A stretch of DNA of 64,000 nt from Pseudomonadota bacterium (GTDB lineage: Bacteria; Pseudomonadota; Alphaproteobacteria; Rhodospirillales; Magnetospirillaceae). Where the stretch lies: contig JAJZVW010000005.1 of the NCBI GenBank assembly GCA_021847015.1, forward strand, positions 1-64,000, in the 5' to 3' direction. The position numbers and the translations under genes were made by a program. The notes beneath the pieces were generated by a model, which worked only from the letters and a program-made list of their open reading frames with translations, was not told the DNA's origin and made no database searches. Position 1 is the stretch's first letter; the number at the start of each line of letters is the position of its first letter. Positions 1 to 64,000 of this stretch are shown here, one piece after another.

Positions 1-789
1 GGCGGCATGGGTGTGATCGGGAGCCGGGGCCGGAGCGGGCGCGGCGGCGTGGGTCTGTTCGGGAGCCGGGGCCGGAGCGGGCGCGGCGGCGTGGGTCTGT
101 TCGGGAGCCGGGACCGGAGCGGGCGCGGCGGCATGGGTCTGTTCGGGAGCCGGAGCCGGAGCGGCCGCTTGGGCCTGGGCGGTATGCTGCCCTTGGTCAC
201 CGCTGGTGGTTGTGGCGGCGGTGGTGGTGGATTGATGGGTGGCGGCCTGTGCCGGCGCAGAAGCCGTTTGCGCGACCGTTGCGGGTGACGAAGCCGCCGG
301 TGCCGCCGCGTGATGAACCGTTGCCGCGGCCGGGGCGTTGCCTCCGGCGGGGGCGCCGCCGCCCGCCGCCGGGGGTGCCGCCCTGGTGTCGGCGGTGCTG
401 GCGTCCGGGCCGGGCGTGCCGGTGGACCGTTCCGCGGCGGGGGTGGCGTCCGCAGCGACCCCCGACGTGGTCTCCGCCGGTGCGTTGCCGGTCGTCGGCG
501 CCGAGCCGGCGGCGACGGACGGGATCCCGCTCGCCCCGGCGTCCGCGCCGCCGGCTATGGGGGTGCCGGCCGGCGTGAGTCCCTGCTGGATGGCTGTGGA
601 GGAGAGCGTCTCGGACCCCTGCTGGATGGTGCCGAGGACGTCGACCGCCGAGGTTTGCCCATCGCCGCCACCGGCGACGTTCAGATGCGCCTCGCCCATG
701 TCGGTTTTGGCGACCCGGCCCAGATTGGTCAGGTCGTCCAGCGTCTGGTGCGCGTTGGCGGGCGACTGGGTGCTGGCTTCCTCGGACAT
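1..789 (-). CDS. Ala/Pro-rich repeat protein, 5' part (runs off left edge)
   Basis: An open frame of 263 codons starts at ATG 787-789 and has no stop before the window edge, so the C-terminus is missing. A GGAGG Shine-Dalgarno lies 9 nt upstream. The N-terminus (MSEEASTQSPANAHQTLDD) has no signal peptide or membrane segment. After about residue 80 the protein becomes low-complexity Ala/Pro/Thr/Gly. From about residue 200 it contains a 14-residue tandem repeat (EQTHAAAPAPAPAP-like, 42 bp per unit) that continues to the edge. The cadherin-like protein at 13145-14263 also lacks a signal peptide, so both could be exported by a type I route, but no secretion signal is visible. Function unknown; possibly a linker-rich adhesin or surface protein. 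Confidence 0.65.
   Translation of the reverse strand, partial: MSEEASTQSPANAHQTLDDLTNLGRVAKTDMGEAHLNVAGGGDGQTSAVDVLGTIQQGSETLSSTAIQQGLTPAGTPIAGGADAGASGIPSVAAGSAPTTGNAPAETTSGVAADATPAAERSTGTPGPDASTADTRAAPPAAGGGAPAGGNAPAAATVHHAAAPAASSPATVAQTASAPAQAATHQSTTTAATTTSGDQGQHTAQAQAAAPAPAPEQTHAAAPAPVPAPEQTHAAAPAPAPAPEQTHAAAPAPAPAPDHTHAA
10..186. repeat. 42-bp tandem repeat inside the left-edge gene
   Basis: Units begin at about 19, 61, 103 and 145. The first three are nearly identical and the fourth decays after about 36 bp. Each is exactly 14 codons, so copy-number change keeps the frame of the Ala/Pro-rich protein. The repeat may continue beyond the window. Confidence 0.8.
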
Positions 790-804
790 CGGCGATCCTC
801 CAGG

Positions 805-840
805 CCAAAAAAAATCCCGGCCTCGATGAGGTCCGGGATC
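805..840 (-). terminator. Intrinsic terminator / possible leader attenuator
   Basis: On the minus strand a GC-rich stem (ATCCCGGCCT paired with AGG-T-CCGGGAT, 814-839) is followed by eight T residues (807-814). It would end transcripts arriving from uvrB. The T-run ends only a few bases before the Shine-Dalgarno of the left-edge gene, which leaves no room for a promoter between terminator and gene. The hairpin may therefore also act as a conditional leader terminator. Confidence 0.6.
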
Positions 841-895
841 GGTTGACGACAAGCCTGCCCAAAAGTGTCGAAACTTACAAGCGAATTCGCACCAA

Positions 896-1038
896 ATGGG
901 CGGGCGTCATTATGCGCCTTCGCTCACGGTGTCATCCCGACCGAGCGGAGGCGAGCGGAAGGGATCTTTCGGGCGACGGTGCGTGAAAGCTCGCCCGGCT
1001 CCCGGGACGGTAACGAAAGCCATAATGAGACCCGTTGG
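896..1038. repeat. Degenerate 145-bp palindromic element (copy A)
   Basis: Carries the family hallmarks: an inner TGTCATCCCGACC...GGGATCTTTC arm and outer CATTATG/CATAATGAGA ends. The right half of the palindrome is eroded and no flanking duplication is clear. It fills the gap between uvrB and the left-edge gene. Confidence 0.6.
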
Positions 1039-1055
1039 TTCCGAAGGGATGAGGG

Positions 1056-3173
1056 TCAGCCCCGCCCGGCGCGGCCCGTCTTTTCCCGCCGCCGTGGCGC
1101 GTCCGGCCGCCGCCCGTCCTGGCGGCTCGCGGGCACGCCCAATTCGGCGGCTTCGAGCCGCCGCAGCTCGTCCCTGAGGCGCGCGGCCTCCTCGAATTCC
1201 AGATCGGCGGCGGCGGCGCGCATGCGCCGCTCGATCTCGGCCTTTACCGCGGCCAAGTCCTTTCCCACCAGTTCGGTCAGGCCGGTATCGCCGGCCGCGA
1301 CGGTGAGGTAGTCCTGCTCGTAGACGCTCTCCAGCACGTCGGCGATGCCTTTGCGCACGCTTTCCGGCGTGATCCCATGGGCGGCGTTGTAGGCCTGCTG
1401 CTTTTCCCGGCGGCGGTTGGTCTCGCCGATGGCGAATTCGAGGCTGTCCGTCATCCTGTCCGCATACAGGATGACCCGCCCCTCCACGTTGCGGGCGGCG
1501 CGGCCGATGGTCTGGATCAGGGAGGTCTTCGACCGCAGGAAGCCCTCCTTGTCCGCATCCAGGATCGCCACCAGGGCGCATTCCGGGATGTCCAGTCCCT
1601 CGCGCAGGAGGTTGATGCCGATCAGCACGTCGAAGGCGCCGAGGCGGAGATCGCGGACGATCTCGATGCGCTCCAGGGTCTCGATGTCGGAATGGAGATA
1701 GCGCACACGGATGCCGTGATCGTGCAGGTATTCGGTCAGGTCTTCGGCCATGCGTTTGGTCAGGGTGGTGACCAGGGTGCGGTAGCCCTTGGCCGCCACC
1801 TGTTTGACCTCGCCCAGAAGGTCGTCCACCTGCCGCTCCACCGGCCGCACGATGCAGACCGGGTCGATGAGGCCCGTGGGGCGGATGACCTGCTCGGTGA
1901 AGACGCCGCCGGTCCGCTCCATTTCCCAGGGTCCGGGCGTGGCCGACACGAACACGGTCTGGGGCCGCATGCCGTCCCATTCCTCGAATTTGAGCGGGCG
2001 GTTGTCCACGCAGGACGGCAGCCGGAAGCCGTATTCGGCCAGGCAGGTTTTGCGGTTCCAGTCGCCCCGGAACATGCCGCCGATCTGCGGCACGGTGACG
2101 TGGCTTTCGTCCACGAACAGCAGCGCGTCCTCGGGCAGGTATTCGAACAGGGTCGGCGGCGGGTCGCCCGGCTTGCGGCCCGTCAGATAGCGGGAATAGT
2201 TCTCGATCGACTTGCAGTGGCCGGTGGCCTCCAGCATCTCCAGGTCGAACGTGGTGCGCTGCTCCAGCCGCTGCGCCTCCAGCAGCTTGCCCTGCTCGTG
2301 GAATTCGGCGAGGCGCTGTTTCAGCTCGACCTTGATGCCCTTGATCGCCTGGGTGACGGTCGGCCGCGGGGTGACGTAGTGGCTGGAGGGATAGACCACG
2401 ATGCCCGACAGGGCGCAGGTCTTCTCGCCCGTAAGCGGGTCGAATTCGGCGATGCTCTCGATCTCGTCGCCGAACAGGGACAGGCGCCAGGCGCGGTCCT
2501 CGTAATGGACGGGGAATATCTCGATCGCGTCGCCCCGCACCCGGAAGGTGCCGCGCTGGAAGGCGGCGTCGTTGCGGCTGTACTGCAACTCGACCAGCCG
2601 CTTCAGAAGGTCGGTGCGGTCCACCATCTGGCCGGCGTCGAGCGCAAGCGTCATCCGCGCGTAGCTTTCCACCGAGCCGATGCCGTAGATGCACGACACC
2701 GAGGCGACGATGATCACGTCGCGGCGCTCCAGGAGCGCGCGGGTGGCGGCATGGCGCATCCGGTCGATCTGCTCGTTGATCGCCGAATCCTTCTCGATAT
2801 AGGTGTCGGTGCGCGGGATGTAGGCTTCGGGCTGGTAATAGTCGTAGTAGGACACGAAGTACTCGACCGCGTTGTCCGGGAAAAAGCCCTTCATCTCGGC
2901 GTACAATTGCGCGGCCAGCGTCTTGTTGGGTGCCAGGACCAGAGCCGGCCGGCCGCTGCGGGCGATGACGTGGGCCATGGTGAAGGTCTTGCCCGAGCCG
3001 GTCACGCCCAGGAGCACCTGGTCGCGCTCGCCGCCCTCCAGCCGTTCCGCCAGTTCGGCGATGGCCTGCGGCTGGTCGCCCGACGGCTGGTAGCCGGACA
3101 CCAGGGAGAAGCGCGCCGGACCGGTGGGCAGCGGCGGGCGGTCGATGAAATCGAGGGCGGGGATGCTGACCAT
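1056..3173 (-). CDS. uvrB: Excinuclease ABC subunit B
   Basis: UvrB is the DNA-loading helicase-like subunit of nucleotide excision repair; it receives damaged DNA from UvrA and recruits UvrC. The 705-residue product has the usual family length. Walker A (GVTGSGKT, residues 56-63) is followed by the beta-hairpin region ([20 protein letters not shown]) that clamps damaged DNA. Helicase motifs follow, and a C-terminal UVR domain (about 630-670) that contacts UvrC. The start at MVSIPALDF is chosen because family alignment begins there; an ATG 33 bp upstream is also in frame. The gene stands alone and diverges from the patatin gene. Confidence 0.97.
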
Positions 3174-3349
3174 GACCGGGATTATATGCGCCGTGGCGAC
3201 CGCCAATGCCAGAGGACTGAGCGCCGGCTCCCCGGGCGGCGGCCTGGACCGGTGCCGGATTGCCGTGGGCCCGTCGCATGCCCAGGTACTGGGCCATGTT
3301 CCTGCCGCACCCCGATTCCGGCGATGACGCCCGCGATGGCGGCGCCCCG

Positions 3350-4360
3350 ATGAAAACGGTCACGCTGGCTCTCCAGGGCGGCGGCACCCATGGCGCCTTC
3401 ACCTGGGGCGTTCTCGACCGCCTGCTCGAGGACGAGCGCATCGGCATCGAGGGCATCAGCGCCACCTCGGCGGGAGCCATCAACGGCGCCCTGCTGGTGT
3501 GCGGCCTCGCCCAGGACGGGCGGCGGGGAGCGCGGGAGGTGCTGGGACGGTTCTGGTCCCATCTGGGCGGCGCGGCCCGCTTCAGCCCTTTGCAGCCGAC
3601 GCCGCTCGACCGCCTGACCACCCGCTGGGGGCTGTCCTACTCTCCGGTCTACCAGTTCGCCGAAGCCATCGTGCGGCTGTTCTCGCCCTATCAGCTCAAT
3701 CCGCTGGACATCAATCCTTTGCGCGTCCTGCTGCGCGCGGTCATCGATTTCGACGCCCTGCGCCGGAATCCGCCGGTCAAGCTGTTCGTGTCGGCCACCA
3801 ACGTCCGCACCGGGAAGGTGCGCATCTTCGATCCCCACGAGATCGACGAGGACGTCATCCTCGCCGCGACCAGCCTGCCCCACCTCTTCCGGGCGGTCGA
3901 GATCGGCGGAGAACCCTATTGGGACGGCGGCTACGTCGCCAATCCCGCCATCTATCCGCTGGTCCGCCAGTGCCGGTCGGGGGAGGTGGTGATCGTTCAG
4001 GTCAACCCCATCGGCGCCCGCGAGGTGCCGTGGGCGGCCGACGCGATCCTGCACCGGATCAACGAGATCAGCTTCAATTCGTCGGTGATGCGCGAGATGC
4101 ACGCCCTGGCCTTCATTTCCGGCCTGTTCGACCGGGGATGGGTCCACAGGCTGGCGGGGATCAAGAAGACCCATATCCACATGATCCACGCCGAGGAACT
4201 GATGAAGGATCTGCACGCCAGTTCGAAATTCAACGCCGAGCCGGCCTTCCTGGACCTGCTGTTCGAGGCGGGCCGCGTGCAGGCCGAGCGGTGGCTGGTC
4301 CGCCATTACGACGATCTCGGCAAGACCAGCACCATCGACGTCAACGAGGTCTATCTTTAG
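3350..4360 (+). CDS. Patatin-like phospholipase family protein
   Basis: A 336-residue patatin-fold lipid acyl hydrolase. The oxyanion-hole glycine motif GGGTHG is at about residues 10-15. The nucleophile elbow reads A-T-S-A-G, with Ala in place of the first Gly of the usual G-x-S-x-G. The catalytic Asp lies in a DGG motif (YWDGGY). There is no signal peptide, so it is probably cytosolic or membrane-peripheral. The start at [12 protein letters not shown] is the only one that fits the domain edge. The gene ends 29 bp before hprK on the same strand and may be co-transcribed with the PTS cluster. Natural lipid substrate unknown. Confidence 0.88.
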
Positions 4361-4389
4361 TCGGGGCCGCACGGCGCATTGACTCCCCC

Positions 4390-4845
4390 ATGGGCACGTT
4401 CCACCCTGCCGGGATGCTGCTCGTGCATGGCACCACGGTTGACATCCAGGGGAACGGCGTGCTTGTCCGCGGACCATCGGGCAGCGGCAAGTCGGACCTC
4501 GCCTTGCGTCTCATCGATTCCGGCGCGACCCTCGTCGCCGACGACCAGACCGAGCTTTTCCGTGAGGGCGGGTCATTGTCGGCCCGCGCGCCCGCCACCC
4601 TGGCGGGGCTGATCGAGGTGCGCGGCGTGGGGATCGTGCGTTTGCCCCATCGCGCCAGCGCCCCCGTGGCGCTGGTCGTCGACCTGGTTCCCGCGGACGC
4701 GGTGGAGCGCCTGCCGATGCCGGCGAACGTCCGCTGTCTGGGGGTGGATGTGCCTCTTTTACGCATTGCCGCGTTTGAAGTCTCCACCGTGGCGAAGGTA
4801 CGGCTTGCGGCGCTTTCGTCAACGCGAGATATAATACGGCCGTGA
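4390..4845 (+). CDS. hprK: HPr kinase/phosphorylase, short alphaproteobacterial form
   Basis: Phosphorylates HPr on its regulatory serine and can reverse the reaction. At 151 residues it has only the catalytic C-terminal domain of the roughly 310-residue Gram-positive enzyme, which is typical of alphaproteobacteria. Walker A (GPSGSGKS) is at residues 28-35. Its stop overlaps the rapZ start in TGATG, so the two are translationally coupled. Its likely substrate, HPr, is encoded three genes downstream. Confidence 0.93.
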   Translation: MGTFHPAGMLLVHGTTVDIQGNGVLVRGPSGSGKSDLALRLIDSGATLVADDQTELFREGGSLSARAPATLAGLIEVRGVGIVRLPHRASAPVALVVDLVPADAVERLPMPANVRCLGVDVPLLRIAAFEVSTVAKVRLAALSSTRDIIRP

Positions 4846-5792
4846 TGACCGACCCGATCCCAGCGGATGCGAGCAACGCGCCGGCGGCACTTGCGCCGGC
4901 CGCGGACGGCCGGGTCCGCCCCATCCCGCCTGGGCGGGTGGTGATCGTCACCGGCATGTCCGGCGCCGGCAAGACCCTGGCGCTCAAGGCTCTGGAGGAC
5001 ATGGGATTCGAGGCGGTGGACAACCTGCCGCTCTCGCTCCTGTCCAGTCTGGTGCGTCCGGGCGACGGAATCCCCCGGCCGCTCGCCATCGGCATCGACA
5101 CCCGCACCCGGGGTTTCGGCATCGGTCCTCTGCTTGCCGCCATCGACCGGCTGATGGCGGAAAAGGACCTGGACGTCCGCATGGTGTTCCTGGATTGCGA
5201 CGACGACGTGCTGACCCGGCGCTATACCGAGACGCGCCGACGCCATCCCTTGGCGACGGATCGCCCGCTGATCGACGGCATCCATCTGGAACGCGGGCTG
5301 GTCAGTCCCTTGCGGTCGCGCCCCGACACGATGGTGATCGACACCTCCACGCTGCCGCCCGCCGAGTTCCGGAGGGTTCTGGCCGCGCGCCTGGGGCTGG
5401 ACGCCGACAAGGGCGTGGTGGTGTTCGTCACCTCCTTCGCCTATCGGAACGGGTTGCCGCGCGAGGCCGATCTGGTCTTCGACGCCCGCTTCCTGTCCAA
5501 TCCGCACTATGTGCCCGAATTGCGGCCGCTGACGGGGCAGAACGCCGCCATTGCCGAATACGTCGCCGCCGACCCGATCTTCGCGGCGTTCTTCGATTCC
5601 CTGACCGGCCTGCTGGCTCCCCTTCTGCCGCGTTTCGCGGCGGAGGGGAAATCCTACCTCACCATCGCCGTGGGGTGCAGCGGCGGACGCCACCGCTCGG
5701 TGTTCGTCGCGGAGCGGCTGGCCGGATGGCTGAGGGACAGGGGCACCCGCGTCGAGCTTCGCCATCGCGAACTCGATGGGGGCACACACTAG
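4845..5792 (+). CDS. rapZ: RNase adapter protein RapZ
   Basis: P-loop nucleotide-binding protein of 315 residues, the usual size. In enterobacteria RapZ directs RNase E to the GlmZ small RNA and so controls amino-sugar synthesis; in alphaproteobacteria the target is less certain. An N-terminal extension of about 30 Pro/Ala-rich residues precedes Walker A (GMSGAGKT, about residues 37-44). The C-terminal domain carries the conserved GCSGGRHRSV motif. A GTG three bases upstream is an alternative start. Its 3' end lies just ahead of the EIIA gene, and the hprK-rapZ-EIIA-HPr-EI order is the classic proteobacterial regulatory PTS layout. Confidence 0.94.
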   Translation: MTDPIPADASNAPAALAPAADGRVRPIPPGRVVIVTGMSGAGKTLALKALEDMGFEAVDNLPLSLLSSLVRPGDGIPRPLAIGIDTRTRGFGIGPLLAAIDRLMAEKDLDVRMVFLDCDDDVLTRRYTETRRRHPLATDRPLIDGIHLERGLVSPLRSRPDTMVIDTSTLPPAEFRRVLAARLGLDADKGVVVFVTSFAYRNGLPREADLVFDARFLSNPHYVPELRPLTGQNAAIAEYVAADPIFAAFFDSLTGLLAPLLPRFAAEGKSYLTIAVGCSGGRHRSVFVAERLAGWLRDRGTRVELRHRELDGGTH

Positions 5793-5829
5793 GATGGATC
5801 GGGCGGGTTCGGATCGCGAGGGGATGGAT

Positions 5830-6237
5830 ATGATCGGACTGGTTCTCGTCACCCATGGACGGCTCGCCGACGAATTGGTCGCCGCGCTGGAGCATGTGGT
5901 CGGGCCGCAGCCCAACGTTGCCGCCGTCTGCATCGGACCGGACGATGACATGGAGCAGCGGCGCAACGATATCCTGGAGAGCGTGGCCCGCTGCGACGAC
6001 GGCAGCGGCGTGGTGGTGTTGACCGACATGTTCGGGGGGACCCCCTCCAACCTCGCCATCTCGATCATGGACCGGGCCAAGGTCGAGGTGATCGCCGGGG
6101 TGAACCTGCCCATGCTCATCAAACTGGCGAGCGTGCGGCATTCGGAACCCTTGCACGATGCGGTGGCCTCGGCCCAGGAAGCCGGGCGGAAATACATCAA
6201 CGTGGCGTCCAAGCTTCTGACACAGGATCGCTCATGA
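5830..6237 (+). CDS. PTS EIIA component, mannose/fructose (ManX-like) family
   Basis: A 135-residue single-domain EIIA. The phospho-accepting His9 lies in VLVTHGRLADEL and the conserved DMFGGTPSN loop is present. GAGGGG lies 6-11 nt upstream of ATG 5830, which favours this start over in-frame codons further upstream. No EIIB or EIIC gene is nearby, so the protein probably serves regulation rather than sugar uptake. It overlaps the HPr gene by ATGA. Confidence 0.93.
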   Translation: MIGLVLVTHGRLADELVAALEHVVGPQPNVAAVCIGPDDDMEQRRNDILESVARCDDGSGVVVLTDMFGGTPSNLAISIMDRAKVEVIAGVNLPMLIKLASVRHSEPLHDAVASAQEAGRKYINVASKLLTQDRS

Positions 6238-6533
6238 GCTCCGAGGGAATCGAGATCGACGGTCCGACGCTGACGCGGTCCGCCACCATACGCAACCTGC
6301 GCGGCCTCCACGCGCGGGCGGCGGCGAAATTCGTCAAGCTGTGCGGCAATTTCGACGCCCAGGTGACGGTGGCCCACCGCGGCACCGAAGTGTCGGGCCT
6401 GTCGATCATGGGGCTGATGATGCTGGCCGCCGCGCCCGGGTGCAGCGTCGACCTCAAGGCCGCCGGCGCCGAGGCCGCGGCCGCCATCACCGCTCTGGTG
6501 GAGCTGATCGATAACAAGTTCGATGAAGACTGA
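6234..6533 (+). CDS. HPr family phosphocarrier protein
   Basis: A 99-residue HPr with a short N-terminal extension. The histidine phosphorylated by EI is His26 (RGLHARAA). The regulatory serine for HprK corresponds to Ser57 (SGLSIMGLMML). It takes phosphate from EI and hands it to the EIIA encoded immediately upstream. Start codon overlaps the EIIA stop. Confidence 0.95.
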   Translation: MSSEGIEIDGPTLTRSATIRNLRGLHARAAAKFVKLCGNFDAQVTVAHRGTEVSGLSIMGLMMLAAAPGCSVDLKAAGAEAAAAITALVELIDNKFDED

Positions 6534-6567
6534 AGAAACCTAGGGACGGATACGCCGAGAAGGAGAC

Positions 6568-8385
6568 ATGACCAGCACGCCGCAATCCGACGTGGACGCC
6601 GACACCGACGGCCGCTTCGCCGCCTCGCCCTCCGCGGACACCGGGGAACGGGTGCTGGAGGGCTTGGGGGTGAGCCCGGGAATCGCGGTCGGCGCCGTGT
6701 ATCGCCACGATGCCGAGGCGGTCGCCGTGCCGGAGTACCGCCTGCCGGCCGGGCGCGTCGCCGCCGAGAAGCTCCGTTTCAGCGAGGCCGCCGACCGTGC
6801 CGGACGCCAGGTCGCCCAGTTGCAGGTCAAGGCTCGCGGGCTCGAAGGCTCGGCCGGTGAGGAACTGGGCTATCTGCTCGACGCCTACCAGCAGATGCTG
6901 CACGGCTCGCGGCTGATCCGCGGGGTCCTGCGCCGCATCGAGGACGAACGGCTCAACGCCGAGGCGGCGGTGCAGCAGGAAATCAACGACATTGCCCGCA
7001 GCTTCGAGACGATGGAGGATTCCTATCTGGCCGCCCGCGCCGCCGACATCCGCGACGTGGGCCGGCGGCTGCTGCGCAACCTCACCAACACGCCATGCAA
7101 GCCGTTTTCGGTTCTGCCCCGCCATGCGGTCATCCTGTCGGACGAGTTGACCCCCGCCGACACGGCCCTGCTCGACCCAAGGCAGGTCGCGGCCATCGCC
7201 ACGGTGTTCGGCGGCGCCCAGAGCCATACGGCGATCATGGCGCGGTCGCTGGGCCTGCCGGCGGTGCTGGGCGTCGCCGGCCTGATGAAGGGCGCGCGCC
7301 CCGGCGACACGGTGATCGTCGACGGCGGCGAAGGGCGGATCATCCTTCACCCGCGGCCGGCCACCCTGGCGGAATACCGCAAGAAGCGGGCCGATTACCT
7401 GAAAAGCCGGCGCGCGCTGGCGCGGCTGCGCGACATTCCGGCGGTCACCCGCGACGGCGCCCGGGTCCACCTGCTGGCCAACATGGAACTGCCGTCCGAG
7501 GTGGAATCCGTGCTGGCGTCGGGAGCCGAGGGGGTCGGCCTCCTGCGGTCCGAATTCCTGTTCATGAACCGCGACGACCTTCCCGGCGAGGACGAGCAAT
7601 ACGCCGTCCTCAGGGCGCTGGTCGAGCGCATGGGCGGACGCCCGGTGACCATCCGCACCCTCGACATCGGCGGCGACAAGCTGGCCCGCTGCCTGGGCAT
7701 CCACCCCGGCCCCAACCCGTCGCTTGGCCTTCGCGCCGTGCGTCTCAGTCTGTCCCGGCCGGAATTGCTGGAAGCGCAATTGTCGGCCATCCTGCGCGCC
7801 TCGGCGCACGGGAACATCCGCATCCTGGTTCCCATGGTCGCCACGGTCGAGGAGATGCGGGCCGTGCGCGAGACCATGGCCGCCTGCGTCCGCAAGCTCC
7901 AGCGCAGGGGCGTGCCGATGGCCGATCCGCCGCCGCCGCTGGGCGTGATGATCGAGGTCCCCGGCGCCGCCCTGGGGGCCGACGCGCTGGCCTGGCACGC
8001 GGATTTCTTCTCCATCGGCACCAACGACCTGACCCAGTACACGCTGGCCATCGACCGCGCCGACGAGACCGTGGCCCATCTCTACAATCCGCTGCACCCG
8101 GCGGTGCTCCGCCTGATCCAGTTCTCGGCCGAGGCGGCCCTGCGCGCCCGCATCCCTGTCGGCCTGTGCGGCGAGATGGCCGGCGATCCCCGCTTCACGG
8201 CGCTGCTTCTGGGCCTCGGCATCCGCGACCTGTCCATGTCGGCCATCAACATCCCGGTGGTCAAACAGCGGGTGCGCACCATCGACCTGGTCGCCGCCAC
8301 CCGGCGGGCGCGGGTCATCATGGACCAGTCGGATTCGGCCCGGATCGAGCAGTTGCTGGAAAGCTTCAACGTCGGCGAAGGCTGA
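6568..8385 (+). CDS. ptsI: Phosphoenolpyruvate-protein phosphotransferase (PTS enzyme I)
   Basis: First enzyme of the phosphorelay: it autophosphorylates with PEP and passes the phosphate to HPr. The 605-residue protein has an N-terminal HPr-binding/phosphohistidine part with the active-site His in GGAQSHTAIMARSLGLP (about residue 220). The C-terminal PEP-binding barrel carries SIGTNDLTQYTLAIDR and GLCGEMAGDP signatures. The first 30 residues are an extra Asp/Ala-rich extension. AAGGAG precedes the ATG at good spacing. It closes the cluster; no permease follows. Confidence 0.96.
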   Translation: MTSTPQSDVDADTDGRFAASPSADTGERVLEGLGVSPGIAVGAVYRHDAEAVAVPEYRLPAGRVAAEKLRFSEAADRAGRQVAQLQVKARGLEGSAGEELGYLLDAYQQMLHGSRLIRGVLRRIEDERLNAEAAVQQEINDIARSFETMEDSYLAARAADIRDVGRRLLRNLTNTPCKPFSVLPRHAVILSDELTPADTALLDPRQVAAIATVFGGAQSHTAIMARSLGLPAVLGVAGLMKGARPGDTVIVDGGEGRIILHPRPATLAEYRKKRADYLKSRRALARLRDIPAVTRDGARVHLLANMELPSEVESVLASGAEGVGLLRSEFLFMNRDDLPGEDEQYAVLRALVERMGGRPVTIRTLDIGGDKLARCLGIHPGPNPSLGLRAVRLSLSRPELLEAQLSAILRASAHGNIRILVPMVATVEEMRAVRETMAACVRKLQRRGVPMADPPPPLGVMIEVPGAALGADALAWHADFFSIGTNDLTQYTLAIDRADETVAHLYNPLHPAVLRLIQFSAEAALRARIPVGLCGEMAGDPRFTALLLGLGIRDLSMSAINIPVVKQRVRTIDLVAATRRARVIMDQSDSARIEQLLESFNVGEG

Positions 8386-8386
8386 G

Positions 8387-9058
8387 TCAGGGCAGCGGGC
8401 TGAGGCCGATGACCAGGGGATGCAGCGCCACGAGAATCGCGTAGAGCGCCAATCCGCCGGCGATCCTTGGGCCCCCGGTTTCGCGCAGGGCGGCGGACAG
8501 GGCCGATGGCCGGCCCGTGGCGGCCGCCAGACGCCGCCATTCCACCTCCCCCAGCGCGCGGCGGCGTCCGCCGTCCAGCAGGGCCGGACCGGCCAGGGCC
8601 AGAACCAGCAGCGGGGCGAAGAGCATCAGCCCCGCCACGTCGCCGTTGGGCACCATATGGGCCCCGGCCCACAGGCTGAACGACCAGGGAACCGGATGGC
8701 GGGTGACACGGAGGATGCCGGGACGGGCGGGATCGTAGCCGCGCGCTCCAGGGCCGATGGAGAACGGGTTGGGGCTCGTCATGCCCGCGACCGCGAGAAT
8801 GCCGGCCACGGGCATGACCAGGGCCGGAACCCACAGGGTCCAGGGTTCCTTGGGCCACACCGGCTCGATCGGGGCGGCCCGGACGGCGGCGATCATCCAG
8901 GCGAGCAGCAGGAGCGACACGGCGGAATAGACGGCGATGAATCCCGCCCGGCCGAGCAGCCGTTCGGCTGGGCGGCGGATTGCCGGACGGTTGGCGAGGC
9001 TGTGGCTGACGAGGAACAGCGCGACCGCCAGCCCCAACTGCCACAGGCCGCCGGTCAT
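8387..9058 (-). CDS. NnrU family membrane protein
   Basis: A 223-residue integral membrane protein with about six hydrophobic segments. The conserved stretch RHPVPWSFSLWAGAHMVPNGD is typical of NnrU, a family tied to nitrite/nitric-oxide respiration and related to heme/isoprenylcysteine methyltransferase-like folds. It is convergent with ptsI (one base apart). No denitrification gene is adjacent, so its role here is inferred from family only. Confidence 0.85.
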   Translation of the reverse strand: MTGGLWQLGLAVALFLVSHSLANRPAIRRPAERLLGRAGFIAVYSAVSLLLLAWMIAAVRAAPIEPVWPKEPWTLWVPALVMPVAGILAVAGMTSPNPFSIGPGARGYDPARPGILRVTRHPVPWSFSLWAGAHMVPNGDVAGLMLFAPLLVLALAGPALLDGGRRRALGEVEWRRLAAATGRPSALSAALRETGGPRIAGGLALYAILVALHPLVIGLSPLP

Positions 9059-9081
9059 CGGCCGCCGGCCCGGCTTCGTGT

Positions 9082-9168
9082 CGCCCTCGCCGGGCGCGGG
9101 CTCCGCCCGCTTGGCCGCCGCCGCAATGGCGGCCGGAGCATGATCCGAGTCGACCGGATCATGCTCTA
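9082..9168. repeat. 85-bp three-hairpin intergenic repeat (copy 1)
   Basis: Contains three inverted repeats: CGGGCGCGGGCTCCGCCCG; GCCGC..CAATGGCGGC; and GAGCATGATCCG / CGGATCATGCTC (136-147 with 155-166, counted from 9000). The last one overlaps the folD stop codon. A clearly related copy abuts the 3' end of the glycosyltransferase gene at 39232. It probably acts as a transcript terminator or mRNA 3' stabiliser. Confidence 0.7.
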
Positions 9169-10059
9169 AATACCCTCGTCCTCGCCGTGGAGCCGGTGCT
9201 GGCGCGCGGCGGCCACCACGGTATTGCGCAGCAGGCAGGCGATGGTCATGGGGCCGACGCCGCCGGGCACCGGGGTGATGGCGCCGGCCACCTGCTTGGC
9301 CTCGTCGAAGCGGACGTCGCCCACCAGCTTGCTCTTGCCGTCGGGCAGGGCGATGCGGTTGATGCCCACGTCGATCACGGTCGCGCCCGGCTTGATCCAG
9401 TCGCCGCGCACCATCTCCGGCCGGCCGACCGCCGCCACGACGATGTCGGCGCGGCGCACCTCGTCGGGAAGATCGCGGGTGCGGGAATGGGCGATCGTCA
9501 CGGTGCAGTCCTCGCGCAGCAAGAGATGGGCCATGGGCTTGCCGACGATATTGGAGCGGCCGACGACGATCGCCTTGAGCCCGGTCAAGGACCCCAGATG
9601 GTCCTTGAGCAGCATCAGGCTGCCCAGGGGCGTGCAGGGCACCATGCCCACCCCGCCCGAGGCCAGCATGCCTACGTTCCAGGGGTGGAAGCCGTCCACA
9701 TCCTTGTCGGGGCGGATCGCCTCGATGACCTTCTGGGCGTCGATATGCTTGGGCAGCGGCAGTTGCACCAGGATGCCGTGCACCTCGGGATCGTCGTTGA
9801 GGCCGGCGATCAGGGTCAGCAGCTCGTGCTCGGTGACGTCGGTCTCCAGCGTGTGTTCGAACGACCGCATGCCGACTTCCACCGCCCGCTTGCGCTTGTT
9901 GCGGACATAGACCTGGCTGGCGGGATCCTCGCCCACCAGCACCACCGCCAGCCCTGGGGTGATGCGGTGCCGCAGCCCCATGTCCCGGACGCGTTGGGCG
10001 ACCTTGTCCCGGAGCTGCGCCGAGAACAGGTTTCCGTCAATGATCTTGGCTTCGGTCAT
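9166..10059 (-). CDS. folD: Bifunctional methylenetetrahydrofolate dehydrogenase/cyclohydrolase
   Basis: FolD interconverts 5,10-methylene-, methenyl- and 10-formyl-tetrahydrofolate with NADP. The 297-residue product has the catalytic Lys region ([16 protein letters not shown]), the substrate loop VQLPLPKHI, the NADP-binding [15 protein letters not shown] and the C-terminal [11 protein letters not shown]. The start at MTEAKIIDG overlaps the stop of the DUF167 gene as ATGA, so it is the last gene of a yggT-DUF167-folD operon. Confidence 0.97.
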
Positions 10060-10379
10060 GGGAGCTTCGCCATCCATTCGTCGAGGCGGCGCCCAAGTTC
10101 GTCGGCGTCGCCGGTGATGAGGAGAACCTTGCGCCGGTCGGTGGCGCCCTGGACGATGTCGATGCTCGTCCGCGGCAGCCGCCACGCCTTCGCCAACAGC
10201 TTGATCAGGGCGGCGTTCGCCTTGCCGTCCTCGGGCACCGCCGTCACCGACACCTTGAGCACCGCGCCGCCGCCGGCCTCGGGGGCGATGCCGTCGATAC
10301 GGTCGCGGGAAGCCTTGGGTGTCAGACGCACCGCCACCCGGACCCCTTCGGGAGCCGCGGTGAACGGCAGGGTGGTCAT
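10056..10379 (-). CDS. DUF167 (YggU/UPF0235) family protein
   Basis: Small 107-residue soluble protein with the family core [14 protein letters not shown] and the [17 protein letters not shown] segment. Biochemical function of the family is not established. Overlaps its neighbours by 4 bp on both sides (yggT upstream, folD downstream), which indicates translational coupling. Confidence 0.93.
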
Positions 10380-10681
10380 AACCCCGCGGCCATCATGATC
10401 AGCCTGGCATCGACCATCTGAAGGAAGATGATGATCAGCCACAGGACGATCGGCGACAGATCGACCGGCCCGAAATCGGGCAGGACGCGCCGGATCGGCT
10501 TCAATGCCGGTTCGGTCAGCCGCGCCAGCACGTTGCCGATCATGCGGACGGTGGCGTTGTAGGTGTTGATAACCCCGAAAGCGTGCAACCAGCTGAAGAT
10601 GATCGCCGCGACGACCACGTACCAGTAAATTTCCAGGGCGTAGGAGATGACCGTGAGAAGCGGCACGAGAATGATGTTCAT
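10376..10681 (-). CDS. YggT family inner-membrane protein
   Basis: A 101-residue protein with two hydrophobic regions (about residues 2-32 and 74-93) separated by the conserved [15 protein letters not shown] loop. YggT proteins are membrane proteins linked to osmotic-stress tolerance and septum or photosystem biogenesis in other organisms. First gene of the yggT-DUF167-folD operon; overlaps DUF167 by ATGA. Confidence 0.93.
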
Positions 10682-11070
10682 CGACCGGGCGTCCCCATAG
10701 TGGTGGAAAACTTATGCACGGCCCCCCGCGCCATCCGTAAGTTTTCCACCACGGTTCAAAATGTTGGTGGGCCGCCTGACCCGGCCGCTCGGGAACCAAG
10801 CGTCCGGAGCGGACCACGGGCAAAGGGCCATTTCGCCGGCAAACCCTAACGGCACGTGGCGTCCGGCGCAAGCGGAAGGCAAGCCGGACAGCGGTTCTCA
10901 TCATGGCCGGAACACCCCTCGCCCACGACGTGGGAGAGGGTGCCGAGCGCAAGCGAGGCGGGTGAGGGAGCGCGCGTCCGCCCGCTTGGCGCAACAAACG
11001 GCCTGGAAGGGCGCAGCCTTTCCGTGTAATACTAACGGCCTAGGCCAAACGGACTGCCGGGACGGATCGG
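10682..11070. other. Intergenic region between divergent yggT and hemerythrin genes
   Basis: No convincing gene in this 389-bp stretch. It must hold the promoters of both flanking genes. It contains a 15-bp perfect inverted repeat (10700-10714 and 10738-10752) and, at about 10917-10969, a CGCCCACGACGTGGGAGAGG...CGGGTGAGGG sequence that looks like a dispersed intergenic repeat. Confidence 0.6.
10700..10752. promoter_or_regulatory. 15-bp inverted repeat upstream of yggT
   Basis: GTGGTGGAAAACTTA (10700-10714) is repeated inverted at 10738-10752, separated by 23 nt. It starts 19 bp upstream of the yggT ATG. It could be a long-looped hairpin in the yggT leader or a paired operator; no regulator can be named. 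Confidence 0.4.
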
Positions 11071-11544
11071 ATGCCTGTCGTCGAGTGGTCGGACATCTAT
11101 CTCGTCGGGTTGCCGGACCTGGACGAGGATCACAAGCGGTTCGTGGCGGCGATCGCCGAAATCTGCGCCGCCGCCGAATCCGATCCTCCCGAGGACGCCG
11201 CCGGTCTGTTGAAACGCCTCGATACGCTCATCGAGGCCTTCGCCAGGCACGGGGTCAAGGAGGAGCGGATGCTGAGCCTCCTGCGCTCGCCGGCCGGGAT
11301 GGAGCACCGCCGCCAGCACGTCGCCGGCCACAGCCGTTTCCGGGAGGAGGTGGGCAAGGTCCGTTCCCACATCGCCGACGGAGGCCCGGCCCCCGGGGCG
11401 GTCGGGGAACTCGGGGTGTTCCTGATGCTGTTCGAGCTGATCCGCAGCGACTACGACATGGTCGGCCTGCTGCGGCATGAAGGGCTGCTGGTCGGCGACG
11501 GCCGGCTGGTCGAGGGGGCGTCCCGCCAGGATTTCGAACCGTGA
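11071..11544 (+). CDS. Bacteriohemerythrin-like protein
   Basis: A 157-residue single-domain hemerythrin, a four-helix-bundle di-iron protein that binds oxygen. Ligand positions visible: His21 (LDEDHKRF), His60 and Glu64 (HGVKE), His79 and His83 (HRRQH), and Asp127. The last histidine of the canonical HxxxxD helix is replaced by Glu122 (ELIRSD). This may alter oxygen binding or make the site more like a di-iron carboxylate centre. Single gene, divergent from yggT. Confidence 0.88.
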   Translation: MPVVEWSDIYLVGLPDLDEDHKRFVAAIAEICAAAESDPPEDAAGLLKRLDTLIEAFARHGVKEERMLSLLRSPAGMEHRRQHVAGHSRFREEVGKVRSHIADGGPAPGAVGELGVFLMLFELIRSDYDMVGLLRHEGLLVGDGRLVEGASRQDFEP

Positions 11545-11584
11545 GGAGGATCCGGCGTCCGGTCCGGGCGCGGGATCGCCGCCG

Positions 11585-11863
11585 TCAACCCCCGCTGCGT
11601 CCCGCCTGGTAGCCCTGCTGATAGGATTTTTGCTCGGATTTCTTGTAGTAGTCGTACAGCAGGCCGCCGACCAGTCCGGCGCCCGCGCCCGCGGCCGCGC
11701 CCAGTCCGGCGTTGCCGCCGATGGCGCCGAGAACGGCGCCGCCGGCCGCGCCGCCGGCCGTGCCGGTCAGGGCCCGCTGCTGGGTTTCGCTCAATCCGGC
11801 GCAGCCGGTCAGCATGCCGGCGGCGACGCAAGTGGCCAAGGCGGTCCGATGCAAATTGACCAT
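11585..11863 (-). CDS. Glycine-zipper outer-membrane lipoprotein
   Basis: A 92-residue predicted lipoprotein. A signal peptide (MVNLHRTALATCVAAGML) ends in the lipobox LTGC. A run of GxxxG-rich sequence (about residues 30-72, AGGAAGGAVLGAIGGNAGLG-like) is typical of glycine-zipper proteins that insert in or pack against membranes. The C-terminus is Tyr/Gln-rich. An in-frame ATG 18 bp upstream is an alternative start. Lies just downstream of the Rap1a-like gene on the same strand. Confidence 0.85.
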   Translation of the reverse strand: MVNLHRTALATCVAAGMLTGCAGLSETQQRALTGTAGGAAGGAVLGAIGGNAGLGAAAGAGAGLVGGLLYDYYKKSEQKSYQQGYQAGRSGG

Positions 11864-11887
11864 GTCATGACTCGCATTCACGGGCGC

Positions 11888-12286
11888 TCAACTGCGGCAG
11901 GGATAGGTCTGGGTCAGGAATTCGAACATGCCTTCCACGGGGGCCGTCGAGAGCGCCGAGGGATGGGAATGGCTCCAAGCGACGAAGCGGGCGATGCTTT
12001 CGTCGCGGGTGGGTGGCGGATTCGGAGGGCAGACCAGGGGCTGGCGGCCTTCCGCCTGGACCGCCAGATTGTGGTACTGATAGGCGCCGACCATGAAGCC
12101 CTGGCAGAAATTGATGGCCGCCGTGTAGAGCGGGTCGCTGGTCGGCGTGGCGCAGAGATCGACGAGGTCCCCCGTGGTTTTCACGTGGAAATCCTCCTGG
12201 GTGGTGGCGCGAACGGCCGATGTGGAGACCACGGCCGCGGCGATGCCGGCGCTCATCAGCCAGACCGTCTTGATGCCCGATGCCAT
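11888..12286 (-). CDS. Rap1a/Tai-family small secreted protein
   Basis: A 132-residue exported protein with an N-terminal signal peptide (about residues 1-27). The mature part has the Rap1a/Tai pattern: four cysteines, FCQGFMVGAYQYH, then VCPP, a RFVAWSHSHP helix and a terminal YPC. Family members in Serratia neutralise type VI peptidoglycan amidase effectors. No T6SS effector gene is nearby, so an immunity role is not supported here. AAGGAGGGGAG ahead of ATG 12286 fixes the start. Confidence 0.8.
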   Translation of the reverse strand: MASGIKTVWLMSAGIAAAVVSTSAVRATTQEDFHVKTTGDLVDLCATPTSDPLYTAAINFCQGFMVGAYQYHNLAVQAEGRQPLVCPPNPPPTRDESIARFVAWSHSHPSALSTAPVEGMFEFLTQTYPCRS

Positions 12287-12324
12287 CGTCTCTCCCCTCC
12301 TTCCGCCAACGACGGGGCCGGCAC

Positions 12325-13017
12325 TCACCGCGCCGGCAGGGCCGCGCTCTGCGCCCGCGCCAGGCTGTCGCGCAAATCGTTCGCCGCCCCGGCCACCGCC
12401 GCGCGCTGGGCGTCCTGGCTGGTGAGCGTGGCGCCCAGGTCGAAGGCGCTGGGCGCGCGCGTGGTGATGAAGGTGGCGAGCGGCTGGCCGGTTCGGGAAT
12501 CGAAGAACTGGCCCTCGATCGTCACGGTGCCGGTGAACGTCGGCGTGCCGCCGGTGGCGTTGCGGGTCACGTTGGCGACGATTCCCATCGGGGTGATCCG
12601 CGAGGCGGTGGCGGCGACGGGGACGTTTCCGGACATGCCGGCCAGCGTCAATTGCAGGCGAGCGGTGCCGGTGCCGGGGGTGTTGGTGATCCGGTAGCGC
12701 TCGCCCAGGGCGCGGCGGAATTCACGCCCCATGTAGGCGGCCATGGCCTGCTTGTCGGCCGGGGTGGCGTTACCGAAGCTGGCGTCGGCGCCCTGGTAGA
12801 TTTCCGGCGGGGTGATGATGAAGCTGGTATAGCTGGCGGGATTGAGGCCGGGCTTCTTCCAGACGAGCGTACCGGGGACGTTGGGGGATTCCTGCATGGG
12901 CTGGCCGGCCTGCGCCAACCCCGCCGGGACGCTTGGCCCCGAGGAGGACGAGCACGCCGTCGCCGCGGCCAGAACCACGCCCAACGCCAAAATCCGCGCC
13001 CCTCCGGTAGCGACCAT
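12325..13017 (-). CDS. DUF3313-type lipoprotein
   Basis: A 230-residue predicted outer-membrane lipoprotein. The signal peptide ends in ATAC followed by a Ser/Pro-rich linker. The body resembles DUF3313 (YTSFIITPPEIYQG; REFRRALGERY; TIEGQFFDSRTGQPLA). GGAGG lies 8 nt before ATG 13017. The gene is 38 bp upstream of the Rap1a-like gene on the same strand, and the three small envelope genes probably form one transcript. Molecular function unknown. Confidence 0.8.
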   Translation of the reverse strand: MVATGGARILALGVVLAAATACSSSSGPSVPAGLAQAGQPMQESPNVPGTLVWKKPGLNPASYTSFIITPPEIYQGADASFGNATPADKQAMAAYMGREFRRALGERYRITNTPGTGTARLQLTLAGMSGNVPVAATASRITPMGIVANVTRNATGGTPTFTGTVTIEGQFFDSRTGQPLATFITTRAPSAFDLGATLTSQDAQRAAVAGAANDLRDSLARAQSAALPAR

Positions 13018-13144
13018 GGAAGCGGCCTCCGTCTTGACCATCACCGGTACATCGGAAATGGGGGCATCCCTGGCAATCGCGCTACCCCGCACGCGCGGCG
13101 GCCAGGGGCGGAAGGGCGGACGGCGCATGCGGTTACCCACCGGG

Positions 13145-14263
13145 TCAGTGGACGAAATCGGACGCCGGCTTGACGTTGAGCGTGACCGCGGCGACCGCGG
13201 CGGGGTCGTGTCCATCGGCGGCGATGTGGCTGAAATGGTCCTGGCCGACGAAGCCCGCGGTGGGGATGTCCTCGAAGGCGCCATTCGGTGCCAGACTGAT
13301 CGTGCCGTGCCCGGGCAGGGTTTGGACGAAGGCCGCCAGCGCGCCGTGTCCGCCCGTGTCGCCGGCGAGCACGCCCTGGGTCGGGCCGAAGTTCGTCGGC
13401 TGGCCGGTAATGGCGATCCAGGCCGTCTGCGTGGGACTGTTGACGGTGCCGTTGCTGTCGTAATAGGTGAAGTGATCGACCGGCGGGCCGCTCACCTTGG
13501 GGGTGTAGGCGAGGCCGCCATTGGCGGCGAGGGATAGGGTGCCGCCGCTGGGGCCGGTGACGAGATGGACGCTCAGGGGCTTGCCGAAGGGGTCGGTGTC
13601 GTTGGCAAGAACGCCGTGAGCGGCATCCACGGTGAAGGAGGGGCTCCCCGAGGGAGAGAAGACCTTCCGGAACAGGTCGTTGTTCGCGACCGGAGCGGTG
13701 TGGACGGGCGGCGTCACGTCGATGAAAAGTGTCTCGGGAAAGCCGACCGGCTGGCCGCCCGTAGTGTGCTGGATGGTGAAGCTGTCGATGCCGACGAAGC
13801 CGGCATCCGGCGCGTAGGCGAAGGCGCCGGGTGCGAGGAAGGCGTTGTTCGGCGTGCCGAGCGTCAGGCTGCCGTGGCTTACGGTGGACACCAGTTGCGG
13901 CACGTCCGAAGGGGTGCTCGACTGCAATCCCGGTGGCGGAACGGTCAGGGTGGTCGCCTTCGCGATGCTGAAGCTCGGCGGTCCGAACACGTAATCCGTC
14001 ATCAATATCTGGTTGAGCTGCGTGATGTCGGCGAGAATGGTGTCGAACGGGACGAAGTCGGCGCCGGCGGCGAAACTCAGCACTTGGTTTTCCGCCGTTC
14101 CGATGAGGTTGCTGTGCGGAACCGCGGCGACCGGGTTGTGCTCCAGCGCGTTTTCCAGCAAGTCCCCCAGCGTGGTCGAACCTTGATAGCCCGTGGAGTC
14201 GGGAATGTGGGTGACGTGCGGTGTGCCGGGTTGCCAAGTGGTGGGCGTCGGGGATGTTGCGGG
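13145..14263 (-). CDS. Cadherin-like (VCBS/Ig-like) repeat protein
   Basis: A 372-residue protein. It contains at least two tandem beta-sandwich repeats with the bacterial cadherin-like signature (APVANNDLF..., HGVLANDTDP, GTLSLAANGGLAYTP, DHFTYYDSNG), and a third weaker unit follows. Such repeats usually occur in large surface adhesins, but here the protein is short and has no signal peptide, RTX repeats or anchor. AAGGAG 10 nt before ATG 14263 supports the start. Function inferred only as adhesion or surface-related. Confidence 0.75.
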   Translation of the reverse strand, partial: PATSPTPTTWQPGTPHVTHIPDSTGYQGSTTLGDLLENALEHNPVAAVPHSNLIGTAENQVLSFAAGADFVPFDTILADITQLNQILMTDYVFGPPSFSIAKATTLTVPPPGLQSSTPSDVPQLVSTVSHGSLTLGTPNNAFLAPGAFAYAPDAGFVGIDSFTIQHTTGGQPVGFPETLFIDVTPPVHTAPVANNDLFRKVFSPSGSPSFTVDAAHGVLANDTDPFGKPLSVHLVTGPSGGTLSLAANGGLAYTPKVSGPPVDHFTYYDSNGTVNSPTQTAWIAITGQPTNFGPTQGVLAGDTGGHGALAAFVQTLPGHGTISLAPNGAFEDIPTAGFVGQDHFSHIAADGHDPAAVAAVTLNVKPASDFVH

Positions 14264-14645
14264 CATGGCCGGATTGCTCCTTGCGTCGAACTGAATCAGC
14301 AAACGTTCCGCTCGCGGTTCCGGCAGCAGGAGAGATGCTTCGGGTTTGGATCGGGATCATTTCGATTTGGCTTGAGGGCGTGCCGGCGGCATGGGCAAGC
14401 CCATCATGACCCGCATCGGTGGCAGGTCGCCCCGGAACGGGACTGGGCGCGCGGCACGAGCCCCTTTGACCCCGTTGGATGTTCTCGGTGGAATTTCCCC
14501 AACCACGGGGGTGACCCGCTCGGAATCCGATGCCATCATGGCCGCTTGACCGCCGAAGGGGGCGGCACCGGTATCTGATTACCGTCTCTGTACAATCATG
14601 TGTATCGGCGTCCGTATTTCCGGTTATTCTGTAGAGTAATCGCCA
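14264..14645. other. Intergenic region upstream of the cadherin-like and fusion genes
   Basis: About 380 bp between divergent genes; no gene recognised. GC content falls noticeably toward 14600, as in the first 650 bp of the next gene. Promoters for both flanking genes are expected here. Confidence 0.5.
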
Positions 14646-17186
14646 ATGATATTCATTCATTCCAGCTTTCGTGTTTCCAGCACATGGCTATGGTCGCGAC
14701 TACGGACGTCGGATCGTGTCGTGTCGTATTACGAAGTATTTAACAATCATCTGTCCAACATTAGGGTTGATCAGATAAATAACCATAGCCACGATACCTG
14801 GCGCTCGAATCATCCTGTCGGAGCCCCGTATTTTCTTGAATTTCAGCCCTTGATCAAGGATACGGGCGGCGTCGAAAAATTTTGCGCGGGCACGTCCTTC
14901 GATCATTTCATCCCGCCCGGGGGTTTGCACGGGCAGCTCGGCGAATCCGAGCACACGTATCTTGCCAGCCTGATCGCACATGCTCGGAGCTTGGATAAAA
15001 TCCCGGTTCTCTCCTGCACCCGGACCCTTGGGCGCCTGCGGGCGATCAAGGCGGCGTTCCCGGGCTTGCACATTCTTGTCTGTCGCAGACTTTTTCAGCA
15101 ATGGTGCTCGTACACAGCGCAATGTGTTCTCGGCAATAGTTATTTTATGAACACCGTTCGTGAAATTTTAGATCAAAATAAACACGACCCTGTTATTGCC
15201 TGGATTGGCGGCAATTTTCCGCTCGGAGCCCCGGAAATTGACAACGCTAATTATTTTCTTTGTTTCTCCCTGCTCCATCTATATCTCTATGCGCAGGTTG
15301 CGGACGCGGCGGATCTCGTCGTCGATGTCAACAGGCTCGTTGCGGATTCCGACTATCGGCAGGCGACCGAAGCGGCGATCGCCGCGGCCGGCGGGATCGC
15401 CGTCGATCTCTCCGATGCCAGGGACTCGATGGAATTTTCGCTTGTCTCGCTCGGGAGCGGCAGCGATTTGGCCGCCAGGCTGGGGCCCGCCGCCGAGCGG
15501 ATAATTGCGGACGCCCCATCCCCGCGGGGGCGGGATTTGGCATCCCGGGCGCTGGCGGATCTGATCGAGGATTATGGACGCTACACCGAGTTTCCGGGCG
15601 CGGCCGCCAAATCCGGCGGGTCGCCCGGTGGCCGCGACGCCCCGACCGCGCCCGACCCGTTGGGCCGCGCCATGGCCGCGCTTCACGCCAAGGACTTCGC
15701 CGCCTGCATCGCCGCTTGCGAGAGCGCCCTGGCGGCCGATCCGCGATCGGCGAGGGCGTTGCATCTGGCGGGCTCGGCCTGGTGCTGGTCGGGAAAGCCG
15801 CAAGCGGGGATAAAGCTGCTGGTGGGCGCATTCCTCCTTGCCCCCGGGGAAGTGGCCTTCCGGGTGGATCTTGCCACCGTGCTGGCGGCCCATGGCCGCC
15901 GGGAAGAGGCGATCCGGCTGCTGCGGGACGGCTTTGGGCGCCATCCCGCCGAGCCCCGGGTCACGGTCCGCCTGGCGCGGCTGCTGTCCGATTCCGGCCG
16001 CCACGACGAGGCCATCGCCATCCTGTCGGCCGCCGTGGCCAAGCTGCCGCTCCGGGCCGAATACCACCGCCTGCTCGCCGCCGAATACGCGGGCGAACTT
16101 CGCCTGTCCGAAGCGCTGCTGCATTTGCGTCTGGCCGAGGCGTCGGCGCCCGATGTGGCGGAGATTCAGACCGGCCTGGGCGTCCTGCATCAGGCGCTGG
16201 GCGATCCCGATGCCGCCATCGGCCATCACGAGCGGGCCGTGGCGCTGGGCGGGGACGATCCGGCGCCGCATTTCAACCTTGCCACCGCGCTGCTCACCCG
16301 CGGCGACTTCGCCCGGGGGTTCGCCGAGTTCGAGTGGCGCCTGCGGATGCTGCCGCGCGCCTGTCCGGCGCCACCCGGCTGGAGGGGCGAGCGGCTCGAC
16401 GGGCGCCGCCTGCTGGTGACGGCGGAGCAGGGATTCGGCGACATGATCCAGTTCGCCCGCTTCCTGCCGCGCCTGGCGGCCTTCGGCGGCGAGGTGGTGG
16501 TGGAAAGCCCGCCGGAACTGGAGCGGCTTTTCGCGAGCCTGCCGGGGGTATCCGGCTGCACCGCCGCGGGTAAGCCGACCGGGGCGTTCGACGTCGGCGT
16601 GCCACTGCTCAGCCTGCCCGCCGTCCTCGGCTGCACAAAGGACGACTTGGCCGCCCCGGTTCCTTATGTGAGGCCGCCCGCGGGGGTGCGGGTGGAGTTG
16701 CCCGAAGGCGACGGGCTGAGGGTCGGTCTGGTGTGGGCCGGCCGGCCGGCGACGGGCGAGGTCTATGTCCGCCGCTCGCTCAATCGCCGGTCGTGCCGGC
16801 TGGCATCGCTGGCGCCGCTGGCGGACGTGCCGGGGGTGACGCTCTACAGCTTGCAAACGGGCGAGCCGGCGGCGCAGTTGGCGGCATCCGGTCTGCCCAT
16901 CCACGATATCGGCTCGCGCCTCGGCGATTTCGCCGACACCGCCGCGGCCATAGCCGCCCTCGATCTGGTGATTTCGGTCGACACCGCCGCGGTGCATCTG
17001 GCCGGCGCCATGGGGCGGCCCGTCTGGGTGATGCTGGCGCCGGGCCAGGCCGATTATCGCTGGGGAACCTCCGGCGAAACCTCGCCCTGGTATCCCACCG
17101 CCCGCCTGTTCCGGGCCGACAGCGCGGATTGGTCCGGGATGGTCGCCGCCGTCGCCGCCGCGCTCAGGGAGGTCCGGCCCACGTAG
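14646..17186 (+). CDS. Sulfotransferase-like / TPR / glycosyltransferase fusion protein
   Basis: An 846-residue three-part protein. Residues 1-260 look like a sulfotransferase-type P-loop domain (HSSFRVSSTWLW near the N-terminus, then an RTLGRLRAIKAAFPG segment). Residues about 335-540 form TPR repeats (for example AEIQTGLGVLHQALGDPDAAIGHHERAVAL). Residues about 560-840 resemble TPR-linked GT9/GT41-like glycosyltransferases (VTAEQGFGDMIQFARF, LYSLQTGEPAAQ, DLVISVDTAAVHLAGAMGRP). The first 650 bp are clearly lower in GC than the rest, which suggests that the N-terminal domain was acquired separately. Substrate unknown; probably glycan or protein decoration. Confidence 0.75.
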   Translation: MIFIHSSFRVSSTWLWSRLRTSDRVVSYYEVFNNHLSNIRVDQINNHSHDTWRSNHPVGAPYFLEFQPLIKDTGGVEKFCAGTSFDHFIPPGGLHGQLGESEHTYLASLIAHARSLDKIPVLSCTRTLGRLRAIKAAFPGLHILVCRRLFQQWCSYTAQCVLGNSYFMNTVREILDQNKHDPVIAWIGGNFPLGAPEIDNANYFLCFSLLHLYLYAQVADAADLVVDVNRLVADSDYRQATEAAIAAAGGIAVDLSDARDSMEFSLVSLGSGSDLAARLGPAAERIIADAPSPRGRDLASRALADLIEDYGRYTEFPGAAAKSGGSPGGRDAPTAPDPLGRAMAALHAKDFAACIAACESALAADPRSARALHLAGSAWCWSGKPQAGIKLLVGAFLLAPGEVAFRVDLATVLAAHGRREEAIRLLRDGFGRHPAEPRVTVRLARLLSDSGRHDEAIAILSAAVAKLPLRAEYHRLLAAEYAGELRLSEALLHLRLAEASAPDVAEIQTGLGVLHQALGDPDAAIGHHERAVALGGDDPAPHFNLATALLTRGDFARGFAEFEWRLRMLPRACPAPPGWRGERLDGRRLLVTAEQGFGDMIQFARFLPRLAAFGGEVVVESPPELERLFASLPGVSGCTAAGKPTGAFDVGVPLLSLPAVLGCTKDDLAAPVPYVRPPAGVRVELPEGDGLRVGLVWAGRPATGEVYVRRSLNRRSCRLASLAPLADVPGVTLYSLQTGEPAAQLAASGLPIHDIGSRLGDFADTAAAIAALDLVISVDTAAVHLAGAMGRPVWVMLAPGQADYRWGTSGETSPWYPTARLFRADSADWSGMVAAVAAALREVRPT

Positions 17187-17391
17187 CCGGCGGCGTTCGT
17201 GCGCCTGAAGCGGTGCCCAGGATGGGGAGAACGATGGGTCGATCCCGAAAGACCGGCTGGACGGCGGGCAAATGCGAGGGCATTGGCGGAGGTAAGGGCA
17301 CTGGGATCAAACCGTCTCTCGTTGAATATCAATGTGTTAACGGACATCGTCGCCGCTTGATCCGCCACCCATATGGTGGCATCATGTGGCG

Positions 17392-17565
17392 ATGGAAAAG
17401 CGTCGGCCAACCTATGATCTCGATGCCGTCGAGGCCGCCCTTGGCTCGGTCGAGACGCTGCCGATCACCCGGACGGCCTTTTCCGATGCCCTGTCGCTGG
17501 GGTTCAGCCGCTCGGGCAAATCAATCCTCCAACCTTACCAGATGGCGCGTGCCGCCACCGTCTGA
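17392..17565 (+). pseudogene. MqsR-family toxin, N-terminal fragment
   Basis: A 57-codon frame starting MEKRRPTYDLDAVEAALGSV matches the N-terminus of MqsR-type mRNA interferases (E. coli MqsR begins MEKRTPHTRLSQVK). After about residue 42 the similarity stops and the frame ends early; the usual length is about 100 residues. The catalytic C-terminal half is missing, and no MqsA antitoxin is present. Likely a decayed toxin at the left side of the accessory island. Confidence 0.45.
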
Positions 17566-17583
17566 TGACGGCACGCCACCTTC

Positions 17584-17769
17584 TTACTTCTCGCTGGGGT
17601 GCTCGCGGCGGACGCCCTTGAACGGCGTGCCATCGGCCTTGCCGTCCATGATGCGCCCGGTATCCGCGTCACGTTTGTACCAGATGCCGTTGTTCGGATT
17701 CTGGAACTGCGAGCGGTCCTTCACGGCACCATTGCGGTGCCCATCGCCATAAGGCGGGTTCGTGGCCAT
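17584..17769 (-). CDS. Small conserved hypothetical protein (61 residues)
   Basis: A charged, Gly/Asn/Asp-rich 61-residue protein (MATNPPYGDGHRNGAVKDRS...), with AAAGGG upstream of ATG 17769. The pattern NPNNGIWYKRDADTGRIMDGK recalls small proteins found near toxin-antitoxin or mobile genes in other alphaproteobacteria, but I cannot name a family with certainty. It has no signal peptide or membrane segment. Confidence 0.6.
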   Translation of the reverse strand: MATNPPYGDGHRNGAVKDRSQFQNPNNGIWYKRDADTGRIMDGKADGTPFKGVRREHPSEK

Positions 17770-17959
17770 AGGTTTCCCTTTCAAGCCATTTGTCGGTTCG
17801 GGCTTGCGCAGCGAGGGAAACCCATTATTGTAACGGGTTGCGTGAGGCAATCCTTCGCTACGTGGCCGCAAGAACCTGTTTGCGACCACGTTTTGCTGAT
17901 TGGGGCGGTTCAGGGTTCCAGCCTGGATCGCCCTTTTCGTGTCCGGCGCACCTCCCGTG

Positions 17960-18037
17960 GTGGGTTGACCGAGGGAGTCGCGTCGGTTTACAAAACGCAT
18001 GTGCATTCTTGATTCGTAAACCTGGGGAGTCAAGTCC
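17960..18037 (+). promoter_or_regulatory. Candidate autoregulated promoter of the XRE-ImmA gene
   Basis: A TTGACC box (17965-17970) lies upstream of the gene, and GTTTAC (17985-17990) and GTAAAC (18015-18020) form an inverted pair with a 24-nt spacer. Antitoxin-like XRE regulators usually bind such sites over their own promoter. Weak match; inference only. Confidence 0.3.
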
Positions 18038-19120
18038 ATGTTCGGCGAACGACTGCACCTCGCGCGCAAGAAGGCTGGTTACTCACTACGTGATCTTGCC
18101 GACAGGCTGGAAGGCAAGGTTTCGCCCCAGGCCATCGGGAAGTATGAGCGTGGCGAGATGATGCCCAGTTCCGGCATCCTCATCGCCTTGGCGAAGGCTC
18201 TGGGCGTCAGCATGGATTTCTTTGCCGCGCCGTCGGGAGTGCGGCTTGGCGCAATCGACTTTCGCAAGCATTCCGGCACTTCCGTGCGCGAGCGCGCGCA
18301 GGTGGAAGCCGAGGTCATCGAGCATGTCGAACGCTATCTGCTGATCGAGGAAATCCTCGATCTGAAGAGCAGCGAGTGGCAGGCGCCTTTCCGCCCCAGG
18401 CCGGTTACCGCTCCCGACGATGCGGAAAACGTCGCAGAAGAGGTGCGCAATCACTGGCACCTCGGTGAAGACCCTATCCCCAATCTGACCGAGTTGCTGG
18501 AGGAGAAGGGTGTCAAGGTGATGCTGCTGAACCTCCCCGACCGCGTTTCCGGTCTGACCTGCGAAGTCCAACGACCGGACAAAGAGCCGGTTCCAGTCAT
18601 CGTCGTGAACCGAAATCACAACCTTGAACGTCGCCGCATGACCATGGCCCACGAACTGGGACACCGGGTCATGGATGCGAGCGAGGGCATTCTTGAAAAG
18701 GCGGCGACGCGCTTTGCGGGTGCCTTCCTCCAACCGCCCAAGCACGTCCGGAACGAAGTGGGCTATCACCGTCACCGTTTCGGGGCGGCGGAGGTGATCA
18801 CTACCAAGCGCCTCTACCGCGTCAGCGCGTCGGCATTCGTCGTGCGCTGCCGCGATCTCGGCATCATCAGTCAGGACGCTCTGGTGCGCCTCTTCCTAAC
18901 CGTGGGGCGGACTTGGCGAAGTGAGGAGCCACACCCCATGGAACCGCCGAACCAGCGCGGCGAATACGAAAAGCCCAAGCGGTTCCAGCGGCTATGCTAT
19001 CGGGCGTTGGCGGAAGACCTCATCACCGAGACCAAGGCTGCCGAATTGCTTCAATGCCCTGTCCGGCAGGTCGAGGCTGCGATGATGGGGCTGAGCAATG
19101 GCTCGGATTGTCATCAGTGA
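18038..19120 (+). CDS. XRE-family HTH regulator with ImmA/IrrE metallopeptidase domain
   Basis: A 360-residue protein. Residues 1-60 are an XRE helix-turn-helix (ARKKAGYSLRDLADRL...SPQAIGKYERGE). Residues about 130-300 are an ImmA/IrrE-type zinc peptidase with HELGH at 205-209. Such fusions are used as cleavable repressors or antitoxins. The next gene, a PIN-domain protein, overlaps its 3' end by 23 bp, so the pair is best read as a type II toxin-antitoxin-like module. Confidence 0.9.
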   Translation: MFGERLHLARKKAGYSLRDLADRLEGKVSPQAIGKYERGEMMPSSGILIALAKALGVSMDFFAAPSGVRLGAIDFRKHSGTSVRERAQVEAEVIEHVERYLLIEEILDLKSSEWQAPFRPRPVTAPDDAENVAEEVRNHWHLGEDPIPNLTELLEEKGVKVMLLNLPDRVSGLTCEVQRPDKEPVPVIVVNRNHNLERRRMTMAHELGHRVMDASEGILEKAATRFAGAFLQPPKHVRNEVGYHRHRFGAAEVITTKRLYRVSASAFVVRCRDLGIISQDALVRLFLTVGRTWRSEEPHPMEPPNQRGEYEKPKRFQRLCYRALAEDLITETKAAELLQCPVRQVEAAMMGLSNGSDCHQ

Positions 19121-19631
19121 TAGTTCGGTCCTGATGGACCTCACCAAGAGCGGCTTGGTCGAGGCGACCCTACGGCTGCCGTTCGAATTCGTCATCCCCG
19201 ATGTCATGGCGGCGGAGGAGTTGCTCGACCTCGGCCAATATAGCGCCGACCAACTGCTTACCCTCGGCTTCAAGGAAGGCACCCTTGACGGCAAGGGCGT
19301 CACGAAGGCATTCGCCTATGCAGGCGAATTTCGAGCCGAATTGTCACGCCAGGACTGCTTCGCCCTGACGCTTGCGGAGGTGCAGCGGTGCATTTTGATG
19401 ACCGGCGACCGTCGCCTCCGCCGGGTGGCCGAAAACAAGGACATTGAGGTTCATGGTCTGCTGTGGCTGATCGACCTGATGATCGAGCATCAGGTGGTCC
19501 CGTTGGCAGAGGTGCTGACAGGACTGGAACGGCTGGCGGCTGACCCCAAAGTTCGGCTGCCGCGAAAGTTCGTTAATGAGAGGCTCCAGAAGCTCTGTGA
19601 TCAGACTGAGGTTGGTAATGTCACGGAATGA
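19098..19631 (+). CDS. PIN-domain protein (putative toxin)
   Basis: A 177-residue PIN-fold predicted endoribonuclease. Conserved acidic residues are visible: Asp8 (VISDSSVLMDL), Glu near residue 40 (AAEELLDLG) and Asp in TGDRRLRRVAE. It overlaps the XRE-ImmA gene, the usual arrangement for a coupled antitoxin-toxin pair. Longer than VapC (about 130) because of a C-terminal helical extension. Confidence 0.85.
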   Translation: MARIVISDSSVLMDLTKSGLVEATLRLPFEFVIPDVMAAEELLDLGQYSADQLLTLGFKEGTLDGKGVTKAFAYAGEFRAELSRQDCFALTLAEVQRCILMTGDRRLRRVAENKDIEVHGLLWLIDLMIEHQVVPLAEVLTGLERLAADPKVRLPRKFVNERLQKLCDQTEVGNVTE

Positions 19632-19793
19632 CCAGCGGGGCGTATCATCTGACCGGATCAATCGTAGCCTGCTGCTGAGCAGACACTTTTTTTAATTCTT
19701 CGCTTTTCTTGTCGGCTGATTAGTATGCGAAGCGAATCTGGCCCCCAACGGGGCGCGCGAGGTGGCTTGAATCTGGGGTCGGCACGAGCTTTG

Positions 19794-20180
19794 TCATTCA
19801 GGATAGCAGCGAGTTCGTCGAAGCCCACTGCCGGCGCCGAACAGGCTGAGCATATAGCGGCTGAGAGCCAGCTTGTGGGGAAAGGGGACGTTGGCCATCC
19901 GCCGCTCCGTCCGGTCGGGATCATCGGCCAGCGGACGGGAAATTCCAGGCCGCGACGGGCGCTCTTTCGGCGGGCGGTCTTTGTCCCGCTTGCGGTTCTT
20001 CCGTCCGGGACCGTCCTGTGACGGTGGCGTGTGCGAGTTCGACGACGTCTTCTTCGGCTTGGTCAGCGCGGCTTCAAGTTCGGCGATCCGCGCCGCCATA
20101 CGCTCGATCAACGCCGCCTGCTCCATCAGCAGGGCGTCCTTCTCGGCTTCGGTCAGGCGATAACGGATAGGCAGCTTCAT
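19794..20180 (-). pseudogene. IS66-family transposase, N-terminal remnant
   Basis: A 128-codon frame begins MKLPIRYRLTEAEKDALL, with a coiled-coil helix followed by TKPKKTSSNSHTPPSQDGPG and LADDPDRTERRMA, the N-terminal and linker pattern of IS66 TnpC. Similarity ends after about residue 95; the zinc finger and DDE catalytic domain are absent. No intact terminal repeats were found. A dead insertion-sequence fragment within the island. Confidence 0.7.
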
Positions 20181-20370
20181 GCATAGGTTGACTCACATTC
20201 TCGCCTTTGGGGCAAGCCTTTTGTCAACCCGGTGAGCAATTACCCTGAAGGAGTTGGCGACGGATCGACGGGGAGGCAGCGGCGAGCTGGCGGCGGCGAC
20301 AAGCCCCCTACACCCCTCTTGCCCCGCGACATCCTTCCTCCCATATCTCAAATCTGCTATAGTGCGTTTC

Positions 20371-20697
20371 ATGAAGTGGACGGTAGAAACCCTCAACGAC
20401 ACGGTAGACGCGGAGATCGCCGCCCTGCCGTCCGACATGCAGGCGAGGTACCTGCGGATCGCCGAGATGATCGAGAGGGTGGGACTTGAGCAAGTTGGCG
20501 AGCCCCAGGTGAAGCACCTGGAGGGCAAGCTGTGGGAAATGCGCATGACCGGCCGCGATGGCATAGCCCGCGGCCTCTATGTGACAACGACCGGCCGACG
20601 AGTGGTAGTGGTTAGAGTGTTCGTGAAGAAAACCCAGAAAACCCCGCGCCGAGAAATCGAGTTGGCCTTGGCCCGAGCAGAGGAGATTGGCCGATGA
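20371..20697 (+). CDS. HigB/Gp49-family (RelE-fold) toxin
   Basis: A 108-residue RelE-like mRNA interferase of the phage Gp49/HigB type. Recognisable core: VKHLEGKLWEMRMTGRDGIARGLYV, then VVVVRVFVKKTQKTPRREIELALAR. It overlaps the downstream HTH gene by 4 bp (ATGA). A TATAGT box lies only 7 nt before the ATG, so the message may be leaderless. Start chosen at MKWTVETL, where similarity begins. Confidence 0.88.
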   Translation: MKWTVETLNDTVDAEIAALPSDMQARYLRIAEMIERVGLEQVGEPQVKHLEGKLWEMRMTGRDGIARGLYVTTTGRRVVVVRVFVKKTQKTPRREIELALARAEEIGR

Positions 20698-20972
20698 CCG
20701 ACCTTGCGACCCTAAAAAACCGCCTGCTCCGCAACCCGGAAGTACAGGCGGAATACGACGCCTTGGCACCGGAATTCGAGATCGCCGCCACGCTGATCGA
20801 GGCCCGCCAGCGTGCCGGACTATCGCAAGCCGAGGTGGCCCGCAGGATGGGAACCACGCAATCGGCCGTGGCCCGCTTGGAGAGCGGGCGATTCCTGCCC
20901 TCGGCTGCGTCGTTGGCACGCTATGCAGCGGCGACGGGGAGCCGCCTCCGAGTCCAATTGCTTCCCGGCTGA
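20694..20972 (+). CDS. HigA-like XRE-family antitoxin
   Basis: A 92-residue helix-turn-helix protein with the HTH at about residues 36-75 (ARQRAGLSQAEVARRMGTTQ). It follows its toxin with a 4-bp overlap, the toxin-first order typical of higBA. It probably neutralises the toxin and represses the operon. Confidence 0.88.
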   Translation: MTDLATLKNRLLRNPEVQAEYDALAPEFEIAATLIEARQRAGLSQAEVARRMGTTQSAVARLESGRFLPSAASLARYAAATGSRLRVQLLPG

Positions 20973-21488
20973 CTAAGGCGCGGGAAAAACGGAAAGGCCA
21001 GCTCTCATCGCCATAGTCTTGTGCCCGAGCGTGCGGGCGAGTTCCAATGGGGTGAGCCGCTGTGCCAGGCGCGTTGCCGCGACGTGGCGGAGATCGTGGA
21101 AGGTGACGCGGGGGACGCCCTTTGCGGCGACTGCCTGCACTGCCGGCCGGTACGCCTGCTCCACAGCAGTGTGGCCGATGGGGAAGGGCCGGCCGGCTTT
21201 GCCCTGCGCGATTTGCCACGCCGTAAGGGTGTCGCGGGCGCGCTGTGACAGGGGCACATGCCGCGCCTCGCCGTTCTTGCTGTCTCGGACATGGGCATAA
21301 TCGGCGGCGATATCAGGCCAGGTCAGCGACAGCAATTCTCCCATCCTCATCCCGGTCTCTATCGCCGTGATGACCAGGGGCCGCAGCCATGCCGGCCGCT
21401 GGCAGGCGTCAAGAAGGATGGTCTCCTCTTCTTGCGTCAAATGCGCTACATAATGCCGGAAATGCCAGTGTGCCAATTTGTGCCAAAA
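20973..21488 (-). pseudogene. Tyrosine recombinase/phage integrase, C-terminal catalytic fragment
   Basis: Encodes a recognisable integrase catalytic domain: TAIETGMRMGELLSLTW with the first Arg, VTFHDLRHVAATRL with the HxxR pair, and LARTLGHKTMAMR. The N-terminal arm and core-binding domains are missing. The frame ends (GLSVFPAP) before the nucleophilic Tyr expected after LGHK. It lies immediately next to tRNA-Ser, so it is the wreck of the island's integrase. Confidence 0.85.
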
Positions 21489-21521
21489 AATTACGGGGGA
21501 AACGCCGAATTTCGGCGGAAA

Positions 21522-21612
<91 letters not shown>

Positions 21613-21756
21613 TTTGGTCGCCCTGCCCGGTCGGGGAAGGCGCGGAGACTAGCGCAACTCGGCGCAGGCCGCAACACTAGTTCTCGCGCGGGCGAAAAGC
21701 GATCGGCGAACGTTCGGAAACGATTCGCCGCGCTCTTTCAGGACGCTAAGAGGGAC

Positions 21757-21800
21757 AAAAACGACAAGCGAAGGGCCCCTCTCATGGAAGGACCCTTCGC
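21757..21800 (-). terminator. Rho-independent terminator downstream of infC
   Basis: On the minus strand GCGAAGGGTCC pairs with GGCCCTTCGC around a 12-nt loop and is followed by TTGTCGTTTTTGT. It lies 39 bp after the infC stop. Confidence 0.75.
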
Positions 21801-21838
21801 CCTGGTTCGGGGGCGGTGGGAACAGGACCGCTACGGCG

Positions 21839-22375
21839 TCAGCGCGGCGCGATCACCATCACCATCTGGCGCCCCTCCATCTTGGGGTGCTGCTCGATCT
21901 TGCCCAGTTCCTCAAGCTCGGCGCGCACGCGCTCAAGGACCTTGAAGCCCAGATCCTGGTGCGCCAGTTCGCGGCCGCGGAAGCGCAAGGTGACCTTGAC
22001 CTTGTCGCCCTCCTCCAGGAACTTCCGCATGGAGCGCATCTTGACGTTATAGTCGTTCTCATCGATGCCAGGGCGCAGCTTGACTTCCTTGACCTCGATG
22101 ACCTTCTGCTTCTTGCGCGCTTCGGCCTTCTTCTTCTGGGTTTCGTACTTGAACTTTCCGAAATCCAGAATCTTGCAGACCGGCGGATCGGCATTGGGCG
22201 AGACCTCGACAAGGTCAAGCCCGGCCTCCTCGGCCATGACGAGGCCTTCCCGCAAGCTGACGACTCCGATCATCTCCCCGTCGGCGCCCACCAGGCGAAT
22301 GCTGCGGGCATCGATCTCTCTGTTGACGCGCGGCCCGTCGGACTTGGGCGGCGTCTGCATCGGCGGCCTGGCTAT
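21839..22375 (-). CDS. infC: Translation initiation factor IF-3, probable ATA start
   Basis: IF-3 binds the 30S subunit and proofreads start-codon selection. The product contains both IF3 domains joined by the lysine-rich linker ([16 protein letters not shown]), with [15 protein letters not shown] and a C-terminal [12 protein letters not shown]. The first in-frame ATG (22360) has no good ribosome site, whereas an ATA 15 nt upstream (22375) is preceded by AGGAG at 8 nt. Rare starts that IF-3 rejects are used for IF-3 autoregulation in other bacteria (AUU in E. coli). Start from ATG gives 173 residues, from ATA 178. It lies 81 bp after thrS. Confidence 0.95.
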
Positions 22376-22456
22376 GTAACCCTCTCCTATGTTTAGAACG
22401 CATAAATAGGCCGTTCCGCGCTTTCCCCCAGCGGATCGAACCCGGTTGGTCGTCGG

Positions 22457-24370
22457 TCACGCCGGCGGCGCGGCCTCAGCGACAAGTGTAGCAACGGATT
22501 GGTCGAGCGCAATGATTTCTTGTTCGCTGCCGCCCAGGCGGCGCATGGCCACGGTGCGCTCCTCGGCCTCGCGCCGGCCGACCACCAGGATGACGGGCAC
22601 TTTGGCCACCGAATGCTCGCGGATCTTGTAGGTGATCTTCTCGTTGCGCAGGTCCACTTCCGCCCGCAGGCCGGCGGCGGCCAGGGCGGCCTGGACCTCG
22701 CGGGCGAAGCCGTCGGCCTCGGAGACGATGGTCGCCACCACCACCTGCACGGGAGCCAGCCACAACGGGAAGCGCCCGGCATGGTGCTCGATCAGGATGC
22801 CGAGGAAGCGCTCGAACGAGCCCAGGATGGCGCGATGGAGCATCACGGGGCGCTTGCGGCTGCCGTCTTCGGCCACATACGAGGCATCCAGGCGCTCGGG
22901 CAGGACGAAATCGACCTGCAACGTGCCGCACTGCCAGTCGCGGCCGATGGCGTCGCGGAGCGCGAACTCCAGCTTGGGGCCGTAGAAGGCGCCCTCGCCG
23001 GGGTTGAGCACGGTCTCCAGGCCGGCCGCCCGGGACGCCTCCACCAGGGCGGCTTCGGCCTTGTCCCAGATCGCGTCGCTGCCGGCGCGCTTTTCCGGGC
23101 GGTCCGAGAACTTCACCCGCACGTCGGTGAAGCCGAAATCCGCATAGACGGATTTCAGAAGCTCGCAGAACGCCACCGTCTCGGCGGTGATCTGGTCCTC
23201 GGTGCAGAAGATGTGGGCGTCGTCCTGGGTGAAGGCGCGCACCCGCATGATGCCGTGCAGCGCCCCGGACGGCTCGTAGCGGTGGCACGAGCCGAACTCG
23301 GCCATGCGCAAGGGGAGGTCGCGGTAGCTCTTGATGCCCTGGCGGAAGATCTGGACGTGGCAGGGGCAGTTCATGGGCTTGACCGCCAGCGTGCGCTCGT
23401 CGGGCGTGTGCACGGTGAACATGTTCTCGCCGAACTTTTCCCAGTGGCCGGACGCTTCCCACAGGCTGCGGTCCACCAATTGGGGAGTTTTGACCTCCAC
23501 ATAGCCGTCCGCGTCGATCTTGCGGCGGACGTAATTCTCGACGATGCGCCACAGGGTCCAGCCCTTAGGGTGCCAGAACACGCTGCCCACCGCCTCTTCC
23601 TGCAGGTGAAACAGCTCCATCTCGCGCCCCAGCCGGCGGTGGTCGCGTTTCTCCGCCTCCTCCAGCATGTGCAGGTAGGCGTCGAGGTCCTTCCTGTCGA
23701 ACCAGGCGGTGCCGTAGATGCGCTGGAGCATCTCGTTGCGGGCGTCGCCGCGCCAATAGGCGCCGGCCAGCTTCATCAGCTTGAACGCCTTGCCCAGCCG
23801 CCCGGTCGAGGGCAGGTGCGGCCCGCGGCACAGATCGATGAAATCGCCCTGGCGGTATAGGGTGATCGCCTGGCCCGCGGGGATCGAGCCGATGATCTCG
23901 GCCTTGTACTTCTCTCCCAGGCTCTCGAAGAAGCGGATGGCCTCGTCGCGGTCCCAGACCTCGCAGGCGATGGCCTCGTCGCGGTCGACGATGTCGCGCA
24001 TGCGCGCCTCGATGCGTTCCAAATCCTCGGGCGCGAAGGGCTCGGGGCGGGCGAAGTCGTAGTAGAAGCCGTTCTCGATGGCCGGGCCGATGGTCACCTG
24101 GGTTTCCGGATACAGCTCCTTGACCGCCTCGGCCATGACATGGGCGGCGTCGTGGCGCAGCAATTCCAGGGCGTCGGAATCCTTGGCGGTGACGATGGCA
24201 AGCCGGCAATCGTGGCTGATATGGGCGGAGAGGTCGCGCATCGCGCCGTCGACGCGGATGGCCAGCGCCGCCTTGGCCAGACCCGGGCCGATGTCCCGCG
24301 CCACGTCCAAACCGGTCACCGGGCCGGGATAGTGGCGGACTTTGCCGTCGGGAAGGGTTATGGCGACCAT
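22457..24370 (-). CDS. thrS: Threonyl-tRNA synthetase
   Basis: Class II aminoacyl-tRNA synthetase charging tRNA-Thr. The 637-residue protein has the N-terminal TGS domain ([11 protein letters not shown], 1-60), the editing domain with zinc-like HDAAH, class II motif 2 ([14 protein letters not shown]), and a C-terminal anticodon-binding domain ([11 protein letters not shown]...[14 protein letters not shown]). It precedes infC as in many bacteria, although rpmI and rplT do not follow here. Confidence 0.97.
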
Positions 24371-24438
24371 GGCGGGCACTCTCGGGCAGGGACGGAACGG
24401 GGAAGGAAAGCGGAGGAGGACTGTAAAAGCTTTCCGCC

Positions 24439-25356
24439 TCAAGTCAAGGCGGCGAGGGTCCGTACGACTTCCGCGGTCGCCAGCGCATCCAGGCGGTCGC
24501 GGCGCAGCAGGCTCACCCGTCCGCGCGGGGCGCACAGGGCGGGGTCGCTTTCGGACGAGAACAGCACCACGCTCGCGCAGCCGGCGGCGGCGATCAGGTG
24601 CATGGGGCCGGTGTCGTTGCCCACCGCCGCCATCGCCGCGCGGGCCAGGGCGACGATCTCCAGCAGGCCGGTGTCGCCGGCCAGGCTCACGGCCCGGGGG
24701 CAGGCGGCCCGGACGGCGTCCAGCGCCGCCCGCTCGCTGGCGGTGCCCAGCAACACCGGCGTCACCCCCTGGTCCGCCAGCCGGGACGCGAGTTCGCCGA
24801 AACGCCCGGCCGGCCAGCGCTTGGCCGGACGATGGGGGGCCCCCCCGGGGCACAGCAGGACGAAGGGGCGGGCCAGGCCGTAACGTGCGATGTCGGCCGC
24901 CACCCAGGACAGGTCCGGTGGCGGGACCTCGGCTATTCCCGCTTGGGCCAATTGTTCGGCCTGCCGTTCCAGGGTGTGCAGGGCGTCGCGCCGGGGATCG
25001 GCGTGGGGATGCGAACATCCCCGGGCGATCCCCGACCATTCCACCCTCCCGCCCATCAGCCGGAAATACCAGGACGAGCGGTCGGAGGTCTGGAGGTCGT
25101 AAACCCTTTGGAAACCGCCCCGGCGCAGCCGGTCGCGGAGCGCCCGGACCTTGCGGACCTGCCAGAATTTCGGCCGCTCGTCGACCCACACCTCGTCGAA
25201 CCATGGGCTGGCTGCGGCGAAGGCGGCGAAGGGGCGGGTGGTCAGCAGGGTGATGCGGGCGCCGGAATGGTGGGCGCGGATGGCGGCGAAGGGCCCGGCG
25301 CTTTGGACGAAATCGCCCAAGGCCCCAAGCCGGATCACCAGGATGGCCTGCGTCAC
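24439..25356 (-). CDS. Glycosyltransferase family 9 protein (heptosyltransferase-like)
   Basis: A 305-residue GT9 enzyme of the ADP-heptose:LPS heptosyltransferase type. N-terminal [14 protein letters not shown] matches the substrate-binding start of WaaC/WaaF proteins. The C-terminal half has [22 protein letters not shown] and [16 protein letters not shown], the nucleotide-sugar site. It starts with GTG overlapping the upstream GT4 stop (GTGA), so the two are coupled. Probably LPS core assembly; exact acceptor unknown. Confidence 0.88.
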
Positions 25357-26600
25357 CGCCGCCCCGCGCCGGCGACCGGGGGCGGGCCGGCCAGAACCTC
25401 GCGGTAGACGTCGAGCGTCGCGGCGCACATGCGGTCGCGGGAGAAGTTCTCCCGCACGAAATCCTGGGCCAGGGCCGCCATCTCGGTCCGCTTCGCGCCG
25501 GTCAGGCCGAGGAAGGCGGCCAGGGCTCCGGCCAGGCTGACGGGGTCACCGGGCGTGACGAGCCAGCCGGTGCGGCCGGGAAGGACGGTCTCGCGCGGGG
25601 CGCCGTGATCGCTGGCGACGATCGCCCGGCCCATGGCCTGGGCCTCGGTGACGACGCGGCCGAACGCCTCGGGATCGGTGGAGGCCGACACCACCACGTC
25701 GGTGAGCATGTAGGCCGCCGGCATGTCGTTGCACTCGTCGACGATATGCACGACGTCGGTGAGCTTGCGGCGCTCGATCAGGTCGGTGAGCTCCGCGCGG
25801 TAGCCGGTGCGCCCCTGGTCGGAGCCCACCAGAAGGCAGCGCACGTCGTGCCGGCCGAGCAGCGCCAGGGCCTCGATCAGGACGGACTGGCCCTTCCAGC
25901 GGGTCAGGCGGCCCGGCAGCATGATCACCGGATAGCCGTCGGGCAGCCGCCACTTGCGCGCCAGCGCGATGATGCGTTCGGGGCTGACCCGGAGGGGATC
26001 GAAACGGCCGAGGTCCACCCCGCGATGGATGATGCGGACGCGGTCGGGATCGAGACCGTAGATGCGCCGGGCGTGCTCGGCGATGAAGTTGGAAATGGCG
26101 ATCACCCGCTCGCCCTGCGTCATCACCGCGTTGTAGCGCTGCTTGAGCCCGAACCAGCCCAGATTGTAGGTGCCGTGGAAGGTGGTGACGAAATGCGCTC
26201 CGGCGCGGTTCGCCGCCGCCAGGGCGCTCCAGGCCGGCGCCCGCGAGCGGGCGTGGACGATGTCCACGCCGCGCTCGCGGATCAGCGTTTCCAGCCGCCG
26301 CACATTGGCGCGCATGACCAGCGGATTCTTGCTGTGGAGCGGCAGGGTCACATGCTCGCCCCCGGCGCGCGTGATCTCGCGCACCATGGGCCCGCCATTG
26401 GAGGCGACGACGGCGGTCCAGCCGGCTTCGGCCAGCGCCTGGGCGACCTCCACGGTGCCGCGCTCGACGCCGCCGGTGACCAGCGACGGCAACACCTGGA
26501 GCACGACGGGTTGACGCCGGCCGCTTCCATGCGCATCGATGGAGGGAGCTTCGGTCGTCGGGCCTTCGTAGGGCATCAAGGAAGGGGCAATGCGGGTCAT
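25353..26600 (-). CDS. Glycosyltransferase family 4 protein
   Basis: A 415-residue GT-B retaining glycosyltransferase. The N-terminal acceptor domain has a [13 protein letters not shown] loop. The C-terminal GT4 domain has [18 protein letters not shown] and the EX7E-type region [23 protein letters not shown]. Some 20 N-terminal residues precede the domain, so a start at an internal ATG (26576) is possible. It diverges from the hydrolase gene with overlapping 5' ends and lies upstream of the GT9 gene. LPS or capsule sugar transfer is inferred. Confidence 0.87.
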
Positions 26601-27405
26601 GGACCACAATCCACATGGGGGCCGTCTGCCCACCGGGGCGGGGATATTACCACGGGAGGGTGGCGCGTCCATCGCCTACCGCAGGACTCCTGGAAAATCG
26701 CCGGGAGTGGTCTTCTTTCACGGCTATCGCTCCGACATGAACGGCACCAAGGCGCTTGCCCTGGAGGCATATTGCCGCGGCAAGGGTTACGCCTTCCTTA
26801 GATACGACGCCTTCGGCCACGGCGCCTCGCCGGGGGATCTCGCCCAGGAGACCGTCAGCCGCTGGGCCGAGGACGCGGTGGCGGTGCTCGACTCCCTCAC
26901 CGAGGGGCCGCAGGTGCTGGTCGGCTCGTCGCTGGGCGGGTGGATCGCCTTGCTTGCCGCCCTGCGCCGTCAGGAGCGGGTGGCCGGCATCGTCGGCGTC
27001 GCCGCCGCGCCCGATTTCACCGAGGACCTGATGTGGGCCGAATTCGCCCCCGAGCAGCGCCGCGAAATGCTGGAGACCGGCTGGGTGACGCTGCCCAACG
27101 GCTACGATCCCGCCAGTCCCTGGCGGATCGCCCGCGCGCTGATCGAGGACGGGCGGCGCAACCTGCTGCTGCGGGACGCCATCAACCTGCGCTGCCCGGT
27201 GCGTCTGCTCCAGGGCCAGCGGGACGCGGACGTGCCGTGGCGGACCGCGCTGCGCATCGCCGAATGCCTGGCGGCGGAGGACGTGGAGGTGCTGCTGGTG
27301 AAGGACGGCGACCACCGGCTGTCGCGGCCGCAGGACATGGAGCGGCTTTACGGCGTGGTGGGCGGCCTGTTGGACGGGATCACGGCACGAACTGCTCGGC
27401 GATGA
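26590..27405 (+). CDS. Alpha/beta hydrolase (ABHD10-like thioesterase/esterase)
   Basis: A 271-residue alpha/beta hydrolase. The nucleophile is Ser114 in GSSLGG, the oxyanion region [12 protein letters not shown] follows strand 3, an Asp lies in GQRDADVPW and the catalytic His in DGDHRLS. This arrangement is close to ABHD10-type deacylating thioesterases. AAGGAAGGGG upstream favours ATG 26590, giving an 11-bp overlap with the divergent GT4 gene. The 3' end overlaps NAD kinase by 26 bp (convergent). Confidence 0.88.
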
Positions 27406-28147
27406 TCCGTTCTTCCAGGTTGTGCTCGGGATCGAACATCAGGGTGAGGCCGATGGAGCGGTCCTCGCGCACGCAGACCTCGACCACGTCGCGCACTTCC
27501 GTGTAATCGGCCACGGCGCTGACCGGCCGCTTGCCGCTCTCCAGAATCTCGAACACCAGGGTCGCGGTGTGGGGCAGCAGGGCGCCGCGCCAGCGGCGCG
27601 GGCGGAAGGCGCTGATGGGGGTAAGTGCCAGGATGCCGGCGCCCAGCGGAACGATCGGACCGTGGGCCGACAGGTTGTAGGCGGTCGATCCGGCCGGGGT
27701 GGCGACCAGGATGCCGTCGCACACCAGCTCGTCGATGCGCACCTTGCCGTCGATGCGGATGCGCAGCTTGGCCGCCTGCCGGGTCTCGCGCAGCAGCGAG
27801 ACCTCGTTGATGGCCAGGGCGTCGACCTCGCCGCCGTCGGAGTCCCGTGCCTTCATGCGCAAGGGGTGGAGAGTCACCGTCTGGGCGCGGGCGAGGCGTT
27901 CCATCAGGCCGTGCTCGCGGTAGACGTTCATCAGGAAGCCGACGCTGCCGCGGTTCATGCCGTAGATGGGCACCTTGCGGGTCATGAACCGGTGCAGGGT
28001 CTCCAGCATGAAGCCGTCGCCGCCCAGCGCCACCACCATCTCCGCTTCCTCGGGCGGGACGTGGGGATAACGCTGTTCCAGCCGGGCGAGCGCCGTCGCG
28101 GCGGCTTCGCTGTCGGTGGCGACGAAGGCGATCTTCTTGGAATCCAT
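27380..28147 (-). CDS. nadK: NAD kinase
   Basis: Phosphorylates NAD to NADP. The 255-residue protein has GGDG (residues 42-45, [14 protein letters not shown]), the NE motif ([10 protein letters not shown]) and the glycine-rich [19 protein letters not shown] loop. The start at [10 protein letters not shown] is chosen by family alignment. Two upstream in-frame ATGs would add 10 or 16 residues and would run into the repeat element at 28165-28306. Confidence 0.95.
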
Positions 28148-28164
28148 GGGGTCGGCTCGCGGTT

Positions 28165-28306
28165 CAGCAATTCTCATCTGACGTCGTGTTGTCATCCCGG
28201 GCCGCAGGTGAGGGATCCTTCAGGCATTTTCGCGTGAAAGATCCCGCGGTCGCTCCGCTCCCTCGGGATGACATGACCGGCGAGGGCGCATAATGAAAAG
28301 TGCTGC
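28165..28306. mobile_element. About 142-bp palindromic element (copy B)
   Basis: Ends CAGCAATTCTCAT / ATGAAAAGTGCTG form imperfect inverted repeats. The core is TCATCCCGGGCC...GAGGGATCC / GATCCCGC...CTCGGGATGACA. The flanks TCGCGGTT and CCGCGGCT match at 6 of 8 positions, a possible decayed target duplication. It sits between the nadK start and the end of the GT2 gene. Confidence 0.6.
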
Positions 28307-28365
28307 CCGCGGCTGGTCGGCGGCGAGTATAGCGCCTTGCGGCGCAACCGCCATCCGTGGCTGCG

Positions 28366-29382
28366 CTAACGGGCTTGCGCCGCTTCCTCCGTGTCGGCCT
28401 GCCGCGGTTCCACCGGCCAGGCGTAGACCTCGCGCACGATGTAGAGCGGGCGGCCCTTCACCTCGTCGAACACGCGGCCGAGGTAATCGCCGAGAACGCC
28501 CAGGGTCAGCAATTGCATGCCGCCCAGGAACAGCACCGAGGCCAGCGTCGATTCGTAGCCCGGCACGTCGATGCCCCAGATCAGGGTGCGGATGATGCGG
28601 ATCACGATGTAGACGAAGGCCAGGGCGGAAATGACCGCGCCGATCAGTCCCCATACCCGCAAGGGAAAATTGGAGAACGAGGTCAGTCCGTCGAAGGCGA
28701 AACGCAGAAGGCGGAAGAAGTTGAACTTGGTGGTGCCGGCGGTGCGTTCGCCCTGGACGTAGACGATGCCGGTCTGGCGGAAGCCGACCCAGGCGAAAAT
28801 GCCCTTCATGAAGCGGGAGCGCTCGGGCATCTGGTTGATGGCGTCCACCACCCGCCGGTCGAGCAGGCGGAAATCGCCGACTTCGCGCGGCAGCGGTACC
28901 TCCGACAGGTGGTCGAACAGCCAGTAGAACGCCTTGGCGAACATCTTTTCGCCGAGGGTCTGCCCGGTGCGGGCGTGGCGCACGGCATAGACCACCTCGT
29001 ATCCGTCCCGCCATTTCCCGATCATCTCGGCGATGGCTTCCGGCGGGTGCTGGAGGTCGGCGTCCATGGGAACCACCACCTCGCCCGACGCGTGGGCGAG
29101 GCCGGCGGACAGCGCCCGCTCCTTGCCGAAATTGCGCGACAGGTCGATCACCTTCACCTGCGGGAAGCGCCGCGCGGATTCGATAAGGGCGTCCAGCGTG
29201 CCGTCGCGGCTGCCGTCGTTGACGCAGACGATTTCGTAGGGCACCCCAAGCGTGTCTAGCACCGGCAGCAGGCGGGCGAACAGGGCGGCGACCCCGTTCT
29301 CCTCGTTGTAGCACGGGATCACCACCGACAGCAGGCGGGGGGCGGGGCGGCGGCCGGAAGGCATGGCATGGGACATGGACAT
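28366..29382 (-). CDS. GT2 family glycosyltransferase, GtrB/DPM1-like with membrane anchor
   Basis: A 338-residue polyprenyl-phosphate sugar transferase. The N-terminal GT-A domain has VVIPCYNEENGV, CVNDGSRDGT and PMDADLQHPPE (the DxD-type metal site). Two C-terminal transmembrane helices (about 235-262 and 280-305) anchor it to the inner membrane. Such enzymes load a sugar on undecaprenyl phosphate for transfer to LPS or other glycans outside. Monocistronic; a 145-bp repeat element lies on each side. Confidence 0.92.
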   Translation of the reverse strand: MSMSHAMPSGRRPAPRLLSVVIPCYNEENGVAALFARLLPVLDTLGVPYEIVCVNDGSRDGTLDALIESARRFPQVKVIDLSRNFGKERALSAGLAHASGEVVVPMDADLQHPPEAIAEMIGKWRDGYEVVYAVRHARTGQTLGEKMFAKAFYWLFDHLSEVPLPREVGDFRLLDRRVVDAINQMPERSRFMKGIFAWVGFRQTGIVYVQGERTAGTTKFNFFRLLRFAFDGLTSFSNFPLRVWGLIGAVISALAFVYIVIRIIRTLIWGIDVPGYESTLASVLFLGGMQLLTLGVLGDYLGRVFDEVKGRPLYIVREVYAWPVEPRQADTEEAAQAR

Positions 29383-29438
29383 CACTTCGCTGGCGGCGGG
29401 GACACAGGGGTTTCCACCGCGATCGTTGGGTTGGCACG

Positions 29439-29584
29439 GGCGACGGTTCCCGTTACGGATTCTTCGCTGTCATCCCGAGCCGCAGGCGAGGGATCTTTCA
29501 GGCGTAGTCGGGTGAAAGATCCCTCCACTCGCTTTCGCTCGGTCGGGATGACATCAAGAGCGAGGCTCATAATGAAAACCGCCA
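29439..29584. mobile_element. 146-bp palindromic element with perfect 8-bp flanking duplication (copy C)
   Basis: Flanked on both sides by TTGGCACG (29431-29438 and 29585-29592). Ends GGCGACGGTTCCCGTTACG and CATAATGAAAACCGCCA form imperfect inverted repeats. The core arms are GTCATCCCGAGCC...GAGGGATC and GATCCCTCC...GGTCGGGATGAC. No coding capacity. The duplication is strong evidence of a transposition-type insertion. Confidence 0.8.
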
Positions 29585-29635
29585 TTGGCACGAGCGGGAC
29601 ATTAACACCACTTCATCACCAAGATAAGGCCGGGA

Positions 29636-30622
29636 TCAGCCGCCGGTGACGCTCATATGGCGGGCCACGGCCGGCCGGCGCCCGCGGTCGATGATGAAAT
29701 CGTGCCCCTTGGGCTTGGCGCCGATGGCGGCGTCGATGGCGGCGTCCAGCAGATGATCGCTTGCGCTGGACCGCAAGGGCGCCCGCAGGTCCACCGCGCT
29801 GTCCTGGCCGAGGCAGGGATACAGCGTCCCGGTGCAGGTGACCCGGACGCGATTGCACGATTCGCAGAAGTTGTGGGTCATCGGCGTGATGAAGCCGATG
29901 CGCCGCCCGGTTTCGGCGATGGCGGCGTAACGCGCCGGTCCGCCGGTGGTCCAGTCGCTGTCGGTGAGCGTCCAGCGCCGCCCCAGGCGGGAGCGTACCA
30001 GCGACAGGGGCAGATACTGCTCGGTGCGGTCGGCGTGAACCTCGCCCATGGGCATGGTCTCGATCAGGCAGAGATCGAAGCCGTGGTTGCCGCACCAGGC
30101 GACGAGGTCGTCGTATTCATCCTCGTTCACGCCCTTCAGCGCCACGGTGTTGATCTTGACCGCCAGTCCGGCGGCCTTCGCCGCCATGATCCCGTCGATC
30201 ACCCTGTCCAGTTTCCCCCACCGGGTGACGCGGGCGAAGCGGGCGGGATCGAGGGTGTCCAGCGAGACGTTCACCCGCCGGATGCCGGCCGCCGCCAGGC
30301 CCTCGGCGTGCTCGGCCAGCAGGGTGCCGTTGGTGGTGAGCGTAAGCTCGTGCAACTCGCCCGCCGCGACCAGCCGGCCCAGCCGGGCGATCAGGCCCAT
30401 GACGTTGCGCCGCACCAGGGGTTCGCCGCCGGTGAGGCGGATCTTGCGCACGCCCTTGCGGACGAAGGCGGCGCACAGCCGCTCCAATTCCTCCAGCGTC
30501 AGGATGTCGGCCTTGGGCAGGAAGGTCATGTCCTCCGCCATGCAATAGACGCAGCGGAGGTCGCAGCGGTCGGTGACCGAAACCCGCACATAGGTGACCT
30601 TGCGGCCGAAGGAATCGATCAT
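29636..30622 (-). CDS. moaA: GTP 3',8-cyclase MoaA (molybdenum cofactor biosynthesis)
   Basis: Radical SAM enzyme for the first step of molybdopterin synthesis, GTP to 3',8-cyclo-GTP (with MoaC giving cPMP). N-terminal cluster cysteines C20, C24, C27 (CDLRCVYC) bind the SAM iron-sulfur cluster. The C-terminal cluster cysteines are in [19 protein letters not shown]. The chain ends in the required Gly-Gly. GGAGACAG lies before ATG 30622. Divergent from a DUF2478/DUF364 fusion that is also linked to metal cofactors. Confidence 0.96.
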
Positions 30623-30764
30623 TCTGTCTCCGGCGGGCCCGCGAACGGGGGCGCTCTATCCGGATATATATCGCGGCGCGCGCCAAGGCGAGAGGGCTTT
30701 CAGGCAAATTCCCTCCGCACGGCGCGCTTGTGGCGGGCATGCCCGGCCATTACTCTCCCGCCCC

Positions 30765-32003
30765 ATGACCTCCCATCTGCCGGGGATTTCCCCCATGGCC
30801 CTGCCTGCCGCCGTCCACCCGCCCGCCATCGGCGCCGTGGTCTATCCGCCGGAGCGGCGGCCGGAGCGGTTGCTGGCCGGCTTCGCAGCGGCCCTGTCCT
30901 CGCGCGGGTTCCGCCTGGGCGGGGTGTTGCAGGAAACCAGCGCGGGCGACATGGTCCTGACCGATCTGGATGGCGGCGCCCGGCTGTCCATCCGCCAGAA
31001 CCTGGGGTCGGGATCGTCGGCCTGCGCGCTCGACGCCTCGGCCCTGGCCGAGGCGTCCGGGGCCTTGCGCCGCGCCTTGGCGGCCGGGGTGGATCTGCTG
31101 TTCGTCAACAAGTTCTCGGCGCAGGAGCAGTCCGGCGGCGGGTTCGCCGACGAGATGCTGGCGGCCATGGCCGGCGGCGTGCCGCTGCTGACGGCGGTGC
31201 CGGCCGCGCTGGTGGAGCATTGGCGCGATTTCACCGGCGGGCGCGGCGACCTGCTGATGCCCGACGAAGCCGCCCTGTGGCGGTGGTGGGGTCCCCGCCG
31301 CCTGTATCAGGACTTGGCGCTCGGCGTGCCGGACGTTCCGGTCGAGCGGGTGGTCGTCGGGTTGGGCTTCACCCTGGTGGAGGGGCCGGACGGCATCGGG
31401 CTGGCGCGCACGCCGGAGACCGCCGCCGGCTGTTCGGCCGCGCCCGACGCGGGGCGGCAAAGAGGCCGTTCGCTGCGGGAGCTTGCCGGCCTGGTCCATT
31501 CGTGGAATCCCTTCGAGCTGGCGCTGGGCGTGGCGGCCTGCAACGCCCACTACAACCGGTTCGACCTAGCGGCGGAGGAGACCAACGGCCTCGATGTCCT
31601 CGCCAGGGAGGACAGCCCCGTGGTCATCGGCGGCTTCCCCGGCATCGCCCGACGCCTTCCCGGCGCCAGGGTGATCGAGCGGCGGCCCGCCCCCGGCGAA
31701 TATCCCGAGGAGGCGGCCGAATGGCTGCTGCCCGCCGCCGAGGCGGTGGTCGTTACGTCATCGGCGCTGGCCAACCGCAGCCTTCCGCGGTTGCTGGCCC
31801 TGGCGCGGGATGCGCGCATCGTCCTGGTGGGGCCCGGCGCACCGTTGACCCCGCGCCTGTTCGATTACGGAATCGCGGCACTGTCCGGGGTGGTGGCGCT
31901 GGACGGCGACGGGCTGGCCCGTGCCGTCGCCGAAGGCGGCGGTGCCCGGGACATCCGGCACTATTGCCGGCCGGCGACCCTGCGCCGGTCCGGGTGGGAG
32001 TGA
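30765..32003 (+). CDS. DUF2478 / DUF364 (putative metal-cofactor) fusion protein
   Basis: A 412-residue two-domain protein. Residues about 20-180 match DUF2478, a P-loop-like NTPase domain often encoded with molybdenum transporters (IGAVVYPPERRPERLLAGF, LLFVNKFSAQEQSGGGF). Residues about 255-412 match DUF364/DUF4213, a putative heavy-metal-chelation fold (LAGLVHSWNPFELALGVAACNAHYN, VVIGGFPGIARRLPGARVIERRP, VVTSSALANRSLPRLLAL). It diverges from moaA, which fits a role in molybdenum or other metal handling. A second in-frame ATG at 30795 is equally possible as start. Confidence 0.75.
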   Translation: MTSHLPGISPMALPAAVHPPAIGAVVYPPERRPERLLAGFAAALSSRGFRLGGVLQETSAGDMVLTDLDGGARLSIRQNLGSGSSACALDASALAEASGALRRALAAGVDLLFVNKFSAQEQSGGGFADEMLAAMAGGVPLLTAVPAALVEHWRDFTGGRGDLLMPDEAALWRWWGPRRLYQDLALGVPDVPVERVVVGLGFTLVEGPDGIGLARTPETAAGCSAAPDAGRQRGRSLRELAGLVHSWNPFELALGVAACNAHYNRFDLAAEETNGLDVLAREDSPVVIGGFPGIARRLPGARVIERRPAPGEYPEEAAEWLLPAAEAVVVTSSALANRSLPRLLALARDARIVLVGPGAPLTPRLFDYGIAALSGVVALDGDGLARAVAEGGGARDIRHYCRPATLRRSGWE

Positions 32004-32014
32004 AAGGGGCGGAG

Positions 32015-32791
32015 ATGGCGGCGTCTATGGGGGAAAACCCGAAATTGTCGGCCCTGGTGGTCGTCCACAACGAGGAGGAGCGGCTGCCGGCCTGCCTGGA
32101 TCGCCTCGGCTTCGCCGACGAGATCGTGGTGGTGCTCGACAAATGCACCGACGGCAGCCGCGACATCGCGCTCCGCTACGGTGCCCGGATCGTGGAGGGA
32201 CGCTGGGATATCGAGGGCGACCGGCGCAACACCGGCATTCGCGCCTGTTCGGGCGATTGGGTCCTGGAGGTGGATGCCGACGAGCGCGTGCCGGCGGCCC
32301 TGGCCGAGGAAATCCGCCGCGTCATCGCCACCACCCGGTACGACTGGCACGAGATCCTGGTGGACAATTACATCGGCGAGCGCCGGGTTCGCCACGGCTG
32401 GGGGGCATCCTACGGCAAGGCCGCCTATCCCGGGCTGTTCCGCCGCGAGGCCAAGACCTGGGGCCGCGACCGCGTCCATCCCAGCCTGACCTGGCGGGGG
32501 CGCAAAGGTCCCATGCTGGTCAACCGGCTGGACCATTACGTCGATCGCGACATCTCGGACATGATCCGCCGCCTCGACGCCTATTCCACGGCCAAGGCGC
32601 GCGATTTGCGCGACCGCGGGGAGACCTGGGGAAGTTTCGCCAGCAATCTGCGCCGCGTGGTGTCGCGCTTCTTCAAATGCTATGTGCGGCGCAAAGGGTA
32701 CAGGGAGGGCGGCTACGGCTTCGTCATCGCCGTCTGCGCCGCCCTCTACCCGATGCTGTCGCACCTCAAGGCCAAGTACGAAAAGGACTGA
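32015..32791 (+). CDS. GT2 family glycosyltransferase, WaaE/KdtX-like
   Basis: A 258-residue GT-A enzyme resembling LPS core beta-1,4-glucosyltransferases (WaaE/KdtX). Visible motifs: LVVVHNEEERLPACLDRL, VLDKCTDGSRDIALRYGA, WVLEVDADERVP (DxD). A C-terminal helical region (ALYPMLSHLKAKYEKD) could touch the membrane. It lies 11 bp after the DUF fusion and 6 bp before a GT4 gene, so they are likely co-transcribed. Confidence 0.88.
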   Translation: MAASMGENPKLSALVVVHNEEERLPACLDRLGFADEIVVVLDKCTDGSRDIALRYGARIVEGRWDIEGDRRNTGIRACSGDWVLEVDADERVPAALAEEIRRVIATTRYDWHEILVDNYIGERRVRHGWGASYGKAAYPGLFRREAKTWGRDRVHPSLTWRGRKGPMLVNRLDHYVDRDISDMIRRLDAYSTAKARDLRDRGETWGSFASNLRRVVSRFFKCYVRRKGYREGGYGFVIAVCAALYPMLSHLKAKYEKD

Positions 32792-32797
32792 TCCCGC

Positions 32798-33832
32798 ATG
32801 GCGCGCGTCATCATGACCGACGACGGCATCGCCTTCGACGGGCGCATGGCGGAGGAGCGGCCGCTGGGCGGCGCCGAGACGGCGTTCGTCGCGCTGGCCA
32901 ACGCGCTGGCGGCGCGCGGTCACGACGTGCTGGCCTGCAACCGCTGTGACGATCCCCTCGACCACAGGGGCGTGCGCTGGCGCCCCATCGGCCAGGGCGT
33001 GCCCGATTCCGCCGATCTTTACATCGCCAATCGCGGCGACAAGCTGTTGCGGCTGGTGCCCAAGGCCGGGCGCACCATCTTCTGGATCCACAATCCCGCC
33101 GGCTATCTGCTCAAATGGCGCTACCAGTGGAAACTGGCGTGGCGCCGGCCGACCGTCGTGTTTTCGGGCGCCAGCCACGCATCGACCTATCCCGGCTGGG
33201 GCTTCGCCGGGGGGCGGGCGATCGTCCCCTTGGGCGTCACGGACATTTTCCGCCACGGCGAGGAACGGCCTCCGCCGGCTCCGCGGGCGATCTTCACGTC
33301 GAATCCCCTGCGCTCGCTGGATTGGCTGCTGGAGGTGTGGGCCGAGCGCATCCGTCCCGCCGTGCCGGTGGCCGAACTGCACGTCTTCGCAGGCGATGCC
33401 ACCTATGGGTCCACGGGTCGGGCCAAGGCCTCGCGGATGGGCCCGGTGCTGGAACGGGCGGCGCGGCTGGCCGGGCAGGGGGTGGTGCTGCGCGGACCGG
33501 TGCCCAAAGACCAGTTGGTGCGCGAGCTGGCCGAGGCGCGGGTTCTGCTCTATCGCGGCGACGCCGGCGAAACGTTCTGTCTTGCGGCCGCCGAGGCCCA
33601 GGCCATGGGTGTGCCCGGCGTGGTCGAAGACATCGCCTGCATGGGCGAGCGCATTCAGGACGGCCGAACCGGGTTCGTGGTGCGGGGATCGGAGGCCTTC
33701 GCCGATGCGGGTGTCCGCCTGCTGGCCGACGACACGCTGTGGCGGGATTTCCATCGCCGCTGCCTGGCGGAGCAGCGCTCCTGGGGGTGGGACGAGGCGG
33801 CCGCCGCGTTCGAACGCATCGGCGGTCTCTGA
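32798..33832 (+). CDS. Glycosyltransferase family 4-like protein
   Basis: A 344-residue GT-B protein. The N-terminal glycine loop reads PLGGAETAFVALANAL. The C-terminal part has FTSNPLRSLDWLLEVW and the acceptor/donor helix GETFCLAAAEAQAMGVPGVVED. Follows the WaaE-like gene by 6 bp and ends 10 bp before the convergent nuclease gene. Likely LPS core or O-chain sugar transfer. Confidence 0.86.
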   Translation: MARVIMTDDGIAFDGRMAEERPLGGAETAFVALANALAARGHDVLACNRCDDPLDHRGVRWRPIGQGVPDSADLYIANRGDKLLRLVPKAGRTIFWIHNPAGYLLKWRYQWKLAWRRPTVVFSGASHASTYPGWGFAGGRAIVPLGVTDIFRHGEERPPPAPRAIFTSNPLRSLDWLLEVWAERIRPAVPVAELHVFAGDATYGSTGRAKASRMGPVLERAARLAGQGVVLRGPVPKDQLVRELAEARVLLYRGDAGETFCLAAAEAQAMGVPGVVEDIACMGERIQDGRTGFVVRGSEAFADAGVRLLADDTLWRDFHRRCLAEQRSWGWDEAAAAFERIGGL

Positions 33833-33842
33833 TTCCCGCCGG

Positions 33843-34358
33843 TCATTCCGGCGGGGCCTCCTCCGTGGGGCACCACGGCATTTTATGTCCCCCCTGATAG
33901 GGGTGCGCCAGGCCGGCGGCCAGCAGGGCTTGGGACAGGTCCTCTCCGCTCGCCGTCATCACGCTCGCCACCACTCGCCGCCCGTACTTGTCGTAAGTGA
34001 TGTCGCGCAGAACGATGTGGTCTTCGGTCAGCTTGTCTTCGACGAAGACGCGGGCCTGCTCGGCCAGTCGCCGTTCCGCGTCGCAGCGGGCGTGCATTTC
34101 CGCCGTATCGACCCCGCGCAGCCGCACGTTGGTTACGACCTCCTGCCCCAGCCAAATGTGGGCGCGCACGCGGATGGTGTCCCCGTCGATGATCCGCAGC
34201 ACGATGGCCGGCACCGGCCCGGGCACCGGGCCTTCGCCGAACACGTCGCCGGAAAGGTCGCTCTCGGCCGAGGCCGCGACGGCCATCACGGCGACAAGGC
34301 CCGCCCGAAGAACTGCCGTGCTGAACGCCAGTGTTATCGTCTTTAGATTGTATTTCAA
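33843..34358 (-). CDS. Secreted thermonuclease-like (SNase) protein
   Basis: A roughly 171-residue staphylococcal-nuclease-fold protein. Catalytic pattern: IIDGDTIRVRAHIW (Asp), NVRLRGVDTAEM (Arg, Asp, Glu), YDKYGRRVVASV. An N-terminal hydrophobic signal sequence ends in VAASAES. No ATG lies near the signal sequence; TTG 34358 is the simplest start, and ATGs further upstream would make an unlikely 60 to 100-residue leader. Predicted exported calcium-dependent nuclease. Confidence 0.8.
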   Translation of the reverse strand: MKYNLKTITLAFSTAVLRAGLVAVMAVAASAESDLSGDVFGEGPVPGPVPAIVLRIIDGDTIRVRAHIWLGQEVVTNVRLRGVDTAEMHARCDAERRLAEQARVFVEDKLTEDHIVLRDITYDKYGRRVVASVMTASGEDLSQALLAAGLAHPYQGGHKMPWCPTEEAPPE

Positions 34359-34555
34359 CTTGTCACGCGCCGTTGGCCGAGCGAATAGCGCAATGCCATC
34401 CACGAAATGTAGGTGGTTTTGCGAACATGTCAAGAACATAGGTCCGTTGGGGGATGACCAAGGTGTGGCCGGCGGGAGGGACGAGGCCTGCGCCGTTGGC
34501 AGGCGGGGGCGCCCGCGATATGGTGCGCCGTCCCCCCTATCCCAAGGCAGGAACG

Positions 34556-35812
34556 ATGACGTCCAAGCCCGCCCATGCCGTTGACGCCTCCCGCATCGTC
34601 GCCGCCGCGTCCTTCCTCGCACCGGTTGTCGCGGTCCTCGCTCCCCTGGGTCTCGCACCGCTGGCGGCGGTGCTGGGCGCCTGGGCGCTGTGGTCGGCTT
34701 ACCGCGGCGGACGGGTGGGGAAGCTGCGGTGGAGCCTGATCATCCTTCCCGGCGCGGTGCTTGGCTGGGGGGCGGTGAGCGCCCTGTGGGCGCCCGACCC
34801 GAAATTGGCGCTGACGACCTGCGGCCGCATCTTCAGCCTGGCGGTGCTGGGGGTGGCGCTGATGAATGCGGCCGACCACGTTCCCTTCGGCCGCCGCCGG
34901 GGCGTGATCGCCGCCCTTCTGGCGGGGTTGGCCGTGGCGGCGATCCTGCTGGCGGCGGAATATCTCTCGGGCCACGGCGTGTCCGCGCTCATTGCCGCCG
35001 CCAAGGGCGCGCCGGTGACCGTGAAATCGCCGTTCAACCGTGGGGCGCCGGTGGTGGCGCTGTTCCTGTGGCCGGCGGCCGTCCTCGCGCGGGAGCGGCT
35101 GGGGCGGGGCGGGGCGGTTGCGGTGGTCTGCCTGCTGGCGGCGGCGGTGATGGTCAGCGACAACCTGTCGTCGAAGCTGGCGCTGGTGACGGGAGGGGCG
35201 ATGTTCGCGCTCGTGCTGGCCTGGCCCGGCGGCGGATTGCGGATCTTCCGGGTCGGGTTCGTGGCGCTGGCGGTCGCGATGCCGTCCCTGGCCCTGCATC
35301 TTCCGCAACCGCCCGAATCGTTTCACAGCCTGCCGTGGCTGCCCTATTCCGCCCAGCACCGCCTGGCCATTTGGCATTTCGCGGCCAAGTCGGTGGAGAC
35401 CCATCCGGTCCGCGGCTGGGGAATGGAAGCGTCACGGGCCTTGCCGGGGGGGCAGGAGCATATCAACCTGGAGTGGAGAGATGCGGATGGCCATCTGAAG
35501 ACCATTCTCAACGGCCAATACCTGCCGCTGCATCCCCACGACGCGATGCTGCAATGGTGGGTCGAACTGGGCTTGCCGGGAGCCGCCGGTCTGGCCGCCT
35601 TCGTCTGGCTGGTGGCACGGCGCGTGGAGCGTGCGCCGATGGCGGCCCCGGCCCGCGCCGCGGCCGCGGCCGCGCTGGCGTCGGCGACGGTTGTCGGCCT
35701 GATCAGCTTCGGCTTCTGGCAGGCATGGTGGCAGTCGGCGCTCTGGCTTGCCGCCATGTTGGGGGTGCTGGCCGCGGGGATCGGAGAGGAGCGGCGCGGC
35801 AAGGAAATGTGA
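34556..35812 (+). CDS. O-antigen ligase family (WaaL/Wzy_C) membrane protein
   Basis: A 418-residue protein with about ten transmembrane segments and a periplasmic loop near the C-terminus (NGQYLPLHPHDAMLQWWVELGLPG) carrying the conserved His-Asp of Wzy_C ligases and polymerases. It joins or polymerises undecaprenol-linked glycans at the periplasmic face. The start at MTSKPAHAV follows a GGCAGGA box. A second ligase-like protein is encoded at 41968, so one may be the polymerase Wzy and the other the ligase WaaL. Confidence 0.85.
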   Translation: MTSKPAHAVDASRIVAAASFLAPVVAVLAPLGLAPLAAVLGAWALWSAYRGGRVGKLRWSLIILPGAVLGWGAVSALWAPDPKLALTTCGRIFSLAVLGVALMNAADHVPFGRRRGVIAALLAGLAVAAILLAAEYLSGHGVSALIAAAKGAPVTVKSPFNRGAPVVALFLWPAAVLARERLGRGGAVAVVCLLAAAVMVSDNLSSKLALVTGGAMFALVLAWPGGGLRIFRVGFVALAVAMPSLALHLPQPPESFHSLPWLPYSAQHRLAIWHFAAKSVETHPVRGWGMEASRALPGGQEHINLEWRDADGHLKTILNGQYLPLHPHDAMLQWWVELGLPGAAGLAAFVWLVARRVERAPMAAPARAAAAAALASATVVGLISFGFWQAWWQSALWLAAMLGVLAAGIGEERRGKEM

Positions 35813-35818
35813 TGCCTC

Positions 35819-35844
35819 GGGGGGGACGGGCATTCCGTCCCCCC
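35819..35844. terminator. Hairpin between convergent genes
   Basis: GGGGGGACGG (35820-35829) pairs with CCGTCCCCCC (35835-35844) around a 5-nt loop, between the ends of the ligase and DUF4142 genes. Could serve both strands; there is no clear U-run. Confidence 0.55.
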
Positions 35845-35856
35845 TTGGGGGAGCGC

Positions 35857-36396
35857 TTATTCCCGCCCCCCGGATTCCGGCATGGCCGCGCCCTGCGGTG
35901 CGATGGATTGCGCCATGGAAAGATGTTCCTTCAGGGTCGGCAGAGTGTCCTGCGCGTAGCGCTTGACCGCGGAATTCTGGCCTTCGTCGATTTCCTTCTG
36001 ATAGGTTTTGACGTACTTCTGGTGTTCCTGAACCATCATCGGCATATAGGCGTTGTCGAACGCCTCGCCTTGCAGGCTCGAAAGCCTGTCGACCTCGCGC
36101 TGCTGGTCCGCGCTGATCTGTTTCGGCGGCGCCATGCCGTCGCGTTCCGCGATACCCGTAATTTCCTTATTGAATTTGCCGTGATCCTCCACCATGCGCT
36201 GGCCGAACTTGCGGACCTCGGGGTTGGCGCCATGCTGCTCGGCCATCGTGCCGAGATCCACTTGCAGCATGTTGTCGGTGACGGCCTCGGGGATGAATTC
36301 CCGGTCCTGGGAACTCATCTTGCCGGCCTGCTGCGCGAAGGCGGGCGCGGATGCCAGGACGATGGACAATGCCAGGACGGAAAAGGAGGGGCGCAT
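35857..36396 (-). CDS. DUF4142 periplasmic protein
   Basis: A 179-residue exported helical protein. Signal peptide (MRPSFSVLALSIVLASAPAF) with AFAQ cleavage site. The mature part has DUF4142 features (KMSSQDREFIPEAV, FGQRMVEDHGKFNKEI, HQKYVKTYQKEIDEG), a ferritin-like helical bundle of unknown activity. GGAG before ATG 36396 supports this start. Single gene. Confidence 0.9.
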   Translation of the reverse strand: MRPSFSVLALSIVLASAPAFAQQAGKMSSQDREFIPEAVTDNMLQVDLGTMAEQHGANPEVRKFGQRMVEDHGKFNKEITGIAERDGMAPPKQISADQQREVDRLSSLQGEAFDNAYMPMMVQEHQKYVKTYQKEIDEGQNSAVKRYAQDTLPTLKEHLSMAQSIAPQGAAMPESGGRE

Positions 36397-36606
36397 GACA
36401 ACGGTCTCCTCGAAAAGGGTCGCTCGCGCTGAAATCCGATCGCGGGTGCCGGCTTTCAAGGACGAAGAGGTGGGCTCCGCTGGAGGGGCATGTGTCAGGG
36501 GCGGACGAAGCCGGCCCACCGCGCCGGTCGGCGGCGGATTTACCCCTTCGGTCTTGTGCTGGGGGACGATGCTCGGCTAACAATACCCCGCATCCTTTGA
36601 GGACCC

Positions 36607-38541
36607 ATGATGCGGCTCGGATTTTCGGTTCATCGCGGTCACATCGCGTTCACGCATGACCTGATCATGGCCGCGGCGTCCTTCCTCGCGGCGCTGTATC
36701 TGCGGACGGCCAGCGACTGGATTCCCGATTGGGACCTGTCGACGCTGGCCTTGGGCACCGCCACCTTCACGATCATTTCCGCCACCGTGTTCCTGTCGGG
36801 GGGGATGTACAAGGGCGTCTGGCGCTATGCCTCGGTGACCGATCTGCTGGCGCTGGCCAAAGCCGCCACCGCCACCGTCCTGATCTTCTACCTGGCGATA
36901 TTCCTGATAACGCGCCTGGCGGATATTCCCCGCTCGGTCCCCATCATCAATTGGTTCGTGCTGCTGGCCCTGCTGGGGGGGCCGCGTTTCCTGTACCGCG
37001 TGGTCAAGGACCGCCGCCGGGCGGCGCGACTGGCCGCCGACGGCAACGCGCGGGTGCCGGTGCTGCTGGTGGGGGCCGGGGACGAGGCGGATCTGTTCAT
37101 CCGCGCGATCCGTTCCCCCGATGCCGAATATCGGGTCGTCGGCCTGCTGTCGGAAACCGGAATCCGGGTGGGGCGGAACATTCACGGCGTCGACGTGCTG
37201 GGCTCCATCGGGGATCTGGACGATATCGTCGGGCAGCTTCGCCGGAAGGGGCTTTCGCCCCAGCGTCTGATCATCACCGATCACCGCATGGATGGCGCCG
37301 CCGTGCGGCGCCTGCTGGACGAGGCCGACCGGCTGGGCATGGCGCTGGCCCGCATTCCCCGCCTGACCGATCTCAAGGACGGCGTCGCCGACAAGGTGAC
37401 CATCCGTCCGATCGCGGTGGAAGACCTTCTCGGCCGCCCGCAGATGGTGCTCGACCGCGAGGCCATGGCGGAAATGATCCGCGGACGCCGCGTGTTGATC
37501 ACCGGGGCGGGAGGCTCGATCGGCTCGGAGCTGGTGCGTCAGGTGTGCGAATACGGCCCGGCGTCGGTCGTGCTGTTCGAATCGTGCGAATTCAATCTGT
37601 ACAGCATCGACCTGGAGATCGCCCGCGCCTATCCCGACCTGGCGCGCAGGCCGGTGCTGGGGGATGTGCGGGATGCCGGGCGGGTGGGGGGCGCCATGGC
37701 CGAGCACCGTCCCGAACTGGTGTTCCACGCCGCCGCGCTCAAGCACGTGCCGATGGTCGAGTACAATCCCGACGAGGGATTGCTGACCAACGCCGTGGGA
37801 ACGCGGATCGTCGCCGATGCCTGCCGCAGCAACGGCGTCCGGGTGATGGTGCAGATTTCCACCGACAAGGCGGTCAATCCCACCAATGTCATGGGGGCGT
37901 CGAAGCGGGTGGCCGAGATGTATGCCCAGGCGCTGGACATCGAAGGAGCCGGCGACGGCGGTACCCGCTTCGTCACCGTCCGGTTCGGCAACGTGCTGGG
38001 TTCGACCGGGTCGGTCGTTCCCCTGTTCCAGAAGCAGCTGGCGGCCGGCGGTCCCCTCACCGTCACCCATCCCGACATGACCCGCTATTTCATGACCGTG
38101 CGCGAAGCGGTCGAACTGGTGTTGCAGGCTTCGGCGCTGGGGCTGGACAACCCGGTCTACCGGGGCAAGATTTTCGTCCTCGACATGGGCGAACCGGTAC
38201 GGATCGTCCACCTCGCCCATCAGATGATCCGGCTCGCCGGGCTGCGCCCCGGGCGCGACATCGCCATCACCTACACCGGCCTGCGTCCCGGCGAGAAGCT
38301 GTTCGAGGAGATCCTTCACGGCGCCGAGCCGCCCTTGCCCACCGAATGCAAGGGCATCCTGGTGGCGGCGCCGCGCTCGGTCGATGCCGAGGAACTGGGG
38401 GTGGCGTTGTCCGATCTGGAGACGGGCTGCCGCGCCCATCGGGCCGAAGCGGCGCTCGCCATCCTCCGCCGGCTGGTGCCCGAATATCGCCCGGCCGTGG
38501 GGGCGGCCGTGCCGACGGGTGAGACCGCAGCGGTCGAATAA
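36607..38541 (+). CDS. Nucleoside-diphosphate-sugar 4,6-dehydratase, CapD/WbpM/FlaA1-like
   Basis: A 644-residue inner-membrane enzyme. The N-terminus has four transmembrane helices (about residues 12-115), then a CoA-binding-like domain, then a cytoplasmic SDR domain with TGAGGSIGSELVRQVCEYGP (about 297-316). The catalytic stretch STDKAVNPTNVMGASKR has Met in place of Tyr in YxxxK, as in WbpM/FlaA1 C6-dehydratases. Likely converts UDP-GlcNAc to a 4-keto-6-deoxy sugar for O-antigen. Start ATG 36607 or the next codon. Single gene. Confidence 0.93.
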   Translation: MMRLGFSVHRGHIAFTHDLIMAAASFLAALYLRTASDWIPDWDLSTLALGTATFTIISATVFLSGGMYKGVWRYASVTDLLALAKAATATVLIFYLAIFLITRLADIPRSVPIINWFVLLALLGGPRFLYRVVKDRRRAARLAADGNARVPVLLVGAGDEADLFIRAIRSPDAEYRVVGLLSETGIRVGRNIHGVDVLGSIGDLDDIVGQLRRKGLSPQRLIITDHRMDGAAVRRLLDEADRLGMALARIPRLTDLKDGVADKVTIRPIAVEDLLGRPQMVLDREAMAEMIRGRRVLITGAGGSIGSELVRQVCEYGPASVVLFESCEFNLYSIDLEIARAYPDLARRPVLGDVRDAGRVGGAMAEHRPELVFHAAALKHVPMVEYNPDEGLLTNAVGTRIVADACRSNGVRVMVQISTDKAVNPTNVMGASKRVAEMYAQALDIEGAGDGGTRFVTVRFGNVLGSTGSVVPLFQKQLAAGGPLTVTHPDMTRYFMTVREAVELVLQASALGLDNPVYRGKIFVLDMGEPVRIVHLAHQMIRLAGLRPGRDIAITYTGLRPGEKLFEEILHGAEPPLPTECKGILVAAPRSVDAEELGVALSDLETGCRAHRAEAALAILRRLVPEYRPAVGAAVPTGETAAVE

Positions 38542-38667
38542 GCCGGCTGGCCACCGCCCCATACTCCTGACAGTGGATATGCTTCCAGTGGCGCGCAAGC
38601 GTGTGGGGAGGTAAGATGGCTGCGGACTCCCCTGCTCCTTCGCAGGGACTAACAAGGGAGGACGGCC

Positions 38668-39135
38668 ATGATGCGCACCCTTGCTATTCCAGCACTCATT
38701 CTTGCCGGTATTCTTTCTTCCTCCTCGTCCGCTCTCGCGCAAGGCGCCGGCGGGCCGCCGGCGACGGCTCCGGGCATGACCCAGCCGGGGGGACCGGGGG
38801 CGATGGCCCCCCGCGGCTTCATCCCCGACCCGTCCACGCTGCCGGCTCTGAAGAAGAAGCTGGCCATCCGGCCCGAACAGGAACTCCAGTGGAAATCCTA
38901 TGTCAAGGCCGTGGAAAAGGCTTGGAGGCACCGGGAGACGGCGCCGCGCACGCAGGCGATGACCCCGCAGGAACGCCAGCAGGCGCGGGAGGGCCGCAGA
39001 GGGGAGCGCGTCGAAATCCATGCGGATTTGCAGCACGCGCGCGAGAGCCTGGACAAGGTGCTGATGCCGGAGCAGCGGACGGAGTTCGACCGCGAGGTGC
39101 CGCCGCTGCCCAATTCCGGCGGTCCGCCGCGCTGA
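38668..39135 (+). CDS. Small periplasmic Spy/CpxP-like (LTXXQ-type) protein
   Basis: A 155-residue exported protein. Signal peptide ends SSSALAQ. The mature part is Gly/Pro-rich, then alpha-helical and charged (LPALKKKLAIRPEQELQWKSYV, ...MPEQRTEFDREVPPLPN), like the Spy/CpxP family of periplasmic stress chaperones. GGAGGACGGCC precedes the ATG. Role inferred from fold pattern only. Confidence 0.75.
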   Translation: MMRTLAIPALILAGILSSSSSALAQGAGGPPATAPGMTQPGGPGAMAPRGFIPDPSTLPALKKKLAIRPEQELQWKSYVKAVEKAWRHRETAPRTQAMTPQERQQAREGRRGERVEIHADLQHARESLDKVLMPEQRTEFDREVPPLPNSGGPPR

Positions 39136-39148
39136 CTTCGGGTGTTTT

Positions 39149-39232
39149 CGCCCCTCGCCGGGTGCAGGCTCCGCCTGCTTGGGTGCCGCCTCAATGGCGG
39201 CTGAGCATGATCGGATCAATCCGATCATGCCT
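39149..39232. repeat. 85-bp three-hairpin intergenic repeat (copy 2)
   Basis: About 80 percent identical to 9082-9168 and in the same orientation and position, abutting the 3' end of a minus-strand gene. The last hairpin pairs GCATGATCGGAT (39205-39216) with ATCCGATCATGC (39219-39230). Confidence 0.7.
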
Positions 39233-40473
39233 CAGGCGGTCATGATCGCCTCGTAGAGGACGCGGGTCTGCTGCTGGATCACCGCGTCGCAGAAGTCGCG
39301 TTCGACGGAGCGGCGGGCGTCTTCGCCCATGCGGCGGCGGAGCGCACCGTCGGCCGCCAGGCGCGCGATGGCGTCGGCGAGCGCGGCGGCGTCCCGTGGC
39401 GGGACGAGGAATCCCGTCTTGCTCGGAACGACGATCTCGCGGCAGCCGGGGACGTCGGTGGCGATCATCGGGCGGCCGCAGGAGGCCGCCTCCAGCAGGC
39501 TTTTGGGCAGCCCTTCGCCGCGGTAGGAGGGCAGCAGCGCGATGTGGCCGCCGCGCCAGACGTCCGCGATATCCGAGCGGTGTCCCCACCATTCCAGCAG
39601 GTTTTCCCTCTCCCAGGCGCGGATGTCCGCTTCGGTCAGCGATCCCGGGCTGCGGGAATCGGGCTTGCCGACGAGAACGATGCGGACGGGCGCCCCTTGG
39701 GCGCGCAACAGCCGCGCCGCTTCGGCGACCTCCGCCACGCCCTTGTCGCGCAGGAAGCGGCCGACGAAGATCGCGGTCACGGTGCCTCCGGGCTCGGGCA
39801 TGCTGGGGAAACGGACGATATCCACGCCCGACCCGCGGATCAGGTGGCTGCGGTCGGGCGGCACCAGCTTCAGCCGATCGAACAGGTCGCGGTCGTCCGC
39901 GTTCTGGAACACCACATGGCTGCCCGGGCGGGACAGAAGAAGGCGCAGGACCGGCCGCAGGACCATGCGCAACAGCCGCGCCCGCGGCCGGTCGGAGGCG
40001 AAGGCGAAGCCCAGGCCGGTCAGGGTCGCCACGCTGCGGCGGGTGCCGGCGGCAAGGGCGGCGGCGGCACCGAACACGGCCGGCACCAGGGCGATGTGGT
40101 GGACGAGATCGGGCGCCTCGCGCCGGTAGAGGCGGATCAGGCGGATCAGGCGCGCCGCCTGCCGCAGCGGGCCGCCCGGCCGCCGCAGGGACGGGACATG
40201 GACCGGCCGGAATCCCTCCGCGCGAATGGCGTCGGCGTGCCGGTCGAGATTGGTCGCCACCACCACCTCCCAGCCGAGGTCGCGGGCCAGGCGCGCGGTG
40301 GGCAGCCGATGCGACGTGAAATACCAGTCCTCGGTGACGAGATAGAGCACCCGCGGACGGCGCGGCACGGACGTCCCGTGCTCATCCGACGCGCAAGCGA
40401 AGGGCCTCTCGGGCGCCTGCTCGGGGGAACATCCGACGCGGGGCTCCAGACAAGAACCGGTGGATGTGGGCAC
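39232..40473 (-). CDS. Glycosyltransferase family 4 protein (PglA/WbnH-like)
   Basis: A 413-residue GT-B enzyme. The N-terminal domain has LYLVTEDWYFTSHRLPTARL and LVHHIALVPAVFGAA. The GT4 domain has VGRFLRDKGVAEVAEAARLL, HIALLPSYRGEGLPKSLLEAASCGRP and VPGCREIVV. A GTG start at 40473 is preceded by GGGAGGAG and is better placed than any ATG. The ATG-initiated frame would extend into the repeat elements upstream. Likely transfers HexNAc or hexose during O-antigen assembly. Confidence 0.88.
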   Translation of the reverse strand: MPTSTGSCLEPRVGCSPEQAPERPFACASDEHGTSVPRRPRVLYLVTEDWYFTSHRLPTARLARDLGWEVVVATNLDRHADAIRAEGFRPVHVPSLRRPGGPLRQAARLIRLIRLYRREAPDLVHHIALVPAVFGAAAALAAGTRRSVATLTGLGFAFASDRPRARLLRMVLRPVLRLLLSRPGSHVVFQNADDRDLFDRLKLVPPDRSHLIRGSGVDIVRFPSMPEPGGTVTAIFVGRFLRDKGVAEVAEAARLLRAQGAPVRIVLVGKPDSRSPGSLTEADIRAWERENLLEWWGHRSDIADVWRGGHIALLPSYRGEGLPKSLLEAASCGRPMIATDVPGCREIVVPSKTGFLVPPRDAAALADAIARLAADGALRRRMGEDARRSVERDFCDAVIQQQTRVLYEAIMTA

Positions 40474-40591
40474 GGCGGTCTCCTCCCAAACGTCGCGGCC
40501 GCGGACCGAAGTTATAGGCACGCAGCCAGGCCTTTTGGTCAAGGGCCGTTCCTTCCTCCCGTTCCCGGCCGGGAACGGGAGCGGGCCTGTA

Positions 40592-40790
40592 TCCAGGGCT
40601 CCGAACTCAGATTTCGAATGGGTTAATGGTATCGTCACCTCCCTGTCATCCCGACGGAGCGACAGCGACGAGGGATCCTTCAGCCGCCGGCGGCTGCCGT
40701 TCGTGCCTGAACGATCCCTCTCTCCGCTCGGGATGACACCAGCGCTCAATGGGACATTAAGGATTTGGTTATCCGAGTTCGGAGCCCTGC
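40592..40790. mobile_element. About 197-bp MITE-like element with GGGCTCCGAACTC ends (copy 1)
   Basis: AGGGCTCCGAACTCAGAT (40595-40612) and ATCCGAGTTCGGAGCCCT (40771-40788) are inverted repeats matching at 17 of 18 positions. Inside lies a GTCATCCCGACGGAGCGACAGCGACG...CGCTCGGGATGACA palindromic core. A second full copy is at 63693-63894. No coding capacity; no clear flanking duplication at this copy. Confidence 0.8.
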
Positions 40791-40810
40791 CGGCCCGGCC
40801 GGTCATATTG

Positions 40811-40955
40811 CAGCGGTTCTCATTATGCGGCATCAGGGCATGTTGTCATCCCGAGGGAGCGGAGCGACTGAGGGATCTTTCACGCGAAAGTGCCGGAAAG
40901 ATCCCTCGCCGTCGGCTCGGGATGACAGCGAAAAATGCATAATGAGAACCGCCGG
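40811..40955. mobile_element. 145-bp palindromic MITE-like element (copy E)
   Basis: Ends CAGCGGTTCTCATTATGC and GCATAATGAGAACCGCCGG are inverted repeats. Flanked by TCATATTG (40803-40810) and TTATATTG (40956-40963), a 7 of 8 match. The core is GTCATCCCGAGGGAGCGGAG...GAGGGATC / GATCCCTCG...GCTCGGGATGAC. Together with copy 1 of the 197-bp element it fills the divergent promoter region between a GT4 and a flippase-like gene. Confidence 0.8.
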
Positions 40956-41032
40956 TTATATTGTCTTCTCGTCTTCGATCCTATAAGAGTAGCCCGGCGC
41001 AGGGGTAGGGCCCGGAATCCGCCGCAGTGACG

Positions 41033-41971
41033 ATGTCTTTGAAATTCCTTTTCAGACTCCTGATCAGTGTCGGAGTCCTGGCCGCCATCCTGGTGCGCGC
41101 CGACATGGGCGCGCTCGGGTCCTATCTCGGCAAGGTTTCCGGTTCCTATGTGCCGGGAATCCTGGGTTTGGGCATCGGCCAGGTGCTGCTGACGTCCATG
41201 CGCTGGCATCTGATGCTCCGCGCGGTGGGCGTCCGGCTTCCCCGCCGTGTGACGCTGGAAGCGAACGTGTTGAGCATTCTGGGCAATTCGCTCCTGGTCA
41301 ATGTGGTCGGCGGCATGATGGTGCGGGTCGGCATGCTGCGCGTCCACGGCGTTCCGTCCGGCAAGGTTGTGTCGACGAGCCTCCTTGAGCGCCTCCAGGT
41401 CGCCGCGGTTCTGCTGGTCATGACCATCGGCGGCGTTTTCTGGTTCCACGCGGACCTCAGGCTGGCGGTGTCCTCGGACGATTTCCGGCGCATCGCCGCG
41501 CTGGCGCTGGTCGCCGTGCCGTTGGCCGCCCTGGTCTTCTACGGCACCAACGAGGTCATCCGGCAGCAATTCCGCCGCGTGGCGGATTACCTGCGCAACG
41601 TCGTCCACGATCTGCGGGCGATGGTGCTGGATTATCGCAGTCTGGCGGGGGCGCTGGGCTACACCGTGGCCAGCCAGCTCTGCATCATCGGCATGGCCGT
41701 GCTGATCGGCCGCGCCATCGGCCTGCCCATGTCCCCGGTGGATCTGGCGATGGTGCTGCCGCTGGTGGCGCTGCTGTCCAGCCTGCCGGTCAGCCTGTCG
41801 GGCTTCGGCGTGCGGGAATTCAGCCTGGTGCTCATCCTGCCGATGTTCGGGGTGCCCGGCGAGGCGGCTTTGGCCTTGGGGCTGCTGATCGGCCTGTTCG
41901 CGCTGTCGAGCGCGCTGCTGTCGCAGCTTGCCGTGTCCCTGCTGCGCTCGGCGCGCGACGGTGCCGGATGA
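41033..41971 (+). CDS. Lysylphosphatidylglycerol-synthase-TM/AglD-like (UPF0104) membrane protein
   Basis: A 312-residue polytopic protein with about eight transmembrane helices. The family signature is visible in QVLLTSMRWHLMLRAVGV...ILGNSLLVNVVGGMMVRV and LPVSLSGFGVREFSLVL. These proteins are related to the flippase part of MprF and to AglD and are common in glycan loci. A GTG 6 bp upstream is also possible as start. Overlaps the next gene by ATGA. Confidence 0.85.
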   Translation: MSLKFLFRLLISVGVLAAILVRADMGALGSYLGKVSGSYVPGILGLGIGQVLLTSMRWHLMLRAVGVRLPRRVTLEANVLSILGNSLLVNVVGGMMVRVGMLRVHGVPSGKVVSTSLLERLQVAAVLLVMTIGGVFWFHADLRLAVSSDDFRRIAALALVAVPLAALVFYGTNEVIRQQFRRVADYLRNVVHDLRAMVLDYRSLAGALGYTVASQLCIIGMAVLIGRAIGLPMSPVDLAMVLPLVALLSSLPVSLSGFGVREFSLVLILPMFGVPGEAALALGLLIGLFALSSALLSQLAVSLLRSARDGAG

Positions 41972-43461
41972 CGAGGGAGCGGACGGAGGCCCGATCCGGG
42001 CGTTCCGCGATCGCCGTCACCCTTCTCGCCGTCGCGCTGGCATTCGGCCATCAGACCCAGTACCTGCTGCCGGTGACGAAGACGGGGCTCACCATCACTT
42101 TGGCCGATCCGCTGGTGGCGGCGCTGGTGGCCGGCATCGCCGTGGCGGAGTGGCGGGGAAAGGGGGGTCTGCCGCGCTGGCGGCTGGCGCTGTGGCCGTG
42201 GCTGGGCCTGCTGGCCGGAACGTTGGCGCTCGGCATGGCGGTGGCCTGGTGGCGCACCGGGCATGTCACGTCCTGGGCGCTGGGCAGCCGGTTCGCCGGC
42301 TTCTTCCTGCTGGCCGGCTATCTGGTGGCGGGCGGTTGGCTGGCCGCATGGCGCCCGAGGGGAGACACGCCCGCGTTCGCCGTGATGCTGGTGGCGGCGA
42401 CGGCGGCCATCGCCGGCTGGGCCCTGTTGGGAACGACGTTCGGCTGGGTCTCCCAGTACCGCCTGATGGGGCTGACCGGCAATCCCAACGCCTTCGCCTT
42501 CGAAATCGTGTGCGCGATGTCCCTGCTTGCCGGCCTTGCCGCCAAACCTTCCGCCACGGTCATCCGCTGGGGCGCTCCGGCGATGGGCGTGCTCATGCTG
42601 GGCCTGTGGTATTCGCTGTCCAGGGCGGGCCTGCTGGCGGCGGGCGTGGTCCTGGCGGGCGCGGTCATCCGCCTGGGGCCCGCGGCGCGGCGGGTGGTGG
42701 TCATGGGCGCCGCGCTGGCGGCCGGTATCGTCATCGCCGCGAATATCGCCCACCACCAGCCGCGGGTCGGGCGCGGGGATGGAGAGATGAGCCTGTCGGC
42801 CTCCGAAGCCGTTCTGGCGCATCCGGACGGGCAGGAGGCCGGATATTCCAACCGCGAGCGGATGCTGTCGGTCGAGGAGGCCTTCGCGACCTGGCGCGAG
42901 CATCCCCTGCTGGGCGCGGGCTTGGGCACCTTCGTCGAAAGCCACGCCGGTCTCTTGGGGCAGCCGCTGGTGATCCACAACAGCGCCCTTTGGGTGCTGG
43001 CGGAAATGGGCGTGGTGGGGTTCGCCGCCTTTTCGGGCTTCGCGGTGGCCTGCGTCCGGGTGTTGGCGCGGCGGGGCGGGCAGAACGATGCGTTGCGTGT
43101 GGCGGGATTGCTGACCCTGGCCGGTTTCGCGGTGATGGCGACATTCCACGATCTGGCCTTTCAGCGTCCTTTGTGGCTGATCCTGGGCATGGCGCTGGCG
43201 GAGGTGCCGGCGACCGCGAAGCCGCAATCAGGTTTGGGACGTTCCGGTCCTGGAGAGTTTCCATGCCGCGACCGACCGGGACGGTTGAGCTGGTGGGGGA
43301 TAGGGCGCATTGCCGGCAACATCAACTGTACGGGCCCAACGGTTCTCATTATGCGCTCTCGCTACCGTTGTCATCCCGACCGAGCGACGCGAGCGGAGGG
43401 ATCATTCACGCGAAAACGCCTGAAAGATCCTTCGGCTACGCTCGGGATGACAGCGAAATAA
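41968..43461 (+). CDS. O-antigen ligase/polymerase-like membrane protein with repeat-derived C-terminus
   Basis: A 497-codon frame. Residues 1-415 encode a polytopic membrane protein with about ten helices and a ligase-type periplasmic loop (TWREHPLLGAGLGTFVESHAGLL...IHNSALWVLAEMG). From codon 457 to the stop the reading frame lies inside the 145-bp repeat at 43336-43480, giving a basic tail RCHPDRATRAEGSFTRKRL and more. The original C-terminus was probably nearer residue 420-455. Coupled to the upstream flippase-like gene by an ATGA overlap. Confidence 0.82.
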   Translation: MTRERTEARSGRSAIAVTLLAVALAFGHQTQYLLPVTKTGLTITLADPLVAALVAGIAVAEWRGKGGLPRWRLALWPWLGLLAGTLALGMAVAWWRTGHVTSWALGSRFAGFFLLAGYLVAGGWLAAWRPRGDTPAFAVMLVAATAAIAGWALLGTTFGWVSQYRLMGLTGNPNAFAFEIVCAMSLLAGLAAKPSATVIRWGAPAMGVLMLGLWYSLSRAGLLAAGVVLAGAVIRLGPAARRVVVMGAALAAGIVIAANIAHHQPRVGRGDGEMSLSASEAVLAHPDGQEAGYSNRERMLSVEEAFATWREHPLLGAGLGTFVESHAGLLGQPLVIHNSALWVLAEMGVVGFAAFSGFAVACVRVLARRGGQNDALRVAGLLTLAGFAVMATFHDLAFQRPLWLILGMALAEVPATAKPQSGLGRSGPGEFPCRDRPGRLSWWGIGRIAGNINCTGPTVLIMRSRYRCHPDRATRAEGSFTRKRLKDPSATLGMTAK

Positions 43462-43480
43462 ACCATAATGAGAACCGCTG
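43336..43480. mobile_element. 145-bp palindromic MITE-like element with perfect 8-bp duplication (copy F)
   Basis: Flanked by GTACGGGC on both sides (43328-43335 and 43481-43488). Ends CCAACGGTTCTCATTATG and CATAATGAGAACCGCTG are inverted repeats. The core is GTCATCCCGACCGAGCGACG...GGAGGGATC / GATCCTTCG...CTCGGGATGAC. It overlaps the 3' end of the ligase-like gene. Confidence 0.85.
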
Positions 43481-43520
43481 GTACGGGCTCCATTACTTTG
43501 ACGCGGGGAAATCGTAACGT

Positions 43521-44729
43521 TCAGCCGCTCTTCCCTACGCTGGAATGAAATTCTGCCGCGAAGCTTCTGGCAAAAGTGACTTCAGAACAATTATCATAAA
43601 TCCATTGCCAGGACGAAGCGCACAGAGTCTTGTATTCATCTTCTGGCGTCTCGGCGACGTTGACCATCACCTCAGCGATTTCGTTGGGCTCCTTGCTGTT
43701 CCAGATTGGGGGAAGCTTCTCGTAGAAACCGGCGGGCGAAGGCGCGCGGTCCATGTAGTAGCTTGCGCACGGCGTTCCGCTGGCAAGCGGTTCAAGCGCT
43801 GCGTAAGTGAGTACCGGCGTGCCGAACTGACCCAGGCACAGGGTTGCGCCGGAGTACAATGTGGCCAGTTGTTCGCGAGGCATCTCTCCCTGCCAAACAA
43901 CATGATCCATTAGCCCAAGGCTCTCCGCCATCGCTTGGCTCGCGGCCACGTCCGGACCTTTGGCGACGAGGATAAGCTTATCTCGGCCATGGCCGGACAA
44001 TCTAAGGTAATGAGCAAAAGCCTCCAAAACCTTGTTGTTCCCTTTGTTGTCCGAATCGTGAGCCCGGACCCCTTCCCAGTAATGCCGTACAGAACTGAAG
44101 AACAGATTCTCAGCCTGATGCTGTTGTCTCAACGACTGCCGAGCCGCTTTTTTTGCGTGCCAAACCTGCTCGAAAGGTTGTGTCGCGATCAAGTGGGGCA
44201 GAAAAAACCGGGGGATTCGTGGGCAGACATCGTTCAGCGCTGCCTCCTGGTAGGGAGCTGCGATGACCGCATCGGCCCGGCAAATCGCCGCTCTTGCTTT
44301 TGGGCGCGCTAATGCGCAATAGAGAAAATCTTTCCAGCTCTTTGGCTTGAAGAAGTCCGCTCCTGCTGGAGGATGCGGAAAAAAACACAACTGATCCAGA
44401 TCGGAGCCGTAGCACCAATACTTGTATCGAAGGCCCGCCTTATCCAGAAGGTAGGATAGATGGCCGGTGGCGAAACACGCTTCGATTCCATACTTATCTT
44501 TCAACCTTCGGAGTCCGGATATGACATCCGCCTTTTTATGGAACCGGCACTCTTCCGACAAATCCCACGGATGGCTGCGGCCGCCGTAATGGAAACCCGT
44601 AGAATTATGCCCCGCGGCGCCCGTAGCCAAGGAGACGTAGAACGTCGGTATGCCAAGCCGGTTTAACGTTTCAGCATAGCGAAAAGGTAGGCCACCAACT
44701 TCGAAAGAGCAAAATATGAGAGCGCTCAT
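43521..44729 (-). CDS. Glycosyltransferase, GT4/GT-B-like
   Basis: A 402-residue protein, last gene of the nine-gene minus-strand operon. N-terminus MSALIFCSFEVGGLPFRYAETLNRLGIPT. C-terminal Rossmann part with KLILVAKGPDVAASQAMAESLGL and LATLYSGATLCLGQFGTPVLTYAALEPLASGTP resembles GT4 donor-binding domains, with the usual EX7E only partly kept. Lower GC than the surrounding chromosome. Overlaps the flippase gene by ATGA. Probably adds a sugar to the glycan made by the operon. Confidence 0.72.
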   Translation of the reverse strand: MSALIFCSFEVGGLPFRYAETLNRLGIPTFYVSLATGAAGHNSTGFHYGGRSHPWDLSEECRFHKKADVISGLRRLKDKYGIEACFATGHLSYLLDKAGLRYKYWCYGSDLDQLCFFPHPPAGADFFKPKSWKDFLYCALARPKARAAICRADAVIAAPYQEAALNDVCPRIPRFFLPHLIATQPFEQVWHAKKAARQSLRQQHQAENLFFSSVRHYWEGVRAHDSDNKGNNKVLEAFAHYLRLSGHGRDKLILVAKGPDVAASQAMAESLGLMDHVVWQGEMPREQLATLYSGATLCLGQFGTPVLTYAALEPLASGTPCASYYMDRAPSPAGFYEKLPPIWNSKEPNEIAEVMVNVAETPEDEYKTLCASSWQWIYDNCSEVTFARSFAAEFHSSVGKSG

Positions 44730-46033
44730 TTTTTTTCCAATATTTTTTGCAATGGAGAACGAAGTAAAAATAAATCCGCCGAGAAATCGGGTTTAAAGAT
44801 GGTGAGTGGGCTCTTTTTTGACAGGTAATATAAAAATCCGAGGCACATGGCGAAGCCCGATGCGGTCGTAACGACGGTGGCCGCAGCCGCACCCGATGCC
44901 TTGAATTGGGGGACAAATACAAAATTAAAGGCAATACTTATACTCCCCAGCACAACAGCGGACCAGGACGCAAACCAGAAGGCCCCGGCTTTAACGTAAA
45001 GCGGAGACACGAGCGACGACAAAGACAGCAGCCAAAAGGCAAGTACCAGCACTCGGAACAAGTTCACGGAATGCGTAAAGTCCGCGCCTCCGTAAAGCAT
45101 CATGATCGGCCCAGCGAAGAGCATCGCCACCCCGACAAATAGAAGGCCGCCGTAAAATATCAGTCTGAGGGAGCGTATGGTGATGTCATAGTCATCACCC
45201 GCATTGGCCACCCTGGTGTACAAAGCGGACTGGAAACTGCCGAAAACGATCTGGGTAGCGAACGCCAGATTCAAAGCCGCCGCGTACAGCCCCGCTTCCG
45301 ATGCGCCGGCATACTTGTACACGATCAGTTGATTTATCTTCGTATAGACAAATGTCGAGATTGTCGCAACGTGCTGTTTTAAGCCGGCGAAAAGCATCCC
45401 TTTGGCGGCACCGAAATCAAACTCGATCGGACCTTCGATGCTGCGAAAACACAGGGCCGCCGTGACCGCGAAGGCTGTCCCTTGCGCGGCGGATGCGGCC
45501 CCCAGGGCGATGCCCAGGTCTATGCGGTCGGCCAGAAAGAAATGGCCGATCAGAAGGAGATAGACCAAGCCGTTGCTCAAACCTCCAAAGGCCGAAGCCT
45601 TGCTCAGACCGGCCGCCTGCGCGAACACCATCACGTTCGACGCCATCATGCTGAGGATGAGGAGAATACCCATGAGCGCCGCGTGGGCATCGGCTTGTTC
45701 AGACACCTGCTCGGGTCGCAGCCAGATGAACATGGCCATCCCGGCCGAGGCGGCCACCCCGGCGACGAGGCTCAAGACGAGGGTGGTGCCGAATCGCACG
45801 CCGTCGCCGATCGGGTAACGTTCGCGGTTGGCGTAATGGTAAATCGCCGTATCCAAACTGATCCCGAGCAGCACGGAAAACAGTCCGATCCACGTCTGCA
45901 TTTCCGCGAGGAAGCCGCGCCCGCTGGCTCCGAGGGCCCGATTGAGCAATGCGGCCGCCAGTAAGCCGGCCAGGAGGGTCCCGGCTCGGTTGACCAGAAT
46001 CCAAAAGAAGTTGTGCCTTAAACCGTAGTGCAT
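44726..46033 (-). CDS. Oligosaccharide flippase (Wzx-like, MOP superfamily)
   Basis: A 435-residue membrane protein with about 12 hydrophobic segments and the polysaccharide-flippase pattern (NRAGTLLAGLLAAALLNRALG at the start; KINQLIVYKYAGASEAGLYAAALN mid-protein). It would move undecaprenyl-linked repeat units across the inner membrane. Its start overlaps the aminotransferase stop by 16 bp and its stop overlaps the next gene by 4 bp. Confidence 0.9.
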   Translation of the reverse strand: MHYGLRHNFFWILVNRAGTLLAGLLAAALLNRALGASGRGFLAEMQTWIGLFSVLLGISLDTAIYHYANRERYPIGDGVRFGTTLVLSLVAGVAASAGMAMFIWLRPEQVSEQADAHAALMGILLILSMMASNVMVFAQAAGLSKASAFGGLSNGLVYLLLIGHFFLADRIDLGIALGAASAAQGTAFAVTAALCFRSIEGPIEFDFGAAKGMLFAGLKQHVATISTFVYTKINQLIVYKYAGASEAGLYAAALNLAFATQIVFGSFQSALYTRVANAGDDYDITIRSLRLIFYGGLLFVGVAMLFAGPIMMLYGGADFTHSVNLFRVLVLAFWLLSLSSLVSPLYVKAGAFWFASWSAVVLGSISIAFNFVFVPQFKASGAAAATVVTTASGFAMCLGFLYYLSKKSPLTIFKPDFSADLFLLRSPLQKILEKK

Positions 46034-47196
46034 GAGCCTACATGATGCGCCAAGGGAGCGTGCGCCTTCTCCGGGACAATGCGCCGAACGGCTTCGGCCA
46101 CCGCCCGCACGAACTCTTCGGGCATGGTGGGGTAGAAGGGCAGGGATAGCGTCTCGCCGCCGATCCCTTCCGCGATCGGGTAATCGCCGGGTCGAAAGCC
46201 GTATCTGTGGGCAAAGTAGCTGAGCAGATGAATGGCCCGGTAATTCACGACAACGCCAATGCCCGCTTCATGCAGGCGCGCGACCACCTCATCGCGCATG
46301 TCGGCATCCACCCAGATGGGAAACAGATGCCTCGCGTGTACCGTATCGCTCCGGGTGGCGGGCAGCCGCACTCCCGGTATTCCCCGAAGCAAATCGTCAT
46401 ACAGGGCGGCCAGCGCCTGGCGGCGGTTCAGCTTGTCGTTCAGACGGTTCAATTGGGGCAGAAGCAGCGCGGCCTGGATGTTATCCATGTTGTACTTCCA
46501 GCCGAGCGAAACCATGTCCCAATGCTGGTAGCCTTCCCGTTGCCTGTCGGCGGCGGTCTTCGTCATGCCGTGATGCCGCAGCAGGCGAAGCCTCTCGATC
46601 AAGTCGTCGCGATCGGTGGCAACGGCGCCGCCCTCGCCGCAGGTGAGGTTTTTCGTGGCATAGAAACTGAAGCAAGCCGTATCGGACAACTGACCGGGGC
46701 GCACGCCATCCCGCTCGCCCTCGACGCAATGGGCGCAATCCTCGACGACGAATAGGCCGTGCCGGTCGGCGATGGCGCGAATGGCGCGCATGTCGCACAT
46801 CTGGCCGTAAAGGTGGACGGGCAGAATCGCCCGGGTACGCCCGGTGATGGCGGCTTCGATCCGGGTGGCATCGAGATTGCCGGTGTCCGGTTCGACGTCG
46901 ACGAAAACCGGGTCCGCCCCGGCCTCGATGATGGCGGTGGCCGTGGCGATGAAGGTCATGGGGGTGGTAATCACCTCGTCCCCAGGCCCGATGCCAAGCG
47001 CAAGCAGCGATATGTGAAGGGCGCCGGTGCAACTGGTCACCCCCAACGCGTGTTTGCGCCCGAGATAGTCCGCGAATTCCCGTTCAAACCTGGAGACGGT
47101 TTCGCCGGTGGTCAGGATCGGACCGGCCAGAACTTCGGCCACCGCATCGAGTTCGGGTCTGCCCAGGTCATGCAGGTAGAAGGGAATTTGCGGCAT
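46018..47196 (-). CDS. DegT/DnrJ/EryC1 (ArnB-like) sugar aminotransferase
   Basis: A 392-residue PLP-dependent aminotransferase that aminates a nucleotide-linked 4-keto sugar. The PLP Schiff-base lysine is Lys182 in FSFYATKNLTCGEGG. Also visible: TSCTGALHISLLALGIGPGD, EDCAHCVEG, and GWKYNMDNIQAALLLPQL. Its start overlaps the stop of the 4,6-dehydratase gene by one base (TGATG), so the two very likely act in sequence. Confidence 0.94.
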   Translation of the reverse strand: MPQIPFYLHDLGRPELDAVAEVLAGPILTTGETVSRFEREFADYLGRKHALGVTSCTGALHISLLALGIGPGDEVITTPMTFIATATAIIEAGADPVFVDVEPDTGNLDATRIEAAITGRTRAILPVHLYGQMCDMRAIRAIADRHGLFVVEDCAHCVEGERDGVRPGQLSDTACFSFYATKNLTCGEGGAVATDRDDLIERLRLLRHHGMTKTAADRQREGYQHWDMVSLGWKYNMDNIQAALLLPQLNRLNDKLNRRQALAALYDDLLRGIPGVRLPATRSDTVHARHLFPIWVDADMRDEVVARLHEAGIGVVVNYRAIHLLSYFAHRYGFRPGDYPIAEGIGGETLSLPFYPTMPEEFVRAVAEAVRRIVPEKAHAPLAHHVGSCTTV

Positions 47197-48224
47197 CAAT
47201 GCAGTTCCTTTTTCCCTTCCGCGGTGATGATGGGTATATGCCTCATCCACTTCTGGGGGGTCCACCAATCCTGGTTCGACTGGTACCAGTCGATGGTCTT
47301 GCTCATCCCGTTCTCGAAGCTTGTGGCGGGTTCCCAGCCGAGAAGCGCCTTGGCTCTCGACGAGTCGCTGGTGTGGCGGAACACTTGGCCAGGCCGGTCG
47401 CCGATAAAAACGATATCGCTGTTTTTCGGACTCATGAGCCGCTTCACCGTCTGCGCGATCTCCAGCACGCTCACGTCCCCAGCGGTCCCAAGATTGATGA
47501 CCTGTCCGGCCACCGTCTTGCGGTCCGCATGGATAATCCGGTCCAGTGCGTCGCAGTGGTCTTCGACGAAAAGGAAATCGCGCCGAGCCGATCCATCGCC
47601 ATGCACTGTCATCGGCTCTCCCAGGATGCAACTGGTGATGAAACGCGGCACCACCTTTTCCAGATGCTGGTTGGGCCCGAAGTTATTGAACGGCCGGACG
47701 ATCACGGCCGGAATTTTGTAGGTGGACCAGTAGGAATAAACCAAGCGGTCCGCCCCGCACTTCGCCGCCGCGTAAGGGCTCATCGGGTTGAGCGGATGGT
47801 CCTCGGTCATCAGGTCCGAGACGGCCGTCCCATACACCTCGGACGTCGAGATGTGGACGAACAATTCCACCTTGTCGCGGTTGCGGAGTACGGCGTTGGA
47901 TACGACCTGGGTTCCCAGGACGTCCGTCTCGAAAAACAACCGATTGTCGAAAATAGAGCGGGTGACGTGGGACTCCGCGGCGAAATGCACGACGATGTCC
48001 GCCTCCCGCACCAGCGAATCCACCAAGTCCGCATTGAGGACGTTTCCGTACCAGAACTCGAATCGCTTCGAATCGAAGCCGCCGTCGGGCAGGTTGTTGA
48101 TGCTCCCCGCGTAGGTCAACGCATCGAGGACGATCACGCGGTAATCCGGATATTTGTCATAGATGTGCCGGACGAAATTGCTTCCGATGAATCCGGCCCC
48201 ACCGGTGACAAGAATGGACTTCAT
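47196..48224 (-). CDS. NAD-dependent nucleotide-sugar 4,6-dehydratase (RmlB/LegB-like SDR)
   Basis: A 342-residue extended SDR. NAD-binding GGAGFIGSNFVRH is at the N-terminus and the catalytic YxxxK in MSPYAAAKCGADR. Sequence context (DALTYAGSINNL, VEDHCDAL) is close to dTDP-glucose 4,6-dehydratase. However, the STDEVYG motif of true RmlB, whose Asp-Glu pair does the dehydration, reads STSEVYG here. It may use a different nucleotide sugar or mechanism. Supplies the keto sugar for the adjacent aminotransferase. Confidence 0.9.
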   Translation of the reverse strand: MKSILVTGGAGFIGSNFVRHIYDKYPDYRVIVLDALTYAGSINNLPDGGFDSKRFEFWYGNVLNADLVDSLVREADIVVHFAAESHVTRSIFDNRLFFETDVLGTQVVSNAVLRNRDKVELFVHISTSEVYGTAVSDLMTEDHPLNPMSPYAAAKCGADRLVYSYWSTYKIPAVIVRPFNNFGPNQHLEKVVPRFITSCILGEPMTVHGDGSARRDFLFVEDHCDALDRIIHADRKTVAGQVINLGTAGDVSVLEIAQTVKRLMSPKNSDIVFIGDRPGQVFRHTSDSSRAKALLGWEPATSFENGMSKTIDWYQSNQDWWTPQKWMRHIPIITAEGKKELH

Positions 48225-48922
48225 TTGGCTTCCTCGCGGTCAACTAACAGTGTTAGCGCCCCGTCACCGCCGACGTTCAGGATCGTGTCGAGCGCGGATA
48301 GATAGGGGACGAATTCTCCATGGAGTTGGGAATAGGTGGGATGTCCGAAGTTTTGCCACTCCACGGCGATGCCATGGGCCTCAAACCTTGGAGTGTCGAG
48401 GTAGCTCTGCGCCGAAACACCCGACAGGTACGTGTCCGCGTCCAGGTGCCGGCAGATTCGAAGCAGTCTCTCGCTTCTTTCCCCCTCGATGCCCAACTGC
48501 GATGAGCGGACGATCGTCCGTTTGATTCCAAGCCAGTCGCACATCAGCCCGATCACGGCCATATCCAGGTCTACCAAGCGGTTCCATTGGGAACAAAGCA
48601 TTTCTTCCAAGCGTGGAAGATAGACTCCCAAATAGGGCGCCTTGGCGTAAAGCTGCTTGATCGTTTGGATGTGTTTCCGGGCCCAGGGTTGCCGGTTGTC
48701 GATCTCGACTTCAAGATTGAACTGGCCGAATTTTCCCCCGCTCAACACGGGTACGGTGAGCCACTGGGGGCCGGTCTGGGACTTTATTCTGTTGCGGTTG
48801 CGCCATCCGTGCTTGTCGAATTGAACATCGTCATAGTAGACGAAGACATCGGATCGGATCATCTGGTCGAAGAAGCCGAGCCAGGGAAGATAGCCAGGTT
48901 GAAGCACGACAACGGTGGTCAA
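48221..48922 (-). CDS. WbqC family protein
   Basis: A 233-residue WbqC-type protein: VVVLQPGYLPWLGFFDQM, VYYDDVQFDKHGWRNRNRI and a central KHIQTIKQLYAKAPYL. WbqC proteins are found in many O-antigen loci, and some are proposed to act as amidating or acyl-transfer enzymes in sugar modification; the reaction is unproven. No ATG fits; TTG 48922, preceded by AGGGGGGG and overlapping the upstream stop (TTGA), is the likely start. Confidence 0.86.
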   Translation of the reverse strand: MTTVVVLQPGYLPWLGFFDQMIRSDVFVYYDDVQFDKHGWRNRNRIKSQTGPQWLTVPVLSGGKFGQFNLEVEIDNRQPWARKHIQTIKQLYAKAPYLGVYLPRLEEMLCSQWNRLVDLDMAVIGLMCDWLGIKRTIVRSSQLGIEGERSERLLRICRHLDADTYLSGVSAQSYLDTPRFEAHGIAVEWQNFGHPTYSQLHGEFVPYLSALDTILNVGGDGALTLLVDREEAK

Positions 48923-49467
48923 AGTCCCCCCCTGGCCATCACAGCGGCAGCCAGGGTACGATACTCCGTTGCCAGCATGGAAAGCCATAACGAGTCCACG
49001 GTTTTCCCGTCCAATACCGTGTCTTCCCTCCAACGCCCTTCGAGTGTAAAGCCAAACCCTCGGTAAAATTGCAGCGCTCGGTTATTACCTTCCACTACCC
49101 TAAGATAGACGCGATTGAAATTTAAGCCATCGAAAGCCCGGGCCAGCAAAATCCGAAAAGCGGCTTTCCCAATACCTTGTCCTTGGGCGCAGCCCAAGTA
49201 GATCCACAGCTCGCACTTCCTTCGTTTGGAATCGATGGAGCCCAAGCCGCAGTTCCCAACATGCTCACGGTCCTCGCGCAGAATCGCATAATCTTCCCGG
49301 GACGGATCGTTCCACCGGGCCTCCCAATAGGCCTTGTTCTGTTCGATAGTTGGCGGGGCCAGGCAGTCGATCTCTCGCCGCAACGAGGGGTCCCGCAGCC
49401 AGCCCCGCGTCTGGGATAGGTGTTCCGCCGACATCCTGACGAGGGAAATTTTGGGCTCAGTGTGCAA
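48919..49467 (-). CDS. GNAT family N-acetyltransferase
   Basis: A 182-residue RimJ/RimL-type GNAT enzyme with acetyl-CoA loop GCAQGQGIGKAAFRILLARAF and VVEGNNRALQFYRGFGF. In a sugar cluster with a 4,6-dehydratase and aminotransferase it most simply acetylates the 4-amino group, as WecD, PseH and LegH do in other pathways. This is inference from context. Overlaps asnB by 11 bp and the WbqC gene by 4 bp. Confidence 0.88.
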   Translation of the reverse strand: MHTEPKISLVRMSAEHLSQTRGWLRDPSLRREIDCLAPPTIEQNKAYWEARWNDPSREDYAILREDREHVGNCGLGSIDSKRRKCELWIYLGCAQGQGIGKAAFRILLARAFDGLNFNRVYLRVVEGNNRALQFYRGFGFTLEGRWREDTVLDGKTVDSLWLSMLATEYRTLAAAVMARGGL

Positions 49468-51316
49468 ACTGACGGTCCCACCATAACTGGAACATCATCA
49501 GATTCCATATCCGGGAGCCGTGGTTTGCGGCTCCGGAGTAATGTTCCCTTAGTATCGTTTTCACCGCCTCGACGCGCAGGAGGCCATGGCTCTGGAGACG
49601 CTCCTCGCCAAGAACGGTTTCCACGAGATTGCGCATTTTGTCCAACAGCCACGCGTCTATGGGCAGGACGAAACCTTCCTTGGGGCGGTCGATTACGTTT
49701 GCCGGGAGAAGGTCCTTCACCGCCTCTTTCAGAACATGCTTGTTCCGCCCGTTCTTGATCTTCATGCCTCCAGGAAGGGAAGCGGCGAATTCCACGAGCC
49801 GGTAATCGAGGAAAGGCGGACGAACTTCGACGGAATGCGCCATGGAAAGGCGGTCCACAAACGCCAGAACCTGATCGGGCAACAGAGTCTTGACGTCGCA
49901 GAACAGCGCACGGTTGAGCGGGTCGGACGTGCCCGCCTCGTCATACAGGCCGTGGATCAGTTCCCCGGTGCTTTGGCCTTTGGCCAAGGCGAGCATCTTA
50001 TCGCTAAGCAGCGTCGCCTTGGCTTCATCGGTCCACAGATACAGGCTCGCCCGCCGTTGCGTCTCCGTCCCGCGCCGCCAAATATCCCGCAGGTATTCCA
50101 GCTTGTCGCCGTAAGGGGCGAGAAATGCCCGTTCAGCCGCCGTCAAGCGGTCGAGCCTGCCGGAAAGCGCCGCGAAGTTGTGCAGGGGTTGCGCCAGCCG
50201 GTGCGAGAGGTAGCTGCCGAACAACTCGTCGGCGCCGTCACCGGAAAGCGCGACTTTGACATGGCGCGCAATCAAGGCCGTCAGGAAGAACGTGGACGTC
50301 ACGCCCGAAAAGGGCTCATCGAACGCGTTGAGAACGTCGGGCAGGCTCTTTGCAACCTCGTTCCAGGTGAGAACGTGCTCGTAATGCTCGGTTCCGTAAA
50401 TATCGGAGACCAGTTTGGCGTATTCCCGGTCTGCGGTCTTGTTCTTGAAGTCATCCTCGTAGACCAAGGCGAACGTCTTGACGTTGTGCGCGCCCAGCCT
50501 GCTCATCAAGGCGACCACGCTGGAACTGTCCACCCCGCCGGACAGGTAGGCCCCAAAGGGGACGTCGGCCCGCATCCTGAGCCTGACGCTGTCTTCAAGC
50601 AGATCCCTTATGTGCGGCGCGGCCTCCTCTTCGGAGAGGCTGGCCTTCTCGGCCATCTGAAAGCGCCACCAGAATGAGCGATCGAGCGTGGTCCCGGCAA
50701 AGATCAGCCTTTCACCGGGGCCAAGTTGCTCGATGCCCTCATAGGCGCTCCAAGGCGCGGGAATGTTCTTGAAGCTGAAATAGTGGTAGAGCGCTCCAAA
50801 GTTCGGCGTGCGGCGCACCGCCGGGTGCGGAAGCAGGGACTTTATTTCGGAAGCGAACGCCAGGTTGCCCTGGGCAAAGCTGAAATAGAGCGGTTTGATC
50901 CCCATGCGGTCGCGGGCGAGAAACAGCCTGCGGCGCCGGCCGTCCCACAGCGCGATCGCGAACATCCCATTGAGCTTGTGGAGGAAATCGTCGCCATACT
51001 CTTCGTACGCATGGACCAAAACCTCGGTGTCCGAGTGGTGCGTACGGAAACGGTGGCCCTTCTTCTGGAGTTCCTCGCGCAGTTCGGGATGATTGTATAT
51101 CTCGCCGTTGAAGACGACGGCGATCGTGCCATCCTCATTGAAGACGGGCTGCTGGCCGCCATCGAGGTCGACGATGGAAAGCCGGCGCATGGCAAGCGAG
51201 ATGCCTTCACCCTCCCAATAGCCCGCATCGTCGGGGCCGCGGTGCACGATGGCATCGGCCATGCGTTGCAACAGCCGCCGATCGTGTGCCCCGGTGAATC
51301 CGCAAATGCCGCACAT
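49457..51316 (-). CDS. asnB: Asparagine synthase (glutamine-hydrolysing)-like amidotransferase
   Basis: A 619-residue class II amidotransferase. Cys2 after the initiator (MCGICGF) is the glutaminase nucleophile, with RLSIVDL and FNGEIYNH supporting the Ntn domain. The synthase domain has the PP-loop LSGGVDSSSVVALMS and LSGDGADELFGSY. True asparagine synthesis is possible, but AsnB homologues in O-antigen operons often amidate sugar acids. It lies 6 bp after the first radical SAM gene. Confidence 0.9.
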   Translation of the reverse strand: MCGICGFTGAHDRRLLQRMADAIVHRGPDDAGYWEGEGISLAMRRLSIVDLDGGQQPVFNEDGTIAVVFNGEIYNHPELREELQKKGHRFRTHHSDTEVLVHAYEEYGDDFLHKLNGMFAIALWDGRRRRLFLARDRMGIKPLYFSFAQGNLAFASEIKSLLPHPAVRRTPNFGALYHYFSFKNIPAPWSAYEGIEQLGPGERLIFAGTTLDRSFWWRFQMAEKASLSEEEAAPHIRDLLEDSVRLRMRADVPFGAYLSGGVDSSSVVALMSRLGAHNVKTFALVYEDDFKNKTADREYAKLVSDIYGTEHYEHVLTWNEVAKSLPDVLNAFDEPFSGVTSTFFLTALIARHVKVALSGDGADELFGSYLSHRLAQPLHNFAALSGRLDRLTAAERAFLAPYGDKLEYLRDIWRRGTETQRRASLYLWTDEAKATLLSDKMLALAKGQSTGELIHGLYDEAGTSDPLNRALFCDVKTLLPDQVLAFVDRLSMAHSVEVRPPFLDYRLVEFAASLPGGMKIKNGRNKHVLKEAVKDLLPANVIDRPKEGFVLPIDAWLLDKMRNLVETVLGEERLQSHGLLRVEAVKTILREHYSGAANHGSRIWNLMMFQLWWDRQFAH

Positions 51317-51322
51317 GCCGCG

Positions 51323-52384
51323 TTACTTACTGTCTGACACGGTTTGAAAGTCGTCGTTCACACCCAGTTTCTGGCGGACGTCCAGGCGATGCGCCTCGGC
51401 GTTTTTTACGACCTTCCAGTAATTGTGCTGCCACGAGCGGTACTTCCAATCGGGACAGGATGCGCAAAGCGCAATCTCGTGCCCCCGCCGCGAGAGATGC
51501 ATGTCCCTGTAGTGGCGGAATTCTTCCCCATGCCAGATGTCCTTGATGCTTTGCTGCCCCACCATGCCCATGCTGGTGTTGGCGGCTATGTCGTATCCGC
51601 ACACCATCACGTTTCCGCGGCTATCGATGTTCAGCCGTTCGAAAATGAACGGGCAGGGGACTTCCCCGGCCTCGATATAGGGAGCCGGATCGGCCGAGCG
51701 GGAATCGTCGAGGGTCGTGTTGGCACCCCAGGTCAGGAATTTCCGCTTGATGAAGTTGTCGACGCCGATCTCATCCCTCCAGAACGTTTCAACCGCATCC
51801 AGATCGACATCGTTTTGGTTGACGCCGGACGCGATAATCTTTGAGGAACTCCCTATTTTGTTGCGCGTGTCGATCATCCTCTCGACGTTGCGCAGCAGGC
51901 GATCCCACTTCAATCCCTTGCGGACGGTGGCATAGGTTTCCGGATCACGCGCATCGACCGAGAACTCGATCATATCGACTTCGGCCTCCAGCAGGATGCG
52001 GGTATTTTTTTCCGTAAAAGCGGAACCGTTGGTGATGAGGCCAATTCGGCACCCCTTCTCCTTTGCGTAAGGCAACAGCTTGGTTGCCTTCGGGTGCAAC
52101 ATCGGTTCTCCGCCTCCCGAGATCCGGAGATAGGCCTGATGCGGTCCCGCCTCGTCGGCGATCCGCTTGAAGATATCCTCGGGCATGAAAGGGACATCCT
52201 TGTAGGCGTCCCGGATGTTGGAGTTCGTATACGGGCAGTGCGGGCACTCGGCATTGCACGGATAAACGAAGGAAAGCACCAGCATCATCGGAAAATCGAC
52301 CGCCTCCGGGCGAAGGCCATAGGATTCCTGAGTATGCTGAATGGTAATTGGCTGCTCGCTTGCAGTGGTGGGATTTTGAGCCAA
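51323..52384 (-). CDS. Radical SAM protein with SPASM-like C-terminus
   Basis: A 353-residue radical SAM protein. The CxxxCxxC motif is Cys43, Cys47, Cys50 (CNAECPHC). GGGEPMLHP and ITNGSAF are the SAM-binding GGE and later motifs. A C-terminal cluster region (VCGYDIAANTS... CASCPDW) could bind an auxiliary iron-sulfur cluster. TTG 52384 with GAGAGGGA upstream is taken as start. Substrate unknown; placement in a sugar-nucleotide operon suggests glycan modification. Confidence 0.88.
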   Translation of the reverse strand: MAQNPTTASEQPITIQHTQESYGLRPEAVDFPMMLVLSFVYPCNAECPHCPYTNSNIRDAYKDVPFMPEDIFKRIADEAGPHQAYLRISGGGEPMLHPKATKLLPYAKEKGCRIGLITNGSAFTEKNTRILLEAEVDMIEFSVDARDPETYATVRKGLKWDRLLRNVERMIDTRNKIGSSSKIIASGVNQNDVDLDAVETFWRDEIGVDNFIKRKFLTWGANTTLDDSRSADPAPYIEAGEVPCPFIFERLNIDSRGNVMVCGYDIAANTSMGMVGQQSIKDIWHGEEFRHYRDMHLSRRGHEIALCASCPDWKYRSWQHNYWKVVKNAEAHRLDVRQKLGVNDDFQTVSDSK

Positions 52385-52394
52385 CGTTTCCCTC

Positions 52395-53402
52395 TCACCG
52401 TATTTCGCGCGATGCGACCTTGAAATCCGTCGTTTCCTGGTCATACCAGAAAGGACGGCTGCCCGGCAGGTTTCGCTTTTCGTATTCGGCCCCGGCCGTC
52501 TGCCAGTCGCGGCAACCCTGGCAAATATCAGGGATCTCGTCCCATCGATGCTCGCGATGCAGTCGCCGTAAGCGCATTCCCAGACGATGCCATAGCTCCT
52601 TTACCGAGGTGTCCCCGGCATTGCCAACCTTGAACCGCCCCTCATAATCCACGGCACAGGCGACAGCGCTCCCATCCTGGTGAATGGCCATCGTGTTGTT
52701 GCCCCAGGGGCAGGCGATGCGAAAGTCCGTCTCATGGTCGATCCGATCCGACCGGATGGAGCCGGTCGCCGTCCATTCCAGCTTCGGGCGGACTTTGACT
52801 TCCGCGCCCCGCGCCTTCCAATATTCCCGAAAAGGCTCCACCTCATGCTCGTTCTCTTTCATCAGCGAGAACTGGCAGATAATGAGTGGGTAGAGCTGTC
52901 CCCGCTTCTCCTTCTCCCTCAGAAGCTCCTCAACGCCGTGGTAGGTGGTTTCCCATTTGCCCAAGTACCTGATTTTTTCATAGGTTTCCTTGGTAAGGCC
53001 ATCAAGGCTGAGAATGAAGCGCTTGAGCGGAGAGCGCAGGATCCGGTCGATGTGGTTCTGCCGCAAGAGCAAGGACCCATTGGAGTTGAGTACCAGATTT
53101 CGGCACCCGACCTCTGCCGCATAGTCGATCCTGTCCCAGAGCTCCCCAGCCAAGCTCAACGCCTCACCATAAAAGGTGGGCCAAATCTCGGTGTCAGGGG
53201 CCTCCGTTCCGACCTCTTCGACAATCTTGTCCCACAAAGCCCTTTCCATCCGCTTCTTCGGGCGGATCATCTCTTTGTGAGAGCAATGGATACACTTTTG
53301 GTTGCAGCCTGAAGTATTTTCGATGACAAGCTGCGGCGGAAACTTGTGCTCAAGCAGCTTTGCTTCAATGTCCAGAAGCTTTTTTTCGAGAGCTTGGTCC
53401 AT
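52395..53402 (-). CDS. Radical SAM/SPASM domain protein
   Basis: A 335-residue protein, first gene of the operon. Radical SAM motif Cys33, Cys37, Cys40 (CNQKCIHC). The C-terminal SPASM-like cysteines include ACAVDYEG and ICQGCRDW. It differs from the next protein in most of its sequence, so the two are not a recent tandem duplication. Likely a glycan or nucleotide-sugar-modifying enzyme, with iron-sulfur-dependent chemistry inferred from family. Confidence 0.88.
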   Translation of the reverse strand: MDQALEKKLLDIEAKLLEHKFPPQLVIENTSGCNQKCIHCSHKEMIRPKKRMERALWDKIVEEVGTEAPDTEIWPTFYGEALSLAGELWDRIDYAAEVGCRNLVLNSNGSLLLRQNHIDRILRSPLKRFILSLDGLTKETYEKIRYLGKWETTYHGVEELLREKEKRGQLYPLIICQFSLMKENEHEVEPFREYWKARGAEVKVRPKLEWTATGSIRSDRIDHETDFRIACPWGNNTMAIHQDGSAVACAVDYEGRFKVGNAGDTSVKELWHRLGMRLRRLHREHRWDEIPDICQGCRDWQTAGAEYEKRNLPGSRPFWYDQETTDFKVASREIR

Positions 53403-53801
53403 CACAGCCTTTCAGACAAAACGGTTCGGGCGTGAACGATATACCAGTGCGTCATGCCGCTCCCCGGCCAGACCCGCCACCGCCGGGAAAAATCCGTGCT
53501 GTGTCCCAGCACCAGCCGGCGATCCAGAAAACCCCGTCGCACTCGTCAAGAGCTTGCTCCGACGCCCTGTTGGACGTACTCGCCTTCGATCAAGGCGTTA
53601 TATCTTCGGTGGGTTCCAAGGTCCAGTTTTCAGTAAGGGAGAATGTCCCTGCGGCGGCAAACGGCTCGTTCGATATCCCGAGCCGCTCTACATCAAACGG
53701 TTGGGGTGGATTCGGCCGCTTGGGAAGAAAGCTGAGAAAGGACTGGCAAACCGCTCTTCAATTTGCTGCACTCGCAGCTTCGAAATGAAGAATTTGGACC
53801 C
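53403..53801. other. Intergenic region upstream of the nine-gene operon
   Basis: About 400 bp of intermediate GC between the divergent radical SAM and GT4 genes. It must hold the operon promoter. A 142-codon frame from 53360 to 53788 (+) has no recognisable similarity or good start and is not called. No clear operator seen. Confidence 0.5.
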
Positions 53802-54938
53802 ATGCGTATCCTCTGCGTCATTTCGACGATGGAACCCGGCGGCGCCCAACGGGCGATGGCCCGGCTGGTCACCCACTTGGCCCAGCGGCATGAGGTGACG
53901 CTGGTGACGTGGGAGGCGCCCGAGGTGGCGTCGTTCTACGACCTGCCGCCGCCGGTGCGGCTGGTCCGCTGCGGCCTGCTGGGGGGAAGCGGATGGGCAT
54001 GGGTGCGCCGCGTGGCCGCACGCCTCCCCACCCTTCGGCGTCACGTCAGGTCATGGCACCCTCACGTGGTCCTCGGCTTCATGGACATTACGAACGTGAC
54101 CGCCGTGGTCGCGTGTCTGGGAACGGGGGTGCCGGTGGTGGCGTCCGAGCGTATCGATCCCGCGCGGCATCGCATCCCCAGGGCCAAGTCCATCCTGCGC
54201 CTGGTAGGCTATGCTTTGGCGGACCGCGTGGTGGTGCAGACGGAACGGGTGCGCCGCTATTTTCCGCGCTGGATGTGGGGCAGGATCGACATCGTCCCCA
54301 ACGCGGCCCCGCCGCCGCCGGAAATCGCGCGACCTGATCGCCCAGGCGCCCAGGGACGCTTCCGCATCATCGGTTTGGGGCGCCTTGACCGTCAAAAGGG
54401 GTTCGACTGTCTGATCGAGGCCTTCGGCCGCATCGCCGGACACCATCCCGCCTGGGACCTCGTGATCTTCGGGGAGGGATCGGAACGCAAGGCGCTGGAA
54501 GCGCAGGTGGCTGCGTTGGGGCTGAATGACCGGATCCGACTGCCGGGCGTGACCCGAACCCCCGAGGCGGAACTGGCGGCGTCGCACCTGATGGCGTTTC
54601 CATCGCGCTTCGAGGGCTTTCCCAACGCCCTGGCGGAGGGCATCGCCACCGGGCTGCCCGCCGTGGCGTTCGACGGCGTCAGCGGTGTCGAGGACCTGGT
54701 GGTGCCGGATCATACCGGGGTGCTGGTCGATCCTTGCCAAGACGCGGCGGGTTTCGCCGCCGCGCTGGATCGCCTGATGGCGGATGACGCGGCGCGCGCG
54801 CGCTTCGGCGCGGCGGCGATTTCCCACGCCGCCAACTGGACGCCCGAGGCGGTGCATAGATCGTGGGAACGTCTGCTAACCGAGGTGGCCTTTCAGGTGC
54901 GGCGCCCGTCTTCGCCTTGCGCTGGACAAACCCTGTAA
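53802..54938 (+). CDS. Glycosyltransferase family 4 protein
   Basis: A 378-residue GT-B retaining enzyme of the PglJ/GalNAc-transferase kind. MRILCVISTMEPGGAQRAMARLV begins the acceptor domain. Donor domain: GLGRLDRQKGFDCLIEAFGRI, then FPSRFEGFPNALAEGIATGLPAVAFD. Divergent from the radical SAM operon and convergent with a methyltransferase that it overlaps by 46 bp. Confidence 0.88.
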   Translation: MRILCVISTMEPGGAQRAMARLVTHLAQRHEVTLVTWEAPEVASFYDLPPPVRLVRCGLLGGSGWAWVRRVAARLPTLRRHVRSWHPHVVLGFMDITNVTAVVACLGTGVPVVASERIDPARHRIPRAKSILRLVGYALADRVVVQTERVRRYFPRWMWGRIDIVPNAAPPPPEIARPDRPGAQGRFRIIGLGRLDRQKGFDCLIEAFGRIAGHHPAWDLVIFGEGSERKALEAQVAALGLNDRIRLPGVTRTPEAELAASHLMAFPSRFEGFPNALAEGIATGLPAVAFDGVSGVEDLVVPDHTGVLVDPCQDAAGFAAALDRLMADDAARARFGAAAISHAANWTPEAVHRSWERLLTEVAFQVRRPSSPCAGQTL

Positions 54939-55747
54939 ATGTAGCTGGCGGACCCCAGGATGGCGCTCAACCAACGGCGCGTGTCCAGCCCAAGACCCGC
55001 CCCCAAGACCATATTGCCGGTATAGAAAAGCCCCATCGGGCGAACGTCCAGCACCTTGTAGCCGTTGGCACGGAACTCACCGCACCACCACGCGGGACGG
55101 AAATAGGCAATTTCACTGATCACGTTGCCGCGCTCGCCGTGGCGTGGTGACATGATGACGCGCCGCAGAACCCACGCCATGGTACGCAGCCCATTGACCG
55201 ACGTCGTAACCAGCGAGCGGCGAGTCGAAGGCGATTCGGCGCCGCCGGATGTCGATGCTTGGGCGCTACCCATAGCCGCCTTAGCCGGAGGGGACGATGT
55301 CGGCCATAGCCTGGAAAATATCCCGACGGCTAGCCATTTCGCCAGATAAGGGTGATGGGTGACAATGGTCCAGAAGCGCCACACGTGGCTCGGCATGATG
55401 TGAATGCCGACACCGCCCCGTCGCAATACGCGCGTCATTTCCCGATGTAGAGCGGCGAGGTCCGCGACGTGTTCGAGGACGTTCGACGACAACACCACGT
55501 CAAACGATCCGTCTTGGAACGGCAGCGTGCGGCCATCGTAGTCGATCACCGGAAAGACGCGATGATCCCAATAAAGGGAGTCCTTGATGTCGATCGAGAC
55601 GACGTCGAAGCCCCGCTCGGAAAGCATCCTCGCTTGCTGGCCGGTTCCGCCGCCGATCTCGAGGATTCGGCCCCCCTGGGGAAGGACCCGCTCGATCTCT
55701 GCCAACTCGGCGGCCCGAATATGGGCAAGGAATTCGATATCGACCAT
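54893..55747 (-). CDS. SAM-dependent methyltransferase (class I)
   Basis: A 284-residue class I methyltransferase: ILEIGGGTGQQARMLSERGFDVVSID is motif I, followed by SFDVVLSSNVLEHVADL. The longer C-terminal half has two hydrophobic segments, perhaps peripheral membrane contact. In this locus it may methylate a sugar or lipid-linked glycan. The GT4 gene overlaps its 3' end convergently. Confidence 0.82.
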   Translation of the reverse strand: MVDIEFLAHIRAAELAEIERVLPQGGRILEIGGGTGQQARMLSERGFDVVSIDIKDSLYWDHRVFPVIDYDGRTLPFQDGSFDVVLSSNVLEHVADLAALHREMTRVLRRGGVGIHIMPSHVWRFWTIVTHHPYLAKWLAVGIFSRLWPTSSPPAKAAMGSAQASTSGGAESPSTRRSLVTTSVNGLRTMAWVLRRVIMSPRHGERGNVISEIAYFRPAWWCGEFRANGYKVLDVRPMGLFYTGNMVLGAGLGLDTRRWLSAILGSASYIYRVCPAQGEDGRRT

Positions 55748-55804
55748 TTCGTTCCGCCCTCTCAGCGGTGTGTCGGCTTTGGAGCGACAGTATAGTTCTA
55801 TCGC

Positions 55805-55894
55805 CCTACCGCTCGTCCATCCACGCCTGAAGCATCAGGGCATCCCTCGGCAGGGACCGCCCGCTTTGGCCGCCCTCCAGGGGTTCGCGTCACT
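55805..55894 (-). pseudogene. Remnant of an asparagine synthase 3' end (tail 1)
   Basis: About 29 codons align with the last codons of the asnB at 57875: REPLEGG against REHLEGG, and DALMLQAWMDE against DVLMLQAWMEE, with a stop where the intact gene has Trp. No upstream asnB sequence is left. Shows that an asnB copy once ended here. Confidence 0.75.
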
Positions 55895-56014
55895 TTTCAT
55901 GGTTCGGCGCGGTTCGCCGGGCGGCCGAGGCGGCGCGCGGAAAGAGCTAGTCCCGCATTCCCCAGCCGGCTATCATCGCCGCTCCCTTCACACCCTCGCC
56001 GAATTCCTTCCCCA

Positions 56015-56839
56015 ATGTCCGATACCGCCCTCAAAGACGTCCGCAGCCATTTCGCCTTTGGCGAAAACTGGGCCAGCTATGCACGGACCATCGATTCCGA
56101 CCGCATCGCCGAAGCCGAGAAGGGGTTGCTCCGATTGGCCGGGGACGGCGAACTGGCCGGCAAGCGGTTCCTGGACATCGGCTGCGGCTCGGGGCTTCAC
56201 GCCCTGGCGGCGCTCCGCCTGGGGGTGGCCGAGGTCGTGGCGGTGGACATCGATCCCAATTCCGTGGCGACGACGCGCAACGTGCTTGAGGAGAACGCGC
56301 CGGGCAAGCGCTGGCGGGCCGAGGAGGTCAGCGTTTTCACCCTGACGCCCGACACGTTCGGCTTGTTCGGCGTGGTCTATTCCTGGGGCGTCCTCCACCA
56401 TACCGGCTCCATGGTCGAAGCCATCGAACGCGCCAGCGCCCTGGTGGCGCCGGGAGGAGTGTTCATCGTCGCGCTCTATCGGAAAACCAGGTTGTGCTGG
56501 GCGTGGAAGATCGAGAAGCGCTGGTATGCCAAAGCCTCGGCGCGAGCCCAGCGCCTGGCCCAGGGTGTCTACATCGCCCTCATGCGGCTGTTATTCGCGT
56601 TGCGGTGGCGGGATTTCAACGCCTACGTCGCCAATTACCGCGGCAATCGCGGCATGAATTACCGGCACGACGTTCACGACTGGATGGGTGGCCACCCCTA
56701 TGAATCCATCAGCCCGGCGGAGGTCGCCACCCTGATGGAGCGTCTGGGGTTCGAGCCCGTCCGCAGCTTCACTCAGCCGGGCGGTCTTGGCCTCTCCGGG
56801 TCGGGGTGCGACGAATTCGTCTATCGGCGCCGCGCATAG
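56015..56839 (+). CDS. SAM-dependent methyltransferase (class I)
   Basis: A 274-residue class I methyltransferase. Motif I is FLDIGCGSGLHALAALRLG, the acidic loop is VAVDIDPNSVATTR, and motif IV is VYSWGVLHHTGSM. The C-terminal helical part (CWAWKIEKRWYAKASARAQR) is typical of glycan/lipid methyltransferases in such loci. Its last codons (RRRA and stop) recur at 57851-57866, part of a direct repeat around the vapBC insert. Confidence 0.85.
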   Translation: MSDTALKDVRSHFAFGENWASYARTIDSDRIAEAEKGLLRLAGDGELAGKRFLDIGCGSGLHALAALRLGVAEVVAVDIDPNSVATTRNVLEENAPGKRWRAEEVSVFTLTPDTFGLFGVVYSWGVLHHTGSMVEAIERASALVAPGGVFIVALYRKTRLCWAWKIEKRWYAKASARAQRLAQGVYIALMRLLFALRWRDFNAYVANYRGNRGMNYRHDVHDWMGGHPYESISPAEVATLMERLGFEPVRSFTQPGGLGLSGSGCDEFVYRRRA

Positions 56840-56842
56840 TCG

Positions 56843-56893
56843 CTATTCCCATCCCGTCTGCCCGCCCATCCACGCCTGAAGCATCGGCACGTC
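56843..56893 (-). pseudogene. Remnant of an asparagine synthase 3' end (tail 2)
   Basis: Seventeen codons with DVPMLQAWMGGQTGWE and a stop match the extreme C-terminus of the asnB at 57875 (DVLMLQAWMEEWMEEWMG). It follows the methyltransferase stop directly. Together with 57851-57931 it forms the direct repeat that brackets vapBC. Confidence 0.75.
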
Positions 56894-57015
56894 GGAGGAA
56901 TCCTTCACCCGGCCTGCCGGAAAGGTCCCTCGGCTTCGCTCGGGACGACAGAAAACGGCTTGTCGTTCCGACCGGGCGCCAGCGAGCGGAGGAACTTTTC
57001 ACGCCGCCGGCGGTC
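56890..57015. repeat. Degenerate palindromic repeat arms
   Basis: Contains two head-on copies of the GTC(G/A)GAGGAATCCTTC / GGTCCCTCGGCTTCGCTCGGGACGAC core seen in the 145-bp elements, here without intact outer ends. Probably fragments of that family. Confidence 0.5.
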
Positions 57016-57087
57016 CCCGGTTTGTCCTTGATCCCGGCCGGCCCATGCTATATCTCAGTGCCATATATCACGGCGAGGATGGGTGTC

Positions 57088-57330
57088 ATGGAAACCGCGA
57101 AGGTGTTCTGGTCCGGGCGCTCGCAAGCGGTGCGGCTGCCCAAGGATTATCGCTTCGACACGGACGAGGTGCGCATTCGCAGGCATGGCGTGTGCGTTAT
57201 CCTCGAACCCGTCGCCCACGACTGGGCGTGGCTGGATCATATCGTCGGTCCGCTCGACGACGATTTCGCTCGCGCGGCGACCGAACAGCCGGCGGAACAG
57301 GACCGTCCGGGTCTGGATTTCTTCAAGTGA
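57088..57330 (+). CDS. vapB: VapB-type antitoxin (AbrB fold)
   Basis: An 80-residue antitoxin with the swapped-hairpin DNA-binding start METAKVFWSGRSQAVRLPKDYRF and an acidic C-terminal toxin-binding tail. An in-frame ATG 9 bp upstream is possible. It overlaps vapC by 4 bp (GTGA). The AT-rich CTATATCTCAGTGCCATATA just upstream is a candidate autoregulatory operator. Confidence 0.9.
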   Translation: METAKVFWSGRSQAVRLPKDYRFDTDEVRIRRHGVCVILEPVAHDWAWLDHIVGPLDDDFARAATEQPAEQDRPGLDFFK

Positions 57331-57716
57331 CGTTCCTGCTCGACAGCAACGCCGTGATCGCCCTCCTCAGAGGACATGCGGGCTTCCTGGCCCGGCTGCG
57401 CGAACACCGGCCATCGGATTTCGCCATTCCCGCTATTGTCGCCCACGAACTGTTTTACGGGGCTTTCCGCGGGCAGAGGACGGCCGAGAACCTGGCCCGG
57501 GTGGAGGCGCTGCAATTCGAAGTGCTGGAGTTCGACCGCGAAGACGCCCGGCAGGCCGGCGAATTGCGGGCGAGACTGGCGGCCGCCGGCACGCCCATCG
57601 GGCCTTACGACGTGCTGATCGCCGGGCAGGCCCTGGCTCGCGAACTGATCCTCGTCACCCACAACATTCGTGAATTCCAGCGGGTGCCGGGACTGCGGAT
57701 CGAGGACTGGGAATAA
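57327..57716 (+). CDS. vapC: VapC-type PIN-domain ribonuclease toxin
   Basis: A 129-residue PIN-domain toxin. Acidic residues: Asp in LLDSNAVIALLRG, Glu in AHELFYGAFRG, Asp in GPYDVLIAGQAL and Asn in THNIREFQRVPGL. A GTG start overlaps the vapB stop. VapC toxins cleave tRNA or rRNA. The pair lies on a block bounded by direct repeats and followed by a large palindrome. Confidence 0.92.
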   Translation: MTFLLDSNAVIALLRGHAGFLARLREHRPSDFAIPAIVAHELFYGAFRGQRTAENLARVEALQFEVLEFDREDARQAGELRARLAAAGTPIGPYDVLIAGQALARELILVTHNIREFQRVPGLRIEDWE

Positions 57717-57733
57717 ACCGGAAGCGGATCTGT

Positions 57734-57851
57734 GGAATTACGGGGACACTAAGAATTACGGGGACACTATACTTAATTCAATTGGTGCGGCATCCCGCAC
57801 CAATTGAATTAAGTATAGTGTCCCCGTAATTCTTAGTGTCCCCGTAATTCC
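57734..57851. repeat. 57-bp perfect inverted repeat (hairpin) with REP-like GGGGACACT units
   Basis: 57734-57790 and 57795-57851 are exact reverse complements separated by only four bases (CATC). Each arm holds two direct copies of AATTACGGGGACACTA. Such units are often associated with REP-associated tyrosine transposase (RAYT) systems, but no transposase is present here. Confidence 0.9.
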
Positions 57852-57874
57852 GGCGCCGCGCATAGTCGCGGCAC

Positions 57875-59824
57875 TCACCCCATCCACTCCTCCATCCACT
57901 CCTCCATCCACGCCTGAAGCATCAGCACGTCCCACAGCGGGTACTGCCAGTTCCGGCCGCCCTCCAGGTGCTCGCGCCACTTCGCGCGGATGGGGGCGGG
58001 GTTCAGCAATCCCTGGCGGCGCAGCCTGTCCTCTCCCAGCAAATTTTCCGCCCACTCCCGCAAGGGGCCGCGCAGCCAGGAATCGATGGGCACGCCGAAC
58101 CCCATCTTCGGGCGTTCGACCATGGCCTTGGGCACATGGCGGTAGAGCACTTGCCGCAGCAGCCATTTCCCCTGGCCGCCCCGTATCTTCATGTCCATGG
58201 GCAGGCGCCAGGCGAATTCCACCACCCGGTGGTCGATTAGCGGCACCCTGGCCTCCAGCGCCACCGCCATGCTGGCCCGGTCCACCTTGGTCAGGATGTC
58301 GTCGGGCAGATAGGTGACCAGATCCAGGAACTGCATGCGCTCGACGAAATCGGGGATGTCTTCGGCCACGCTCTTGTCGCGCAGCACATTGCGCGGCTCC
58401 TCGCCGCCGATGACGATGTCCGCCGGGTCGTGCCAATGGCTCAACAGCCGGAGATAGATGGCGTCCGGGTTCATGTGCCCCAGGGCGTCGGCCAGCTTGT
58501 GAAGCTTGTCGCCGATCTGCGGGGGGCGCAGCCGCGAAGGGATCACCGACAAAAGCGCGGTCCAGGCCGATGGCGGCAGCGCCCTGATCGCCGCCGCGCC
58601 CGCCGCGCGCAGGGGGGCCGGCACGCGGTTCATGTGGCGCCACAATTCCGCGCCCCGGAAGTAGCGGTTGTAGCCGGCGAACAGCTCGTCGCCGCCGTCC
58701 CCCGACAGGGCGACGGTAACGTGGCTCCGGGTCATTTCCGACAGCAGGAAGGTGGGGACCTGCGAGGAATCGGCGAACGGCTCGTCGTACCAGCGCGCCA
58801 TGCCGGGGATGACCTCCAGCGCGTGCGCGGGGCTGACATAGAGTTCCGTGTGGTCGGTGCCCAGATGCGCGGCGACCGCCTTGGCGTGTTCGGCCTCGTT
58901 GTATTCGGCCTCGCCGAAGCCGATGGAGAAGGTCTTGATCTTTCGGGGGCTTTGCGCCTGCATCAGCGCGGCCACCACCGACGAATCGATGCCCCCCGAC
59001 AGGAAGGCCCCCAGCGGCACGTCCGCCACCATGCGCCGCCCGATGGCGTCCTTCAACAGGGCTTCCAGGCGGTCGGCGGCCTCGGCATCCGATAGGGACA
59101 GGCGGTCGCGCCGGGCCCGGGTGGCGACCTCGCGGCTGTCCCAGAAGCGGGCGATCGCCGGTTCGCCCTCGCCGTTCCAGGTCAGGATGCAGCCCGGCTC
59201 CAGCTTGTTGACGCCCGCGTAGATGGTCCGGGGCGCGGGGATATAGCAAAGGCGCAGGAACGCCGCCACCGCCCCGCGGTCGATGTCGGGGGGCCAGCCG
59301 GGATGGGCCCGCAGCGCCTTCAACTCGGACCCGAACATCAGCAGGCCGCCGAAGCGGCCCCAATACATCGGCTTGATGCCCATGCGGTCGCGCACCAGGG
59401 TGATCGTGCCCGAGCGGCGGTCCCACAGGGCGAAGGCGAACATGCCGATCAGGCGCCGCACGGTGGCCTCGACGCCCCACTCGGCGCAGCCCTCCAGGAT
59501 CACCTCGGTGTCCGAATGGCCGCGGAAGCGGTGGCCCAGCGCCGCCAGTTCGGCCCGCATCTCGTCGTGGTTATAGACCTCGCCGTTGTAGGCGATGACC
59601 AGATCGCCCGACATGGACACCATCGGCTGGTGCCCGGCGGGGGAAAGATCGACGATGGAGAGCCGCCGGTGGCCGAGCGCGATGCCCCGTGCGGCATCCG
59701 TCCACAGCCCGCCGTCGTCGGGGCCGCGATGGTGCAGGCTTGCGGTCATCCGCTCCAGGATGGTGCGGGTTTCGCCCTCCGGCCGGCTGGCCGGAACCTC
59801 AAGGAAGCCTGTCAGGCCGCACAT
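57875..59824 (-). CDS. asnB: Asparagine synthase (glutamine-hydrolysing)-like protein
   Basis: A 649-residue class II amidotransferase. N-terminal nucleophile Cys2 (MCGLTGFLEV), HRGPDDGGLW, and LSGGIDSSVVAALMQ as PP-loop; LSGDGGDELFAGYNRY follows. The C-terminus ends in a duplicated MEEW motif (12-bp tandem repeat). The product is clearly distinct from the asnB at 49457. Two broken copies of its 3' tail lie to the left, so this gene end has been a recombination point. The GT4 gene lies 13 bp upstream. Confidence 0.9.
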   Translation of the reverse strand: MCGLTGFLEVPASRPEGETRTILERMTASLHHRGPDDGGLWTDAARGIALGHRRLSIVDLSPAGHQPMVSMSGDLVIAYNGEVYNHDEMRAELAALGHRFRGHSDTEVILEGCAEWGVEATVRRLIGMFAFALWDRRSGTITLVRDRMGIKPMYWGRFGGLLMFGSELKALRAHPGWPPDIDRGAVAAFLRLCYIPAPRTIYAGVNKLEPGCILTWNGEGEPAIARFWDSREVATRARRDRLSLSDAEAADRLEALLKDAIGRRMVADVPLGAFLSGGIDSSVVAALMQAQSPRKIKTFSIGFGEAEYNEAEHAKAVAAHLGTDHTELYVSPAHALEVIPGMARWYDEPFADSSQVPTFLLSEMTRSHVTVALSGDGGDELFAGYNRYFRGAELWRHMNRVPAPLRAAGAAAIRALPPSAWTALLSVIPSRLRPPQIGDKLHKLADALGHMNPDAIYLRLLSHWHDPADIVIGGEEPRNVLRDKSVAEDIPDFVERMQFLDLVTYLPDDILTKVDRASMAVALEARVPLIDHRVVEFAWRLPMDMKIRGGQGKWLLRQVLYRHVPKAMVERPKMGFGVPIDSWLRGPLREWAENLLGEDRLRRQGLLNPAPIRAKWREHLEGGRNWQYPLWDVLMLQAWMEEWMEEWMG

Positions 59825-59837
59825 CCGCGTGTTTCCG

Positions 59838-60980
59838 TCAATGGGGTCGGCAAGGGGACAGCGCCGCGAACAGCGCCTCGTAACGGTCCACCACCTGGGC
59901 CAGCGAGAACCGCTCCACCGCGCGGTTCCGCGCCGTCTCTCCCAGGGCGCGGAGCGAATCCCGGGGCAGGGCGAGAACCCGGTCGAGGGCGCCGGCCAGG
60001 CGTTCGGGGCTGCGCGGGGGAACCACGAATCCGGCGTCGCCGACGACCTCGCGCGAATCCCCCACATCGGTCACCACGGCGGGCACGCCGCACGCCATCG
60101 CCTCGGCCACCACGTTGGGAAAGCCCTCGCCGAACGCGGACGCGGACACCAGCACGTCGAACGCCGGCAGGATCTTGGGAATGTCGCGCCGCTCGCCCAG
60201 ACGCATCAGCCGGTCCCCGAGCCCGGACTCTCCGACCAGCGCATCCAGCGCCGCCTCGCCCGGTTCGGTGCCGCGTCCCACCAGAAGGCCGCGAACCCGG
60301 GGCCGGCAGCGGGACGCCGCCGCCAGCGCGCCGAGAAAGGTGGCGTGGTCCTTCATGGGATCGAAGCGGCCCACCATGCCCACCACGACATCGTCCGGGG
60401 CCAATCCAAGCTGCTGGCGGAACCCGCTTCGGGCGTCGGGATCGGGCGTGAACTCGGCGAGGTCCAGGCCGTTGGGGATCATCTCCCAGCGCCGGGGGGT
60501 GTAGCCCAGCGCCCGGTGCGCCGCGATTCCCGCCCGGGAATTGGCCAGGACGACATCGGGAACCCGGGACAGCCGGGCCAGCGCCTTCACCACCAGGGCG
60601 CTCTGGCGGGAATAGCGGCGCAAATCCATGTCCGAACAGCGCAGGTTCCACACCAGGCTGGGAACGCCGGCCAGCGGCGCGGCCAGCGTGCCGAGAAAAT
60701 CGGCGTGGTAGAGCCACGTCATCAGCACGTCCGGCTTTTCCCGCCGGAGCAAAGCGACGAGACGGAAAAGGGTCGCGGGATTGGGCAGGCCCCGGCGCAG
60801 GCCCAGGCTGTGGACCGCGATTCCGGCCGTGCGCAGCACGGGGCCGAAGAACCCTTCGTCGGTCAGGGACACCACCACATGCCGGAACCGGTTCCGGTCC
60901 GACATGCCGGCCACGCGGGTCAGCATCCGTTCTGCGCCGCCGCTGCCCAGGCCGGTGATCAGGTGGCCCACGACGATCAT
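59838..60980 (-). CDS. Glycosyltransferase family 4 protein
   Basis: A 380-residue GT-B enzyme. [26 protein letters not shown] starts the acceptor domain. Donor-site signatures [19 protein letters not shown] and [27 protein letters not shown] are present. It lies 22 bp downstream of purH and 13 bp upstream of asnB, all on the minus strand, possibly one transcript. Confidence 0.9.
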
Positions 60981-61002
60981 GCCGGCCCCCCCAAGCCGTC
61001 CG

Positions 61003-62583
61003 TCAGTGCCGGAAGTGCCGCATCCCGGTGACCACCATCGCCAATCCCTTTTCGTCGGCGGCGGCGATCACGTCCGCGTCGCGCATGGAGCCGCCCGGCT
61101 GGATGACCGCGGTGGCACCGGCGGCGGCGGCGGCCAGCAGGCCGTCGGCGAAGGGGAAGAAGGCGTCCGAGGCCACCACCGAGCCGATGGTGCCCGGCTG
61201 GGCCAGCCCGGCGGCCTGGGCGGCCTCCTGGGACTTCCAGGCGGCGATGCGCGACGAATCGACCCGGCTCATCTGGCCGGCGCCGATGCCGACGGTGACG
61301 CCGTTCCTGGCGTAGACGATGGCGTTGGACTTGACGTGCTTGCAGACGCGGAAGGCGAACAGCAGATCCCGCATTTCCTGCTCGCTCGGCGCGCGCTTGG
61401 TCACCACCTTCAGGTCCGTTATCGCCACGCGGCCGTTGTCGCGGGTCTGGAACAGGTAGCCCCCGGAAATGGCGCGCAGCGTCATGCCGGGATCGCTCGG
61501 GTCAGGCATGCCGCCGGTGACCAGCAGGCGCAGGTTCTTCTTGGCGGCGAAGGCCGCCACCGCGGCCTCGTCCGCCTCGGGGGCGATCACCACTTCGGTG
61601 AACAGCTTGCAGATTTCCTCGGCGGTGGCGCCGTCGAGCCGGCGGTTGACGGCGACGATGCCGCCGAAGGCCGATACCGGATCGCAGGCCAGCGCCTGCT
61701 TGTAGGCGCCGAGCAGGTCGGACCCGACGGCGACGCCGCACGGATTGGCGTGCTTGATGATGGCCACCGCCGGCGGCTCGAACTCGGCCGCCAGTTCGAA
61801 TGCGGCGTCGGTGTCGTTGAGGTTGTTGTACGACAGTTCCTTGCCCTGGAGTTGCCGCGCGGTGGCGAGGCCGGGCCGCGCCTTGCCGGAAACGTAGAAG
61901 GCGGCCTGCTGGTGCGGGTTCTCGCCGTAGCGCAGCGACTGCTTCAGTTCGCCCGCCACCACCACGCGCCGGGGGAAGGTCTCGCCCAGTTCCTTGGCGA
62001 ACCAGGTGGAAATGGCGGCGTCGTAGGCGCCGGTTCGGGCGTAGGCGGTGGCGGCGAGGCGCTTGCGCGAAGCCAGCGTGGTGGCATTGCCGTTGGCGGC
62101 CATTTCCGCCATCACCGAAGCGTAATCCTCGACGTCCACCACCACGGCGACGCCGTCGTGGTTCTTGGCCGCCGCCCGGATCATGGCCGGGCCGCCGATG
62201 TCGATGTTCTCGACGCAGGTGTCGTAATCCGCGCCCTTGGCCACGGTGGCTTCGAAGGGATAAAGGTTCACCACCAGCAGGTCGATGGGCTGGATGCCGT
62301 GCGCGGCCATGGCCTTTTCATGTTCGGCGTTGTCCCGGATGCCGAGCAGGCCGCCATGGACCTTGGGGTGCAGCGTCTTGACCCGGCCGTCCAGCATTTC
62401 CGGGAAGCCGGTATAGTCGGCCACCTCGACCACGGGAATGCCGGCATCCCGCATCGCCTTGGCCGAGCCGCCGGTGGACAGGATCTCCACGCCGCGTTCC
62501 ACCAGGAAGCGGGCGAACTCGACCAGGCCGGTCTTGTCGGACACGCTGACAAGGGCACGGCGGACGGGGCGAAGATCGGACAT
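61003..62583 (-). CDS. purH: Bifunctional AICAR formyltransferase/IMP cyclohydrolase
   Basis: Catalyses the last two steps of IMP synthesis. The 526-residue protein has the N-terminal MGS-like IMP cyclohydrolase domain ([36 protein letters not shown]) and the C-terminal formyltransferase with the catalytic [11 protein letters not shown] segment (about residue 275) and [13 protein letters not shown]. Usual family length. A housekeeping gene between two glycosyltransferase genes. Confidence 0.97.
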
Positions 62584-62647
62584 TCGGCTAAAACCTCCGG
62601 CTCGGTGTGGAGATGCGGTCTCCGCCGGGATATAGCACAGACGCGGA

Positions 62648-63640
62648 TCAACGGGAGGGGCAATTCTCCCGTGCCGGGTTGTCGGCGGCCATTCCCAGGC
62701 GCGCCGCCAGTTTCCCGGCCGCCGCGATCACCGTATCGACGGTCAGGTCCAGCATCCGCGACTCCTGGGTGCGATGGTCGAAATCGGGGGCGTGGCAGAT
62801 GTCCTCGAAGCTGCGCGGCCCGCGCACGGTGGCGCAGTTCGGGCCCCAGGGTCCGTAGAAAATTTCGGAGGACGGCCCGAACAGGCCGAGCGTCGGGACG
62901 CCCGAGGCGGCGGCGATGTGCATCAGGCCCGAATCGTTGCCGAGATAAAAGGCGCAGCGTCCGAGCGCCGCATGCACGGTGGGCAAATCCAGCCGGCCGA
63001 CGGCGTCGATCCGGCGTTCGGCGGGAATTGCGTGCAGGACGGGGGCGGCCGCCTCGCGTTCGCCCCCGGCGCCGAACACCGCCACCCGCGCGCCCGGCAG
63101 GATGCCGGCGGGAGCGGTCAGGCGGGCGGCCACGGCGGCGAAACGCTCCGCCGGCCATTGCTTGCCGCCCCAATTGGCGGTCGGCCCGACCGCCAGGACC
63201 GGCGGGCCGGGCGGAACCAGATCGGCCGCCGCCTCCAATTGGTCCGGCGTGTTCCACAGACGCGGCGCCAAGGGCCGGTCCAGCCCCAGCGCGGTGGCCA
63301 GATGGATCAGGCGGTGCTTGGGTTCCCACGACGACCGCAGAACCCTGCGGTGGAGGGTGGGCAGGACGAAGCCCATGGCCGAGCCCCGCAGGTCCACCAC
63401 CATGTGCCACCAGGTCGCGGCCGTGGCCCGCCACAGGTCGAACCAGTGGCCGGAACGGCGGCGCTTGGGCATGGGGATGACCCGCTCGACGAAGGGCGCC
63501 GGCCCGAACAGCGGCGCCGGAATCGGTCCGCAGGCCACGGTGAACCGGGCCTGGGGGTGGGTCTCCGCAAGATGGGCGAGCAGGCCCGAGGACAGGACGG
63601 CGTCGCCGATGCGGCTGGCGGTGATGAAGAGAATACGCAC
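62648..63640 (-). CDS. Glycosyltransferase family 9 protein (heptosyltransferase-like)
   Basis: A 330-residue GT9 protein. [24 protein letters not shown] fits the ADP-heptose transferase N-terminus. The donor domain has [46 protein letters not shown] and [13 protein letters not shown]. Likely LPS inner-core assembly. A 197-bp repeat element lies about 50 bp upstream. Confidence 0.9.
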
Positions 63641-63692
63641 GCGCGGACGATAGCCGAGCCGGCCCTGCGGTGCCAGAGGCAGATGCCTATTG

Positions 63693-63894
63693 GCGGGGCT
63701 CCGAACTCAGGTTTCGAATTGGTCAATGTCATCGTCCACCCCCCTCCTGTCATCCCGATAGAGCGACAGCGACGAGGGATCCTTCAGCCGCTGGCGGCTG
63801 CCGTTTGTGCCTGAACGATCCCTCTCTCCGCTCGGGATGACACCATCACTCGCGGGGGCGTCAAGGATTCAGTCATCTGAGTTCGGAGCCCTGC
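63693..63894. mobile_element. About 197-bp MITE-like element with GGGCTCCGAACTC ends (copy 2)
   Basis: Ends GGGCTCCGAACTCAG and CTGAGTTCGGAGCCC are inverted repeats. The interior is highly similar to 40592-40790, including AGCGACAGCGACGAGGGATC and GATCCCTCTCTCCGCTCGG. GCCTATTG (63685-63692) is repeated exactly at 63895-63902, and the match extends to 11 bp if the ends are placed 3 bp further in. This is a target-duplication signature. Confidence 0.85.
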
Positions 63895-63908
63895 GCCTAT
63901 TGGCGGCA

Positions 63909-64000
63909 TCACCGCCGCCCGGAATCCTCCACCAAGGCGATCACCGTCCGCGCCGCCGCGCCAAGGTCGTCGGCCACGTAATCGGCCTTGGTCGCGGCCT
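63909..64000 (-). CDS. 3' end of an unidentified gene (cut by right edge)
   Basis: The final 30 codons of a minus-strand frame end in TGA at 63909-63911 (C-terminus ...DYVADDLGAAARTVIALVEDSGRR). The helical, Ala-rich tail is compatible with a HAD-type phosphatase or a similar LPS-sugar enzyme, but too little is present to name it. Confidence 0.45.
   Translation of the reverse strand, partial: AATKADYVADDLGAAARTVIALVEDSGRR

Follow-up and report, generated by a model that had tools for sequence, protein, structure and literature searches.

It is very likely that the short repeats denoted here MITE1, several of which lie in the window (the whole 64-kb stretch of DNA that was analyzed), constitute a family of bacterial MITEs that is probably moved in trans by a Tn5-fold DDE transposase of an insertion sequence (IS) group found in related bacteria. 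MITE1 displays the features by which MITEs are recognized, i.e., a short, non-coding unit of nearly constant size, inverted ends and a target duplication of fixed length. The observations behind this assignment are the ends, duplications and copy number of the family, two nested insertions, and ISs of relatives with nearly identical right ends and a matching duplication length. The MITE1 ends are common to autonomous ISs, but in other genomes only. This links an orphan repeat family to one specific group of transposases, together with the ends of that group. We found no published report of these elements in the literature, including the available text of PMC10969869, PMC8147514, PMC3733652, PMC5896051 and PMC6382973, and among the matches listed for a query with the letters of the core, no title dealt with bacterial repeats.

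The MITE1 Family in the Window and in the Host Genome

The terminal inverted repeats of MITE1 are 17 bp long (CAGCGGTTCTCATTATG) and, with up to 2 mismatches, have 218 matches in the host genome vs. 2 for the reversed pattern. Within the window, 11 ends with up to 3 mismatches were detected, whereas 100 shuffles gave 2.92 on average and never as many as 11 (0/100). The unit is 144 bp long in the main subfamily and 138–145 bp across the subfamilies, with two longer units of 183 and 186 bp. The main subfamily, whose members were picked on the basis of their length, their match to the ends and an internal motif, includes 33 copies of 144 bp with a mean identity of 98.3%, and 57 of the 528 pairs are identical.

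The inverted ends, the palindromic core and the flank matches quoted in the initial annotation of this DNA are all present in the sequence. The elements that it placed at 29439-29584, 40811-40955 and 43336-43480, with lengths of 145–146 bp, are there as well, but with the edges CAGCGGTTCTC...GAGAACCGCTG, which shift the stated ones by 0–2 bp and give a length of 144 bp (Table 1). Similarly, the copy given as 28165-28306 indeed has a decayed duplication (7/9) but ends at 28305, and that given as 896-1038 is degenerate, as stated, with a flank match of 5/9, but extends from 898 to 1037. The 8-bp duplication assigned to these elements has to be replaced by one of 9 bp, sometimes 10 bp: perfect 9-bp duplications flank 26 of the 41 MITE1 copies and perfect 10-bp duplications flank 2 of the 41. 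For the copy at 29441, the best-fitting duplication is 10 bp, not 9.

Table 1. MITE1 and MITE2 elements, their target duplications and a remnant in the 64-kb window.
Feature	Coordinates	Strand	Remarks
MITE1, degenerate copy, 140 bp	898..1037		5/9, no clear duplication
Remnant, MITE1-type end CAGCGGTTCTCATCATG running into palindrome CCCTCGCCC...GGGAGAGGG	10889..10980	+	Right edge approximate
MITE1, decayed copy, 141 bp	28165..28305		Duplication CTCGCGGTT/CCCGCGGCT, 7/9 (read off the sequence)
MITE1, older copy, 144 bp	29441..29584	not assigned	
Duplication of 29441 copy, 10 bp	29431-29440 + 29585-29594		TTGGCACGGG/TTGGCACGAG, 9/10
MITE2, 196 bp	40594..40789		Ends CAGGGCTCCGAACTCAG/CAGGGCTCCGAACTCGG, REP-like core of the same kind as in MITE1, no clear duplication (best 6)
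Left duplication of 40811 copy	40802..40810		GTCATATTG
MITE1, main subfamily, 144 bp	40811..40954	+	Edges CAGCGGTTCTC...GAGAACCGCTG
REP-like palindromic core of 40811 copy	40844..40927	+	TGTCATCCCGA...TCGGGATGACA
Right duplication of 40811 copy	40955..40963		GTTATATTG, 8/9 vs. GTCATATTG
MITE1, different subfamily, 144 bp	43337..43480	+	
Duplication of 43337 copy	43328-43336 + 43481-43489		GTACGGGCC/GTACGGGCT, 8/9
MITE2	63694..63894		REP-like core, duplication GCCTATTGG, 9/9, right edge moved by 1

A flank match of at least 7/9 was found for 32 of the 41 copies (one of the original 42, its flank truncated at the end of a contig, was left out), compared to 14 of 2000 swapped, i.e., mismatched, flank pairs. 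Shifting the left edge by 1–3 bases reduces these 32 duplicated copies to 0–3; CAG/CTG tips are present in 32 of the 41 copies. The constant ends together with the duplications support the earlier view of these repeats as transposed, MITE-like units. A duplication of at least 8/9 or 9/10 accompanies 30 of the 33 perfect-ended copies, 9 of the 13 whose ends have 1–2 mismatches and 5 of the 11 with 3–6 mismatches, which leaves three perfect-ended copies without one at this level. Flank swaps between copies were considered as the source of missing duplications and were found in none of the six copies tested. Among 42 MITE1 sites, no strong target-site motif emerged, and the duplication edges show nothing beyond a slight G+C bias. 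The palindrome of the remnant at 10889 resembles that of a MITE from a relative (L073), and a search for a partner end with a duplication found none. A blastn search of a plasmid collection with MITE1 gave no match, and neither did a search for the exact end-pair pattern in a set of genome contigs from which the host genome is possibly absent.

Two nested MITE1 copies (L056 and L059) have related empty sites inside other repeats of the host genome: the joined flanks of the former match uninterrupted MITE copies (at best 85.6% over 125 bp) and those of the latter match MITE2 copies (78–83% over 83 bp). Empty sites, which the initial annotation proposed to compare in relatives, were found in this way within the host genome. 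Of the 50 joined-flank queries, only 6 match across the junction, and 4 of these align with the locus from which they were taken and were left out of account. The relatives sampled were 60 genomes, none of them from the same genus.

In the main subfamily, the sum of the unit and the duplication is divisible by three (144 + 9 = 153 bp = 51 codons), and open frames of at least 200 aa cross 16 elements, as could be expected if these were RPE-like elements in which in-frame protein insertion is favoured. Such an origin seems exceedingly improbable to us because several other MITE1 subfamilies are out of frame and long open frames are common in the G+C-rich DNA of the host. Moreover, none of the 10 open frames scanned has a Pfam domain inside MITE1; 7 of them have no Pfam match (E 0.001) and 3 have a domain on one side of the element. 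In-frame protein insertion is therefore unsupported both by the Pfam scan and by the subfamily lengths.

Candidate Partner Insertion Sequences

Related bacteria harbor 1.43-kb ISs that encode a DDE transposase and have 9–10-bp duplications and right ends nearly identical to those of MITE1 (16/17), so that the autonomous IS with similar ends anticipated in the initial annotation does exist among relatives. The left ends fit the MITE1 end less well (12–15/17; 12/17 in relative G021 and 14/17 in the MAG described below), and both MITE1 ends resemble the IS right end. The IS of G021 (L107:1396-2826) is 1431 bp long, encodes a 429-aa protein, has the right end CAGCGGTTCTCACTATG and is flanked on both sides by CTACGGCAT. 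In one alphaproteobacterial MAG, 20 of 24 loci have the ends CAGCAATTCTCATTTTG and CAGCAGTTCTCATTATG with perfect 9- or 10-bp duplications, and in G036, G028, G050 and G089, fragments of the IS transposase adjoin such ends. Among the 68 loci examined out of 79, under a scoring scheme with a small bonus for CA ends, a CAG-ended pair with a duplication was identified in 32 and was not identified in 36, including four in the same MAG; of the 32 positive loci, L212 has the same sequence as the element of G021, and one duplication sequence occurs at two loci of the MAG.

Across 17 members of the transposase group, D124, D213, E333 and E335 are invariant, and some of these residues are presumably the catalytic ones. 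The structure model of the transposase (pLDDT 91.3) has Tn5 transposase as its top matches in the PDB (E 1.8e-10, TM 0.55). The modelled Tn5-fold DDE domain would make the protein similar to the transposases of ISNCY and IS4-like ISs; it differs in that the L107 protein is below the cut-off of every NCBIfam model (27.6 bits vs. 152, and 26 vs. 115), and the ISAs1 model is not among its matches at E 0.1. Over the 17 members, NCBIfam matches are weak and spread across several families (for the 16 other than L107, these are E-values only). A plasmid-encoded relative from Gloeothece verrucosa, with 41% identity, is annotated as 'ISNCY family transposase'. The partner IS group might conceivably be the ISDol1 group of ISNCY; the literature text available confirms only the existence of such a subfamily.

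A mobilizing transposase, which the initial annotation did not find in the window, was not detected in the host genome either, whether by protein query, PF13808 or PF01609; all evidence of the partner accordingly comes from other genomes. A 17-row transposase profile gave no match there either, an empty result that shows nothing given that this search had no positive control. The partner transposase might have been lost, might have come and gone, or might be missing from the draft assembly. Under the proposed mechanism, a transposase of the IS group with CAGC[AG][AG]TTC... ends would bind the MITE1 ends in trans, excise the unit and insert it into a target site opened by staggered cuts 9 nt, sometimes 10 nt, apart, which would yield the 9–10-bp duplications. 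We infer both the mobilization of MITE1 by this group and the cut-and-paste chemistry.

MITE2 and the ISAs1 Family

A second family, MITE2, contains the same kind of REP-like hairpin as MITE1 between other ends and, at 195–200 bp, is too short to encode a transposase. Nine of the 10 paired copies have a duplication (9/9, 10/10 or 9/10), a count made without a shuffle control and with a tolerance of up to 2 bp in the position of the edges; for the candidates L320 and L322, an end pair was sought and none was found. An ISAs1-type IS in G009 (L097; 1270 bp, PF13808 transposase, 10-bp duplication) is identical to the MITE2 end at 17 of 17 positions on the left and at 15 of 17 on the right. Compared with this ISAs1 element, MITE2 has similar ends but is shorter and contains a REP-like core. 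Given its ISAs1-type ends and duplications within the range of 8–10 bp, MITE2 is classified, from its sequence features, as an ISAs1-derived MITE.

An ISAs1-family transposase, rather than one of the CAGC[AG][AG]TTC-ended group, could then be suspected of moving MITE1 as well, considering that CAG-starting ends and 9–10-bp duplications are common to MITE1, MITE2 and L097, and that the two transposase groups appear, by sequence, to be distantly related (8 of the 17 members of the MITE1-type group match PF13808 at E ≤0.01). We regard this as quite unlikely because the other IS group has right ends that agree with those of MITE1 at 16 of 17 positions, while the MITE1 ends differ from CAGGGCTCC..., and because the host genome contains no PF13808 match. 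The CAGC[AG][AG]TTC-ended group thus remains the preferred partner of MITE1.

The REP-Like Core as Cargo

The REP-like core palindrome is found at 122 places in the host genome. Among the 47 examined, 41 adjoin an element end with up to 3 mismatches (MITE1, 34; MITE2, 7), compared to 0 of 47 for reversed ends. As RNA, the MITE1 copy at 40811 is predicted to fold strongly (-82.9 kcal/mol, z -9.96); no Rfam family was detected at the gathering threshold in 28000-44000. The number of cores and this folding would be compatible with REP/BIME hairpins that owe their spread to a RAYT, a tyrosine transposase of the IS200/IS605 type, in which case the outer ends would be incidental. However, RAYT and IS200/IS605 elements are not known to generate target duplications, whereas MITE1 has 9-bp duplications along with constant edges and 17-bp inverted ends, and most of the cores adjoin such ends; we therefore consider this scenario highly improbable. 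With DDE transposition retained as the preferred reading, the initial statement that the elements are not just REP hairpins proves right, though the REP-like hairpin is their cargo, and MITE2 carries the same kind of hairpin in the window.

The TGTCATCCCGA palindrome resembles CGTC-type REPs, which, according to the available text of PMC3733652, have no dedicated transposase, occur mostly in Alphaproteobacteria, have a CGTC or TGTC tag and a stem starting with AT, and mostly form head-to-head dimers. In the window, the core tag is TGTC, a frequent variant of CGTC under the definition in that text, and the stem begins with AT (by eye, ATCCC/GGGAT followed by mismatches; published stems are 8–9 bp). 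In contrast to these REPs, whose tail is mostly CCA, the MITE cores have another tail (in the window copies, the letters after GGGAT are CTTTC, CCTTC or CATTC), and the MITE palindromes lie between transposon ends. The available text on QMITE2 of Coxiella burnetii describes a MITE of ~190 bp with inverted ends and 7–9-bp duplications, the smaller copies of which are 'essentially REP elements' (PMC5896051), a precedent for REPs as MITE parts; QMITE2 comes from another organism, whereas in the present genome two end types hold one kind of core. MITEAba12 is likewise a non-autonomous IS-derived element, for which the text available proposes ISAba12 as the autonomous parent, but the parent IS is different and the host belongs to Moraxellaceae (PMC6382973).

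CCCTC-type palindromes were detected at 61 places in 7 of the 12 relatives searched, and MITE1-type ends with up to 3 mismatches are present on both sides at 5 of the 51 places examined. With 5 of 51, the idea of the partner IS group as a general source of REP-type palindromes is unsupported. Tentatively, and with a rather low probability in our estimation, CGTC-type REP-like palindromes, which are reported to have no transposase of their own, might spread in the host genome as interchangeable cargo of DDE transposon ends, one kind of hairpin being packaged between the ends of two IS families and relatives packaging another palindrome type between the ends of the first. Under this scenario, the hairpin cargo may be actively favoured, through easier MITE formation or better transposition or survival, and some solo REPs elsewhere would be remnants. 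The spread of REP-like palindromes without their own transposase becomes testable within one genome. On the practical side, these elements are a trap for annotation: draft contigs end at the near-identical 144-bp elements, and long spurious open frames cross them.

Boundaries, target duplications and age of MITE1

Contig 73, of which bases 1-64000 form the window, belongs to a draft genome of 3.59 Mb in 77 contigs. All five elements described in the initial annotation, three main and two decayed, are present, and genome-wide comparison of the copies shows that the true unit of this family, MITE1, is CAGCGGTTCTCATTATG ... CATAATGAGAACCGCTG, 144 bp long in the main subfamily. The target duplication, previously taken to be 8 bp, is 9 bp, as follows from the duplication counts and from an edge-shift test. 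Of the 42 copies compared first, 1 had a cut flank and was left out; in the other 41, a 9-bp duplication is perfect in 26 and a 10-bp duplication in 2. At least 7/9 positions agree in 32, compared to 14/2000 control pairs with flanks drawn from different copies; shifting the left edge by 1-3 bases reduces these 32 copies to 0-3. A broader scan yielded 67 candidate pairs, of which 47 reach at least 7/9 and 34 are perfect; some of the 67 are spurious in that they pair the same copies at a longer or shorter length.

MITE1 and MITE2 (second miniature family) copies in the window
Family	Position	Target duplication
MITE1	898-1037	5/9
MITE1	28165-28305	7/9, by eye
MITE1	29441-29584	best as 10 bp, 9/10
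MITE1	40811-40954	8/9
MITE1	43337-43480	8/9
MITE2	40594-40789	none
MITE2	63694-63894	

Duplications fade as the ends decay, being kept in 30/33 copies with perfect ends, 9/13 with 1-2 end mismatches and 5/11 with 3-6. Two copies (L033 and L052) have perfect ends and no duplication; among six copies of this type tested, none had a swapped flank partner.

The 14-base MITE1 end (up to 2 mismatches) has 218 matches in the genome, compared to 2 for the reversed pattern. Several subfamilies are apparent from the inner sequence at 87 places compared; the 33 copies of the main one, picked by length, end match and inner motif, share a mean identity of 98.3% (minimum 93.1%), with 57 of 528 pairs identical. 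The natural reading is that MITE1 spread in several bursts, the latest of which was recent. At least seven contig ends (L001, L003, L005, L006, L013, L028, L029) lie inside copies, with 110-127 bp of the element left, so that these repeats probably break the assembly.

Given that the 60 relatives drawn included no genome of the same genus, empty sites were sought inside the genome itself. Joined-flank queries matched across the junction in 6 of 50 cases, 4 of which were set aside because they found nothing but their own locus. One copy (L056) is nested in another MITE1 copy, and joining its flanks gives a sequence that aligns to many copies without an interruption (best 85.6% over 125 bp); for a copy nested in a MITE2 core (L059), the sequence joined in this way is 78-83% identical over 83 bp to copies of that family that lack an interruption.

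At three places (L017, L058 and L028), MITE1 and MITE2 are separated by roughly the length of one duplication, as if nearly the same 9-10-bp target had served twice, which may mark an insertion hot spot; L017 has a third end, CAGCAGTTCTCATTACG, with a CCCTC-type core, on the other side. At the starts of contigs C4 and C11, two MITE1 copies whose cores differ slightly (L004 and L021) contain the same foreign sequence at the identical point, after GGCGA in the core, as if from an IS targeting the palindrome.

The likely mobiliser

Searches of relatives with the MITE1 end and with a transposase domain converge on one genome, G021, in which a 1431-bp IS (L107:1396-2826), flanked on both sides by CTACGGCAT, has the ends CAGCAATTCTAAATTTG and CAGCGGTTCTCACTATG and one 429-aa protein. 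Fragments of this transposase adjoin such ends in G036, G028, G050 and G089. A named-genome search found 304 relatives, with 79 loci retained and 68 examined for ends, using a scoring with a small bonus for CA ends. In one uncultured alphaproteobacterium, 20/24 loci contain a 1437-bp IS that is bounded by CAGCAATTCTCATTTTG and CAGCAGTTCTCATTATG and flanked by a perfect duplication (9 bp in 18, 10 bp in 2); two of these loci have one duplication sequence in common. Twelve more loci combine CAG-starting ends with 9-bp duplications (11 perfect, 1 at 8/9), one of them (L212) being identical to the G021 element; convincing ends were not obtained at 36/68 loci, including all seven of a Pseudomonadales chromosome. 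An autonomous IS of the sort that the initial annotation had suggested looking for, with a near-identical right end, exists in relatives.

The alignment of 17 transposases contains 42 invariant columns, including D124, D213, E333 and E335. The top PDB matches of the predicted structure (mean pLDDT 91.3) are to Tn5 transposase (E 1.8e-10, TM 0.55, identity 14%), which leaves 9-bp duplications. A sequence-profile search of PDB gave no match, curated family models matched weakly, and a plasmid relative is annotated as 'ISNCY family transposase'. The best explanation, which we consider very probable, is that MITE1 is moved by the Tn5-fold DDE transposase of this IS group; our confidence is tempered by the poorer fit of the IS left ends and by the half of the examined loci that yielded no ends. 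The mobiliser has likely been identified.

The earlier statement that the transposase is missing from the window agrees with searches of the whole genome, in which none was detected with the G021 protein (a search that matches G021 and seven others), PF13808, PF01609 or the 17-row profile, the last run without a positive control. None of 11 element ends inspected at or near contig ends continues with a transposase; MITE sequence follows at 9 of them, and a MITE that other DNA interrupts at the remaining 2. Among 166 distinct MITE1 ends, 156 reach the REP-like core within 45 bp; the other 10, sorted by eye, lead to core variants (7), a CCCTC-type palindrome (2) or unrelated DNA (1). In this genome, the transposase source has been lost, is missing from the assembly or has diverged beyond recognition.

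REP-like palindromes as cargo

MITE1 belongs to an ordinary kind of element, the MITEs, and we found no published report of this particular family; its REP-like cargo is unusual and common to a second MITE family. The core consists of two REP-like units in inverted arrangement, TGTCATCCCGA...GAGGGATC(T/C)TTC and the mirror image of this, and exact 10-base core arms occur at 122 places. Fifty of these were listed by core pattern alone, regardless of ends; three lie in MITE1 copies, and at the other 47 an end within 75 bp on at least one side, with up to 3 mismatches, was that of MITE1 in 34 and of MITE2 in 7, leaving 5 with only a 4-5-mismatch match and 1 with neither. Backward-read ends gave 0/47 at up to 3 mismatches and 4/47 at 4-5, so the five looser cases mean little.

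Where PMC3733652 deals with CGTC-tagged REPs, these are described as predominating in Alphaproteobacteria, with a tag that is often TGTC and a stem starting with AT; they 'apparently lack a dedicated transposase', and a broad spectrum of transposases is suggested as possible mobilisers. The tag and AT start of the MITE1 core fit that description, whereas the CCA tail does not, and we therefore call the core CGTC-like rather than a member. That REPs can form part of a MITE has a precedent in QMITE2, as outlined in PMC5896051.

MITE2 is 195-200 bp long, with ends CAGGGCTCCGAACTCAG, and its core is ~72% alike to that of MITE1 over 98 bp. Ten copies have paired ends (candidates L320 and L322 gave no pair), and all except the 40594 copy have a duplication of 9/9, 10/10 or 9/10, with edges free to move by up to 2 bp and no shuffle control. 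ISAs1-type loci from relatives gave ends and a duplication in 2/9 cases; one of the two, L097 of G009 (38-1307, 1270 bp), is bounded by CAGGGCTCCGAACTCAGGTT and CAGGGCTCCGAATCCAGGTT and has a 10-bp duplication and a PF13808 match. Two DDE families have thus given rise in this genome to MITEs whose cores are of one kind, so that the way in which these palindromes spread can be put to the test.

Exact MITE1 ends occur in only 9/297 genomes of the order, including this one. Other palindromes lie between MITE1-type ends in G044 (two copies, 211 bp), G009 (216 bp), G036 (217 bp) and G195 (229 bp), all flanked by 9-bp duplications that match at 8 or 9 of 9 (5/28 loci examined). CCCTC-type palindromes of relatives have such ends on both sides at only 5/51 sites (51 of 61 examined). 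Hence the palindromes acquired by these ends also occur alone, and the ends do not account for all of them. G034 has two exact CAGCGGTTCTCATTATG ends (L064 and L072) with an interior unlike MITE1, and a remnant at 10889-10980 of the window, in which a MITE1-type end is combined with a CCCTC-type palindrome, resembles the 216-bp MITE of G009 (L073).
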